Origin: Gammaproteobacteria bacterium
Lineage (GTDB): Bacteria > Pseudomonadota > Gammaproteobacteria > Steroidobacterales > Woeseiaceae
DNA length: 46,265 nt
Direction: 5' to 3'
NCBI GenBank assembly: GCA_018699395.1
Contig: JABIQN010000001.1
Span: forward strand, 67,678 to 113,942
The notes below the pieces were generated by a model. The model was not told the DNA's origin and made no database searches. It saw only the letters and a list, made by a program, of their open reading frames with translations. Shown in pieces: positions 1 through 46,265 of this stretch. A program made the translations under genes and the position numbers. Numbering within the stretch: position 1 is the stretch's first letter; every line of letters begins with the position of its first letter.

Positions 1-563
1 TTCGGAAAGCGAATACTCGAAACCATCAGGATCGCCAGAACAAACATTATGACCGGAAAATACAGATGTAATGGCAAGGAGAAAGCAATGTCTTCATGGT
101 GAATCAAAACCAAGACGATGGAAGAAAGTAGGCCACCGCCGGACGCGGTAATCGGAATGCCAGCAAACCAGCCCTTGGATATTTCCTCTGATATTAGATT
201 GAAGCGCGCGAGGCGCATTGCGCCGGCCAGTACAAAAACAGCGACTGCGACCAATAATAACCAGAAAGAATTGGAGCCATACTCAATTCCGGCGATCTGC
301 AGTCCCGCGTTCAGTACCAGAACTGCCGGAGCGACACCAAAAGCCACCAGGTCGGCCATGGAATCGAATTCGGCCCCGAAATTCGAGGTCGCTTTGAGCA
401 GTCTTGCCGATACGCCATCCAATACGTCGAGTAGGCCACACCAGACTATGATCCAAGCTGCGAGTTCGAGATCACCTAATTGCGTCGTGACAATGGATGC
501 GACGCCGAGTAATAAACTCAGCGCCGTAAAACTGTTAGGTACCGTGTACCGTAAAATACTCAT
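1..563 (-). CDS. pssA: CDP-diacylglycerol--serine O-phosphatidyltransferase family protein (C-terminus cut by window edge)
   Basis: Inner-membrane enzyme of phospholipid synthesis that transfers a phosphatidyl group from CDP-diacylglycerol, probably to serine. About 187 residues are visible from the ATG at 563. The complete CDP-alcohol phosphatidyltransferase motif D-x2-DG-x2-AR-x8-G-x3-D-x3-D spans roughly residues 46-71 (starts DVLDG, ends FDSMAD) and coordinates the metal and substrate. Hydrophobic segments follow, and the end lies beyond base 1. Its ATG overlaps the TAA of the upstream permease gene (TAATG), so the two are probably cotranscribed. The class (serine versus glycerol phosphate or another alcohol) is inferred from the short N-terminus before the motif and is less certain than the family. 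Confidence 0.85.
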   Translation of the reverse strand, partial: MSILRYTVPNSFTALSLLLGVASIVTTQLGDLELAAWIIVWCGLLDVLDGVSARLLKATSNFGAEFDSMADLVAFGVAPAVLVLNAGLQIAGIEYGSNSFWLLLVAVAVFVLAGAMRLARFNLISEEISKGWFAGIPITASGGGLLSSIVLVLIHHEDIAFSLPLHLYFPVIMFVLAILMVSSIRFP

Positions 564-1630
564 TAGTCTTCGACGGTGTTGTGAGTTTGCAGTGCATATT
601 GGGCGTCTCGTTCCGAGCCGATCAGAATCGCGACCCACCGAGTGCGCGCATCGCTTTCCAGTCCTAGCTTGAGAGTCATCGTTAACGGTACCGACAGCAG
701 CATGCCGACCGGACCAAAGACCCAACCCCAGAAAACCAAACCAACAAAAACGACCAACGGTGAAATTCCGACGCCGTAACCCATCAAGCGCGGTTCGATG
801 ACATTGCCGAACACGACATTGATTGCAGCAAAGCCCATCGCAGTTGCACCGGCAGCGCCAGGCCCTAATTGAACGAGTGCTAGCAAGATCGCGGGTACGG
901 CAGCGATTATCGACCCAATAGTCGGCACGTAATTCAAAAGAAAGGCTAGCATCGCCCAAAGAAGTGGGAAGTCCAAGCCAAGTGACCAGGTAAGAACACC
1001 CGCACAAGTACCGGTTGCGGTACTGACGATCGTCTTGATACCCAAGTAGCGGCCAAGGTTTTGCAAGAACACTCGTGGCCCTTGCATCGACTCCGCACTG
1101 CGACCAAAAGCAGCTTCGACCTTTGTACCAACACTCGATACCTCGAGGAGCATGAAGATCATCGTAAAGATAATTAGAAACGCATTTGTCAGAACGTCCT
1201 TTAGGCTATTTAGAATCGACGCGACAAGACCCATGGCCCAGCCTGGGTCAATCATGTCACCGATGTTTTCCATCGATTTGTCAAAATTGAAATGCCTGAT
1301 GGCGAAATCGATAACGCCATCCTTAATGGCATCGAGCCTTTCCTGATATCCGGGCAACGCAGCAGTGAAATCACCTATCGAACTTCCAAGGATCGCGCCG
1401 ACGATGGCGAGTAAAAACATCATCGAAAAAACGATAATCAGCGCGGCTAGGAAACTGGGAACTCGTCGTTGCTGCAACCAGAGCATCGGTCGAACAGTGA
1501 TGAGCGCAAGAAAGGCCGCGATAAGAAACGGCACGAGCAATACCTTGGCCAGTTGCATCCCATAGATTACGACGATGACCGCCGCAAAACTCACCAGAGC
1601 GCTACCTTTCTTGTCAGTTAGATCATTCAC
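563..1630 (-). CDS. AI-2E family transporter (PF01594-type permease)
   Basis: A 355-residue polytopic membrane protein with about eight hydrophobic segments: two near the N-terminus (15-50), one at 60-85, then a hydrophilic loop, then a block of segments from about 145 to 325. The late PTIGSIIAAVPA and EPRLMGYGVGISP stretches are typical of the AI-2E/PerM family, whose members include autoinducer exporters and sodium/proton antiporters. The substrate cannot be told from sequence. The start is a GTG; no in-frame ATG lies further upstream and no strong Shine-Dalgarno sequence is visible. The stop overlaps the start of the phosphatidyltransferase gene by one base. Confidence 0.85.
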   Translation of the reverse strand: MNDLTDKKGSALVSFAAVIVVIYGMQLAKVLLVPFLIAAFLALITVRPMLWLQQRRVPSFLAALIIVFSMMFLLAIVGAILGSSIGDFTAALPGYQERLDAIKDGVIDFAIRHFNFDKSMENIGDMIDPGWAMGLVASILNSLKDVLTNAFLIIFTMIFMLLEVSSVGTKVEAAFGRSAESMQGPRVFLQNLGRYLGIKTIVSTATGTCAGVLTWSLGLDFPLLWAMLAFLLNYVPTIGSIIAAVPAILLALVQLGPGAAGATAMGFAAINVVFGNVIEPRLMGYGVGISPLVVFVGLVFWGWVFGPVGMLLSVPLTMTLKLGLESDARTRWVAILIGSERDAQYALQTHNTVED

Positions 1631-1690
1631 GCGCTTGATAATCGCACAACACTATGCGGCTCGCATACTTATCGCTGTAGACGAGCCTTC

Positions 1691-2095
1691 TCATCTAAAA
1701 GGAGTGTCTTTTTTCAGTTGGGATTCCTTTGGCATATACAGCTCTTTCTCTTCGGGTTGAATTTGCTTCACTTTCAGGGTCCATCTGGCCAGCGTTGAGC
1801 TGACCCGTAATTGATAACGGCCTGCATGATCGAAAAGTTTCAAACCATTACCTTTGTGCTTGGTGTGTAAAACACGGCCAACGTGTCGGCCCGTACTCGC
1901 CTCAATCAGTGCGATGTCCAGCGCGATGAGGGCATCGTAGTCGCCGTCCAAACGCCAATCGAGCAGCCATGGCGACTCGACAGTAAATACCGCTGTCGTC
2001 GTACTGTCTGATCCGCGAAATTCCTTAACAATATCAGCTGCATTAGAGACTAATACCGTCAATAGTAATGATATTATTAATATAATTTTTTTCAT
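1691..2095 (-). CDS. Small secreted protein of unknown function
   Basis: A 134-residue protein not recognised as a family. Residues 1-19 (KK, a run of I/L/V, then SNA-A) are a clear Sec signal peptide with probable cleavage after residue 19. The mature part has alternating hydrophobic residues suggesting a small beta-sandwich, with a WLLDWRLDGDYDALIALDIAL segment followed by a basic, hydrophilic C-terminus rich in K and E. It starts only three bases after the MFS gene upstream of it, so the two probably form one transcript. It may be a periplasmic accessory protein, but nothing in the sequence shows a function. Confidence 0.7.
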   Translation of the reverse strand: MKKIILIISLLLTVLVSNAADIVKEFRGSDSTTTAVFTVESPWLLDWRLDGDYDALIALDIALIEASTGRHVGRVLHTKHKGNGLKLFDHAGRYQLRVSSTLARWTLKVKQIQPEEKELYMPKESQLKKDTPFR

Positions 2096-2098
2096 TAA

Positions 2099-3349
2099 TT
2101 ACTTCCAATGAGCCGTATTATTACGATTCAGAAAAACTAGGCTGACTGCGGCGATGGCTCCCAGCAATGCAATTATAGAAAGGAATAGAAAATAATTCTG
2201 GTGACCTACAAGACCAGGATTTGCATCTAATATACGACCTGCGATCGGTGGAAAAAATATATCAGGAGTGTAACCAACAACCGAAACCAAACCGACGGCC
2301 GTACCAGTCAAATATTTTGGTGTTCGGTTGTCCTCAAGCAGCGCGAAGTATACGCCCCGTAACGCATAGATGGCGATCATGGTCGTAAAGAAGTTGGCAT
2401 AAATTATAAAATTTCCCAAATCGTTTGGCGTCGCAAGCGACCAAGATCCATGCATCACACACAAGGCAAAAAACATCACAATAATTGAGCGAGTCGCGTT
2501 GTATCGATCTGCAATCAACCCAGCTATGAGTGCTGCTGCTGGCCGGGTCCACGCACCGTAAGAGGCCAGTCTTGCGCCCTCTACCTCATCCATTCCCAGA
2601 ACCTGAACGGCATACAACGAATAGTTACCGAGACTCTTATACCCGCAATAAGCACAAACAATGACAGCAGCCTGTGCCCAAATAACAGGTCTTCTTAAAA
2701 CAATAGCCATGTTCTTTAGCGGATTGAAAATAACTTTATGTTCCGTCTTCGTGGTCGGAATTACGAACCAAGCGAGGATGGCGGCTAAAAATACTAATAG
2801 TGTGTAGTACCAAACCACCATTCGAAAACCGCTTTCACGCATCAGAGGAGTTGCTTGCCGAGCATCGTCAGGCATATAAACTGATAAAATAATTATGCCT
2901 ATCGTCGCACAGGACGCAGCTACCAAGCCCCTACCTCCATCCAGCAACCCAAACGCCAACCCTTGCGAGTTATTACCACCCCAATCACGGGTTGCCTTGA
3001 TCGAAGCGCCCCACAAAAAGAATACTGTTGTGACGCCCCAGTACCCATAGAGAAATCGCATTCCAACAATACCCGGAAACGTCGCTAGATAGAGTCCACC
3101 GATGGAAGTAAGGAGCAATGATGTCACTATTAGAATGCGCGGCGAAAATCGATCTGCTAGGACTCCGCCTGGGAAGTAAGAAAGCATCGCTGCGATGCCG
3201 TAAACAGCGAACATATCCCCGAGCTGTGTATTACTAATGCCAAATACTTCCAGCATCGTAGGTCGAAAAAAAAGAGGTATATTAAAAACCAGGCTAAAAA
3301 TAAGTTCCCCTACAAAAATAAGGGTTATCATCAATATTATTCGTGACAT
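2099..3349 (-). CDS. MFS transporter
   Basis: A 416-residue protein with about twelve hydrophobic segments, the usual size for the major facilitator superfamily. The loop between helices 2 and 3 carries the family signature in the form GGVLADRFSPR (about residues 61-71), and a second copy in the form AGLIADRYNATR occurs after the middle of the protein, showing the two six-helix halves. It lacks drug-efflux hallmarks that I recognise, so the substrate is unknown; organic anions are common for relatives of this length. It is followed after three bases by the small secreted protein gene. Confidence 0.8.
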   Translation of the reverse strand: MSRIILMITLIFVGELIFSLVFNIPLFFRPTMLEVFGISNTQLGDMFAVYGIAAMLSYFPGGVLADRFSPRILIVTSLLLTSIGGLYLATFPGIVGMRFLYGYWGVTTVFFLWGASIKATRDWGGNNSQGLAFGLLDGGRGLVAASCATIGIIILSVYMPDDARQATPLMRESGFRMVVWYYTLLVFLAAILAWFVIPTTKTEHKVIFNPLKNMAIVLRRPVIWAQAAVIVCAYCGYKSLGNYSLYAVQVLGMDEVEGARLASYGAWTRPAAALIAGLIADRYNATRSIIVMFFALCVMHGSWSLATPNDLGNFIIYANFFTTMIAIYALRGVYFALLEDNRTPKYLTGTAVGLVSVVGYTPDIFFPPIAGRILDANPGLVGHQNYFLFLSIIALLGAIAAVSLVFLNRNNTAHWK

Positions 3350-3390
3350 AAAAGACCTTTACGGATATTTAAGCTTGTGGCAGAACAACA

Positions 3391-4152
3391 TCAGCTTCGC
3401 AATCGGTAGCCTGTTTTAAAAATCCAACGAACCGTGAGTAAACAGACAATCAGAAAACCCACCGTAATTCCCAGACTCAGCCCGATACCAACATCCGCAT
3501 TACCATAGAAGGTCCAGCGAAAACCACTAATAAGATAGACGATTGGGTTGAATAGACTGATCGTCTGCCACACCGGCGGCAACATGCTGATCGAATAAAA
3601 CGTTCCGCCAAGAAAGGTGAGCGGCATGATGATCAGCGTCGGTACGATAGTGAGCTTTTCCCAGCCAGTAGCCCAAAGGCCAAGAATGAAGCCAAACAGA
3701 CAAAATGATACGCAGATCAGCAATAAAAAGGCGATCATAAACAGCGGATGTGCGATCTCAATATCAACAAATAAGCTTGCAGTCGCCAGAATAATGCTCC
3801 CAATAATTACAGATTTCGTTGCTGCTGCACCAACGTACCCTAATAGCACCTCGCCGTAGGATACCGGCGCAGAAAGCACCTCGAAGATAGTGCCCGTAAA
3901 CTTTGGGAAGTAAATAGCGAATGACGAGTTTGAAATACTCTCTGTCATGATCGACAACATAACGAGGCCAGGCGCAATAAATGCTCCGTAGCTTATACCG
4001 TCGATTTCGGTAATGCGCGAGCCTATTGCTGACCCGAATATCACAAAGTAAAGAGACGTGGATAGCACTGGTGCAATAATGCTTTGCACGGCAGTCCGAA
4101 ACATTCGTGCCATTTCGTAGCGATAAATCGCTTTAATTGCGTAATAGTTCAT
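3391..4152 (-). CDS. yadH: ABC-2 type transporter permease, YadH-like
   Basis: A 253-residue inner-membrane permease with six hydrophobic segments. It resembles E. coli YadH throughout, with [10 protein letters not shown] near residue 40, [12 protein letters not shown] near 63, a [17 protein letters not shown] motif typical of the DrrB/ABC-2 family, and [13 protein letters not shown] near the C-terminus (here [13 protein letters not shown]). It ends in RLRS as YadH does. Its ATG overlaps the stop of the ATPase gene (ATGA at 4149-4152), so the two subunits are translationally coupled. The exported substrate is unknown. Confidence 0.85.
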
Positions 4153-5075
4153 CGACCCTCGTTCACTAAGTCGACGAAAATATCTTCAAGCGAACTCTGT
4201 GATGTCTGTAAGTCATTAAAGTAAATACCCGCTGTACGCAGATCGCTCAGCAGCGCAGTAATGCCAGTACTTTGCCGCTTAGTGTCATAGGTATACGTCA
4301 GGTCACGCTGATCTTTGCTCAGGCCCAGATCGTAACTGGAAAGCTGCGAAGGGATGTCCACCAATGGCTCCTGCAAATGTAAAACTAATTGCTTCTTTCC
4401 CATGTCGCGCATCAACTTCGCTTTTTCCTCTACGAGAATGATCTCCCCATGGTCGATCACACCGATTCGGTCGGCCAATTGCTCCGCCTCCTCGATGTAG
4501 TGAGTGGTAAGAATGACAGTTACGCCCTGATCACGGAGGCTGGTGACCACGTTCCACATATCCTGCCGCAGCTCCACATCGACGCCTGCCGTTGGCTCAT
4601 CGAGAAACAATATTTCGGGTTCATGAGCTAAGGCCTTAGCAATCAGCACGCGGCGCTTCATACCACCCGATAACTGCATGCTGACAGTATCTTTCTTGTC
4701 CCATAAAGACAGTGACTTCAATACCCTCTCAAGATGCTTCGAGTCGGCAGGCCTGCCAAATAAACCGCGGCTAAAGCAACAGGTATTCCAGACCGTCTCA
4801 AATGACTCAGATGGAAGTTCCTGCGGAACGAGGCCGATCTTTGACCGGGTTAAGCGATAATCGCTAACAATATCACTCCCATCAATGAGCACTTCACCAG
4901 AGCTTGCATTCACAATACCGCAGACGACGTTGATCAGGGTCGTTTTGCCAGCGCCATTTGGTCCCAGTAGAGCAAAAATTTCACCCTGATCAATCTCGAG
5001 ACTGACGTCTTTCAACGCCTCGAAGCCGCCCGCGTAGGTCTTCGTCAATTTTTTTATTGAAATCATTGAGCGCAT
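4149..5075 (-). CDS. yadG: ABC transporter ATP-binding protein, YadG-like
   Basis: A 308-residue ATPase that powers the adjoining permease. Walker A is GPNGAGKT at about 38-45, the ABC signature is LSGGMKRR near 140, and Walker B runs into [12 protein letters not shown] near 160, followed by the switch histidine in [11 protein letters not shown]. The C-terminal 80 residues are the DrrA/YadG-type extension. The start at 5075 is preceded by a G-rich Shine-Dalgarno stretch (AGGGGGG), supporting it over the nearby second ATG. Overlap with the permease gene supports a two-gene operon for export, probably of a lipid, polyketide or toxic compound; that role comes from family knowledge. Confidence 0.88.
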
Positions 5076-5154
5076 ACCAACCCCCCTAGATTAGATACTA
5101 ATCAAGAAACTCATACCTGCCAACCTACATCGGAGGGAGGGTGAGAGACGCTCA

Positions 5155-5640
5155 TCATGGCTCAGCAAGTTCTTTCTCGCGCTCAACGAACAGCTTTTTG
5201 AAACCCATGGAGTCATACAGATTATCTGCGACGTGGTTTTCAGCGAGAACCGAAACTCTCAACCACCTCACTCCATTACACTCAGCGTATGACTCTGCGG
5301 CCTGTAATAACACCTTCCCAAGTCCCCGCTTTCTAAATTGACTTGAAACAATCAGATCAGAGATCAGACCGTACTCAATGTTAGCGTCCTCGAGTTCTTC
5401 ACTTCTGACTTTGATGAGAGTCGTAGCGAAGCCAGCGACCTTTCCATTCGACTCTGCCACCAGCACTATTCCATTGCATTCAACACAGCGTTTCAGCATT
5501 TTTGGAATGTAGTCATCAACTATCTCGACGCCCGACGGCATACGAGGATCTAACGAGCGCTCAAAATCCTGCAACTCAATAAGGCACGCTCGCACCCCGG
5601 TCAAATGCCGAGCTTCGTCAAAATCTCGAATCAAAAACAA
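5155..5640 (-). CDS. GNAT family N-acetyltransferase
   Basis: A 161-residue single-domain acetyltransferase. The acetyl-CoA-binding motif A is seen as DLIVSSQFRKRGLGKVLL (about residues 98-115, with the R-x-x-G-x-G pyrophosphate-binding loop), followed by motif B with the asparagine and tyrosine in ENHVADNLYDSMGFKK. The acceptor substrate is unknown. The start is a TTG preceded by GGACGG, since no in-frame ATG precedes the first conserved strand. It stands alone, about 80 bases from the ABC genes and over 200 from the next gene. Confidence 0.82.
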   Translation of the reverse strand: MFLIRDFDEARHLTGVRACLIELQDFERSLDPRMPSGVEIVDDYIPKMLKRCVECNGIVLVAESNGKVAGFATTLIKVRSEELEDANIEYGLISDLIVSSQFRKRGLGKVLLQAAESYAECNGVRWLRVSVLAENHVADNLYDSMGFKKLFVEREKELAEP

Positions 5641-5864
5641 CGCGCCGTCCTTGCTAGTGTGAGTGTCTGCAGGATAACGCGATTACGTCAACGACGTTTG
5701 ATTTGACGGAGATTTCATGGGAAACGGACTTATTGCCTACATTTCCGAATTTTTTCGGTAAAATTATCAATGGCTTTGATTGAAGTGTAAAAACACAAAC
5801 TCGCATTTCACACCTACGACTGGAGTTTGAATTCAGCAAATTAGGAAAGCTCTGCTATCGGCCC

Positions 5865-6863
5865 TTACGTTAATAAGGTGTCTGAGTACGCGAACAGTCC
5901 CGCCGAGCCGCCCGTATGCAAGAATACAATATTCTGTCCCTTGGTGAACCGACCTTGACGAACGTGGTCGATCATACCTGCCAATGCTTTACCGCTGTAA
6001 ACGGGATCGAATAGTAAGCCCTCGAAACGAGCTAGCATCAGAATCGCTTCATTCATCGATTCTGTCGGTATACCGTAGCCCGAACCAATATAGTTGCAGT
6101 CAGCGATAATGTCCTCGCGAGCAACACAGTCCTTTGCACCGACAAGCTCCGCTGTCTCAACTGCTAATTTGTAAACGCGCTCTTCTTGTACATCCTGTGG
6201 AGCATTTACTCCGATACCAAGAATCGGTAAGTCATTGCCGCTCGCACGGAGTCCAACAGCAAGGCCCGCATGCGTGCCTGCACTACCCGTAGCTGAAACG
6301 AGATGATCGATTGTGAGATTCTGCTCTTTAAACTGGCCCAACATTTCGATGCCGCAGTCGACATAGCCTAACGCTCCTACAGCATTCGATGCCCCACCCG
6401 GGATGATATACGGCGTACCGCCAGCCCTCCTCACCTCATCGGCGACTGACTTCATCGCCACATTAAAATCGGTACCAGCATCAAATTGCCGTAGATTTGC
6501 ACCGAAGATTCGATCAAGAAAAACATTGCCAGACTTCGAATAAATTTCGCTCGGATCACTCACGCGACTCTCGAGAAGCACTTCGCAAGCCATGCCAAGT
6601 TTACATGCGGCGGCGGCAGCCTGGCGGACATGGTTCGATTGGATCGCTCCAACGGTAATGATCGTATCCGCGCCTTGCTTGACTGCCTCACCCATTGAGA
6701 ACTCAAGCTTCCGAGTCTTGTTACCACCCGTTGCGAGGCCTGTGCAGTCATCACGTTTCACGAATATTTCCGGACCACCAAGATGTTCGCTCAAGCGTGA
6801 CATATGCTCCAGCGGAGTCGGAAGGTGTGCGAGGCGTACTCGCGGAAAGTCGGATAGATTCAT
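5865..6863 (-). CDS. PLP-dependent D-cysteine desulfhydrase / L-cysteate sulfo-lyase family enzyme
   Basis: A 332-residue fold-type II PLP enzyme of the ACC deaminase/D-cysteine desulfhydrase group. The N-terminal FVKRDDCTGLATGGNKTRKL stretch (about 34-53) contains the PLP lysine in GGNKTRK, followed by GAIQSNHVRQ, the family substrate loop. SATGSAGTHAG near 190 binds the phosphate of PLP, and FLHTGGSAGLFAY ends the protein. DcyD makes pyruvate, sulfide and ammonia from D-cysteine; the close relative CuyA releases sulfite from L-cysteate. The sequence resembles both and I cannot separate them. It has an AGGA Shine-Dalgarno sequence and lies 19 bases downstream of a racemase-family gene, which suggests stereoisomer handling in one operon. 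Confidence 0.85.
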   Translation of the reverse strand: MNLSDFPRVRLAHLPTPLEHMSRLSEHLGGPEIFVKRDDCTGLATGGNKTRKLEFSMGEAVKQGADTIITVGAIQSNHVRQAAAAACKLGMACEVLLESRVSDPSEIYSKSGNVFLDRIFGANLRQFDAGTDFNVAMKSVADEVRRAGGTPYIIPGGASNAVGALGYVDCGIEMLGQFKEQNLTIDHLVSATGSAGTHAGLAVGLRASGNDLPILGIGVNAPQDVQEERVYKLAVETAELVGAKDCVAREDIIADCNYIGSGYGIPTESMNEAILMLARFEGLLFDPVYSGKALAGMIDHVRQGRFTKGQNIVFLHTGGSAGLFAYSDTLLT

Positions 6864-6882
6864 ATCTTTTTCCTAATGATTT

Positions 6883-7596
6883 CTAAGAGGAGTTGCCGCT
6901 AAGTGCCAATGATACCGCTTTCTTTGCGAGTACATCGGTCGATGAAATGAAGGTGACAGAAAACATCGATTCGTCGAGGATAAGTGGGAATTCTGTGCAG
7001 GCAGCGATCAGGACCTTCGCACCGCGGTTGATAAGCTCATCGGCCAAGCGTCGCAAGCCTGTCGTTACCGCGCGCGACTTGTCACCACCTTTAATTCTTT
7101 CGACCAGCGACATCGTAGCCGATAGTTCATTAGGCGTTTGCAAAATCACTGGTCTGTCTGTCTCTGCTAAAGCTCGTTGGTAGAGCCCTGCAGTGAAGCA
7201 GCCAGGCGTCGTCATGAAACCGACAGCACTGCCATCATCACTTCGGTGGAGCGCGGACTGAACTGACTGATCAACAATACTGATAAACGGAATACTGACA
7301 GCGGATTCGATATCACTTCGCCACGCATGCGCCAGGTTGCAGGGCATTACTAGAAAATCTGCACCGGCCATCTCCAAGCGAGCCGCGATTGCGGCAATTG
7401 CTGCGCCCGGATCCTCGCCCTCGCCTTTCATCGCAGCTTGTCTGCTTGGAATTTGGGGGTTGTTTTCGACGATCATGCGGACATGATCCTGATCCTTGAC
7501 TGCTGGCGTTGCCAATAGGACACGAGACATGAAGTCCACCGTCGCCTCCGGGCCCATACCGCCGATAATTCCTACAACCTTGTCCGTACTCGCCAT
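6883..7596 (-). CDS. Aspartate/glutamate racemase family protein
   Basis: A cofactor-independent racemase-fold protein of about 237 residues. It begins with the phosphate/carboxylate loop GIIGGMGPEAT and carries both expected catalytic cysteines, in FLVMPCNLAHAW (about 81-92) and in LIAACTEFPLIL (about 190-201). These fit the amino-acid racemase YgeA/RacD group. An upstream in-frame ATG at 7629 exists, but the ATG at 7596 is preceded by GGTGGA at good distance and begins right before the first beta strand, so I chose it. It is followed after 19 bases by the PLP lyase, so it may supply the D- or L-isomer consumed there. Confidence 0.82.
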   Translation of the reverse strand: MASTDKVVGIIGGMGPEATVDFMSRVLLATPAVKDQDHVRMIVENNPQIPSRQAAMKGEGEDPGAAIAAIAARLEMAGADFLVMPCNLAHAWRSDIESAVSIPFISIVDQSVQSALHRSDDGSAVGFMTTPGCFTAGLYQRALAETDRPVILQTPNELSATMSLVERIKGGDKSRAVTTGLRRLADELINRGAKVLIAACTEFPLILDESMFSVTFISSTDVLAKKAVSLALSGNSS

Positions 7597-7614
7597 CAAT
7601 TTTCCACCGCTCAA

Positions 7615-7827
7615 ATGTGCGGCGAACATCTTACACCGGAAAGTCTAGGTCGTTATGAGTTTAAGGGGAATACTGGATACTATTTCCTTGCAAGGTTTGT
7701 ACATGACCATTACTTACATGATCAACATATGAGTATTCCCCTGGAAGAGGCTATATCTGCACAACTACCGGATGAAATCACCGAAGAGTCGCTCTTAAGT
7801 CTCATTTCAGTAACGAACAGTCACTGA
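7615..7827 (+). CDS. Small hypothetical protein, doubtful
   Basis: A 70-codon open frame on the plus strand that fills the gap between the racemase gene (diverging, 18 bases away) and modC (converging, 3' ends overlapping by 21 bases). The product has an aromatic and histidine-rich middle (FLARFVHDHYLHDQH) and an acidic, helix-like C-terminus. No family is recognised and no convincing Shine-Dalgarno sequence precedes the ATG. It contains both arms of a perfect 11-base inverted repeat, which may be the real signal in this gap. Confidence 0.3.
   Translation: MCGEHLTPESLGRYEFKGNTGYYFLARFVHDHYLHDQHMSIPLEEAISAQLPDEITEESLLSLISVTNSH
7664..7742. repeat. Perfect 11-bp inverted repeat, 57-base spacer
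   Basis: AGGGGAATACT at 7664-7674 and its exact reverse complement AGTATTCCCCT at 7732-7742 enclose an AT-rich 57-base spacer. The pair sits downstream of the modC stop and upstream of the racemase start on the minus strand. It could form a long hairpin in the RNA between the two operons, or be a protein-binding pair. No T-tract follows, so a simple intrinsic terminator is unlikely. Confidence 0.5.
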
Positions 7828-8826
7828 TTTTATTTGCGCAAAGACATTGTCGCCAACCTGTAGTTTTAGTTCATGCAATGATCGTCGGGTAATGCGCGCA
7901 ACAAGGAAGCTGGCTCCTAACCTCACCCGCACTAGTTGAGTAGACGCAGTCTCCGCAACCGTTTCTTCAATGACGGCGGGAAGTATATTGAGAATCGTGC
8001 TCGACTCCGCTGAAGTGCGGCTCAAACTGATATCTCCTGCGCTAATCCTCAACCGAGCAATCGTCGTATCCTGACGCCCCGGCACCCACAACTCGCCACC
8101 CGGAAACTCGAACAGCGAAAGGTCGAACTCTGCGTCGTAGCGTGACTGTTTGGCCTCAAGAACTGCTCCGGCATTCTCGCCACTGAGTTGTGGCAGGTCG
8201 ATTCTCGCCAGGGTCTCTTGCAGGCAACCTTCCGCGACGACCTTGCCATTGTCGAGCAGAACAAGGTGGTCACTCAATCGACAAATTTCGTCGATATTAT
8301 GACTCACATAAACAATTGGCACTGACGTTTCGGCGTGCAATCGATCAAGATATGGAAGCATATTGCTACGTCGTCGTGTATCGAGTGCAGACAGTGGCTC
8401 ATCCATGAGTATCAACTGCGGTTCCTGACACAGTACCCGAGCAATACAAACGCGCTGTGCTTCACCGCCCGACAAATCACTTACTGAGCGATCGAGCAGC
8501 CTATCAACTTCGAGTATGCTCGCAAATTCAGCGATAGACCGGCGAGCATCTGGATTTCTGCGCCGCCCATACTCCAGATTCTTCTGTACCGTCAGGTGCG
8601 GGAATAGCTGCGACTCTTGAAAAACATAGCCAATACGGCGTTGATGCACTGGACGCAAGTCGCCATTAGTCGGCACCTCAAGTCCAGCGATACAACGCAA
8701 CAAGGTGGTTTTCCCGGATCCGGATTCACCGAACACGCCGGTGATACCTACAGCAGGAATCCGGGTATCCACCTCCAGTTTGAAGTCACCTTTTTGCAGC
8801 GAGTAATGCAGCTCGATGTGATTCAT
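7807..8826 (-). CDS. modC: Molybdate ABC transporter ATP-binding protein
   Basis: A 339-residue ATPase of the molybdate importer. Walker A GESGSGKT lies at about 33-40, the signature LSGGEAQR near 120 and Walker B with LILMDEPLSALD follows. The C-terminal 80 residues form the TOBE/Mop-type domain that binds oxyanions in ModC proteins. The ATG at 8826 overlaps the modB stop (ATGA), the standard arrangement, so I prefer it to an ATG four codons upstream. It is the last gene of the glcB-modABC run. Confidence 0.92.
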   Translation of the reverse strand: MNHIELHYSLQKGDFKLEVDTRIPAVGITGVFGESGSGKTTLLRCIAGLEVPTNGDLRPVHQRRIGYVFQESQLFPHLTVQKNLEYGRRRNPDARRSIAEFASILEVDRLLDRSVSDLSGGEAQRVCIARVLCQEPQLILMDEPLSALDTRRRSNMLPYLDRLHAETSVPIVYVSHNIDEICRLSDHLVLLDNGKVVAEGCLQETLARIDLPQLSGENAGAVLEAKQSRYDAEFDLSLFEFPGGELWVPGRQDTTIARLRISAGDISLSRTSAESSTILNILPAVIEETVAETASTQLVRVRLGASFLVARITRRSLHELKLQVGDNVFAQIKSVTVRY

Positions 8827-9485
8827 CGTGACTGCCACCGACGATTAATCAGAAACATACCTAACAGAATAACGAATGCGAAAAGGATCAGCACCAGAGA
8901 TAGTCGATGTGCTGCGGCGAAGTTGAGTGTCTCGACGTGCTCATAAATCGCGATCGAAACGACTCGTGACTCGCCTGGAATATTGCCGCCAATCATCAGA
9001 ACCACACCAAATTCACCCAGCGTGTGTGCGAATGCGAGAACGATGGCACTAATGAAGCCACGTAACGACAACGGTACGATGACAGAGAAAAATGCATCTA
9101 GCTTTGATGCGCCAAGAGTCCACGCGGCCTCAAGCTGACTGCGGGATAATGACTCGAACGCATTCTGCATCGGCTGTACCGCGAAAGGCAGACTGTATAC
9201 GCAAGATGCAATCACGAGCCCGACAAATGAGAACGTTAGAGTATCCCCGGTGAGTCGCACCCACCAACTGCCAATAGCTCCCTCTGGGCCAAGCACTATC
9301 AACAGATAGAAACCCAATACCGTTGGCGGCAATACGATAGGCATCGCGACGATCGCCTGAACGATGGGCTGCCAACGAGATCGACTTTGTGATAACCACC
9401 ACGCCAATGGTGCACCCAGAAAAATTAGCAGCATGGTCGTTACAAACGCCAACTGCAGGGATAACCAAAGGGGGGCAATGTCCAT
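8823..9485 (-). CDS. modB: Molybdate ABC transporter permease
   Basis: A 220-residue inner-membrane permease with five or six hydrophobic segments, the usual ModB size. The cytoplasmic EAA loop that docks with ModC is visible as LEAAWTLGASKLDAFFSVIVP, followed by HTLGEFGVVLMIGGNIPGES, a strongly ModB-specific sequence. Its ATG overlaps the modA stop (TAATG) and its stop overlaps the modC start, so modABC is tightly coupled. Confidence 0.93.
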   Translation of the reverse strand: MDIAPLWLSLQLAFVTTMLLIFLGAPLAWWLSQSRSRWQPIVQAIVAMPIVLPPTVLGFYLLIVLGPEGAIGSWWVRLTGDTLTFSFVGLVIASCVYSLPFAVQPMQNAFESLSRSQLEAAWTLGASKLDAFFSVIVPLSLRGFISAIVLAFAHTLGEFGVVLMIGGNIPGESRVVSIAIYEHVETLNFAAAHRLSLVLILFAFVILLGMFLINRRWQSR

Positions 9486-10243
9486 TATTCGGTAACCGTG
9501 TAGCCGCTGCTTTCGATTATTTTAATCGCTTTTGGTTCACGCAAAAAACGCATGAAGCGCCATGCTGACTCGAGATTCTTTGAGTGAGTCAATAGAACAC
9601 CTTGTTGTTCAATATCACTGTGCATGCTCGACGGTACATTCCACGTGCACGTCGCATCAACCGGCAAGCCAGCGACTACCTGAGCGCGAGCAACCAATGC
9701 GAATGTCACATTGCCGGTAACTGCGAATAGCAGTGTCTGCGAGATATTTTCACCAAATACCATTCGGCTCGAAGCGTCACGCCAATTCCCGATCGCCTGC
9801 AGATACTCCTTCGCGGCCAGACCATATGGCGCGATTTCAGGATTTGCTATTGCAAGTCTTCTATACAAGCCACCCTTGATAGCAGCAACGCATCCGCCGT
9901 CTTCAAAAGAGCTGTCCGATGACCACAACACCAATGCTCCGGTCGCGTAAGTCATTCTGGAGCCAGCGACAGTGAATTCATTTTCTTCCAGCCTCTTTGG
10001 TCGTTCGACATCTGCAGCGAGAAAAATATCGTAGGGTGCACCGTTGATGATCTGAGTATACAAATTACCGGTCGAGGCAACGCTGATCCTTATTGGAGTC
10101 TGCGTAACTGAAGTGAACTCGGCTGCAAGTTTCGCGGCAGTCCGTTGAAAATTACTAGCAACAGCGATCGTCAGGCCTTCGTTGGCCCAGGATCCGATCG
10201 GTATCAGAATGATGAGCAGGAGAAACGTTCGCGAAAAAATCAC
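9485..10243 (-). CDS. modA: Molybdate-binding periplasmic protein
   Basis: A 252-residue secreted binding protein. Residues 1-20 are a Sec signal peptide ending SWA-N. The mature protein starts LTIAVASNFQRTAAKLA, the ModA N-terminal strand and helix that supply oxyanion ligands, and continues with VASTGNLYTQI and YDIFLAADVERP, both conserved in ModA. It delivers molybdate (and probably tungstate) to ModBC. The start is a GTG nine bases after the malate synthase stop, with no good Shine-Dalgarno sequence, suggesting coupled translation from glcB. Confidence 0.92.
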   Translation of the reverse strand: MIFSRTFLLLIILIPIGSWANEGLTIAVASNFQRTAAKLAAEFTSVTQTPIRISVASTGNLYTQIINGAPYDIFLAADVERPKRLEENEFTVAGSRMTYATGALVLWSSDSSFEDGGCVAAIKGGLYRRLAIANPEIAPYGLAAKEYLQAIGNWRDASSRMVFGENISQTLLFAVTGNVTFALVARAQVVAGLPVDATCTWNVPSSMHSDIEQQGVLLTHSKNLESAWRFMRFLREPKAIKIIESSGYTVTE

Positions 10244-10252
10244 GTCAAAAAA

Positions 10253-12460
10253 TTAACGGGCAAGCTCCGCTTTCTTTTTTCGGCGATACTGGTGCAAGAG
10301 AGGTTCAGTGTAACCGTTGGGTTGGTTACAACCTTCCAGCACCAAAGCACAGGCGGCTTGAAAAGCGATGCTATTGTCAATGTCTTCACTCATACGCTTA
10401 TATGATGCATCACTGTCATTCTGATTGTCGACGACTTCCGCCATCCGTTTGAAGATCGACAGCACCTGCTCTTTGCTCGTCACACCGTGTAGCAACCAAT
10501 TCGCGATATGCTGACTGGATATCCGCAAAGTCGCACGATCTTCCATCAGGCCAACGTTAGTAATGTCCGGTACTTTCGAGCAACCGACTCCCTGATCAAT
10601 CCAGCGCACCACGTATCCGAGAATCCCCTGTGCATTGTTCTCAATCTCTCTCTGGATTTCCTCCGCCGATAGGGTAGAGACATCGCCAAGCGGTGGTGTC
10701 AATATTTTATCAAGACTGGCCAGCGGCCGGCTGGCAAGCTTCTTCTGAACTGCCTGCACGTCAACCGCATGATAATGCATCGCGTGCAGGGTGGCGGCTG
10801 TGGGTGATGGCACCCAAGCACAGCTCGCTCCAGCTTCAGGATGTGTCTGCTTCGTCTCGACCATCTGAAGCATTTCATCTGGCTTCGGCCACATCCCTTT
10901 TCCGATCTGCGCCAAACCTGGCAACCCACAACGGATGCCCACATCGACGTTCCAGTCCTCATAGGTGTGAACCCATGCCCGCTCTTTTATGGCCTCTTTG
11001 GGTAGCACCATTCCAGCCTGCATGCTGGTGTGAATTTCGTCTCCGGTACGATCCAGAAAACCGGTATTAATAAAAACAACTCTGCCTTTCGCTGCCTTTA
11101 TGCAAAGGGGTAAATTAACAGTGGTGCGACGTTCCTCATCCATGATGCCGACCTTGATCGTGTTTTCCTCCAGATCAAATAATTGCTCAACGCGGCTAAA
11201 GAGTATGTCTGTATACGCAACTTCTGCCGGACCGTGCATCTTCGGCTTCACAATATAGATACTGCCTGTACAGCTGTTCGGCTGCAGTCCGTCACGACGG
11301 CGATCGGTGAGTGCAGAGGCCACGGTGACAATTGCATCTAGGATGCCTTCGAACACTTCGTCGCCGGCAGCATCGAGAATCGCGTCATTTGACATCAGGT
11401 GACCGACATTTCTGATCAACAGCAGACTTCGCCCAGACAGGACCAATTCTTCGTTGTTGAAGGAGGTGTACACCCGATCTTTTGCAAGAGCTCGAGTCAC
11501 CTCTTTACCGCCTTTCATGAAACTCGCAGTCAGATCACCACGCATCAATCCCAGCCAATTGCGATACACGCTCACCTTGTCAGCAGCATCAACGGCAGTT
11601 ACTGAATCTTCGCAGTCTTGAATAACGGTTAGCGCCGATTCGAGAACCACGTCAGCAAGGTTTGCGGTAGCGTCCTTCCCAATTGGATGATCGGGATTTA
11701 TCAGTAATTCGATATGCAGACCGTTGTTGCGAAACAAGAACTGCATGCGAGATTCACTTTCTTTGAACCCGACAAATTGCTCGGGCGACTTGAGGTTCAG
11801 TGTCTCACCATTCGCATGAGACGCGACGAAGCGCACACCGTCTTCGCCATGGTCTATTCCGTAAGCATTCACATCACCATGACTCGCACCGGCGAGCGGA
11901 AGAGTTTTGTCAAGAAACTCTGTTGCGTAACGTATAACCGCTGCGCCGCGGCGAGCGTTATAAGCGCCAGTACTCCCCCTACCCTCATCTTCGGCAATAA
12001 CATCCGTACCATACAAAGCATCATAAAGACTGCCCCAGCGTGCGTTGGCTGCATTGATTGCGAAGCGAGCGTTGCTCACGGGTACGACAAGCTGTGGGCC
12101 GGCGACACTGGCGAGCTCTGCATCTACATTCATAGTTTCGATCTTCACGAATGTGTCGCTTGGCTCGAGGTACGAGATATCCTTCAGGAACGCGACGTAT
12201 TCGTCGTGATCCCAGTCGCTTCCTTGCCGAGCCTTGTGCCAGTCGTCGATCTTATCCTGAAGCTCATCGCGAATTTTTAACAGCTCATGATTTTTGGGAG
12301 TGAGGTCGTTAATGATCGACTCGACGCCACTCCAGAACATCGCATATTCAAATCCGATCGCAGGAAGGAGCTCTGTCTCCACGAAATCTGCAAATATCGG
12401 ATTAATACTTAATCCGCCGATGATTCTGTTGTTTTCGTCTGACAAGGAATGGCCCTTCAT
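10253..12460 (-). CDS. glcB: Malate synthase G
   Basis: A 735-residue enzyme condensing glyoxylate and acetyl-CoA to malate; the size and domain order fit the monomeric G isoform (about 720 residues). Visible landmarks include SRARW-equivalent NARWGSLYDALYGTD near 135-150, the barrel stretch LLLIRNVGHLMSNDAILD near 350, the region IYIVKPKMHGPAEVAY near 400, and the C-terminal plug with SCAWVPSPTAATLHAMHYH. It serves the glyoxylate shunt or glycolate use. It heads a minus-strand run with modABC only nine bases downstream. No isocitrate lyase or glycolate oxidase gene is in the window. Confidence 0.95.
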   Translation of the reverse strand: MKGHSLSDENNRIIGGLSINPIFADFVETELLPAIGFEYAMFWSGVESIINDLTPKNHELLKIRDELQDKIDDWHKARQGSDWDHDEYVAFLKDISYLEPSDTFVKIETMNVDAELASVAGPQLVVPVSNARFAINAANARWGSLYDALYGTDVIAEDEGRGSTGAYNARRGAAVIRYATEFLDKTLPLAGASHGDVNAYGIDHGEDGVRFVASHANGETLNLKSPEQFVGFKESESRMQFLFRNNGLHIELLINPDHPIGKDATANLADVVLESALTVIQDCEDSVTAVDAADKVSVYRNWLGLMRGDLTASFMKGGKEVTRALAKDRVYTSFNNEELVLSGRSLLLIRNVGHLMSNDAILDAAGDEVFEGILDAIVTVASALTDRRRDGLQPNSCTGSIYIVKPKMHGPAEVAYTDILFSRVEQLFDLEENTIKVGIMDEERRTTVNLPLCIKAAKGRVVFINTGFLDRTGDEIHTSMQAGMVLPKEAIKERAWVHTYEDWNVDVGIRCGLPGLAQIGKGMWPKPDEMLQMVETKQTHPEAGASCAWVPSPTAATLHAMHYHAVDVQAVQKKLASRPLASLDKILTPPLGDVSTLSAEEIQREIENNAQGILGYVVRWIDQGVGCSKVPDITNVGLMEDRATLRISSQHIANWLLHGVTSKEQVLSIFKRMAEVVDNQNDSDASYKRMSEDIDNSIAFQAACALVLEGCNQPNGYTEPLLHQYRRKKKAELAR

Positions 12461-12864
12461 TGATAGGAGATCGGAAGTCGTACGCTATAATACTTTGTGA
12501 CTATTAAAATTTCACACTGTTAGTCTCACAAGAGAACGGGCGTGGCAGTCCAACACGGTTTAAAGCGCAAGGAATACCTTCTTGTCAATAAAATCAAAAG
12601 GTTACGTTGGCATAATCGGTTAGCACTCGAAGTGCCTATCCATTCGCTGTACCTAGATCAACACAAAGGCGGGGCGTCGATCTCCTGATTATTGTCACCA
12701 GGCTCAGAATCGTGGGCAGTTTTGCAGGCAGCTATCTAGCAAAACGCATAGAGTGAGATAAACTCAGGGTCTGGTCCGGCTATTTTCTAATCATCATGGG
12801 TATCTACATACTCGTTCGCTCAGCACCTGCCGCACTTGGACTCACCTTCTAGCGGAATTCGAAA
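12461..12864. other. 404-base intergenic region between divergent glcB and DUF442 genes
   Basis: This gap must hold the promoters for both flanking genes. TATAAT occurs on the plus strand at 12486-12491, without a well-spaced -35. A GTG-initiated open frame at 12542-12688 (48 residues, basic, beginning VAVQHGLKRKEY) is present on the plus strand, but it has no clear ribosome site and no recognised family. The rest shows nothing I can name, and there is no strong hairpin. Confidence 0.4.
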
Positions 12865-13191
12865 ATGAATATTTCAAGAATTGCAGATAATTACGCCGTG
12901 GCACCACAGATTTTCCCTGGCGATCTTGACGAGATCGTGGCGGCTGGTTTCCGTGCGGTGATCTGTAATCGCCCGGACCATGAAGAGCTCGGTCAACCTA
13001 CAGTGGATGCTATTTCTGTAGAATGCATAAGAGTCGGAATATCATTCCACTACATTCCGGTCTCCGGCATGCAGATAGCACACGAGGCTATTCAGGAACA
13101 ACTTCGCATCATCGACGAATGTGATGGACCAGTGCTAGCTTACTGCCGGTCGGGACAGCGATCAGCCATCATTTGGCAAGCGAGCACCTGA
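12865..13191 (+). CDS. DUF442/TIGR01244-type phosphatase-like protein, C-terminally shortened
   Basis: A 108-residue protein of the family related to the N-terminal domain of Blh (beta-lactamase hydrolase-like protein), with a tyrosine-phosphatase-like fold. Hallmarks are the start motif DNYAVAPQI, ICNRPDHEE near 35 and the C-x5-R loop as AYCRSGQRSA near 92-101, which supplies the nucleophilic cysteine and the arginine. Roles proposed for relatives lie in sulfide and thiol metabolism. Family members I know continue some 25-30 residues past this loop (a final helix pair ending in a GYDL motif). Here the frame stops nine residues after the loop, exactly where it meets a degraded gene on the other strand, so the 3' end was probably lost by deletion. 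Confidence 0.7.
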   Translation: MNISRIADNYAVAPQIFPGDLDEIVAAGFRAVICNRPDHEELGQPTVDAISVECIRVGISFHYIPVSGMQIAHEAIQEQLRIIDECDGPVLAYCRSGQRSAIIWQAST

Positions 13192-13445
13192 ATTTTCGCA
13201 TACCGCTGATCCAACGATCGTAGTCACCAGCTTTGCGTTGTATATAAGTCGTTACCGGTGGGTGCGTTAGGATTATGAAGCGTCCTTCGAGGGCCTGTTC
13301 CACGATGATATTCGCAACGTCGTCAGTTTGCAGGATCCCGTCGAGCTCATTACCACCAAAGCCCCCCCCTCTTCAGTTGCCCCCGAATCGTCTTGCAAGA
13401 CGAGTAGCAACAGCTTGTGGGCAGACGACGGAAGCTCGAACGCCA
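13169..13445 (-). pseudogene. Remnant of a short-chain dehydrogenase (C-terminal part, in-frame stop)
   Basis: Reading the minus strand in one frame gives VRASVVCPQAVATRL, then an in-frame TGA at 13375-13373, then LDGILQTDDVANIIVE, FIILTHPPVTTYIQRKA and DYDRWISGMRK before a TGA at 13169. This is the familiar C-terminal third of SDR oxidoreductases (VCPQ.V..., a D-DVA..IV segment, then FLILPHPEV-like and DYDRWL.GMR-like motifs). The N-terminal cofactor domain and catalytic YxxxK are absent. The frame may continue to about 13490, where it runs into the FAD oxidoreductase gene. An 8-base C-run (13362-13369) lies beside the stop. It overlaps the 3' end of the shortened DUF442 gene. Confidence 0.7.
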
Positions 13446-13491
13446 ATGGCTGCCGCGGTATAAAAACTATCAGGATGATTGGTCACATCAC

Positions 13492-14853
13492 TCATATAGT
13501 TGACTGGGGTTTTATCGGGCTACCGTCAAAAAATCGGCTCAGCCTGAATTCGGAAATGTCGATGCCTGAATCGGAACCGCTCAACATACCAGCGATAACC
13601 TTACCTGCCCCAGGTCCGATACCAAAACCGTGACCGCTGAATCCGGTCGCTATGTGAAAGCCTGGCAGATTGCCGATGGAGTCGATCACGGGAACGACGT
13701 CCGGCGTCGCTTCAATCATACCAGCCCAGGCCTCTACGAACGGCGTCGCTGCCAGTTGCGGGAATATTGTATCCAGACTTCGCCGAATGGCTTTAAGTAC
13801 GCGAGGTGTTGGGGACGGATTAAGCACTCGCGTCTCCTCGAAAGGTGATGCTTTATCAAGCGACCAGGTTCGGGGTGTGTTCCATTCGTCGACAAACTCT
13901 TGTCCAAAAGAAAGCCGTAGATGCCCAAAATCCATCAACATGGCCGGCACAAATTTGTTGAAATAGCGGAAAGAAGACGGTGTTATCGAATGTTCTGACA
14001 CCGCCCCAGACGCAACTGTGTATCCGCCATCCTGACGGCGGCGAATTCCCAAACTATCACCAAACATCGCACCATTCAGAACGTTCTCTGCCGGTGCTGT
14101 TCTTGCTACGGTTCCTCGTATCTTGAGTTGCGGCACGTTGATGTTCAAAGAGCGGCAAAACATTGACGTCCAGGCACCAGCGGCACATAAAACCGTCGAC
14201 GTTTTTATCGTGCCGCTTTCAGTAACAACCGCGGACACAGCGCCGCCTGACGTTTCGATTCCTCGCACCGCACAAGCCGTTAAAACTTTCGCATCGTGCT
14301 GCACGGCAGCTCTTGCAATTGCAGGTGTCGCTAGGTGCGGCTCTGCACGGCCGTCACTTTCTGTGTACATCGCGCCAGCCCAACCCAGTGCTGAGCCATG
14401 TACGAGTTGCTGCAATTCCTTAGACCCTATCAGGCGCGTGCCAATATCGTATTCTTTGGCTATGCTCAACCAGTCTTCTTGTTCCTGCAATTCTTTTTCA
14501 GAGTTCGCTGTCCAAAAACAACCGCCGCGCGCAAATCCGACATCCTCGCCAATTTCTTCCTTAAGACCTTCCCAGATGCGCATACTCTCGAGGACCATGG
14601 GAATTTCTCTGCTATCCCTGCCCTGCACACGCACCCAACCCCAATTCCGTCCTGATTGTTCTCCCGCGATATGGCCCTTCTCGCAAAGCACTACATCAAT
14701 ACCTTTTTTGGCGAGAAACCAGGCCGTGGATACGCCAACGATACCACCACCGATGATGACGACGTCAGCCGCAGCCGGCACTGCCTCAGGAGGCTCGAGC
14801 GATTGTGCCCAAGTTTGCGAAACGGTATTTTCGAGGAATGGATCAATCATCAT
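13492..14853 (-). CDS. DAO-family FAD-dependent oxidoreductase (D-amino acid/glycine/sarcosine oxidase type)
   Basis: A 453-residue flavoenzyme. The dinucleotide-binding motif VVIIGGGIVGVSTAWFLAK (about 31-49) is followed by the acidic residue in VVLCEKG and by GEQSGRNWGWVR, typical of DAO proteins with an extended N-terminus. AAGAWTSMF near 225 and the C-terminal GFHIATGFSGHGFGIGPGAG flavin-contact region complete the domain. It oxidises a secondary or primary amine of an amino acid; the substrate is not evident. It is monocistronic as far as seen, with the SDR remnant directly downstream. Confidence 0.85.
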   Translation of the reverse strand: MMIDPFLENTVSQTWAQSLEPPEAVPAAADVVIIGGGIVGVSTAWFLAKKGIDVVLCEKGHIAGEQSGRNWGWVRVQGRDSREIPMVLESMRIWEGLKEEIGEDVGFARGGCFWTANSEKELQEQEDWLSIAKEYDIGTRLIGSKELQQLVHGSALGWAGAMYTESDGRAEPHLATPAIARAAVQHDAKVLTACAVRGIETSGGAVSAVVTESGTIKTSTVLCAAGAWTSMFCRSLNINVPQLKIRGTVARTAPAENVLNGAMFGDSLGIRRRQDGGYTVASGAVSEHSITPSSFRYFNKFVPAMLMDFGHLRLSFGQEFVDEWNTPRTWSLDKASPFEETRVLNPSPTPRVLKAIRRSLDTIFPQLAATPFVEAWAGMIEATPDVVPVIDSIGNLPGFHIATGFSGHGFGIGPGAGKVIAGMLSGSDSGIDISEFRLSRFFDGSPIKPQSTI

Positions 14854-15029
14854 TCAGATTCTTAAGATTACGAGTCTCATTATGCAAGAAACAACATTCT
14901 GATCATATGCTATGGAGGACAAAGCCGCCTGCCACTAGTTGCTCGATGCCAACCCACTACCCTAATTTCTTTGTCGAAAAATAGTCCAAAAAAATGCTCA
15001 AATACTAACCATACTGATATGCTATCCGG

Positions 15030-15683
15030 ATGCCATCCCACGTCTATTTCGACCTCGACGGTACGCTAACCGATTCGTTCGAGGGCATTAGCAAGTGTAT
15101 TCTTTACGCCGTCGATAAGCTCGGGGTTCCACGTCCATCCGATGAGTATTTGGAGTTTTGTATCGGCCCACCTTTATATGACACATTTCCAAAAATGGTC
15201 GGCGAAGAACTTACGTTAAAAGCGATTAATCTGTATCGCGAACGATTTAATGAAATCGGTTGGCTCGAAAATAAACCCTATGACGGAATTCATGAGGCGC
15301 TGGCCTCCATTGCTGATGCTGGTTACACATTGTTCGTCGCAACCAGCAAGCCCAGGATCATGGCGCAACGGATCATTGATCATTTCGAAATGAGGCCGTA
15401 CTTCGAGAGAGTATTTGGCAGCGAATTTGACGGTACTCATGCAAACAAAATCACTTTATTGCGATACGCAATCGAAGAAATTCCAGGCGCCTTCGATCGC
15501 GTGATGATTGGAGATAGGAAGTATGATCTCATCGGCGCAATCGCAAATAACATGCAACCGATAGGCGTATCGTATGGCTACGGATCGATCGAAGAACTTA
15601 CAGGCGCAGGTGCCGTCTCAATCGTTGACAATCCAGCATGCTTAAAAGAGGCCATTGAAAACGTATTTTCCATCAGCCATTAG
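15030..15683 (+). CDS. HAD-family phosphatase, phosphoglycolate-phosphatase-like
   Basis: A 217-residue HAD hydrolase. Motif I is FDLDGTLTDS with the nucleophile Asp8 and the acid/base Asp10; motif II is the threonine/serine in VATSKPR near 107, motif III lysine follows, and motif IV is MIGDRKYDLIGA near 165-176. A four-helix cap lies between residues 18 and 85, with the glycine-rich CIGPPLYDTF loop seen in Gph/PpaX-like members. Phosphoglycolate phosphatase would fit with malate synthase G elsewhere in the window, but the substrate is not proven. Confidence 0.83.
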   Translation: MPSHVYFDLDGTLTDSFEGISKCILYAVDKLGVPRPSDEYLEFCIGPPLYDTFPKMVGEELTLKAINLYRERFNEIGWLENKPYDGIHEALASIADAGYTLFVATSKPRIMAQRIIDHFEMRPYFERVFGSEFDGTHANKITLLRYAIEEIPGAFDRVMIGDRKYDLIGAIANNMQPIGVSYGYGSIEELTGAGAVSIVDNPACLKEAIENVFSISH

Positions 15684-15744
15684 TCAAACCATCGATTAGC
15701 AGTATGGCACTATTCGGCAACAAGCTGATTTACGATACTCTGAA

Positions 15745-16335
15745 CTAGGGCGATTTCGTTCGCGCCAACCACGACGGATGCTCGTAGACGACAACATCTA
15801 CCGTATCGCCGCTTTTTATTTCCCCAGCAACCTCGACCACGCCGACAAGGCCACGACTTAGTTTCGCCGCTTTTGAAAAATCCGTATTCTCAAGTTGCTT
15901 GCCCGATCGTGTCTGCAGCGACTCAGCAAGCCTCTTGCCCATGTCGAGACATGGCGGATTGAACTCCTCGACTTGAAGCTCCGCCCCGGACGGAAATCGA
16001 AACGTAGTGCCTCGCGGCAATCTGGAAAATTCGGGTATCCCCTCGAAACAAAGATTGGCACTAACTGCCGCCGCGGTTAATGGCTTAACAAGATCCATAT
16101 CCTCAGTAATTTGAACCAGATCTTCAACCGAAACTGCAGACCAGAGCCTCTCATTGCGACGCACTGTTCCTTCTGGCTGCTTGTCGGTAAGGGCCCATGT
16201 GGCTCGCTTAGGTGAGCCATGGCGGTCACTGACGACACCCTCTATTTCGACCATAATCGAAGGTTGCTCATTCTTGCTGAATTGACCACTCGCACCGGCA
16301 TGAACGGATACGACTACAGCCTTCAATTTATTCAC
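15745..16335 (-). CDS. MOSC domain protein
   Basis: A 196-residue stand-alone MOSC domain, the beta-strand-rich fold that carries sulfur to the molybdenum cofactor or binds it in amidoxime-reducing proteins. The expected conserved cysteine is present in FNPPCLDMGKRL (Cys129), preceded by the FRFPSGAELQVEEF strand pair. HVxG-like residues at SDRHGSPKR (37-45) match the N-terminal part of the domain. It stands convergent to the HAD gene. With modABC in the same window, it hints that molybdoenzymes are used by the host, though none is encoded here. Confidence 0.82.
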   Translation of the reverse strand: MNKLKAVVVSVHAGASGQFSKNEQPSIMVEIEGVVSDRHGSPKRATWALTDKQPEGTVRRNERLWSAVSVEDLVQITEDMDLVKPLTAAAVSANLCFEGIPEFSRLPRGTTFRFPSGAELQVEEFNPPCLDMGKRLAESLQTRSGKQLENTDFSKAAKLSRGLVGVVEVAGEIKSGDTVDVVVYEHPSWLARTKSP

Positions 16336-16577
16336 GCGTCTTCCTCACTTTCAAAATCAGCCAAGATAGTGCATACCCACCCTCAAATTTGCAAAAATTT
16401 TTACCCACGATCGAACAGCTCGTTTTGCTCACCATTCATAATGGCGTAAAGTGGCGACGCAAGACGGACCGCTTATTATGTCAATGACGGCATGTATGGC
16501 GAGCTTTGAGAGCTGCTCTTCAAAGGCGGGCACAAGATTCCTTTCGATTACTGGCGAGGGTGTTCTGCTCCCCCAAA

Positions 16578-17759
16578 TTAGAGCTCGACGCCTAGCTCCG
16601 ATACGGGTGCTGCCAGGGTAGCCAGAAAAGCTTCCAACTGATGGAGCTCAGTAACATTAAGCCCGAGCGGCTCAGCCTCATTGTGACCGATCATTGCATC
16701 CGGCGCTTTGTTGTAATGATCCAAAACGTCAGCGATGCTTGACAACTGTCCCTTGTGCATGAATGGCGCGGTATGCTCGAGATTCCGTAACGATGGTGTC
16801 TTGGTGGCTCCAATCAATTCGATTCCAGATCGCGCGAAGTCGAGCTCTGGACAAAACCCAGTAGAGTCATCGCTGTAGATGCTCCGACAGTTGAATTCGC
16901 TACCGAAAACCTCTCTCACGCCGCCCGCTCTCGCCTTATCGGGTACATCGCCAGGAAAATTAAGCACCCCCGTATTGTGAAATTCATGGTTCGTCAATAG
17001 CGGTCCGTTGTGACACTGCGTACAGTTTGCTTCGTTAATGAATAGACGTAATCCTGCTATCTCGTCTGCACTCAGTATCTCGCGTTGCGCGCCCCCTCTA
17101 ACGAGAGCCGCAACGTATTCGTCGAAACGAGACGTCGTTGGCATGATAGTCCGCTCGAATGCGGCGATCGACTTACCGATGTTTGCGAACGCAGTGTTCA
17201 GTTCGACCTCATCGGATCCTGCGGTATCTTGCAGCGGACCAAACAACGCTTCGTAGGTCATTCGGTAGTCTGCGTCCCCAAAAACAATGTCGACGACCTG
17301 CGTCCTATTGGTTCCGTGCTCATGTGCATTTTCCAGCGGCGCAAGTGCTTGCGCCCATTGGCTATCTCTACGTCCATCCCAGTATTGCCAGGGACTGTAC
17401 TGAGAACCAACAATACTGGGTGTGTTGCGGTCGCTCAATCCTAATGCTCGCGCTTTTTTCAGTCCATCGGTGAATCGACGTGCTACCTGATGGCAAGTCG
17501 CACAAGAAACTCCACCGTTAGCGCTCAAGCGAACATCGAAAAATAATTTTCGGCCAAACTCAGCTGCGATTGCATTGTTTGCGACAGCATTGCTCGGGTC
17601 GTCGGGTAAATCCGGCAAGGATTCCAACCACAGGGATTTAAGAATCGTGACTTCGACCTCAGTCCATTCTGGCGCCTCGGATGAGCCTCTGTCGCAAGCA
17701 CTAACGAACAGACTAAACGCAGCCAAAAGTACAGCGAGCTTAAGAAGCTCAGAGCTCAT
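16578..17759 (-). CDS. Di-haem cytochrome c peroxidase family lipoprotein (CcpA/MauG group)
   Basis: A 393-residue exported protein. Residues 1-22 are a lipoprotein signal with lipobox FVSAC (Cys22). Two haem-binding motifs are present: CATCH at 86-90 and CTQCH at 246-250, the spacing typical of bacterial di-haem peroxidases. Family landmarks include FGRKLFFDVRLSANG before the first haem, RNTPSI and W-DGR near 125-130, and TPSLRNLEHTAPFMHKGQ near the end, where the methionine is a possible axial ligand. It likely reduces hydrogen peroxide or modifies a partner protein in the periplasm. Its ATG overlaps the stop of the YtkA-like gene (ATGA), so the two work or at least are made together. Confidence 0.88.
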   Translation of the reverse strand: MSSELLKLAVLLAAFSLFVSACDRGSSEAPEWTEVEVTILKSLWLESLPDLPDDPSNAVANNAIAAEFGRKLFFDVRLSANGGVSCATCHQVARRFTDGLKKARALGLSDRNTPSIVGSQYSPWQYWDGRRDSQWAQALAPLENAHEHGTNRTQVVDIVFGDADYRMTYEALFGPLQDTAGSDEVELNTAFANIGKSIAAFERTIMPTTSRFDEYVAALVRGGAQREILSADEIAGLRLFINEANCTQCHNGPLLTNHEFHNTGVLNFPGDVPDKARAGGVREVFGSEFNCRSIYSDDSTGFCPELDFARSGIELIGATKTPSLRNLEHTAPFMHKGQLSSIADVLDHYNKAPDAMIGHNEAEPLGLNVTELHQLEAFLATLAAPVSELGVEL

Positions 17760-18721
17760 AGCTGCAGTGGTATCATCACTTTCGAAGAGCCATTATCCGT
17801 CGTTATACTGACGACAATTTCCCAATAGCCACTCATGTGAAAACGCATCCCTTCTAGCTTGTAGTCGCCATTGCCGAGCTCGGCGGTGATTAGTGGTTTT
17901 GTTGGCAACCCATGATTATGCTTGGGCATACCCCCCTCAACATCAACGATTGCACCTTCAACTTTAAGTCCGTCATCATTCTCAATATGCACTATCCAAT
18001 CATGCATTTTGTTAATCTCGGGGTCCCCATCTGGGGTCGTGTAGGTGACCACTAGGTTTTCCGCAAACGAAACCGGAGACAGCAGAAGACCTAAAATAAC
18101 ACACGTTGCGACGGCCACTTCCTTGCCCAGCCAGCGCTTCAGTCGGCCACTCATTAAGAGGTACTGAAATTGAATCAACATTAGCATTCCTATGAAAAAT
18201 GGCCAGTAACCCAGCCCAGTAAATCCTACCTCAAATGGAAAAACAGCGGCGTAGACTTTGCCCGTGGCCGGATGCCTTGCAGACACAATACCGATGAAAT
18301 CACCCTCCTCGGCAAACTGGTAGTTAACCAGGTAAATATCTGGCTCAACGACGGGCGCTCGGTAAAAAACCGTTGCACTATCAATGTCGTCAATCAGGTC
18401 GATATCTTCCATACGGGCGAACCGACCCTTCCCGGTGACGTTTCTGATTATCCGAAAATCGATTGGCATTTCTGACAATGAATCGTGCAGATACTCCATC
18501 ACGAACACGCTTTCCGTCGCCATTGGTAGGTCTTCACAATACTGCTCGTGTCCCAAAGTACTCGGTTGGTAGACTTTGAAATGGGCGCGCAGGTAATTCA
18601 CCTTAATGACGCAAAGATCATCTTCCTCAACGACGCCGCCATGCGCGGAAACATCCCCTGAGAAAAGAACAGCAAAAAGCGAAATAAGTTGGTAATAAAG
18701 AACGGCGCGGCGCGAAATCAT
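17756..18721 (-). CDS. Exported two-part membrane protein with C-terminal YtkA-like domain
   Basis: A 321-residue protein. Residues 1-26 are a signal peptide ending VSA-H. An unrecognised extracytoplasmic domain (27-165) with paired cysteines follows, then a hydrophobic segment (172-190). A second segment at 200-220 looks like another signal peptide ending SFA-E. The last 100 residues resemble the YtkA/FixH-like beta-sandwich, with GGMPKHNHGLPTKP and FHMSGYWEIVV (His, Met residues that could bind copper). The layout suggests two secreted proteins fused, or an internal start at Met190. It is coupled to the di-haem peroxidase gene, suggesting joint action in redox or metal handling outside the inner membrane. 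Confidence 0.65.
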   Translation of the reverse strand: MISRRAVLYYQLISLFAVLFSGDVSAHGGVVEEDDLCVIKVNYLRAHFKVYQPSTLGHEQYCEDLPMATESVFVMEYLHDSLSEMPIDFRIIRNVTGKGRFARMEDIDLIDDIDSATVFYRAPVVEPDIYLVNYQFAEEGDFIGIVSARHPATGKVYAAVFPFEVGFTGLGYWPFFIGMLMLIQFQYLLMSGRLKRWLGKEVAVATCVILGLLLSPVSFAENLVVTYTTPDGDPEINKMHDWIVHIENDDGLKVEGAIVDVEGGMPKHNHGLPTKPLITAELGNGDYKLEGMRFHMSGYWEIVVSITTDNGSSKVMIPLQL

Positions 18722-18758
18722 GAGACCATTCTAACCACACTCATCACGACCTGATACC

Positions 18759-19346
18759 ATGACTTTACTTTTAAGTATTGCGGCGTTATTGCTGGGCCCT
18801 GCCATCTACGCGGCAAGCCATAAGAATCCGACGGCAAAGCGTATCCTGGATGGCGTAATTCTACTGACAATCGCTGCGATCATCGCCATGCATGTTGTGC
18901 CCGAAGCATTGCAACAAGCCGGATGGCTGGCTGCACTCATCATCATTCTCGGATTAGCATTCCCGATACTGCTCGAACGTCTGTTTCACAAAGCGACCGA
19001 TACAGCGCACCTGTTCATCGTCGGTCTTGCTGCTGCTGGCTTACTTATGCATGCTGTCATTGATGGTGTCGCGCTGCTCCCTGAAAACGGAAACGCTCTG
19101 GGCTATGCAATAGTGTTGCACCGAATCCCTGTCGGAATGGCGATTTGGTGTATCGCCCGACCAAATTTCGGCATAACCGCCACTGCCGTCTTGTTCGCGT
19201 TCATAATTCTGTCGACGGTTACTGGATTTTTCATCGGCCCGTCATTGTTCGATTTAGCCGATACACGAACTCTCGCTTTGTTACAGGCATTCATTTCCGG
19301 GTCACTGATACATGTCGTCCTGTTCCGTCATGGACATGAGCACTAG
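18759..19346 (+). CDS. ZIP-like metal transporter family membrane protein
   Basis: A 195-residue membrane protein with about six or seven hydrophobic segments. Two segments resemble the metal-binding helices of ZIP transporters: LLMHAVIDGVALLP (near 90-103; ZIP helix IV has H-x3-DG) and AIVLHRIPVGMAIW (near 113-126; ZIP helix V has H-x-xP-G). MHVVPEAL near residue 46 adds a further His/Glu pair. It is shorter than canonical ZIPs and ends with the histidine-rich tail FRHGHEH. Zinc or iron are plausible substrates. It diverges from the YtkA/peroxidase pair, so the shared promoter region may link it to metal or redox stress. Confidence 0.65.
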   Translation: MTLLLSIAALLLGPAIYAASHKNPTAKRILDGVILLTIAAIIAMHVVPEALQQAGWLAALIIILGLAFPILLERLFHKATDTAHLFIVGLAAAGLLMHAVIDGVALLPENGNALGYAIVLHRIPVGMAIWCIARPNFGITATAVLFAFIILSTVTGFFIGPSLFDLADTRTLALLQAFISGSLIHVVLFRHGHEH

Positions 19347-19512
19347 TCACACAGGTCAGGCTTCGACGATTTTCTCTCGCTCATTCGGTTTCGCATCAAC
19401 GCAGTAGATAGATGAGAGCATGCCGTTCGCGATGATATTGCCATATCCCCTCCGCTATGGCGGCGGCGCCAATACCTTTTCAATTGCGCCAGTAGAATGG
19501 TTGGCACAAGAC

Positions 19513-20595
19513 CTATTTCAAATATCGACGAGGCACGCGCGCCGTCAATCCTGTCAACAATTCGTAACCGATCGTGCCCGATGCGGATGCAATCCGATTG
19601 ACAGAAAGATCCGGCCCCCAGAGGATAACCGGATCGCCAATTTTCACTCCATCCAACGCCGTGACATCAACAGTGATCATATCCATTGAGACGGCACCTA
19701 CGATCGGTGCGATCTGACCGTTTATCAATGTTGGCGTTCCATCGGCTGCATGACGTGGATAACCATCCGCATAACCAATCGCGACGGTCGCGATTATTGC
19801 CCTGCTAGTCGCCGTCCATCGTCTGCCATAACCAACAGACTCGGTCGCTGGCACCTCGCGAATCGCAATCACTTCAGACTGCAAGGTCATCGCCGGCCGC
19901 AAGTCACTCGCGCTTTCTATCACGCCATCAAAAGGCATGTTGCCATAGAGCAGATATCCGGGTCGATTCCAATCCCGGTGGCTCTTAGCTACGGCAAGTA
20001 TTCCGCCCGAATTGGCGATGCTTTCAAGAACATTCAGGTTGGTGACAGAGCGGTCGAATGTCTCGATTTGTTTGTCCGTCATATTACTGTCAAGGTCTTC
20101 CGACGAAGCGAGATGCGTACAGACAACTAGCGGAAGCTCACAATTCTTGTTGGCGTGGAGCCTCGTCACTGCGTCCTCTACCCTATCAGGGTCTATGCCC
20201 AACCTATGCATACCCGTGTCGACTTTTAGCCATACACTTACGGGATTCAAAAGCGTAGCTTGCTCTAGGTCCTGTAGCTGCGACTCGCTGTGCACCACAA
20301 TAGTCAGATTATTCCTTGCCGCGCTTTCAAGGTCGACGATACCGTCGACGCCCTCCATCACCAGTATCATCTTGGTGAGGCCGGCATCTCGTAGTTCCAG
20401 AGCTTCATCGATAATCGCGACAGCGAACGCCGGTGCAACCCCCTCAAGTGCACGCGTGACCTCTACGGCCCCATGGCCGTAAGCATCTGCTTTTATTACC
20501 GCAATTGATCTTGAGTCCGGCGCTAGATCGCAGGCTATCGCGTAATTTGCCCGTATCGCATCGAGGTCAATAACCGCTTTGCACTTACGCGCCAT
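19513..20595 (-). CDS. alr: Alanine racemase
   Basis: A 360-residue PLP enzyme converting L- to D-alanine for peptidoglycan. The PLP lysine is in VIKADAYGHGA (Lys35) and the second catalytic residue, tyrosine, is in AIGYADGYPR near 250. LKVDTGMHRLGI near 125 and AVSMDMITVDVT near 290 are family signatures. The C-terminal barrel ends with GYELLTGLTARVPRRYL. Size and start agree with the family. It faces away from ybiT across a 178-base gap. Confidence 0.95.
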   Translation of the reverse strand: MARKCKAVIDLDAIRANYAIACDLAPDSRSIAVIKADAYGHGAVEVTRALEGVAPAFAVAIIDEALELRDAGLTKMILVMEGVDGIVDLESAARNNLTIVVHSESQLQDLEQATLLNPVSVWLKVDTGMHRLGIDPDRVEDAVTRLHANKNCELPLVVCTHLASSEDLDSNMTDKQIETFDRSVTNLNVLESIANSGGILAVAKSHRDWNRPGYLLYGNMPFDGVIESASDLRPAMTLQSEVIAIREVPATESVGYGRRWTATSRAIIATVAIGYADGYPRHAADGTPTLINGQIAPIVGAVSMDMITVDVTALDGVKIGDPVILWGPDLSVNRIASASGTIGYELLTGLTARVPRRYLK

Positions 20596-20725
20596 AAATC
20601 ATCTACCAGTCAGTATGAACATGTATACCATGATAGTTGAAATCACCAACTGTCGTGCAAAACAGTCGGACTTCCAGCTACCCCAAGCAGCAACATTTTT
20701 GCTATGATCCGCCGCCCAAACACTA

Positions 20726-20752
20726 GCCGGACAGCATTTTACGCTGCCTGGC
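20726..20752 (+). promoter_or_regulatory. Hairpin in the probable 5' leader of the YbiT-like gene
   Basis: GCCGGACAGC (20726-20735) and GCTGCCTGGC (20743-20752) pair at 8 of 10 positions around a 7-base loop. It ends 21 bases before the TTG start. A -10-like TATGAT lies upstream at 20703-20708, so the hairpin would be near the 5' end of the mRNA. ABC-F genes are often controlled in their leaders, so this could be regulatory, or merely shield the poor ribosome site. Confidence 0.35.
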
Positions 20753-20773
20753 CCCTTTAATTGGTGCACTCCT

Positions 20774-22384
20774 TTGATCTCTGCAGCAAATTTGTCGATT
20801 CAGTTCGGCGCTAAACCCCTGTTTGAAGATGTTTCCGTCACCTTCGGCAATGGCAATCGCTATGGCCTTATCGGAGCGAACGGCTGTGGTAAATCGACTC
20901 TGATGAAAATTCTGGCGGGCCAGCTGGAGCCCAGTGTTGGCAACGTTTCTGTCGATCCGAATGCTCGAGTTGGACAGTTATCGCAGGACCAATTCGCCTA
21001 TGAGGAATGCCGAGTCATCGATGCCGTCATCATGGGCTATGACCGACTATGGCAAGTTTCACAAGAACGAGAACGCCTTTATTCTCTGCCAGAAATGAGC
21101 GACGAGGAAGGCATGCAGGTTGCGGACCTCGAAGTCGAATTTGCGGAACTGGATGGCTATTCGGCCGAATCCAGAGCAGGTGAATTGCTGGTAGGTATCG
21201 GCATTCCTGTTAGTCAGCACTATGGTCCGATGAGCGCCGTGGCGCCAGGCTGGAAACTTCGGGTCCTGTTGGCTCAGGCTCTGTTCTCAGATCCGGACGT
21301 ATTGTTGCTCGACGAGCCCACCAACAATCTCGATATCAATACCATCCGCTGGCTGGAAGAATTCCTAGACGGTAGCAAGTCCACGATGGTCATCATCTCG
21401 CATGATCGCCACTTCCTGAATAGCGTATGCACACATATGGCTGACCTCGACTATGGCAAATTGCAGATTTTCCCCGGTAACTATGACGAATACATGACCG
21501 CGGCAACGCAGGCACGCGAGCGCATGTATGCTGATAACGCTAAGAAGAAAGTCAAAATGGCTGAACTTCAAGCGTTTGTCAGTCGCTTTTCTGCGAATGC
21601 ATCAAAAGCACGTCAGGCGACGTCGCGTGCAAGACAGCTCGAAAAAATCAAGCTCGAGGATATCAAACCATCCAGCCGAGTCAGCCCGTACATTCGCTTT
21701 GAGCAGAATAAACCGCTGCGACGTATTGCGGTCGAAGCGACCGGCATCAGCAAAGGCTTTGATGAAGGTCCTTTGTTTGAGAATCTTGATCTGACAATCG
21801 ATGCTGGGGCGCGCCTGGCCATTCTCGGTCAGAACGGAATCGGCAAGACAACGCTCGCCCGAGTTCTGCTACAAGAAATCGACGTCGACGCGGGTGAAAT
21901 CAAGTGGTCCGAGAATGCATCCACTGGGGTCTTCGCTCAGGACAACACACCGGAATTCGAGACCGAGATGACACTGTTCGACTGGATTACTCAATGGCAG
22001 CCAAAAGGCGCCGATGAGCAAATGTTGCGTGGCACATTGGGGCGTATGCTGTTCTCAAGAGATGATAGCGAAAAATCTGTGAAAGTCGTATCTGGTGGTG
22101 AGCAGCGCAGACTCATGTTCGGTAAAATAATTTTGCAAAGACCGAACGTAATAGTCATGGATGAACCAACCAATCACCTTGATATGGAGTCTATCGAGGC
22201 GCTCAATCTCGCATTGGAGAATTACCCAGGAACCCTTATCTTCATTAGTCATGATCGTGATTTCGTCTCGTCACTCGCGACGCGAATCATCGACATGACG
22301 CCGAGCGGTATCGTCGACTTCCGCGGTACCTATGACGAATATCTACGCACACAGATTTCTGACGAGCGATCGCATGTTGCCTGA
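20774..22384 (+). CDS. ybiT: ABC-F family ATPase, YbiT type
   Basis: A 536-residue soluble protein with two ABC domains and no membrane segment, acting on ribosomes. The first Walker A is GANGCGKST (about 34-42), with signature region [10 protein letters not shown] and Walker [12 protein letters not shown] near 180. The interdomain linker is basic (residues 245-310, [19 protein letters not shown]), and the second Walker A is GQNGIGKTT with [14 protein letters not shown] and [14 protein letters not shown]. It matches E. coli YbiT end to end from memory. Alignment with YbiT places the start at the TTG at 20774 ([12 protein letters not shown]), although no good Shine-Dalgarno sequence is seen. 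The 3' end overlaps the NYN gene. Confidence 0.93.
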
Positions 22385-22874
22385 AGCTGATAAGGTCTCG
22401 GAGAAGATCGGCATTTTTGTCGATGTTCAGAACATCTATTACACGTGTCGCCAGACCTATCAGGGTAATTTTGACTACAACAAGTTTTGGGCTAAAGTAA
22501 CCAAGGACCGTGATGTTGTATGTGCGTATGCCTATGCTACAGATCGCGGCGATGCCAAACAAATACAGTTTCAGAGCATCCTCAGAGCGATTGGCTTTGA
22601 CGTTCAACTCAAAGCCGTACTAAAGCGCCGCGATGGAACAGCGAAGGCCGACTGGGATGTCGGCATCGCACTGGATGTATTCGAAGCAGCCAATCAATGC
22701 GATACGATTGTTCTTGCGTCGGGCGATGGCGATTTCGGGATTTTGCTTGATCGTATTCGGGATCGATTCAAAACACAGTCAGAGGTATATGGCGTTCGAG
22801 CGTTGACGTCTAACCAGCTCATCGGACCGGCAAGCCGCTTTGTGGCTATCGATGAAGCACTAATCTTGAAGTAA
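22374..22874 (+). CDS. NYN/LabA-like (DUF88) PIN-fold ribonuclease
   Basis: About 166 residues from the ATG at 22374. The NYN domain acidic cluster is complete: [13 protein letters not shown] at the N-terminus, [15 protein letters not shown] near 90-105, and [17 protein letters not shown] near 115-130. These aspartates bind Mg2+ for RNA cleavage in the family. A frame extending to 22332 exists, but the ATG at 22374 starts just before the domain and overlaps the ybiT stop by only 11 bases. Coupling to a ribosome-bound ABC-F protein suggests a role in RNA or translation quality control; that link is inferred. Its 3' end overlaps the convergent MFS gene by 15 bases. Confidence 0.82.
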
Positions 22875-24095
22875 TTTGTCGCTATCCTCTGAATTAATCC
22901 GCCGCCTCAGGAAAAGGGTCGCGATGGTCATTATAACTATCGCCATCAAGCAATAAGCGCCAAAATAATTCATTTGCCTCGGTAGTGTGATTCCCAAGTC
23001 GATCAGTGTTCCTGTAAGCCCTGGGCCAGCAGCTGTGGCAAACACTATGGCGGAAACGGCTATGGCGCGAATTGATCCAAGATGAACCGTTCCATAAATT
23101 TCAGGCCATAGTGATCCAAATAACGTCCATGAAATACCGTAACTGATGCCTAGGAATACCATTACTACATAGACACTTAATGCCGGCCCACTTGCCGCCA
23201 GCAAGAAACAAGCAATCGCCAATGGGACGAGAAAGTACGGCAACATTACTCTCGCACCGAATTTGTTGATCACCGCGCCCGATATCAAAGTGAAAATCAC
23301 CGTCATCGTAGATAGGGTAATCAATGACTGTACAAACAGTTGCGGTGGCCAGCCATTGAGCTCCGTCAGATAATTCTGGTGGTAGAAAATCGTCGTACCA
23401 ATAAATCCGGGGGCTAGCACACCGGTCAGCAATGCCCAGAAAACTGGATCTCGTATGACTTCGCTGCGAGTCCAATTGCGGATATCTGACTTACTATCGC
23501 TGACAATGCGGCCATGCGGTTCCCGCGGAATACTGTATGCCCAGAATGAAAATGGCAGTCCAATAAGCAGCAATGCTGCGGCACCAAGATACCAACCGGT
23601 TTGATAGCCGTAAGCGATAGCCATGAACGAGAAACCCAATGGAATTGTTGCTTCGCCAACCTGATTTCCCAGTACGACGAGTGACACGGCGCGACCGCGC
23701 TCGGCAGAAAACCAACGGCCCGTTGTGGTCAGTGCGATATGTGTCATCATTCCCTGGCCGAATAATCTGAGCAGAAAAATCGCAACTATCAACATCCAGA
23801 GTGATGCCGCAAAACCGGCCAGCGCCGCTGCGACCGACAAGACCGGAATAACTACTGCGATCATCCTGTGTGCTGGAATAGAATCAATAAGCTTGCCGAG
23901 AAACGGCAGACATGCCGCACTCGCTAAGGTCGCAAACATATAAAGACGACCGAATTCGCCGTGACTCAGGTCGAATGCTTCTCGCCACTCTGAAATCGAT
24001 ACGGAAATAAAATAGGTCTGTCCGAAACTCGAGAAAAAGGTGAGCGTGAATCCGCCTGCTATCCAGCGGATGTTGTGTCGCAAGAAGATCAGCAT
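22860..24095 (-). CDS. MFS transporter
   Basis: A 411-residue, twelve-segment major facilitator protein. The loop 2-3 signature appears as GKLIDSIPAHRM (about 61-72) and the half-repeat as SGAVINKFGARVM near 260. A long hydrophilic central loop (SIPREPHGRIVSDSKSDIRNW) divides the two halves. The general pattern, with SFGQTYFISVS in helix 1, is that of the oxalate/formate and monocarboxylate group, but the substrate is unknown. It ends nine bases after the DbpA gene's... start side neighbour on the same strand: the stop of dbpA at 24104 precedes its ATG at 24095, so it may be cotranscribed with dbpA. Confidence 0.8.
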   Translation of the reverse strand: MLIFLRHNIRWIAGGFTLTFFSSFGQTYFISVSISEWREAFDLSHGEFGRLYMFATLASAACLPFLGKLIDSIPAHRMIAVVIPVLSVAAALAGFAASLWMLIVAIFLLRLFGQGMMTHIALTTTGRWFSAERGRAVSLVVLGNQVGEATIPLGFSFMAIAYGYQTGWYLGAAALLLIGLPFSFWAYSIPREPHGRIVSDSKSDIRNWTRSEVIRDPVFWALLTGVLAPGFIGTTIFYHQNYLTELNGWPPQLFVQSLITLSTMTVIFTLISGAVINKFGARVMLPYFLVPLAIACFLLAASGPALSVYVVMVFLGISYGISWTLFGSLWPEIYGTVHLGSIRAIAVSAIVFATAAGPGLTGTLIDLGITLPRQMNYFGAYCLMAIVIMTIATLFLRRRINSEDSDKLLQD

Positions 24096-24103
24096 GTCAT
24101 TTC

Positions 24104-25504
24104 TTACTTGCGCGCTCGGGCCCGATATTTACGTCCCTTTATTGGGCGGTCACTAAGTTGGCGCAACGCCTTTGCAACATATGCATCCTCTATTGCGACG
24201 TAACAGTAAGCATCAAAAAAGTCGATCGAACCAACCGCGCTGCCCGGAATTCCACCCTGCGCTGTAAGCGCACCTAATAAGTCTCCGGGTCGGAGCTTGT
24301 TTTTTCGTCCACCACTTATTTGCACAGTAGTCATCAATGGAACCAAAGAATCGTCCCCACGCTTCGCATCCGGAATGCCGCGTTGTTGCAAAACGGTGTC
24401 CGGCAATGCTTTCTCAATTTCTTCAAGGCGCCATATTTCTCGATCTTCGATCAAGCTGACTGCAATGCCGGTCTTTCCGGCACGACCGGTTCTGCCAATT
24501 CGATGCACATAAATTTCTGCTTGTTGCGGCAGTTCATAATTGAAAATTGCATCGATATTTTTCACATCGAGTCCGCGTGCCGCAACATCCGTCGCGATTA
24601 GTACGCTCGCACTGCGGTTCGAGAATCGAACCAGAACCTGATTTCGCTGTGTCTGGTCCAGATCACCATGCAAGGCAACGGCAACTATTCCTTCTGCTCG
24701 AAGATATTTAGTGACTTCAGCGCAATCTATCTTGGTATTGCAGAACACCAAATTCAGAGTTCCGCCCCAGACTCGTAACACACGAACCAATTCGGCATTA
24801 CGATTCTCACGAGTAACCGCGCACCATGTCTGCAAAATTTGCGCAGGCTGCTCATCTTCGGTGACGTCTACTGTTTGCGGCTCGCATTGCACTCGAGCGC
24901 TAATATCGGCAATTGCCTCCGGATATGTCGCGCTGAATAATACGGTTTGGCGCTCGTCGGGCATGAATGCGAGTATCGCATCGAGCTCATTCATGAATCC
25001 CATATCCAGCATGCGGTCCGCCTCATCAAGAACGAAGGTCTGCAATTGACCTAGATTGAGGGTGCCACTGCGTAGGTGTTTGTGCACACGCCCCGGCGTA
25101 CCAACGATGATATGCGGACTGCGCTGCAAAGAAGCTGTTTGGTCTCGCAATGGAGTGCCGCCGCATACGCTGAGTATCTTGATGTTCGGAATTCTGCGTG
25201 CCAGTCGCCGAATCTCTTTTGCGACCTGGTCAGCAAGCTCACGTGTTGGACAGAGCACGAGTGCTTGCACCTTGAATAAATTAACGTTCAGTTTATTCAG
25301 CAGCCCAAGGCCGAAAGCTGCGGTCTTACCGCTTCCCGTCTTGGCTCGCGCGAGTACGTCGCGCCCATCGATCAGCAGAGGTAGTGTCTCTGCCTGCACT
25401 AATGTCATCTCATTGTAATTAAGATCGGTCAGATTTCTCAGCAGCTCCGATCTTAATTTAAGCAAGCTAAAGTCAGTCGAGTCAGACATCGTTCTGTTGC
25501 TCAA
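24104..25504 (-). CDS. dbpA: ATP-dependent RNA helicase DbpA
   Basis: A 466-residue DEAD-box helicase that acts on the peptidyl-transferase-centre hairpin of 23S rRNA during large-subunit assembly. Motifs in order: Q motif (MTLVQAETLPLL), Walker A ARAKTGSGKTAA, PTRELADQV, VGTPGRV, VLDEADRMLDMGF, FSATYP, TDVAARGLD and HRIGRTGRAG. The C-terminal 75 residues form the DbpA RNA-binding domain (LRPGDLLGALTAQGGIPGSAVGSI...), which gives the specificity. The start at 25504 has alternatives a few codons downstream (MSDSTDF). It lies downstream of another DEAD-box gene on the same strand. Confidence 0.93.
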   Translation of the reverse strand: MSNRTMSDSTDFSLLKLRSELLRNLTDLNYNEMTLVQAETLPLLIDGRDVLARAKTGSGKTAAFGLGLLNKLNVNLFKVQALVLCPTRELADQVAKEIRRLARRIPNIKILSVCGGTPLRDQTASLQRSPHIIVGTPGRVHKHLRSGTLNLGQLQTFVLDEADRMLDMGFMNELDAILAFMPDERQTVLFSATYPEAIADISARVQCEPQTVDVTEDEQPAQILQTWCAVTRENRNAELVRVLRVWGGTLNLVFCNTKIDCAEVTKYLRAEGIVAVALHGDLDQTQRNQVLVRFSNRSASVLIATDVAARGLDVKNIDAIFNYELPQQAEIYVHRIGRTGRAGKTGIAVSLIEDREIWRLEEIEKALPDTVLQQRGIPDAKRGDDSLVPLMTTVQISGGRKNKLRPGDLLGALTAQGGIPGSAVGSIDFFDAYCYVAIEDAYVAKALRQLSDRPIKGRKYRARARK

Positions 25505-25528
25505 CCAACCTGAAGATTCGTGCGTGCA

Positions 25529-27358
25529 TCAATCTTTTCCTTTTCTATGTTTCGCTTTCATTGATGCCTTACTGCCTAGCGACAGCTTACCCATGGTTCT
25601 TTTACCTGGGACTTTCTTTCCTGGAAACTTCTTGCCGGATGTTTTGTTACCAAACACTTTCTTGCCAAAGCCTTTCTTGCCTAATGAACTCCGAGTCGGC
25701 TTTTCAGCCTCGTCGTATATCGAAATATTCATCGGTCGGCCACACACTCTGACCTTTCTCAGGTCCATAAAGATGTCCTTTGGCATACCCACTGGCAGGT
25801 CAACAAGACTGAATTCCCGATCAATGGAGATACTACCGATATGGTCACCCGCTAGCCCCGCCTCATTCGCTATTGCGCCGACGATATTACCGGGCTTAAC
25901 GCCGTGCTCATGGCCAACCTCGATACGATATCGCTGCTTGTCCGAAGCAAGCTCAGGTATTGTTCTGTCATGGCGTTTTTTTCCTCGAGGCGCTGACTCC
26001 TTATCAAAGTCTCGTACCTTTCGCTCCTTTTTTGCACTCAACAAGAGCGGCTTGTCGCCGATCGACATTTTCGCAAGAGCAGCCGCGATATCTAGGGCAG
26101 GCACATCGTGCTCATTTCGATACTGCTCAACAAGGTTTTGCATGAAGGTCATTTCACCACCTGCCAACATGTCGCTAATTTTCTGTTTGAAGTCAGCAAT
26201 GCGCTTGTTGTTAACGGTCTCTGTCGTCGGCAGCTGAAGGCGTTCTATTTTTTGCCGGGTCGCTCGCTCGATGGCGGAAAGCATCCGTCGCTCCCGTGGC
26301 GCAACGAACAGGATTGCTTCGCCTGATCGACCTGCCCGACCGGTGCGCCCGATTCGGTGAATATACGCCTCCGTATCGTAGGGAATATCATAATTCACAA
26401 CGTGACTGATTCTTTCAACGTCGAGTCCGCGTGCAGCGACATCCGTTGCCACAAGAATATCAAGCGAGCCCCGCTTTAATCGTTCGACTGTTTGTTCACG
26501 GTGCGCCTGCGCCATATCACCGTTCATGGCTGCGGCCGAATAACCGCGAGCCTCCAGTTTCTCGGCAAGCTCTGTCGTCGCCGTCTTGGTGCGCACGAAC
26601 ATCAAGATCGCTTCGAAGTCCTCAACCTCAAGGATTCGCGTCAGTGCGTCCAGCTTATGCAGGCCGCTGACCTGCCAGTACCGCTGCCGAATGGTCTCAG
26701 CTGTTGCGGTTCGAGCTTTGATCGAGACCTCCTGCGGATTACTCAAGTAGCGGCGCGCTATGCGTTCGACTTCTTTTGGCATGGTTGCCGAAAATAAGGC
26801 CATTTGCCTTTTTTCCGGTGTCTGGTCCAAAATCCACTGCACCTCATCAATGAAGCCCATGCGCAGCATTTCATCGGCTTCGTCAAGAACTAGCGCCTGC
26901 AATCCACCCAATTTTAGTGTGCCTTTGCGCATATGATCCATGACGCGTCCGGGCGTTCCGACTACAACCTGGACCCCACGCTTCAATGCTCGAATTTGAC
27001 CCGAGTATTCCTGGCCACCGTAAATCGGCAATACATGAAAACCTTTTATATGCGAGGCGTAGCGTTGAAAAGCCTCTGCGACCTGAATCGCGAGTTCACG
27101 AGTCGGTGTTAGCGTCATCACCTGAACGTTTTTGTCATCCATACTAAGCCGTGACAACAATGGTAACGCGAAGGCTGCCGTTTTTCCGGTGCCTGTTGGA
27201 GCATGTCCTAAAAGATCGAGGCCTTGCAGCAGATGTGGAATTGCCTGCGCCTGAATTGGTGTCGGGGTTTCATAGCCGATCTCATCCAAAACGGCCAAAA
27301 AGGGTTCGGCAATATTCATATCGCGAAACGATGGCGTCGCGATCTTGGGCTTGGTCAT
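25529..27358 (-). CDS. deaD: DEAD-box RNA helicase, DeaD/CsdA type
   Basis: About 609 residues from the ATG at 27358; an upstream in-frame start at 27397 would only add 13 unconserved residues. Helicase motifs: PTPIQAQAIPHLL, GHAPTGTGKTAA, TPTRELAIQVAE, VGTPGRVMDHM, LDEADEMLRMGF, FSATMPKEV, TDVAARGLDVE and HRIGRTGRAGR. After the core comes a DeaD-like dimerisation region and an RRM-like DbpA-type domain (YRIEVGHEHGVKPGNIVGAI). The last 50 residues are a basic low-complexity tail built on repeated F-G-K-K and G-K-K-x-P units. It probably remodels ribosomal RNA, especially in the cold, and shares the strand with dbpA 24 bases downstream. Confidence 0.92.
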   Translation of the reverse strand: MTKPKIATPSFRDMNIAEPFLAVLDEIGYETPTPIQAQAIPHLLQGLDLLGHAPTGTGKTAAFALPLLSRLSMDDKNVQVMTLTPTRELAIQVAEAFQRYASHIKGFHVLPIYGGQEYSGQIRALKRGVQVVVGTPGRVMDHMRKGTLKLGGLQALVLDEADEMLRMGFIDEVQWILDQTPEKRQMALFSATMPKEVERIARRYLSNPQEVSIKARTATAETIRQRYWQVSGLHKLDALTRILEVEDFEAILMFVRTKTATTELAEKLEARGYSAAAMNGDMAQAHREQTVERLKRGSLDILVATDVAARGLDVERISHVVNYDIPYDTEAYIHRIGRTGRAGRSGEAILFVAPRERRMLSAIERATRQKIERLQLPTTETVNNKRIADFKQKISDMLAGGEMTFMQNLVEQYRNEHDVPALDIAAALAKMSIGDKPLLLSAKKERKVRDFDKESAPRGKKRHDRTIPELASDKQRYRIEVGHEHGVKPGNIVGAIANEAGLAGDHIGSISIDREFSLVDLPVGMPKDIFMDLRKVRVCGRPMNISIYDEAEKPTRSSLGKKGFGKKVFGNKTSGKKFPGKKVPGKRTMGKLSLGSKASMKAKHRKGKD

Positions 27359-27440
27359 GCGGGGATCCAGAATTTCCGGTAGTCCGGAGCGGACCAATTA
27401 TATGTCTTTTCTCGAAGGCAAGTTCACCCAATACAGCGCG

Positions 27441-29693
27441 TCAACTAAAAACATCAAATATATGACTGTACTTAATGATCACCTCTTTACCTCTCGGATT
27501 TGCACCGATGCCTCGTTCGTCAACTTCGTTGTAGACAAGAAAGAAGCCAGAATTTGCGGTCTGTAACCATGAAAAACGCAAATTCGTACCAAGTGTATCC
27601 TCTACTTGATTGTACTGAACCAACGTTTGCAACAGAATCTTAGGTGTAAATGCATAGGATAAACGCAGTTGTGTAAGGTTAGCGTTAAATTGCCCCCCAG
27701 GCACTGGAAGATCATATTTGTTGTAGTTATAAGTCAGCTCAGATCTAAATGAATCTCCAATCCTATAAATAACACTCGACTTAACGGCAATACGATTACC
27801 GCCGAACTGACCACCTACATACGTTACGCTTTGTAAGCTAAGAGGCGCGGCTTTATTAGTATTAAACCGAATCTGGGCTTCAGTATGGTCATAAGTACCC
27901 GGCTGAATGGTGACTCCATCAACAATATCAAAAGCAGTATGCACACCTTCACGAGTGAAATTCATGCCAGTATCAACTCTGTAGCCGTTACGAAACTCCC
28001 AATGATTGTCCACATGCAAAAAACCAGTCTCATGAAAGCCGTCGAAATCCCAGTAACTGGTATAAGAAATATGTGGCCTTACCTCAAGTAACCCCCATTT
28101 ATCTTTCGGCCGAATTCTGCGTAGAACCAATGCTGTCATACGTCGATAGTTCGAACGCTTAAGAAAGCCGGCCTCAGGATTGAAGTCCTCACCGACCTGA
28201 CCGTACTCGAATCGGTTCAGCCACTCACTCGAGTTATAAATCGCTTTAGCAGAAAACGCTTCATCACGACCATCCAGCCCAGGTGTTGCTGTTTTTGCAA
28301 CCCAGCCCTCTAGCATCAGATTCTCACCAATACCCCAACGACCATCCACAGAATAAGTTTGATTCTTGTCCTCACCGGGTGCAACAAGATGAGAACCATC
28401 TCCATCACGACCGACGTACATGAAGCCGATAGATGAACGGCTGGGTAGCTCCTGATTTACTCTTGCAACCGTGAATTTATTACCCGGTGCAACACCTGCA
28501 ACGGCCTCCGAATGCATGTGAAGAAAACCCACATTCGTGTTACCGGCGATCTTCCCCGATAACCGTGCTCCGCCCACGATTGGTAGCTGATCACCTCCAC
28601 TACTAATGCCGATACGCCGACTGAAAAACATCTGAACTGCCCGTTCATCACCCACAGAAAACTGTGCGGCATTTTCAAGGAAAAAAGGTCGTTTTTCTTT
28701 AAAGAAAAGACTGAATCTATCCAGATTCATTTGTTGTTCATCGGCCTCGACCTGGGCAAAGTCAGTGTTATAGGTCGCGTCCAACGTGAGGCTTGGTGTA
28801 ATCGAATACTTGATATCGAAACCAACTTCGGTGCTGCTTTGCGTGCCGGCTACGCCGCCAGCTTGTTCAGACTGGCCGAGAAAGTAGGGTGAAATTTGCA
28901 AATTACGTAGTTTAGACGGCTCTAATCCAGTAACGCTACCAGCCTCAGATAGGCGGTACAGCTTGTGTTGCTTAGACAAAGGAGCCCAAAAGACTATTTC
29001 ATTATTTCGACGAATATTTCGTTGGAAATTTATTCCCCATGTTTGTATATCACCACGACCGTATCGAAGAGTACTGAATGGGATTCGCATCTCAGCACTC
29101 CAACCAATATCGCTTACGGTAGTTGCAACTTCCCAAGAGCCATCCCAGTTCAGATTGAAGCCACCGCCTCCAGAGCCCATCGCACCGCCTGCGCCTTCAC
29201 GGGTTACTTGGCCATCGTATTGAATACCCGCTGCATTAGTGCCAAATATATAACCATTTTGGCCGTCTCGAAGACCATCAATGATTAACTGAAAACTATC
29301 TGTATCACCTAGTGCGGAGTCGCGGCGACTATCAGTAATGAGTATGTCTTCTGGGGCATCATCGTATGCGATCATTCCGATGTATAAAGCATCATCTAAG
29401 AAACCAACATACACTTCCGTTTTTTGCGTCGCAGGGGATCCATCATCAGGCTGAATTTGCTGGAATCCGCTCGCTGGGGTTAGTTCCGCCCAGGCCGGAT
29501 CACCAAGCACGATGCCATCCAGAAGTGGCTCACTTGCCATCTCACCGCTTTGAATCACGGGCCTCTCGTCGGGCGTCGCTGACAAAACTGGTGTTTGTCC
29601 AAGCACTAGAATGCACAGCAAGGTAATTTGAAGAGTTCGTGGATTCTGCAACATCGTAATAGCTAGTCTTTTGAGGAAAAATAGACTCAGCAT
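27441..29693 (-). CDS. DUF5916 domain protein, exported, probable outer-membrane beta-barrel
   Basis: A 750-residue secreted protein. The signal peptide ends LSA-T near residue 39; an internal ATG at 29654 (MLQNPRTLQI) would give a shorter, more usual signal and may be the true start. Residues 45-240 form a carbohydrate-binding family 9-like beta-sandwich (PLLDGIVLGDPAW, VYVGFLDDALYIG, GWSAEMRIPFSTLRY). The rest alternates short polar and aromatic stretches ending with FS, typical of an outer-membrane barrel, with EKRPFFLENAAQF in the middle. Such proteins often sit with peptidases or TonB systems, but here it is solitary. Function unknown. Confidence 0.8.
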   Translation of the reverse strand: MLSLFFLKRLAITMLQNPRTLQITLLCILVLGQTPVLSATPDERPVIQSGEMASEPLLDGIVLGDPAWAELTPASGFQQIQPDDGSPATQKTEVYVGFLDDALYIGMIAYDDAPEDILITDSRRDSALGDTDSFQLIIDGLRDGQNGYIFGTNAAGIQYDGQVTREGAGGAMGSGGGGFNLNWDGSWEVATTVSDIGWSAEMRIPFSTLRYGRGDIQTWGINFQRNIRRNNEIVFWAPLSKQHKLYRLSEAGSVTGLEPSKLRNLQISPYFLGQSEQAGGVAGTQSSTEVGFDIKYSITPSLTLDATYNTDFAQVEADEQQMNLDRFSLFFKEKRPFFLENAAQFSVGDERAVQMFFSRRIGISSGGDQLPIVGGARLSGKIAGNTNVGFLHMHSEAVAGVAPGNKFTVARVNQELPSRSSIGFMYVGRDGDGSHLVAPGEDKNQTYSVDGRWGIGENLMLEGWVAKTATPGLDGRDEAFSAKAIYNSSEWLNRFEYGQVGEDFNPEAGFLKRSNYRRMTALVLRRIRPKDKWGLLEVRPHISYTSYWDFDGFHETGFLHVDNHWEFRNGYRVDTGMNFTREGVHTAFDIVDGVTIQPGTYDHTEAQIRFNTNKAAPLSLQSVTYVGGQFGGNRIAVKSSVIYRIGDSFRSELTYNYNKYDLPVPGGQFNANLTQLRLSYAFTPKILLQTLVQYNQVEDTLGTNLRFSWLQTANSGFFLVYNEVDERGIGANPRGKEVIIKYSHIFDVFS

Positions 29694-29855
29694 GATAAGT
29701 GACTCTCAATCAAAAAAATAGCACCCTCACATGCGTTAGCCGATCGCGCAATGAATCGCATATGACCATATGAAATGGCATTATAGTCCTTAAACATACC
29801 ATTCTAAATTTGGTTAACCTGTGGCTTTATCCAACCACGATACTATAAGTTGAAT

Positions 29856-30761
29856 ATGACAAACCCATTACAAAAAGATCTGGAATCTGGCCGATTTACC
29901 GTGACCGCTGAGATTACGCCCCCTCGTGGTGCTGATTTTGATTCGCTGACTGCAGCTGCTGAAATACTGAAGCCTGCCGTTTCAGCCGTAAATCTGACAG
30001 ATGGAGCCGGCGCCCGAGTCCGTATGTCCAGCCTTGCCGCCGCTATCCATCTCAAGCAAATAAACGTAGAACCGATCATGCAAATGACTTGCCGCGATCG
30101 GAATCGAATAGCGATTCAGAGTGACTTACTCGGCGCTGCCGCTTTCGGTATCAGTAACGTGCTAGCACTCGCTGGCGATAACGTCGACGCTGGGGACAAC
30201 AAAGATGCCAAGGGTGTTTTCGACTTCAACTCCAGGGACTTGTTGACGGTAATGCGTACGATGAGCGAAGAAAAGACCACGTTGTCGGGAGCGGAACTAA
30301 GCACAGCCCCAAACTTTTTCCCGGCTGCGGCGGATGCGCCATGTGACCCTACTGACGACTGGACACCAGACAGATTGATGGAGAAGCACGCGGCCGGCGC
30401 TCGCTTCGTGCAAACTCAATATTGCTATGACATGGATATTCTCGGTCGCTATATGCGAAGGCTCGCCGAGCATGGCGTAAACGAAAAGCTATACTTCATT
30501 GTTGGCCTCGGACCACTGCGCTCGGCTAAAGGTGCAACATGGATGCGAGACAATTTATTCGGCACGATCATGCCGGACAGCGTCATACGACGCATGGAAA
30601 CAGCGAGCGAACCTCGCGATGAAGGCGTTCGTATCTGCGCCGAACTGATGCAACAAGCCAGCGAGATTATCGGTGTCTCCGGTGCGCATCTAATGGCGCC
30701 AGGCCTGCACCAAGAAATAGTAGCAGCGACCGAGCTAGCCGGCTTTAGCAAAGAGAGTTAA
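29856..30761 (+). CDS. Methylenetetrahydrofolate reductase family protein (PF02219)
   Basis: About 301 residues from the ATG at 29856 (a TTG two codons earlier is also possible). FTVTAEITPPRGAD opens the barrel with the catalytic glutamate, MQMTCRDRNRIAIQSDLLGA is the flavin- and folate-binding strand, VLALAGDN follows, and ARFVQTQYCYD near 195 is the conserved F-x-Q-x-Q-like stretch. Canonical MetF reduces methylene-THF to methyl-THF using NADH and FAD. This copy is divergent (PTDDW, LYFIVGLGPLRSA), so a C1-catabolic or other role is possible. No methionine-pathway gene is adjacent. Confidence 0.8.
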   Translation: MTNPLQKDLESGRFTVTAEITPPRGADFDSLTAAAEILKPAVSAVNLTDGAGARVRMSSLAAAIHLKQINVEPIMQMTCRDRNRIAIQSDLLGAAAFGISNVLALAGDNVDAGDNKDAKGVFDFNSRDLLTVMRTMSEEKTTLSGAELSTAPNFFPAAADAPCDPTDDWTPDRLMEKHAAGARFVQTQYCYDMDILGRYMRRLAEHGVNEKLYFIVGLGPLRSAKGATWMRDNLFGTIMPDSVIRRMETASEPRDEGVRICAELMQQASEIIGVSGAHLMAPGLHQEIVAATELAGFSKES

Positions 30762-30954
30762 TCGAGTGATGAATGGCCCCTGGGCAAAAAACCGAACGCA
30801 GAGGCAAGTAGTAGGCGTGGGCATGCATTCACCAAGAGTAATTATAGGCGCTGGCACCGCTGCTACGGAACTGCAAAAAATTCAGCAGGACCTCTTACTG
30901 CTGACGTTACTCATGCTTGCGCTAAACTATAAACTACTCGATAAGTAGGATTTT

Positions 30955-31668
30955 ATGATGGATAAGCTCGTTCAATTCAGTTTGCAGGACAACGTGGCCA
31001 CCATTCGTATTGATGATGGCAAACGCAATGCTTTATCACCACAGGTCTTGCATGATATTTACCAAGCATTTGATCGGGCCGAATCTGCCGGCGCAACAGT
31101 AATAATTACCGGTCGGGAAGACGTTTTCTCAGCTGGGTTTGACCTTCACGTTATGAAGCGTGGAGGTCTCAATGCGCTGCGAATGTTGCGCGCCGGCTAT
31201 GGCTTGACTGCCCGCGTCATGGGCTACCCCTACCCGGTCATTGCAGCCTGCAACGGCCACTCGCTTGCGATGGGTGTTTTTCTTATGTTGTCGACTGACT
31301 ACGTGATCGGCAGCCGCGGTGATTTTAAGATCGCTGCAAACGAGGTAGCTATCGGCATGACCATGCCACGCGTTGCTGCGGCAACGTTACGGCACCGACT
31401 CGACCCAGCAGCCTTCCAGCGGGCTGTCACTCTGTCCGAATACTTCGATGTCGAATCCGCTAAAGACGCCGGGTTTTTCGACGAACTAGTCGATACGACT
31501 GAGTTGATGTCTCGTGCCGAAACTCTCGCACACTCTTACAAGAATCTCGACTTGCGAGCACATACCGCGTCGAAACGAAGAATACGTGCCGCACTCATCC
31601 GAAGAATCCGATGCAATATACCTTTGGATCTCATTGACGCCGCGCTGGTGGGTTTGAGAAGACCTTAA
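30955..31668 (+). CDS. Enoyl-CoA hydratase/isomerase (crotonase) family protein
   Basis: A 237-residue crotonase-fold protein. The oxyanion hole is formed by VFSAGFDLHVM (about 58-68) and ACNGHSLAMGVFLML (about 99-113). The catalytic glutamate region is FKIAANEVAIGMTMP near 130. It is a little shorter than typical 255-residue hydratases but keeps the core. The reaction on the acyl-CoA is undefined. An AGGA Shine-Dalgarno sequence precedes tandem ATGs at 30955 and 30958. The 190-base gap to the MTHFR gene contains a 7-base inverted repeat (TCAGCAG at 30882, CTGCTGA at 30898). Confidence 0.83.
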   Translation: MMDKLVQFSLQDNVATIRIDDGKRNALSPQVLHDIYQAFDRAESAGATVIITGREDVFSAGFDLHVMKRGGLNALRMLRAGYGLTARVMGYPYPVIAACNGHSLAMGVFLMLSTDYVIGSRGDFKIAANEVAIGMTMPRVAAATLRHRLDPAAFQRAVTLSEYFDVESAKDAGFFDELVDTTELMSRAETLAHSYKNLDLRAHTASKRRIRAALIRRIRCNIPLDLIDAALVGLRRP

Positions 31669-31873
31669 AGAACCCCCAATATTCCGCTCGAAAATAAGTT
31701 ACGTAGTTGGCCGGTATTGAAGTAGGAGTCGTTACACGAGTTACAGGCTCCAAAACTGATGTCGGGCTGGTTTGGATCGACTGCTTGACCATTGCTATGC
31801 TGCAGCGTGGACACTGATAGTTATCCAAAACATTACTCTGCTTGGCAAATTCAATCGAAATACAGTCGAACAA
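31631..31873 (-). CDS. Possible small zinc-ribbon-like protein, doubtful
   Basis: An 80-codon frame on the minus strand that overlaps the crotonase 3' end by 38 bases. The product has YQCPRC near residue 20 and a Cys at position 4, which could suit a small zinc-binding fold, followed by a Thr/Ser/Pro-rich stretch. Only a TTG start is available, and no ribosome-binding sequence is clear. No family is recognised. It is listed because it occupies most of an otherwise empty 275-base gap. Confidence 0.25.
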   Translation of the reverse strand: MFDCISIEFAKQSNVLDNYQCPRCSIAMVKQSIQTSPTSVLEPVTRVTTPTSIPANYVTYFRAEYWGFFKVFSNPPARRQ

Positions 31874-31943
31874 TCAATAGTGTGCTGGCGTACTATGTCC
31901 TCAATAAAGGTCGCGAACTCGATCTCACACTGGGGCAAACGTC

Positions 31944-32051
31944 ATGGGTAAAGAACAGAAGAGCAACAAAGAAGCGAAGAAACAACCGCGTATGACCCCA
32001 AAAGAGAAAAAAGCCGCGAAGAAAGCCAAGAAAAATGAAAAAAGTGCGTAG
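31944..32051 (+). CDS. Very small lysine-rich protein
   Basis: A 35-residue product starting MGKEQKSNKEAKKQPRMTPK and ending KNEKSA, with about 40 percent lysine. Short proteins with the same KEQ.SNKEAKK...TPKEKKAAKKAKK design are, to my memory, widespread unannotated proteins in Gammaproteobacteria. GGGG lies at a plausible Shine-Dalgarno distance, and a 16-base palindrome follows 18 bases after the stop. The high positive charge suggests binding to RNA, ribosomes or acidic partners; this is an inference from composition. Confidence 0.65.
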   Translation: MGKEQKSNKEAKKQPRMTPKEKKAAKKAKKNEKSA

Positions 32052-32068
32052 GCGAGTAAACTAACTCA

Positions 32069-32084
32069 CTGCGTAGCTACGCAG
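32069..32084. repeat. Perfect 16-bp palindrome
   Basis: CTGCGTAGCTACGCAG reads the same on both strands. It lies 18 bases after the stop of the lysine-rich small protein. A transcript could fold it as a short stem with almost no loop. No T-run follows, so it is not a classic intrinsic terminator; it may be a protein site or a partial terminator. Confidence 0.5.
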
Positions 32085-32245
32085 CACCCATCCCGGTACC
32101 CAAACCACTAGGCTGACTATAATCAGCGAGCTATTATTAGCACGCGAGCTTTGTTTGCTGTGTCCGAGTATGGCCGCTCCACTAACAATTAAAAGCCACA
32201 CATCCCATATTTATATCATTCTCGCTATTCAAATAAACCTTACGC

Positions 32246-33169
32246 CTACCGCAGGAATTCCTTAACCGCCTCCTGGACCGGCGCACTGGTCTGTGCGCCC
32301 AAAGTCTGCACCGAGATCGCGGCCGCAGCTTGGGCGAATTCGATTGATTCAGCCAGCAGATGGCCACCGGCCAGACCGACTGCGAGGCAGCCATTGAACA
32401 CGTCGCCGGCTGCTGTTGTATCAATAGGCACAACTGGGAAAGCCGGAAAAGCGCTAGTCCGTATTTCGTCGCCCTGCTTTTCTGACAAGAAAACACCTTG
32501 CGAGCCACGGGTCAGCAGCACGGCTAACACGCCGCGCTCATGTAAGACAGACGCCGCAGCGGCCATACTGTTTTCGTCGGTAACGCTAATGCCGGTCAGG
32601 AGTTCTATTTCAGACTCATTGGGTGTAAGTAAATCGAGCAGTGGGAAGATCTCATCCGGCAGTACACAGGCGGGTGCCGGATTTAGGATAACTTTGGCGC
32701 CACCCGCATGAGCGAGGCGAGCACTCTCGAGTACCGTATCGAGCGGAATCTCCAGCTGCATCAAAACAACTGCGGCGTCGTTCAGCAGATTTCCCGCCGC
32801 GACGATGCATTGCGGACTCAACAGGAAATTAGCGCCGGGTGCTACGGCAATGCTGTTTTCACCACTGTCAGCAACCAAGATCTGCGCGACTCCCGATGGC
32901 GCGCTGTCATCCACTCGGCAATGATCCGTATTAATCCCGTCGCTTGCGAAGCCCGCCAAAGCCTGCTCACCGAACATGTCAGCGCCGACGCAAGCCACCA
33001 GGCTGACATCTCCGCCGACCCGGGCCGCGGCCACGGCTTGATTGGCTCCCTTGCCACCTGCAGCGGTCAGAAATTCGCTGCCCATTATCGTTTCGCCTGG
33101 CGCCGGGATATGTGGTACCTGGATGATCATGTCGGTATTGGAAGAGCCCACTACGACCAACTTTTTCAT
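32246..33169 (-). CDS. rbsK: Ribokinase-type PfkB carbohydrate kinase
   Basis: A 307-residue sugar kinase. VVVGSSNTDM opens the protein, GGKGANQAVAAARVG (about 39-53) is PfkB signature 1 near the sugar site, and PIDTTAAGDVFNGCLAVG (about 248-265) is signature 2 with the catalytic aspartate in the anion-hole DTTAAGD motif. The match to ribokinase is good, but in this operon it may phosphorylate another pentose or a ring-opened product. It is the last gene of the six-gene sugar cluster, 65 bases after the exported TIM-barrel gene. Confidence 0.87.
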   Translation of the reverse strand: MKKLVVVGSSNTDMIIQVPHIPAPGETIMGSEFLTAAGGKGANQAVAAARVGGDVSLVACVGADMFGEQALAGFASDGINTDHCRVDDSAPSGVAQILVADSGENSIAVAPGANFLLSPQCIVAAGNLLNDAAVVLMQLEIPLDTVLESARLAHAGGAKVILNPAPACVLPDEIFPLLDLLTPNESEIELLTGISVTDENSMAAAASVLHERGVLAVLLTRGSQGVFLSEKQGDEIRTSAFPAFPVVPIDTTAAGDVFNGCLAVGLAGGHLLAESIEFAQAAAAISVQTLGAQTSAPVQEAVKEFLR

Positions 33170-33234
33170 TTCACCACCTCAAGTGTTGGAGTAAATAATC
33201 AGGCTCTGCACGCATAGAGCTGAGTGAATAATCG

Positions 33235-34086
33235 TCAAAACTCCAGCTTTGAGACAGCAGAATAACTGTTTGCAGCGCTCTCCAATGTATCAACCGCGTC
33301 GCCATGCTCGTGGTCGTGCTCGACGTAATAATGACGAAATCCGGACAGGTCACTTGCAGCGAATAATGCCGAGAAATCGATTCCGCCAGCGCCCACATCT
33401 ACCATTGAACCATCCGCTGCCATGTCCTTTACGTGGCAAAGTGGGAAGCGGCCTGGATGTTTTTCGAAGTACGAAAACGGATCGGCCCCAGCTTTTTTGA
33501 TCCAATACAGGTCAATTTCGACCTGCATGTGCGATGGCTCGGTCTCGGCCAGCAGCAAATCCATCGGACGTATCCCATCCAGATTTCCGAACTCATAGTC
33601 GTGATTGTGATACGCGAACTTTAATCCCGCAGCATGACATTGCTCGGCAAACTCGTTGATCAGGTTAGCGTGTTGCCGGTAGTCGTCAAGCGTGGCGCGC
33701 TCCTCCGGTCGTAGCCCGGCCAGCACAATATATTGGTGGCCTACGACAAGAGCATTCTCAATCAGTTGTTCAGGCGTTTCACGCATTGGTTGCAACATCG
33801 TGTGTGTGGAGGGGGCGCTTAGTCCGAGGTCATCCAGAAATGTCCGAATATCTTTCGGACTGTGGTCGAAGTAGCCGGCAAATTCCACCTCCTGATAGCC
33901 AATGTCGGCAAGTTGAGCAAGAGTGTTGGGCACGTCAGTGGCCATTCGGTCGCGCACCGTGTAAAGCTGGATGCCAACCTTATCAAGGCGCCTCTTGGTC
34001 GCCGCTTTTTCTGCTGGTGCACACGACGTTAGTATTGGACTTACCGATATAGCCGCCATCCCTTTTAATAGCTCTCTGCGTTTCAT
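33235..34086 (-). CDS. Exported sugar phosphate isomerase/epimerase-type TIM-barrel protein
   Basis: A 283-residue AP-endonuclease-2-like barrel. The N-terminus MKRRELLKGMAAISVS is Tat-like with a lipobox ending LTSC near residue 22, so it is probably a lipoprotein or Tat-exported protein. Barrel motifs: VGIQLYTVRDRM, GYQEVEFAGYF, FAYHNHDYEF, MQVEIDLYWIKKAG and LCHVKDM, which supply metal ligands in the family. Its start overlaps the GMC stop (ATGA). It could epimerise or eliminate on a keto-sugar made in the periplasm by the neighbouring dehydrogenase. Confidence 0.83.
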   Translation of the reverse strand: MKRRELLKGMAAISVSPILTSCAPAEKAATKRRLDKVGIQLYTVRDRMATDVPNTLAQLADIGYQEVEFAGYFDHSPKDIRTFLDDLGLSAPSTHTMLQPMRETPEQLIENALVVGHQYIVLAGLRPEERATLDDYRQHANLINEFAEQCHAAGLKFAYHNHDYEFGNLDGIRPMDLLLAETEPSHMQVEIDLYWIKKAGADPFSYFEKHPGRFPLCHVKDMAADGSMVDVGAGGIDFSALFAASDLSGFRHYYVEHDHEHGDAVDTLESAANSYSAVSKLEF

Positions 34087-35792
34087 AATTTTCCTTCCTG
34101 AAGCATTTCAACGGCCGCTGCCGCCGCGCGCGCCGTTAGCGCCATGTAGGTGAGTGATGGATTCTGGCAGGCGGACGAGGTCATCGCGGAGCCGTCAGTT
34201 ACAAATAAGTTCGGCACATCATGAGCCTGGTTGAACTTGTTCAAAACCGATGTCTTTGGATCATGACCCATGCGTGCCGTTCCCATTTCGTGGATCATCA
34301 ATCCTGGTGCCGCTTTGTCCTGATTCACACTGATGTCGGTTAGCCCCGCCGCATTCATTAACTCCTCCGCGTCGGCCGCGATCGCGTCGAACATCGCAAA
34401 TTCATTTTCACGATGTTCGCAGTCGATCTCCAGAATGGGCATGCCCCAGGAATCCTTGTTCTTCTTACTAAGTCGCACACGATTCCGTTCATCCGGTAAC
34501 ATTTCGCCGAAACCAACCATGTCGAAAATCCATGGGCCGGGCCGCTGAAGTTCGGCCTTAAAATCAATGCCGATGCCTGGAGTGTTATTGCCGCGCGACC
34601 AGCTTGATCGGTAAGCGCCACCCTGATAACCGAAGCCACGCAGGAAACGCTCATCTTTATCCATAACATTGCGAAACCGGGGTAAGTAGAGGCCCCCACC
34701 CCGTCGTCCAGCATCGTACATATCCTGATGGCCTGGGAAGACACCACTTGCTCCCACGCCACCAATATGATCCATCAGATAGCGGCCGAGGGCACCACTG
34801 GAATTGGCGATCCCATTGGGAAAACGCTCTGATGTTGAGTTGAGCATGATCTGCGTAGTACCAAGCGTCGATGCACAGAGGAACACGAGCCGAGCGCCAT
34901 AGCTGCGGTGTTCGTGGTTATTGGCATCAACGACTCGGACGCCGGACGCACGATTGCTGTCGCTATCATAGATAACGCTGTCCACGATAGCGTCAGTAAC
35001 CGTGGTCAGATTACCGGTTCGATTTGCCGCCGGAAGCGTCGCCGATAAACTGGAGAAATAGGCGCCAAATGAGCAGCCACGCTGACATTCATCGCGATTC
35101 ATACAGCGTGAGCGACCCAGCGCTATTTGCTCTTTAGTGGGTTCGGTCAAGTGCGCCACGCGGCCCATGATTAGTTTACGGTCGGAAAACGCAGCCTCAA
35201 TGTTCTTTTTAATATCTTTTTCGACACAGTTCATCGGGAATGGCGGCTGGAACACACCGTCGGGAAGTTGTGACAATCCTTCGTTCGATCCACTGATGCC
35301 TGCAAAATTTTCTGCGTGGTCGTACCAAGGAGCCAGATCCTTGTAACGAATCGGCCAATCGGCACCGTGACCATCGAGTTTATTGGCTTCGAAATCAAGG
35401 TCACTTAGACGATAACTGTGCCGATGCCAGAGCAGAGAGCGACCGCCCAGCTGATGGCCACGGATCCAGGAAAACGGCTTATTATCTGGCGTCGCGTAGG
35501 GGTTCTCACGGTCGTTGACGAAAAAGTGTTTCGTGTAGTCGGAGAATGCGTAGCATTGATTTTGTACGGCATAATCACTCTCGGTCAGCGACTCAGGTAT
35601 CTGGCCCGCATAGGGCATTTCCCAGGCTGCTTTTCCTTCCGTTACATAGTCCTGGCGATGCGTGACATTGCGTCCTCGCTCGAGCAACAGCACCTTGAGA
35701 CCACGCTCGGTCAGCTCTTTCGCCGCCCAGCCGCCGGATATACCGGAGCCTACGACAATGGCGTCGAAATCGTTCGAAACTTCAGAGGGCAT
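34083..35792 (-). CDS. GMC-family oxidoreductase, large subunit of a gluconate-2-dehydrogenase-like complex
   Basis: About 569 residues from the ATG at 35792; a frame extending to 35828 exists. FAD binds at FDAIVVGSGISGGWAAKEL, followed by the glutamate of VLLLERG. GGRSLLWHRHSYR and a cysteine-rich stretch (RCMNRDECQRGCSFGAYF) occur mid-protein. The C-terminal domain has HEMGTARMG with the catalytic histidine and NPSLTYMALTARAA with the asparagine. Enzymes of this type oxidise a sugar or cyclitol hydroxyl. It has no signal peptide of its own, whereas its partner subunit carries one. A cytochrome c subunit is not adjacent. Starts 11 bases inside the subunit-3-like gene. Confidence 0.87.
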   Translation of the reverse strand: MPSEVSNDFDAIVVGSGISGGWAAKELTERGLKVLLLERGRNVTHRQDYVTEGKAAWEMPYAGQIPESLTESDYAVQNQCYAFSDYTKHFFVNDRENPYATPDNKPFSWIRGHQLGGRSLLWHRHSYRLSDLDFEANKLDGHGADWPIRYKDLAPWYDHAENFAGISGSNEGLSQLPDGVFQPPFPMNCVEKDIKKNIEAAFSDRKLIMGRVAHLTEPTKEQIALGRSRCMNRDECQRGCSFGAYFSSLSATLPAANRTGNLTTVTDAIVDSVIYDSDSNRASGVRVVDANNHEHRSYGARLVFLCASTLGTTQIMLNSTSERFPNGIANSSGALGRYLMDHIGGVGASGVFPGHQDMYDAGRRGGGLYLPRFRNVMDKDERFLRGFGYQGGAYRSSWSRGNNTPGIGIDFKAELQRPGPWIFDMVGFGEMLPDERNRVRLSKKNKDSWGMPILEIDCEHRENEFAMFDAIAADAEELMNAAGLTDISVNQDKAAPGLMIHEMGTARMGHDPKTSVLNKFNQAHDVPNLFVTDGSAMTSSACQNPSLTYMALTARAAAAAVEMLQEGKL

Positions 35793-36396
35793 AATTGTGT
35801 TGACTCCAAAACCACGCATGGCTGTCATCCGCCATTGGCACGCAGGGGAGATAGTCTCCGGGAATACGCTGAAATCTCAGCTCGACCGTCGCCCCGATTT
35901 CGGACGAGTAGTAGGCGAATAGCACCATTTTCTTTAGTACCCCAAAAAATGGATCTGTGGAATGTTCGGCAAAGAACTCCTTATCAAGCGCGCGTAGCAG
36001 AGCCATCTGCTGCTCGGTCGTGCTGGCCGAAAAACTGCTCGCTCCAGCACCGCGGGCACGCATGTCAATGCCATCAAGGCCCGCGACATACTCCGCCTGC
36101 CGTTGCGGAGACGCCCAATCCGCCAGCATCATATCGATGAAATGAGGTGCGCCAACACCCAGCGCGCCCGCCGTATCGGTCTCGGGAATAATCAGGTCCG
36201 CAATGCGGCTGAGCATTGTAAATTGTTCCGGGCAGAGGAAACGAGGCGGTGCGTCTTCGGCGATAGCGGCAAACGAGTTGCCCAGCAGGCCAAGCTGCGC
36301 TGTGGTTAGCGTGCCGCCAAGCAATGCCACGGCGCCCTTGATAGCGGTCCGCCTTGTAAGGTGTGTTCGATTATCTGCCAATTTCATAATCCTCAA
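35782..36396 (-). CDS. Gluconate 2-dehydrogenase subunit 3-like protein with Tat signal
   Basis: A 204-residue small subunit. The N-terminus has a twin-arginine motif, LTRRTAIKGA (about 13-22), followed by a hydrophobic stretch ending SFAA. Further in, QFTMLSRIADLIIPETDTAGA is the hallmark of the Gluconate_2-dh3 family, and PFFGVLKKMVLFAYYSSEIG and the final HAWFWS-like region match too. It escorts the GMC subunit through the Tat system and may structure the complex. It lies between the GMC gene and the Gfo/Idh gene in a single operon. Confidence 0.85.
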   Translation of the reverse strand: MRIMKLADNRTHLTRRTAIKGAVALLGGTLTTAQLGLLGNSFAAIAEDAPPRFLCPEQFTMLSRIADLIIPETDTAGALGVGAPHFIDMMLADWASPQRQAEYVAGLDGIDMRARGAGASSFSASTTEQQMALLRALDKEFFAEHSTDPFFGVLKKMVLFAYYSSEIGATVELRFQRIPGDYLPCVPMADDSHAWFWSQHNYAL

Positions 36397-36445
36397 TTAT
36401 TCGGGCGTCGAGTCAGGCTGTCAGCGATAGCCGGAAGGGGGCCAA

Positions 36446-37606
36446 CTAAAGATCGACCCATATTCCACCGGCTGTACTTGAGCGGACAGCGGCATCGACA
36501 AATGCAACGCCAGCTTTACCATCGTCACCCGTTGGAAACAAAATATTAGTGTCCGGCGCTTTACCCTCGCTGGCCGCACGGATTGCAGCAGCTACTTGGC
36601 TATAGATGGTTGCAAATCCTTCCAGATACCCCTCAGGATGTCCGTTCGGCATTCTTATAATGCTTGTGGATGAAGCTGGATGACCTGATGGACCACCGCG
36701 CGTAATTCGTTGTGTTGCTTTACCAAACAAACTAAAGCTTATTTCATTGGCTTGTTCTTGCTGCCAAGTAAGGCCGCCTTTGTCGCCATAGACGCCGAGT
36801 CGCACATTATTTTCGTTGCCAACCGCCACCTGACTAGCCCACAACATACCCTTGGCTCCACCCGCGAAACGCAGCAGCAGGTGTGCATTGTCGTCCAGCC
36901 GACGTCCATCAACGAACGTTGTGAGATCCGCACACAAAGCTTCGAGTTTGAGGCCGCTTACAAAACACGCCAGATGGTAAGCATGTGTACCGATGTCAGT
37001 GATAGTACCGCCTACACCTGATTTTGCCGGATCAGTACGCCACGCAGCCTGCTTCTGTCCATCTAATTCGATTGGCTCAGTGAGCCAGTCCTGAGCATAC
37101 TGGACCTGCACGACCCGGATTGTGCCGAGGTCACCACGTTCAATAATTTCCCTAGCTTCTCGCACCATTGCATATCCAGTATAGTTATACGTCACCGCCA
37201 AAATCCGCCCAGCGCTTCGCGCGGCATCTTGAAGAGACTCAGCTTCTTCAATAGTCACGGTCATCGGCTTATCACAAATGACATGTATGCCGGCGGCGAG
37301 AAAGGCTTTTGCGATCGCATGATGCGTATCATTCGGTGTGACAATTGCCACGACATCGATACCGTCTTCGCGGGCGGCTTCGCTACTTACCATCTCTGCA
37401 TAACTGCCATAAGACCTATCCGCGGGAAGGCCAATTTCTTGTGCAGACGACATTGCACGTACCGAGTTCGATGATAATGCGCCGGCGCACAGCTCATATT
37501 CGTCGTCTAATCGTGCCGCTATGCGATGCGCATTACCAATAAGTGCGTCCTGACCACCGCCGACCATTCCCAACCGAATCCTTCTATTTGATAACGTTTT
37601 TGCCAT
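36446..37606 (-). CDS. Gfo/Idh/MocA family oxidoreductase
   Basis: A 386-residue NAD(P)-dependent dehydrogenase. The Rossmann loop is [13 protein letters not shown] near residue 12-24, and the cofactor/catalytic strand carries [10 protein letters not shown], a variant of the usual EKP motif with the conserved lysine. The substrate-side motif is [16 protein letters not shown] near 207-222 with the catalytic histidine. Likely oxidises or reduces a sugar, keto-sugar or inositol derivative. It starts 12 bases after the first TIM-barrel gene's end and is followed by the exported dehydrogenase genes. Confidence 0.88.
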
Positions 37607-37617
37607 AACCTTAATCC

Positions 37618-38673
37618 TTAAGAGAGTCCCAATAGCGATCTATTCGCATCAGCATCAATGTCCGCACCTGCAAAATCATCAAACGCACGCTCTGTGACTC
37701 GAATAATGTGATCGCTGATAAATTTGGCGCCTTCACGGGCCCCATCTTCGGGGTGCTTCAAGCAGCATTCCCATTCGAGAACGGCCCAGCCAGCAAAATC
37801 GTACTGTGCAAACTTCGAGAATATAGCGCTGAAATCGACCTGACCGTCACCTAGCGAGCGGAAACGCCCCGCGCGGTCAATCCACGGTTGATAGCCGCCA
37901 TAAACACCCTGACGGCCAGTCGGATTCAGTTCAGCATCCTTGACATGGAACATCTTGATGCGCTCGTGATAAATGTCGATGTGGTCGATATAGTTAAGTG
38001 CCTGCAGCACGTAGTGGCTGGGGTCATACAGCATATTGCAGCGCGGATGATTATTAACCCGCTCAAGAAACATTTCGAATGTGATGCCGTCATGCAAATC
38101 TTCGCCGGGGTGAATTTCATAGCAAAGATTAACGCCTGCCTCATCGAAGGCATCGAGAATCGGTAACCAGCGATTTGCGAGCTCATCGAACGCGGTTTCA
38201 ACCAGACCTGCCGGCTGCTGTGGCCATGGATACAGATAGGGCCAGGCTAATGCGCCGGAAAACGTGGCGTGCTCCTTAAGTCCGAGATTGGCAGATGCTC
38301 TTGCGGCCAGCAGCAGTTGATCAACCGCCCACCTCTGCCGAGCATCCGGTTTACCACGAACATGGGAGGCGGCAAAGGCATCGAACAATGTATCGTAAGC
38401 GGGATGTACTGCAACGAGTTGGCCCTGCAGGTGCGTTGACAACTCGGTTGGCTCCAGACCATGCTTGTCGAGTGTCGCACGCAGGTCATCACAATAAGCA
38501 CGACTATCAGCAGCCTGTGCTAGGTCAATGAGGCGCTCATCCCAGGTTGGGATCTGCAAGCCCTTGAAACCGAGGTCAGCGGCCCATTTCGCTATGCTGT
38601 CCAGCGTGTTAAACGGAACCTCGTCCGATGCAAACTGAGCGAGAAATATCGCGGGGCCTTTTATTGTTCTCAC
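37618..38673 (-). CDS. Sugar phosphate isomerase/epimerase (TIM barrel, IolE/xylose-isomerase-like)
   Basis: A 351-residue cytoplasmic barrel with no signal peptide. Probable metal ligands occur in order: CYEIHPGEDLHDG (Glu, about 180), NMLYDPSHYVLQ (Asp/His, about 213), KMFHVKDAEL (His, Asp) and AVLEWECCLK (Glu). This set is typical of AP_endonuc_2 proteins that isomerise or dehydrate keto-sugars and cyclitols. It is the first gene of the six-gene minus-strand operon, so the promoter should lie in the 300 bases upstream. Confidence 0.87.
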   Translation of the reverse strand: MRTIKGPAIFLAQFASDEVPFNTLDSIAKWAADLGFKGLQIPTWDERLIDLAQAADSRAYCDDLRATLDKHGLEPTELSTHLQGQLVAVHPAYDTLFDAFAASHVRGKPDARQRWAVDQLLLAARASANLGLKEHATFSGALAWPYLYPWPQQPAGLVETAFDELANRWLPILDAFDEAGVNLCYEIHPGEDLHDGITFEMFLERVNNHPRCNMLYDPSHYVLQALNYIDHIDIYHERIKMFHVKDAELNPTGRQGVYGGYQPWIDRAGRFRSLGDGQVDFSAIFSKFAQYDFAGWAVLEWECCLKHPEDGAREGAKFISDHIIRVTERAFDDFAGADIDADANRSLLGLS

Positions 38674-38750
38674 TGAATTGTTCTCCGTGAATATCGAGAT
38701 GGCTCAAGTTACCGCAGATCGGCACCCTTCAATTGATTATGCCTTCTATC

Positions 38751-38823
38751 TTGGCAAGTTAGATCAATTTAATATTATATATCACTACAAAATAAGGAGG
38801 CCATCAGCATCAATATACGTATG
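38751..38823 (+). promoter_or_regulatory. Strong promoter-like and Shine-Dalgarno signals without a gene
   Basis: In the 300-base gap between the sugar operon and fpr, TTGGCA (38751-38756) and TATTAT (38773-38778) each match 5 of 6 consensus positions with a 16-base spacer. A perfect AAGGAGG follows at 38794-38800. The next in-frame ATG (38821) is 20 bases away and encodes only 14 residues before TAG; eight bases after the Shine-Dalgarno sequence the codon is ATC. It may express a leader peptide or be the remnant of a lost gene. Confidence 0.4.
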
Positions 38824-38920
38824 ATAACCACCTTATCTAAAGGTGCCACCGGCAATAACATTTAGTTGAGCGCGGCTTTCTAGTGGTCCGCAGGCGACTG
38901 TCGGCATCAGATCATTTTTT

Positions 38921-38938
38921 CATATGTATACCTATGAT
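38921..38938 (+). promoter_or_regulatory. Putative operator overlapping the fpr promoter (site 1)
   Basis: CATATGTATACCTATG (38921-38936) is a near-perfect palindrome centred on GTATAC. It overlaps a -10-like TATGAT at 38933-38938. The same sequence with two pyrimidine/keto changes occurs before the reductase gene at 42836. It is preceded by a run of six T. A MarR protein is encoded between the two sites and is the natural candidate to bind; that assignment is inferred. Confidence 0.6.
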
Positions 38939-38973
38939 ATTCTCGCCCCGATGTTTAGGGACGAGGAGCCTAT

Positions 38974-39822
38974 GTGAGTATTGGGATGAGTCAAGAAAAA
39001 ACCGTAGGATCGGCAACATTACTGGAGTTACAGTCTATGGCCGAGGCCAGAAAGCTGTTCCTGCAGCGGGTCACCTGGGTACACCACTGGACAAATGGCC
39101 TGTTTAGTTTTCGGATTGAGCGCCCAGACAGTTTTCGCTTTCGTTCTGGTGAATTTGTGATGATCGGGCTAAAAGATGGCGAACGTCCATTATTAAGGGC
39201 TTACTCCATCGTGAGCCCTAACTGGGAGGAGCACCTTGAATTTTTCTCAGTTAAGGTGCCAGAAGGACCTCTAACTTCGCGCTTACAGCATCTGAAGGTT
39301 GGCGACTACCTGTTCCTAAGTAAGAAGCCAACCGGCACACTGGTTACGGACGCACTCAAGCCCGGGAAACGTCTTTTCATGATTGGAACCGGTACCGGGT
39401 TGGCTCCGCTTCTTTCCGTTTTGCGCGATACGGAAACGCACGAGAAGTTCGACGAGATTATTATCACGCATACTGTGAGAGAAGAGCAGGAACTTGCCTA
39501 TCGCAACTTCCTAGAAGAAGAAATCCATGCCGATGAGATCTTTGGAGAACTGTTACGAGATCGATTTACTTACTACCCAACGGTTACGCGTGGCGAGTTC
39601 AGAACGCGGGGCAGAATTACCGAGCGCATACAGCTTGGTGATTTCGCAAAAGATTTGGGGTTGATTGGAAATCGATTTAATCCGCAAACTGCCAGGGTAA
39701 TGGTTTGTGGCTCTATGGCGTTCAATAAAGATATGGCTTCCATGCTTGAAGAGCATGGACTTAAAGAAGGCAGTAATTCTTCCCCGGGAAGTTTTGTAAT
39801 TGAGCGAGCTTTCGTCGGCTGA
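38974..39822 (+). CDS. fpr: Ferredoxin--NADP reductase
   Basis: A 282-residue FAD enzyme passing electrons between NADPH and ferredoxin. The FAD motif is RAYSIVSPNW (RxYS, near 74), the FAD/NADP hinge includes LFLSKKPTGTLV, and the NADP site has FMIGTGTGLAPLLSVLRD near 134-151. VMVCGSMAFNKDM near 245 and the FVIERAF C-terminus are typical of bacterial FPR. A GTG start at 38974 is preceded by GAGGAG; an ATG four codons later is possible. The N-terminus is about 25 residues longer than usual. It lies downstream of operator site 1 and 88 bases before fdxA. Confidence 0.9.
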   Translation: MSIGMSQEKTVGSATLLELQSMAEARKLFLQRVTWVHHWTNGLFSFRIERPDSFRFRSGEFVMIGLKDGERPLLRAYSIVSPNWEEHLEFFSVKVPEGPLTSRLQHLKVGDYLFLSKKPTGTLVTDALKPGKRLFMIGTGTGLAPLLSVLRDTETHEKFDEIIITHTVREEQELAYRNFLEEEIHADEIFGELLRDRFTYYPTVTRGEFRTRGRITERIQLGDFAKDLGLIGNRFNPQTARVMVCGSMAFNKDMASMLEEHGLKEGSNSSPGSFVIERAFVG

Positions 39823-39910
39823 CGTTAGAGAGTTTCGTGGTTGCCTGATCGGTGTCGTAATGTCGTATAGACTACGGTTGTGAATCGGTCATTTTTTTGA
39901 GGAGATTTTC

Positions 39911-40252
39911 GTGACTTTCATCGTTACCGATGCATGTGTGAAGTGCAAGTTAATGGATTGTGTGGAGGTATGTCCAGTTGATTGCTTCTATGAGGGTGAG
40001 AACTGTTTGGTTATTCACCCCGAAGAGTGTATCGACTGCGGGATCTGCGAGCCCGAATGTCCAATCGAGGCGATCAAACCAGACGATGAGGATACGCCAG
40101 AACAATTCTGGTTGGGCGTAAATACCAAGTATTCTGAGATCTGGCCAAACATCACACGAAAAGGAATTTCACCAGCCGATGCCGACGAGTATCGAGATGA
40201 AAAAGACAAGTTTGAGCGCTACTTTAGTGAAAAGCCCGGCAATACAGACTAG
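39911..40252 (+). CDS. fdxA: FdxA-type seven-iron ferredoxin
   Basis: A 113-residue ferredoxin with one [3Fe-4S] and one [4Fe-4S] cluster. Cysteines at 9, 17 and 50 should hold the 3Fe cluster and 21, 40, 43 and 46 the 4Fe cluster, matching Azotobacter ferredoxin I shifted by one residue; Cys25 corresponds to its extra cysteine. The C-terminal extension beginning [19 protein letters not shown] is diagnostic. Start GTG, with GAGGAG seven bases upstream. Placed after fpr and near a ferredoxin-dependent reductase, it is the likely electron donor. Confidence 0.93.
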
Positions 40253-40328
40253 CGCAGTATCTCAAAAATGATTTTCTCACTACGTTCGTGCTCGAGTAGG
40301 ACGGTATTACTTCAATAGCCATTCGCCC

Positions 40329-40334
40329 TATAAT
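40329..40334 (+). promoter_or_regulatory. -10 hexamer TATAAT before the MarR gene
   Basis: A consensus TATAAT lies only 10 bases upstream of the ATG at 40345, with a poor -35 (TTACTT, 16-base spacer). Transcription from it would start about 40341, making the 40345 ATG nearly leaderless and favouring the ATG at 40393. Confidence 0.4.
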
Positions 40335-40344
40335 AGAAGCAGGT

Positions 40345-40878
40345 ATGCTAGGCCTACAGCATGCGAGGCATCTATTTGAATGGCGCAAGACAATGACCAA
40401 ATCTGCGGCAAGTAGAAAAGAAGATGGCGGCGATGAATCATCGCTGGCTGTGACGGTAGATGATCAGCTGTACGTGATCGAACAACAAGCCGGGTTTCTT
40501 CTGCGGCGCGCCCACCAACGGTCAGGTGGAATTTTTCAAGCTCTTCTTATGGATAGCGGGCTGACTCCAATGCAATTTACGTCGTTGGTAAAAATTCATG
40601 ATGAAGGTCGTGTATCGCAAAATCTACTTGGTCGGCACACGCATACAGACCCTGCAACAATCATGGGCGTTGTGAATCGTCTGGTTCAGCGTCAATTGAT
40701 ACGAAAAACAACGGATCCGGCCGATAAACGAAAGTCCACACTAATCTTGACTACCAAAGGACTCAAATTAATCGAGTCGCTAAAGACTGCGGCTCTCCAG
40801 GTATCCAGCGAAACGCTTGCGCCATTGTCCATGGATGAGCAAGAGATTTTTTTACGTTTGCTGGCGCGATTAACCTAG
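40345..40878 (+). CDS. MarR family transcriptional regulator
   Basis: A 177-residue repressor; the ATG at 40393 (MTKSAASRKED) would give 161 residues and is likely. The winged-helix core is clear: LLRRAHQRSGGIFQALL helix, LTPMQFTSLVKIHDEG, SQNLLGRHTHTDPATIMGVVNRLVQRQLI (recognition helix) and the wing TTDPADKRKSTLILTTKG with conserved DxR. It resembles NicR/BadR-type regulators of aromatic-acid catabolism as I remember them, which would suit the neighbouring 6-hydroxynicotinate-reductase-like gene. It sits between fpr-fdxA and the transporter/reductase genes and is the best candidate to bind the two shared operator sites. Confidence 0.87.
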   Translation: MLGLQHARHLFEWRKTMTKSAASRKEDGGDESSLAVTVDDQLYVIEQQAGFLLRRAHQRSGGIFQALLMDSGLTPMQFTSLVKIHDEGRVSQNLLGRHTHTDPATIMGVVNRLVQRQLIRKTTDPADKRKSTLILTTKGLKLIESLKTAALQVSSETLAPLSMDEQEIFLRLLARLT

Positions 40879-40994
40879 GCGTTAACGGAATCTGAGAAAA
40901 CGATCGGCGGGCGAATACCCAGAATGCTGTCGCTGGAACACTAGCTCTTACGAGCACGCCGAGTAATTTCGCCAACTCAACTAAGAAAAAGTTC

Positions 40995-42413
40995 TCATGC
41001 AGTTTTTCGCTCATCGGGCAGGTAGTAATTACTGAGCATGAGGATTATTAAGGTACCAAGCGCAACCGCTATGAATATCAGGAGGTCCATACGCAGCCCC
41101 CAAACAACATCACCCGTCAAGCCGAAAATAGATGCGAGGAATATCATCAAACCCAGACCGGTCAGCAACGGAATAAGGCGATGCAGTTGCTTCGGAAAAA
41201 ACACAGCCGACAGTATCATAGGTGCTAACAATGCTGATCCAGCAAAACTGGTTCGTGCCAATAGAACGATATTTGTATTACTCACTAGTGACACCACCAG
41301 TGCTGACAGGGCGAATACGACGATTGCGCTGCGCACCAACGCCAGCGATCGATATTGTGGCTTGGATATACCTGAACGCAACTCGCTACCCAGCGCGAAA
41401 AGTTGCGAATCTGCTGTTGAGATTGCGGCTGCAATTAGTCCAACTACAACCACCGCAGCAATAATCGGTGATTGATCGTATACCAAGACCTGCGCTATAA
41501 ATTCACCGGTGGCACTCGTGGGATAGAGTGCGGCGCCATAAAGGCCAATGGGTAGTGTTGCGAGTACGAGAACGAAAGAGAATAGAGCGAGCAGTACCGC
41601 CATTCGAGCGAGCGACGAGCTGTCCCGCATAATAATCAAACGGGTACCCATTTGTGGCTGTGTCACCGGGATCATTGCGATGGCCAAAAATGACGCTATG
41701 AGAAATTGATAGGTGAACAATCCAGATGGTCCGGGAATTGACAAGAGTGCTGGCGACGTCGATTCGATCGAATCAAACATGGGTCCAATACCACCGAAAT
41801 AGGACACGCAACTGCTTGCAATAATAATAGTGGCGCCAAATAACACGACGCCTTGAATTGAGTCTGCGAAAATTATGGCCTTAAGCCCACCCAGTTCACT
41901 GTAGGCGAGGATTACGCCGACTATCGCGATCGACCACGCCCAGCTTGGCATAACACCCGGAATTATCGAATTCAAGAATAGTGAAACTCCCTTTATCTGA
42001 ATCGCGACATAGGGGATCAGGAAGACAAAGATGCCAAACAAGTAGACGTACGTCGCATGGCGACCACGGTATTTTTGCCCGAGCCAGCCGGAAAATCCAT
42101 TAAAATCATCTGCCGAAATTCGGCGGCGGATATTGACGCCGAACCACAAAGCAACAAATGCCAACGCGCAGTCAGAAACCCCAAGAAAGATCCAGGCACC
42201 AATCCCATGATTGCGAAACAGGTCCGGCATGCCCATTAATGTAAATGTGCTAAATAGTGTGGCGGCGACCGTTAAGCAACCAATAAGCGCCCCGAGATTC
42301 GATCCTGCCATGAGAAAATCGTTGTCTGAATGGTTCGATTTGCGAGCGCGCAAGGCGGCGACAATCAACGTGCAGAGATATACACTGCCAATCCCCAATA
42401 TCCATCCATTCAT
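40995..42413 (-). CDS. Sodium:solute symporter family protein
   Basis: A 472-residue SSS-family importer with about thirteen hydrophobic segments. NSDNDFLMAGSNLGALIGCLTVAATLFSTFT-like start (helix 1, seen as FLMAGSNLGALIG), SELGGLKAIIFADSIQGVVL near 170 and the AAAISTADSQLFALGSEL signature near 330 (sodium-site serines) are diagnostic. It should import a small anionic or zwitterionic nutrient. Its ATG overlaps the stop of the small membrane partner, and the gene diverges from the reductase operon, so it probably brings in that pathway's substrate. Confidence 0.87.
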   Translation of the reverse strand: MNGWILGIGSVYLCTLIVAALRARKSNHSDNDFLMAGSNLGALIGCLTVAATLFSTFTLMGMPDLFRNHGIGAWIFLGVSDCALAFVALWFGVNIRRRISADDFNGFSGWLGQKYRGRHATYVYLFGIFVFLIPYVAIQIKGVSLFLNSIIPGVMPSWAWSIAIVGVILAYSELGGLKAIIFADSIQGVVLFGATIIIASSCVSYFGGIGPMFDSIESTSPALLSIPGPSGLFTYQFLIASFLAIAMIPVTQPQMGTRLIIMRDSSSLARMAVLLALFSFVLVLATLPIGLYGAALYPTSATGEFIAQVLVYDQSPIIAAVVVVGLIAAAISTADSQLFALGSELRSGISKPQYRSLALVRSAIVVFALSALVVSLVSNTNIVLLARTSFAGSALLAPMILSAVFFPKQLHRLIPLLTGLGLMIFLASIFGLTGDVVWGLRMDLLIFIAVALGTLIILMLSNYYLPDERKTA

Positions 42414-42652
42414 TTATTGTCGCCGCGGCCAAGAGGTTTTGGATACAAAAAGGAGCCAGCAATTGTTACCGCGATGAACGCGAGTGCAATAATGAGACCG
42501 ACCGTTAACGAGTATGGAAGGTACAAAATACGAGATGCATGGCCGCCAATAACAAATGGCGTAAAAGTTATGATAGAAAGTGCTATCGCGACACCGCAGC
42601 AAATACGCCACCAGAATGATCGATGGTGGTGAATGTTAAATTTGGAGTTCAT
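42410..42652 (-). CDS. Small two-helix membrane protein, probable symporter partner (DUF3311-like)
   Basis: About 80 residues from the ATG at 42652 (earlier in-frame starts exist up to 42742, but add hydrophilic unconserved sequence). Two hydrophobic segments are visible, WRICCGVAIALSIITFTPFVIGG and SLTVGLIIALAFIAVTIAGS (approximate), with a short hydrophilic tail ending RGDNK. Such small proteins are commonly encoded directly before SSS symporters and are thought to assist them. Stop and symporter start overlap as ATGA. Confidence 0.7.
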   Translation of the reverse strand: MNSKFNIHHHRSFWWRICCGVAIALSIITFTPFVIGGHASRILYLPYSLTVGLIIALAFIAVTIAGSFLYPKPLGRGDNK

Positions 42653-42835
42653 GCTCGTGAATGTCCCGATTCTGAATGAGTCTTGCGCCCGACCGTCATT
42701 GATGCCCCGACGTATTTCCATTGCATACCCACAATAGTTCAATTAAATAGTACTTTCCAGAGCATCTGAGAGAATGGCTGGTACAGGCCTTCAGCTCTTG
42801 CTGAACCCTCATGTATTGGTATGTTTATTTTTTCT

Positions 42836-42852
42836 ATATGTATACTTATTAT
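42836..42852 (+). promoter_or_regulatory. Putative operator overlapping the reductase-operon promoter (site 2)
   Basis: ATATGTATACTTATTAT here matches ATATGTATACCTATGAT at 38922-38938 in 15 of 17 positions. It overlaps a -10-like TATTAT at 42847-42852 at the same offset as site 1, and again follows a T-run. It lies in the divergent gap between the symporter pair and the reductase gene, so it could control both directions. Confidence 0.6.
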
Positions 42853-42874
42853 TATATAAGCCTATGAGTCCGTA

Positions 42875-44407
42875 ATGGCGACTGAAACAAATAAGCCCAG
42901 CACCGACAAGAAGTCGAGCAAATCAACTGGTTTTTCCGGAATGACCGAACGCTTTGGCGCTCGCGAAAAGGACGGCATAGTACGCTGTGATGCTTGCCCA
43001 GTACTTTGCCGAATCAGACCAGAGCGGTCTGGCGCTTGCGGGCGTTATGCGAATGTCGAAGGCGAACTCGCGCGTGTTGACCCACTGGTACTTCTCGAAA
43101 AATCGCGGGCTCCCGGCGGCGGGGTCGTCCCGTTTGAAGGCGCTGCGGCCGAATGGAATGGCACCTTGGTTCAACAAGAAACGTTCGTTACCGCTATCGG
43201 TGCAGGTACAACTTATCCGGATTACAAGCCGGCACCATTTATTGTAGCAACACAATATAACGACCTTGAGACTGTCACGGTGGTCAGTGAGAGTATCTTT
43301 TCGTATTGCGGTGTGAAGATCAAATTGGATACGGATAAGCACCTCGGCGCTGAACAAGCCGATATCCTTTGCGATGGGCAGCGTATTGGGCACGTGACGA
43401 CCGGCGAGTATGGATCGCAGATGCTGTCCATTGGAGGGGTCAATCACCTCACGGGCGGTAGCAAGCGAGAGGGTAAGGTTACTTGTAATACCATTATGGC
43501 GCTGTGTAACCGTCAGCCAGTCGAACTTGTCGTTGCCGGAGGCTGTTCGGTGCTAGTACAGGCAGGACACGCGCCCGTCATCGATGGCGTTACCGAACAG
43601 CGTATGCGTGTTGGTTGTGGCTCGGCAACAATTGGCATCTTCGCGAAGCAGTGGCATGGCCATGTCGACGAAGTCATTGTCATTGACGAACATATTACTG
43701 GGGTTCTGTCAGAGCATCAGGCCGGACGTTGCCTTGGAATGGAGCCCTCTGGGATTCGCGTATGTGGACGGCGCTCAACGCCCGGCCGATACTTCAGTGT
43801 TGCCAATTCCGGGCAGGGCTGGGGTGGTACAGATATCAGCGACCCGTTTTCTATTATTGAGTCAATCGATAATGATGTTGCACGCCCAGGAAGCCGACTA
43901 TTGATGACCACCACAACGGGTGATGAAAGTATCTACTGCGTCCTTGATGACAGCTTGCAGCCAGTGGAAACAGCGATGCCGAATGCGGTACAGATTGTCG
44001 TGGATCGTATTCGGGAAAACTGCGAGCCCTCACTATGCTCAGTGTTATTTGTTGCTGGTGCGGGCGGATCGTTGCGGGCTGGCGTCACCGAGAATCCAGT
44101 GAGCCTGACCCGATCTGTCAAAGAGACGTTGACGCGGGTGACGATGGGCGGTGCGCCGGTCTATGTGTGGCCTGGTGGTGGTATCACGGTCATGGTCGAT
44201 GTCACGCGTATGCCGGCAAGCTCTTTCGGTTATGTGCCGACACCCGCAATAGTAGCGCCAATAGAATTTACATTACCGAGAGACCAATACGCTGCAATGG
44301 GTGGTCATGTCGACTATATTCAGCCACTGGAAGAAATTTGCGATTACTACGGCGACAGTGCGCAGAGCAGTAGCTGGGACCCCAAGAACCCATGGCCGCT
44401 AAAATGA
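42875..44407 (+). CDS. 6-hydroxynicotinate reductase family iron-sulfur protein
   Basis: A 510-residue protein resembling the ferredoxin-dependent 6-hydroxynicotinate reductase known from anaerobic nicotinate fermentation (Eubacterium barkeri), which reduces 6-hydroxynicotinate to 6-oxo-1,4,5,6-tetrahydronicotinate. Cysteines 38, 41, 45 and 55 (RCDACPVLCRI...GACGRY) form a candidate iron-sulfur site. Other conserved-looking blocks are GAGTTYPDYKPAPFIVATQ, GGVNHLTGGSKREGKVTCNT, VAGGCSVLVQAGHAPVIDG and GGAPVYVWPGGGITVMVDV. A weak ribosome site precedes the ATG; operator site 2 lies 23 bases upstream. It begins the operon continuing with UPF0280 and two DUF1185 genes. The name comes from memory of the family; the actual substrate may differ. 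Confidence 0.75.
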   Translation: MATETNKPSTDKKSSKSTGFSGMTERFGAREKDGIVRCDACPVLCRIRPERSGACGRYANVEGELARVDPLVLLEKSRAPGGGVVPFEGAAAEWNGTLVQQETFVTAIGAGTTYPDYKPAPFIVATQYNDLETVTVVSESIFSYCGVKIKLDTDKHLGAEQADILCDGQRIGHVTTGEYGSQMLSIGGVNHLTGGSKREGKVTCNTIMALCNRQPVELVVAGGCSVLVQAGHAPVIDGVTEQRMRVGCGSATIGIFAKQWHGHVDEVIVIDEHITGVLSEHQAGRCLGMEPSGIRVCGRRSTPGRYFSVANSGQGWGGTDISDPFSIIESIDNDVARPGSRLLMTTTTGDESIYCVLDDSLQPVETAMPNAVQIVVDRIRENCEPSLCSVLFVAGAGGSLRAGVTENPVSLTRSVKETLTRVTMGGAPVYVWPGGGITVMVDVTRMPASSFGYVPTPAIVAPIEFTLPRDQYAAMGGHVDYIQPLEEICDYYGDSAQSSSWDPKNPWPLK

Positions 44408-44414
44408 TTTACTC

Positions 44415-45329
44415 ATGAATTCGAGTGCACTTTACGATCCGTCCGATGCTGCGGTTCAATCACGGCTGCCCGCACAAGTGCAGCAGGCAATGCTATCCGG
44501 CCATCGCCTGCATTTGCAACACGGGCCAATCAACCTCGTTATCAAGGCGATTGGCAGCACTGCGGGCGTGCAGCGGGCGTATGCGCTTGCGGCACAACGT
44601 ATGGAAGGAATGCTGCAGGGACTGGCGGACAACCTTTCAGTGTTGCGATCACCCTTGTGCACTACAGACAATGCAAAGACAAACGACGCTACGTCACAGC
44701 GCATGATTTCAACCGTCAGACAATTCAGAGGCTGTTTCATCACGCCCATGGCGGCTGTCGCTGGCGCGGTTGCGGATGAGGTTCTGGCTGCGATGAAAAA
44801 TGCCGATGGCTTGGATAGCGTTTTTGTTAATAACGGCGGCGATATTGCTCTGCACCTCGAACCTGGCCAGAAAATGCGTGTTGGTATTGTACCTTTCCTC
44901 TCGACGGCAACACCGGATGCATCAGTGGAGATCACTGGCGAGGATGGTGTATGTGGAATCGCGACCAGCGGCTGGGACGGCCATTCAATGTCGCTGGGTA
45001 TTGCCGATGCTGTGACTGTTCTCGCAAAAAATGCGGCGATTGCTGATACGGTAGCGACGTTAATCGCAAATAAAGTCGATTGTGATGCTGAATGCATCGA
45101 TCGGAGTCGAGCGCTGGACATTGATCCCGACAGTGATCTCGGAGAAAGACTGGTCACCGTGAATGTAGGCACGTTGCATACACAAGCAATTGATGATGCT
45201 CTTGATCGCGGTGCGAAATTTGCTCGAACCTTGATAAAAAAGTGTGAGCTTTACGGTGTCTTTATTTACCTGCAAGGACATAGTCGTTCCCTAGGCTGGT
45301 CATATGAACATAAAGGAGTAGATACGTAG
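44415..45329 (+). CDS. UPF0280 family protein (ApbE-like fold)
   Basis: A 304-residue protein of the UPF0280 family, related to ApbE flavin transferases. FRGCFITPMAAVAGAVADEVLAAM (about residues 97-120) and FVNNGGDIALHLEPGQKMRVGIVP match the ApbE-type N-GGD-I core, and GVCGIATSGWDGHSMSLGIADAVTVLA is the second conserved block. Function is unproven; relatives may transfer or bind a flavin or act on cyclic amino-acid derivatives. It begins seven bases after the reductase stop and its TAG overlaps the GTG of the next gene. Confidence 0.8.
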   Translation: MNSSALYDPSDAAVQSRLPAQVQQAMLSGHRLHLQHGPINLVIKAIGSTAGVQRAYALAAQRMEGMLQGLADNLSVLRSPLCTTDNAKTNDATSQRMISTVRQFRGCFITPMAAVAGAVADEVLAAMKNADGLDSVFVNNGGDIALHLEPGQKMRVGIVPFLSTATPDASVEITGEDGVCGIATSGWDGHSMSLGIADAVTVLAKNAAIADTVATLIANKVDCDAECIDRSRALDIDPDSDLGERLVTVNVGTLHTQAIDDALDRGAKFARTLIKKCELYGVFIYLQGHSRSLGWSYEHKGVDT

Positions 45330-45910
45330 TGAGTTTTACTGTGCGAAAAATCGTTATTACATTAGATCGCTCAAGTCACGATTTCGGTCCGCCTAAAAGT
45401 GTACCGTTAATTCTAGGTGGTATCTGTGGAGTAGTAAGTAACCCGTTCGCAGGACGATATGTCGAAGTCTTAGAGCCTGCTATGAAGGATCTAGAGCCAT
45501 TGGGTCTTCAGCTTGCGAGCGAATTATTGGAAGCGATGGGTTGTGAGCCTGGCGACATCGAGGCGTATGGCAAAGGCAGCATTATTGGCGCCAATGGCGA
45601 ACTCGAGCATGGCGCGCTCTGGCATACGCCAGGTGGTTACGGTATGCGTCAGATACTTGGTGACACACGGGCTATTGTTCCGTCCACAAAGAAGGTTGGG
45701 GCGGTCGGCACGACAATCGACATTCCGCTGGCGCATACCAACGCTGCATATGTGCGAAGTCATTTTCATACATTACCGCTGCAAGTACCCGATGCACCCA
45801 GACCAGACGAACTGGTGCTTTGTTTAGCTATGGCGACCGGCTCTCGTATTCATGCACGAATGGGTGGGTTACATGCAAACGATATTCTTGGTGAGGATGG
45901 TTTACGATGA
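45329..45910 (+). CDS. DUF1185 'amino acid synthesis' family protein, copy 1
   Basis: A 193-residue protein of Pfam DUF1185 (PF06684), whose known structures have a chorismate-mutase-like fold and no assigned reaction. Hallmarks: VVSNPFAGRYVEVLEP near 35-50, DIEAYGKGSIIGANGELEHGALWHTPGG near 77-104, and RIHARMGG near 175. The start is a GTG overlapping the upstream TAG, with a good Shine-Dalgarno sequence (AAAGGAG at 45312-45318). It is followed by a second copy, overlapping ATGA. In this operon it may act on the partially reduced ring or its hydrolysis product. Confidence 0.85.
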   Translation: MSFTVRKIVITLDRSSHDFGPPKSVPLILGGICGVVSNPFAGRYVEVLEPAMKDLEPLGLQLASELLEAMGCEPGDIEAYGKGSIIGANGELEHGALWHTPGGYGMRQILGDTRAIVPSTKKVGAVGTTIDIPLAHTNAAYVRSHFHTLPLQVPDAPRPDELVLCLAMATGSRIHARMGGLHANDILGEDGLR

Positions 45911-46265
45911 ATGCGAATATCCGAAAGATGCTGGTTGTTGTTGAGGAAACCTGTCGGGAAATGGATCGCGCGGTCAGTCCGGTGACCCGAAAGGCTGTGG
46001 CATTCGCGGTAGTCGATAATCCCTGTGCAGGGAAATTTGTCGAAGACCTCGAGATTTTGATGCGAATCGGTGCAGAATTGGGTGATCTCCTCGGTCGCCG
46101 AGCCGTTGCTGCACTGGGAGTGCCGTCGTCGGAAATTGAGAGCTATGGCAAGGCCGCTATCGTTGGTGCCGGTGGGGAGCTGGAGCATGCCGCAGCGATC
46201 CTGCATCCGCGCCTTGGCAAACCACTGCGTTCTGCCGTACAACAAGGCGCTGCACTGATTCCGTC
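45907..46265 (+). CDS. DUF1185 'amino acid synthesis' family protein, copy 2 (cut by window edge)
   Basis: About 119 residues visible from the ATG at 45907; the C-terminus is outside the window. It aligns with copy 1 over its whole visible length: VVDNPCAGKFVEDLE corresponds to VVSNPFAGRYVEVLE, and EIESYGKAAIVGAGGELEHAAA to DIEAYGKGSIIGANGELEHGAL. The start overlaps copy 1's TGA (ATGA). The two may form a heteromer or act successively; divergence is substantial, so it is not a recent duplication. Confidence 0.85.
   Translation, partial: MNANIRKMLVVVEETCREMDRAVSPVTRKAVAFAVVDNPCAGKFVEDLEILMRIGAELGDLLGRRAVAALGVPSSEIESYGKAAIVGAGGELEHAAAILHPRLGKPLRSAVQQGAALIP

Follow-up and report, generated by a model that had tools for sequence, protein, structure and literature searches.

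Most of a probable operon for reductive nicotinate catabolism at a contig end of a marine Woeseiaceae-like gammaproteobacterium

The window, by which the whole stretch of DNA analysed is meant, comprises 46,265 nt of contig JABIQN010000001.1 (assembly GCA_018699395.1, positions 67,678 to 113,942) from a Gammaproteobacteria bacterium of the Woeseiaceae. All the genes that the first-pass annotation named near its right-hand end are present, and open reading frames together with Pfam and NCBIfam profiles back them (Table 1). Their description as one contiguous set stands with two corrections. The last nucleotide of the window is also that of the contig, so that the second DUF1185 gene is truncated, and the SSS symporter pair is divergent from its neighbours and therefore lies outside the operon transcript. 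A ModABC-like importer, unlinked to the operon, could supply the molybdenum hydroxylase described below.

Table 1. Features of the window and the evidence for each
Feature	Position	Strand	Evidence or remark
Fpr-like ferredoxin-NADP reductase	38974..39822	+	NAD_binding_1 and FAD_binding_6 above Pfam cut-offs (searched from 38989)
FdxA seven-iron ferredoxin	39911..40252	+	NF045490, 154.9 bits, cut-off 135
MarR regulator	40345..40878	+	PF01047 above cut-off
SSS-family sodium/solute symporter	40995..42413	-	PF00474 above cut-off
Small symporter partner, 110 aa	42410..42742	-	Overlaps symporter start
Hnr, 6-hydroxynicotinate reductase homologue, 510 aa	42875..44407	+	Annotated relatives
UPF0280	44415..45329	+	NF003322, 316.9 bits, cut-off 290
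DUF1185 paralog D1	45329..45910	+	PF06684 (DUF1185/AA_synth), 209.7 bits, cut-off 27; D1 clade
DUF1185 paralog D2, cut by contig end	45907..46265	+	PF06684, 142.4 bits, cut-off 27; D2 clade
ModABC-like molybdate importer	7807..10243	-	Reading of ORF translations; unlinked to operon

The locus was compared with other loci that carry the reductase, 78 in all with the window's own, and neighbours were scored within the fetched regions by tblastn, which took the place of an ORF-based map that performed badly on high-GC loci. Short stretches, mostly refetched in full, were dropped before counting (L001, L002 and L051-L083), as were L029 (the other end of the L028 contig), L043 and L116 (partial reductase) and L115 (no reductase). 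The reductase tree holds 77 of the 78 loci, L114 with its split reductase being omitted. UPF0280 occurs in all 78 loci, D1 in 58 and D2 in 45, so that the arrangement goes beyond chance.

The reductase homologue, Hnr, matches no Pfam or NCBIfam family. Hnr was found in 26 plasmid records, six of which were fetched; 17 of the 26 related plasmid genes are annotated as 6-hydroxynicotinate reductase, three as hypothetical protein, and six are unannotated. Seven cysteines (38, 41, 45, 55, 145, 248 and 383) are kept in 77/77 alignment rows and are consistent with the iron-sulfur clusters of 6-hydroxynicotinate reductase (EC 1.3.7.1). The tie to this enzyme is suggested by the record annotations, by the enamidase partner and by the 42% identity between another proteobacterial homologue and the Eubacterium barkeri enzyme that is given in a passage of PMC3511419. 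For the structural model of Hnr, Foldseek finds nothing at E<=0.001, and the best VIA Z is 4.2 over 92 residues; as the model is weak (mean pLDDT 67), little can be read from the absence of a fold match. Attachment of a covalent flavin at Thr252, in an ApbE-like GSAT motif, is not favoured, since 3 of 30 rows carry Ala at this position.

The most constant partner of Hnr is UPF0280, whose gene follows the Hnr match by no more than 400 nt on the downstream side in 76 of the 78 loci. Its model (pLDDT 89) has an ApbE-like fold by two aligners: against the ApbE/Ftp/FmnB flavin transferases the VIA Z is 14.3-17.4 with an rmsd of 3.0-3.5 over 202-217 aligned residues, and the next fold reaches only 7.7. 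The residues of NxGGD, TSG and ADxxAT are kept in 65 of 66 rows, drawn from those of the 78 loci that passed a length filter. The E. barkeri reductase reportedly contains a covalently bound flavin, as stated in a 2006 abstract. The modelled fold and the presence of UPF0280 at every locus suggest that this protein probably loads flavin onto Hnr. The competing view, that UPF0280 is a separate pathway enzyme and not a flavin transferase, is unlikely but has some weight: the protein scores below the cut-off of Pfam ApbE (PF02424; 21.3 vs 25.6 bits), and inspection of the window protein by eye showed no HxxDP-type motif of the kind characteristic of ApbE. The fold, the conserved residues and the strict association with Hnr weigh against it. 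Of seven UPF0280 members, 3 match PF02424 at E<=0.01.

Both DUF1185 genes predicted by the first-pass annotation match PF06684 in a profile search of 45329-46265, and D1 also matches PDB 3byq (E=1.6e-51). The reductase loci differ in the enzyme that would open the reduced ring. A linked enamidase is found in 32 of the 78 and an ATP-dependent HyuAB-type lactamase in 22, never together in these raw counts, with at least six changes between them on the reductase tree; a second, ATP-dependent opening of the reduced ring is thereby predicted. D2 accompanies the enamidase in 32/32 loci. A strict tie between the two was considered and rejected, as D2 is also found in three of the 22 HyuAB loci (L047, L049 and L098). 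Fisher tests on 59 loci (5.8e-6 and 8.3e-10) overstate the association because the test on independent pairs is weak: of 8 pairs on the tree about 3 are concordant and 0 discordant, with a median p of 0.25.

The genes beyond the contig end were read from relatives. One of them, L003, has an Hnr 95% identical to that of the window; in it an enamidase gene directly follows D2 and is itself followed by a molybdenum hydroxylase gene. The same two enzymes were found in the relative L004. The L003 enamidase aligns over its full length with the E. barkeri enamidase 2vun (residues 12-394 on 2-384, E=2.1e-109), and the two have in common HVH, HTGG and HINGG, presumably metal-ligand-type motifs. The best PDB match of the hydroxylase is 1sij (1.1e-105), and E. 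barkeri nicotinate dehydrogenase, 3hrd_A, matches at 3.2e-85. The first-pass annotation had proposed a reductive ring-degradation route, and these downstream genes support it and show no different pathway.

A hydroxylase copy 95% identical to that of L003 is encoded in the window's own genome, on contig C72, which starts where synteny with L003 resumes, about 1.44 kb of L003 past the window end. The hydroxylase thus appears to belong to the cluster, with nicotinate as its predicted substrate. A search of the window's own genome found no enamidase gene; going by synteny with L003, the gene would fall into an unassembled gap of about 1.4 kb. The stretches searched for the window, L003 and L004 gave no match to NicB of the cytochrome-type NicAB nicotinate dehydrogenase; NicB matches occur in 17 of the 78 loci, the one in L037 being only 26% identical.

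Farther along C72 a nicotinamidase-like protein is encoded (1ilw, E=7e-54; NF008623, 159.7 bits, below the cut-off of 174). Of the 78 loci, 14 have nicotinamidase-family genes within the region fetched; these 14 represent about four lineages, nine of the loci belonging to one family. Nine of the 14 proteins were checked against profiles; all nine fit NF008623 best, eight of them above its cut-off. Such genes occur near both enamidase-type and HyuAB-type loci, and both the HyuAB and the nicotinamidase families are widespread. The nicotinamidase-like and FmdA-like genes of C72 sit past the end of its synteny with a near relative, G004, and have no match in the G004 stretch (L115), which does match the importer, the nucleoside hydrolase, GATase1 and part of an alpha/beta hydrolase. 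The nicotinamidase link in the window clade therefore rests on one genome.

The first-pass annotation suggested checking whether fpr and fdxA accompany the reductase elsewhere; Fpr does so at many loci, FdxA at few. The Fpr of the window, whose closest NCBIfam is PRK10926 (123.9 bits, cut-off 390), is the only match in the 89%-complete genome, and 33 of the 78 loci have a homologue within the region fetched, including 23 of the 32 enamidase-type loci in several lineages. FdxA is near the reductase in only four of the 78 (the window, L003, L004 and the distant L091) and is therefore a local feature and not part of a general system; a further case, outside the 78, is L116, a partial locus from the same genus. 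An electron path that leads from NADPH via Fpr and FdxA to Hnr is inferred, with FdxA as carrier in the window clade. It is rather doubtful that fpr and fdxA serve housekeeping or stress functions and stand upstream by chance while Hnr draws on another electron donor. The scarcity of FdxA would fit such a coincidence, as would L004, where FdxA stands without Fpr in the fetched region, and the 45 of the 78 loci for which the region fetched gave no Fpr match, 19 of the 78 regions having less than 7 kb on one side. Against it are the recurrence of Fpr at enamidase-type loci, the ferredoxin dependence of EC 1.3.7.1, the reappearance of FdxA with Fpr beside an enamidase in L091, and the fact that the FdxA of the operon is an extra copy, a second one, 60% identical, being encoded elsewhere in the genome on contig C13.

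The best PDB relatives of the MarR regulator are 2nnn and, after it, the 6-hydroxynicotinate-binding repressor BpsR (6pcp/6pco). Its Tyr43 and Arg54 align with the BpsR ligand residues Tyr15 and Arg26 and are kept in all 57 MarR proteins that passed length and score filters, out of 61 loci with a MarR match; in place of the BpsR ligands His23 and His32 the window protein has Phe and Ser. The regulator may respond to 6-hydroxynicotinate. The symporter, found near the reductase in four of the 78 loci, has PanF as its nearest NCBIfam (80.4 bits, cut-off 328) and is proposed to import a pyridine carboxylate. Its 110-aa partner has no Pfam or NCBIfam match, and its counterparts were found in L003, L004 and L116 (41%).

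Taken together, the locus is very probably most of an operon for reductive nicotinate catabolism, namely its promoter-proximal half. Nicotinate would enter through the SSS pair or arise from nicotinamide by way of the nicotinamidase-like protein, and some nicotinamide might come from pyridine nucleosides taken up by a BMP-type ABC importer and cleaved by a nucleoside hydrolase, both encoded downstream. The molybdenum hydroxylase would convert nicotinate to 6-hydroxynicotinate, which may double as the signal for the regulator. Hnr, with its iron-sulfur clusters and the flavin attached by UPF0280, would use the electrons passed on from NADPH to form 1,4,5,6-tetrahydro-6-oxonicotinate (THON). The enamidase would then open the THON lactam to give 2-formylglutarate, and the DUF1185 proteins would assist the conversion of the aminomethylene or formyl dicarboxylate to a semialdehyde.

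The substrate, which the first-pass annotation had left as an inference, is narrowed to nicotinate by the same kind of reasoning. It is improbable that the module targets another pyridine, for instance an N-methylpyridinium carboxylate of marine plankton such as trigonelline or homarine, and handles nicotinate only on the side or as an intermediate. Homarine catabolism by marine bacteria has been reported (in work cited in PMC13390433), and 18 of the 78 loci (17 with Roseobacter-group titles) have, within the region fetched, a VanA_C-type Rieske oxygenase that could be an N-demethylase, but no Rieske match was found in what was fetched for the window clade, and homarine is not favoured because the enamidase, close to the E. 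barkeri THON enzyme, and the nicotinamidase genes near the reductase point to nicotinate.

The THON route itself is known from E. barkeri and Azorhizobium (PMC9304392). The first-pass annotation, too, mentioned aerobes such as Azorhizobium; the aerobic route, a conserved proteobacterial cluster and the growth of strain SG-6C on nicotinate are already on record in the cluster account of PMC3511419, which makes the present case less surprising. What is new is the occurrence in Woeseiaceae-like marine bacteria, in which the breakdown of vitamin B3, and perhaps of NAD-derived nucleosides, is thereby placed. Two conserved proteins were left without a function in the relevant part of that account (PMC3511419), and testable roles can now be offered for them: UPF0280 as the flavin transferase of Hnr, and DUF1185 in a step after lactam opening. 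A wider generalization is put forward only tentatively, as a speculation. Hnr could be a portable dearomatising module with UPF0280 as its obligatory flavin-loading partner, with enamidase and a HyuAB-type oxoprolinase as interchangeable openers, and with DUF1185 finishing the aminomethylene/formyl dicarboxylate; the window clade would have added the import and dismantling of NAD-derived pyridine nucleosides and the extra FdxA as a dedicated low-potential carrier.

Among the known systems, the trigonelline pathway of Acinetobacter baylyi is without Hnr and opens the ring by a monooxygenase. PMC7913881 calls its TgnF a homologue of HcdD, which belongs to the DUF1185 family, and states that TgnF stimulates a semialdehyde oxidation; no stimulation of this kind was observed with HcdD in that paper. 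The fermentation of E. barkeri has in common with the proposed operon an enamidase homologue (2vun), a related hydroxylase (3hrd) and, by name, Hnr; E. barkeri is an anaerobe, unlike the host of the window. Its later steps follow the methyleneglutarate route. A further known system is the nicotinate cluster described for Bradyrhizobiaceae SG-6C and for Azorhizobium caulinodans, which the loci L084-L089 resemble in make-up. These contain Hnr, UPF0280 and DUF1185 with an enamidase, together with a NicAB-type (cytochrome) hydroxylase, a liv-type ABC importer and a single DUF1185 gene (D2), whereas the window clade has a xanthine-dehydrogenase-type hydroxylase, an SSS importer, two DUF1185 genes and a linked FdxA.

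The first-pass annotation had read positions 38751-46265 as a candidate ferredoxin-driven system for the reductive catabolism of an N-heterocycle, and its gene positions were confirmed by open reading frames and profile searches (see the table). The window ends where its contig, C90, ends, and the second DUF1185 gene is therefore cut. In the sugar block adjoining the operon, a ribokinase scoring above the NCBIfam cut-off is followed by genes that, by reading of their translations, are GMC oxidoreductase-, Gfo/Idh- and isomerase-like.

Locations of the features discussed, in the window and in the stretches compared with it
Feature	Location	Strand	Basis or remark
Sugar block	window 32246-38673		
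Isomerase-like protein	window 33235-34086	-	
Fpr, FdxA, MarR	window 38974-40878	+	ORFs, profile searches
SSS symporter and small partner	window 40995-42742	-	ORFs, profile searches
Hnr (6-hydroxynicotinate reductase homologue), UPF0280, two DUF1185 genes	window 42875 to window end	+	near gap-free
Enamidase gene of a close relative	L003 13646-14839		
BMP-type ABC importer, nucleoside hydrolase, GATase1-like, alpha/beta hydrolase, FmdA-like, nicotinamidase-like genes	C72, after the hydroxylase	same as hydroxylase	
Nicotinamidase-like protein with leader	L126:9187-9846	-	
Split reductase	L114 (G075:C1:2969814-2971255)		

The first-pass annotation had pointed to the genes after 46265 as informative; these proved to include an enamidase and a molybdenum hydroxylase in two relatives, L003 and L004, and the hydroxylase on contig C72 of the window's own genome (95% identity). 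In L003, whose Hnr is 95% identical to that of the window, the complete second DUF1185 gene is followed by a 397-aa amidohydrolase, which matches the Eubacterium barkeri enamidase 2vun over its full length (E=2.1e-109), and then by an FAD-subunit-like stretch and the hydroxylase, both recognized by tblastn and domains, the hydroxylase having 1sij and 3hrd as PDB relatives. In L004 (92%), tblastn likewise found an enamidase and a hydroxylase. Aligned to L003, the window stops at position 13391 and C72 starts at 14831; the intervening 1.44 kb or so of L003 holds the remainder of the second DUF1185 gene and nearly the whole enamidase gene. The enamidase search of the window's genome returned only a weak amidohydrolase match (E=3.7e-4).

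Of the genes after the C72 hydroxylase, G004, the genome of L003, retains those for the importer, the nucleoside hydrolase and GATase1, together with a portion of the alpha/beta hydrolase gene. Synteny stops before the FmdA-like and nicotinamidase-like genes, neither of which was matched in the further G004 stretch L115. L004 has GATase1 shortly after the hydroxylase, and the importer search of its stretch gave no match. The C72 nicotinamidase-like protein is similar to 1ilw (E=7e-54) and scores 159.7 bits with NCBIfam, below the cut-off of 174. The putative nucleoside part of the pathway would thus draw on two close genomes and its nicotinamidase part, in the window clade, on one. At the N-terminus of the nicotinamidase-like protein of stretch L126 is a twin-arginine-like leader, almost the same as the one on the unrelated isomerase-like protein of the window. 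Either export of the nicotinamidase-like protein or a wrongly called start may explain this.

Seventy-eight reductase loci were compared: in addition to the window, 40 lie on genome contigs, 31 in further genomes and 6 on plasmids (of 26 plasmid records). The 40 were seeded with the window protein, which biases them to its relatives, and many rows are close kin. Hnr was found in 4 of 60 genomes near the window (37 from the window genus, counting the window's own genome, plus 23 from its order), all four carriers belonging to that genus and one Hnr being partial, and in 32 of 398 genomes across the phylum (31/337 among high-quality ones). Since this distribution is patchy, it suggests transfer between lineages. 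In L114 a frameshift or an error of assembly has split the reductase over two adjacent open frames.

UPF0280 is present in all 78 loci, in 76 of them on the same strand no more than 400 nt downstream of the reductase. Its model (mean pLDDT 89) matches structure 2o34 (Z 20.2) and the flavin transferases ApbE, Ftp and FmnB (Z 14.3-17.4), the next fold following far lower at Z 7.7. The NxGGD, TSG and ADxxAT residues are kept in 65/66 rows, and the sequence score falls short of the Pfam ApbE cut-off. The E. barkeri Hnr was reportedly described in 2006 as carrying covalent flavin. Because of the ApbE-like model, the constant presence beside Hnr and that flavin, the simplest role for UPF0280 would be to load flavin onto Hnr. 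The open-licence literature searched does not mention 'UPF0280'.

The ring-opening enzyme varies. An enamidase is linked to 32 loci, HyuA or HyuB of the ATP-dependent oxoprolinase/hydantoinase family to 22, both to none and neither to 24, the window included. Searched whole at E<=1e-40, 17 of 31 reductase-bearing genomes have an enamidase (in 11 it is linked, within the fetched stretch, in 4 it lies slightly beyond that stretch and in 2 on another contig); it is absent at that threshold from 14, including all 8 with linked HyuAB. On the reductase tree the two states require at least six changes, by a quick search that leaves 15 of 74 inner branches open. Six-membered lactams can be opened by ATP-dependent oxoprolinases (PMC11033972). 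HyuAB-type loci possibly act on a different substrate. In L049 and L098, HyuAB is accompanied by a NicAB-type hydroxylase; the L098 genome (G445) gave no enamidase, nor did the plasmid of L049, the one replicon searched there, which is absent from the 25 matching records. We infer that one opener of 1,4,5,6-tetrahydro-6-oxonicotinate may have been replaced by another, and the HyuAB-type loci would probably be an ATP-dependent variant of the pathway. Hnr-family loci of this type include L049, L098, L104-L106 and L113. Nicotinamidase-family genes occur in the fetched regions of 14/78 loci (3 enamidase-type, 5 HyuAB-type, 6 with neither in reach), nine of the 14 belonging to one family of genomes; 8 of 9 checked pass the NCBIfam cut-off. 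In 18/78 loci (L024-L041, L044, L047 and others) the reductase has a vanillate-demethylase-type Rieske oxygenase nearby, which may act as an N-demethylase on a methylated pyridine.

The two DUF1185 genes of the window fall in separate clades, the first (D1) in one of 58 members and the second (D2) in one of 45. D2 is present in 32/32 loci with linked enamidase, 3/22 with HyuAB and 10/24 with neither. More distant enamidase homologues were also examined on nine plasmid records, all separate from the 26 that carry Hnr. A DUF1185 gene immediately precedes the homologue in five (Thermomicrobium, A. vitis, Mesorhizobium, Mariluticola, Shinella) and does not in four (two Rhodococcus, Prescottella, Haloarcula). 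The homologues directly preceded by DUF1185 (L129, L130, L132, L133, L136) are on plasmids with no Hnr match; two of these stretches, L132 and L133, also have a succinate-semialdehyde dehydrogenase close by. PMC7913881 likens HcdD, a DUF1185 protein, to a protein of trigonelline breakdown, TgnF; TgnF stimulates the oxidation of a semialdehyde, an effect not seen with HcdD. A DUF1185 structure paper (PMC2954203) suggested amino-acid metabolism from adjoining branched-chain amino-acid transport genes; liv-type transporter matches occur in the regions of 54/78 Hnr loci. We propose that DUF1185 acts after lactam opening, on an aminomethylene or formyl dicarboxylate.

The closest PDB relatives of the window MarR are 2nnn and then BpsR, a repressor whose action 6-hydroxynicotinate lifts (PMC6837509). 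Among 57 MarR proteins from reductase loci, two of the four BpsR ligand residues, Tyr and Arg, are kept in all, His32 in 44 (Ser in the window) and His23 in 6 (Phe in the window). Of the proposed electron carriers, Fpr was found in the fetched regions of 33/78 reductase loci (23/32 with enamidase, 7/22 with HyuAB, 3/24 with neither) and FdxA in those of 4/78 (window, L003, L004, L091). The window's genome (89% complete) has one Fpr match and two FdxA matches, so the operon-linked FdxA is an extra copy.

A joint reading, tentative and rather unlikely to hold as a whole, would combine a portable Hnr with its UPF0280 flavin loader, interchangeable enamidase and HyuAB, DUF1185 finishing, pyridine-nucleoside import and a dedicated FdxA. 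Among the open-licence matches listed, none reports HyuAB in place of enamidase or UPF0280 in the role proposed here. PMC3511419 describes a strain able to grow on nicotinate and its Hnr homologue, the gene cluster of which is conserved in Azorhizobium and further proteobacteria that putatively degrade nicotinate. That cluster encodes the first three steps, an importer and two function-unknown proteins; the window locus therefore adds to a cluster type already known.
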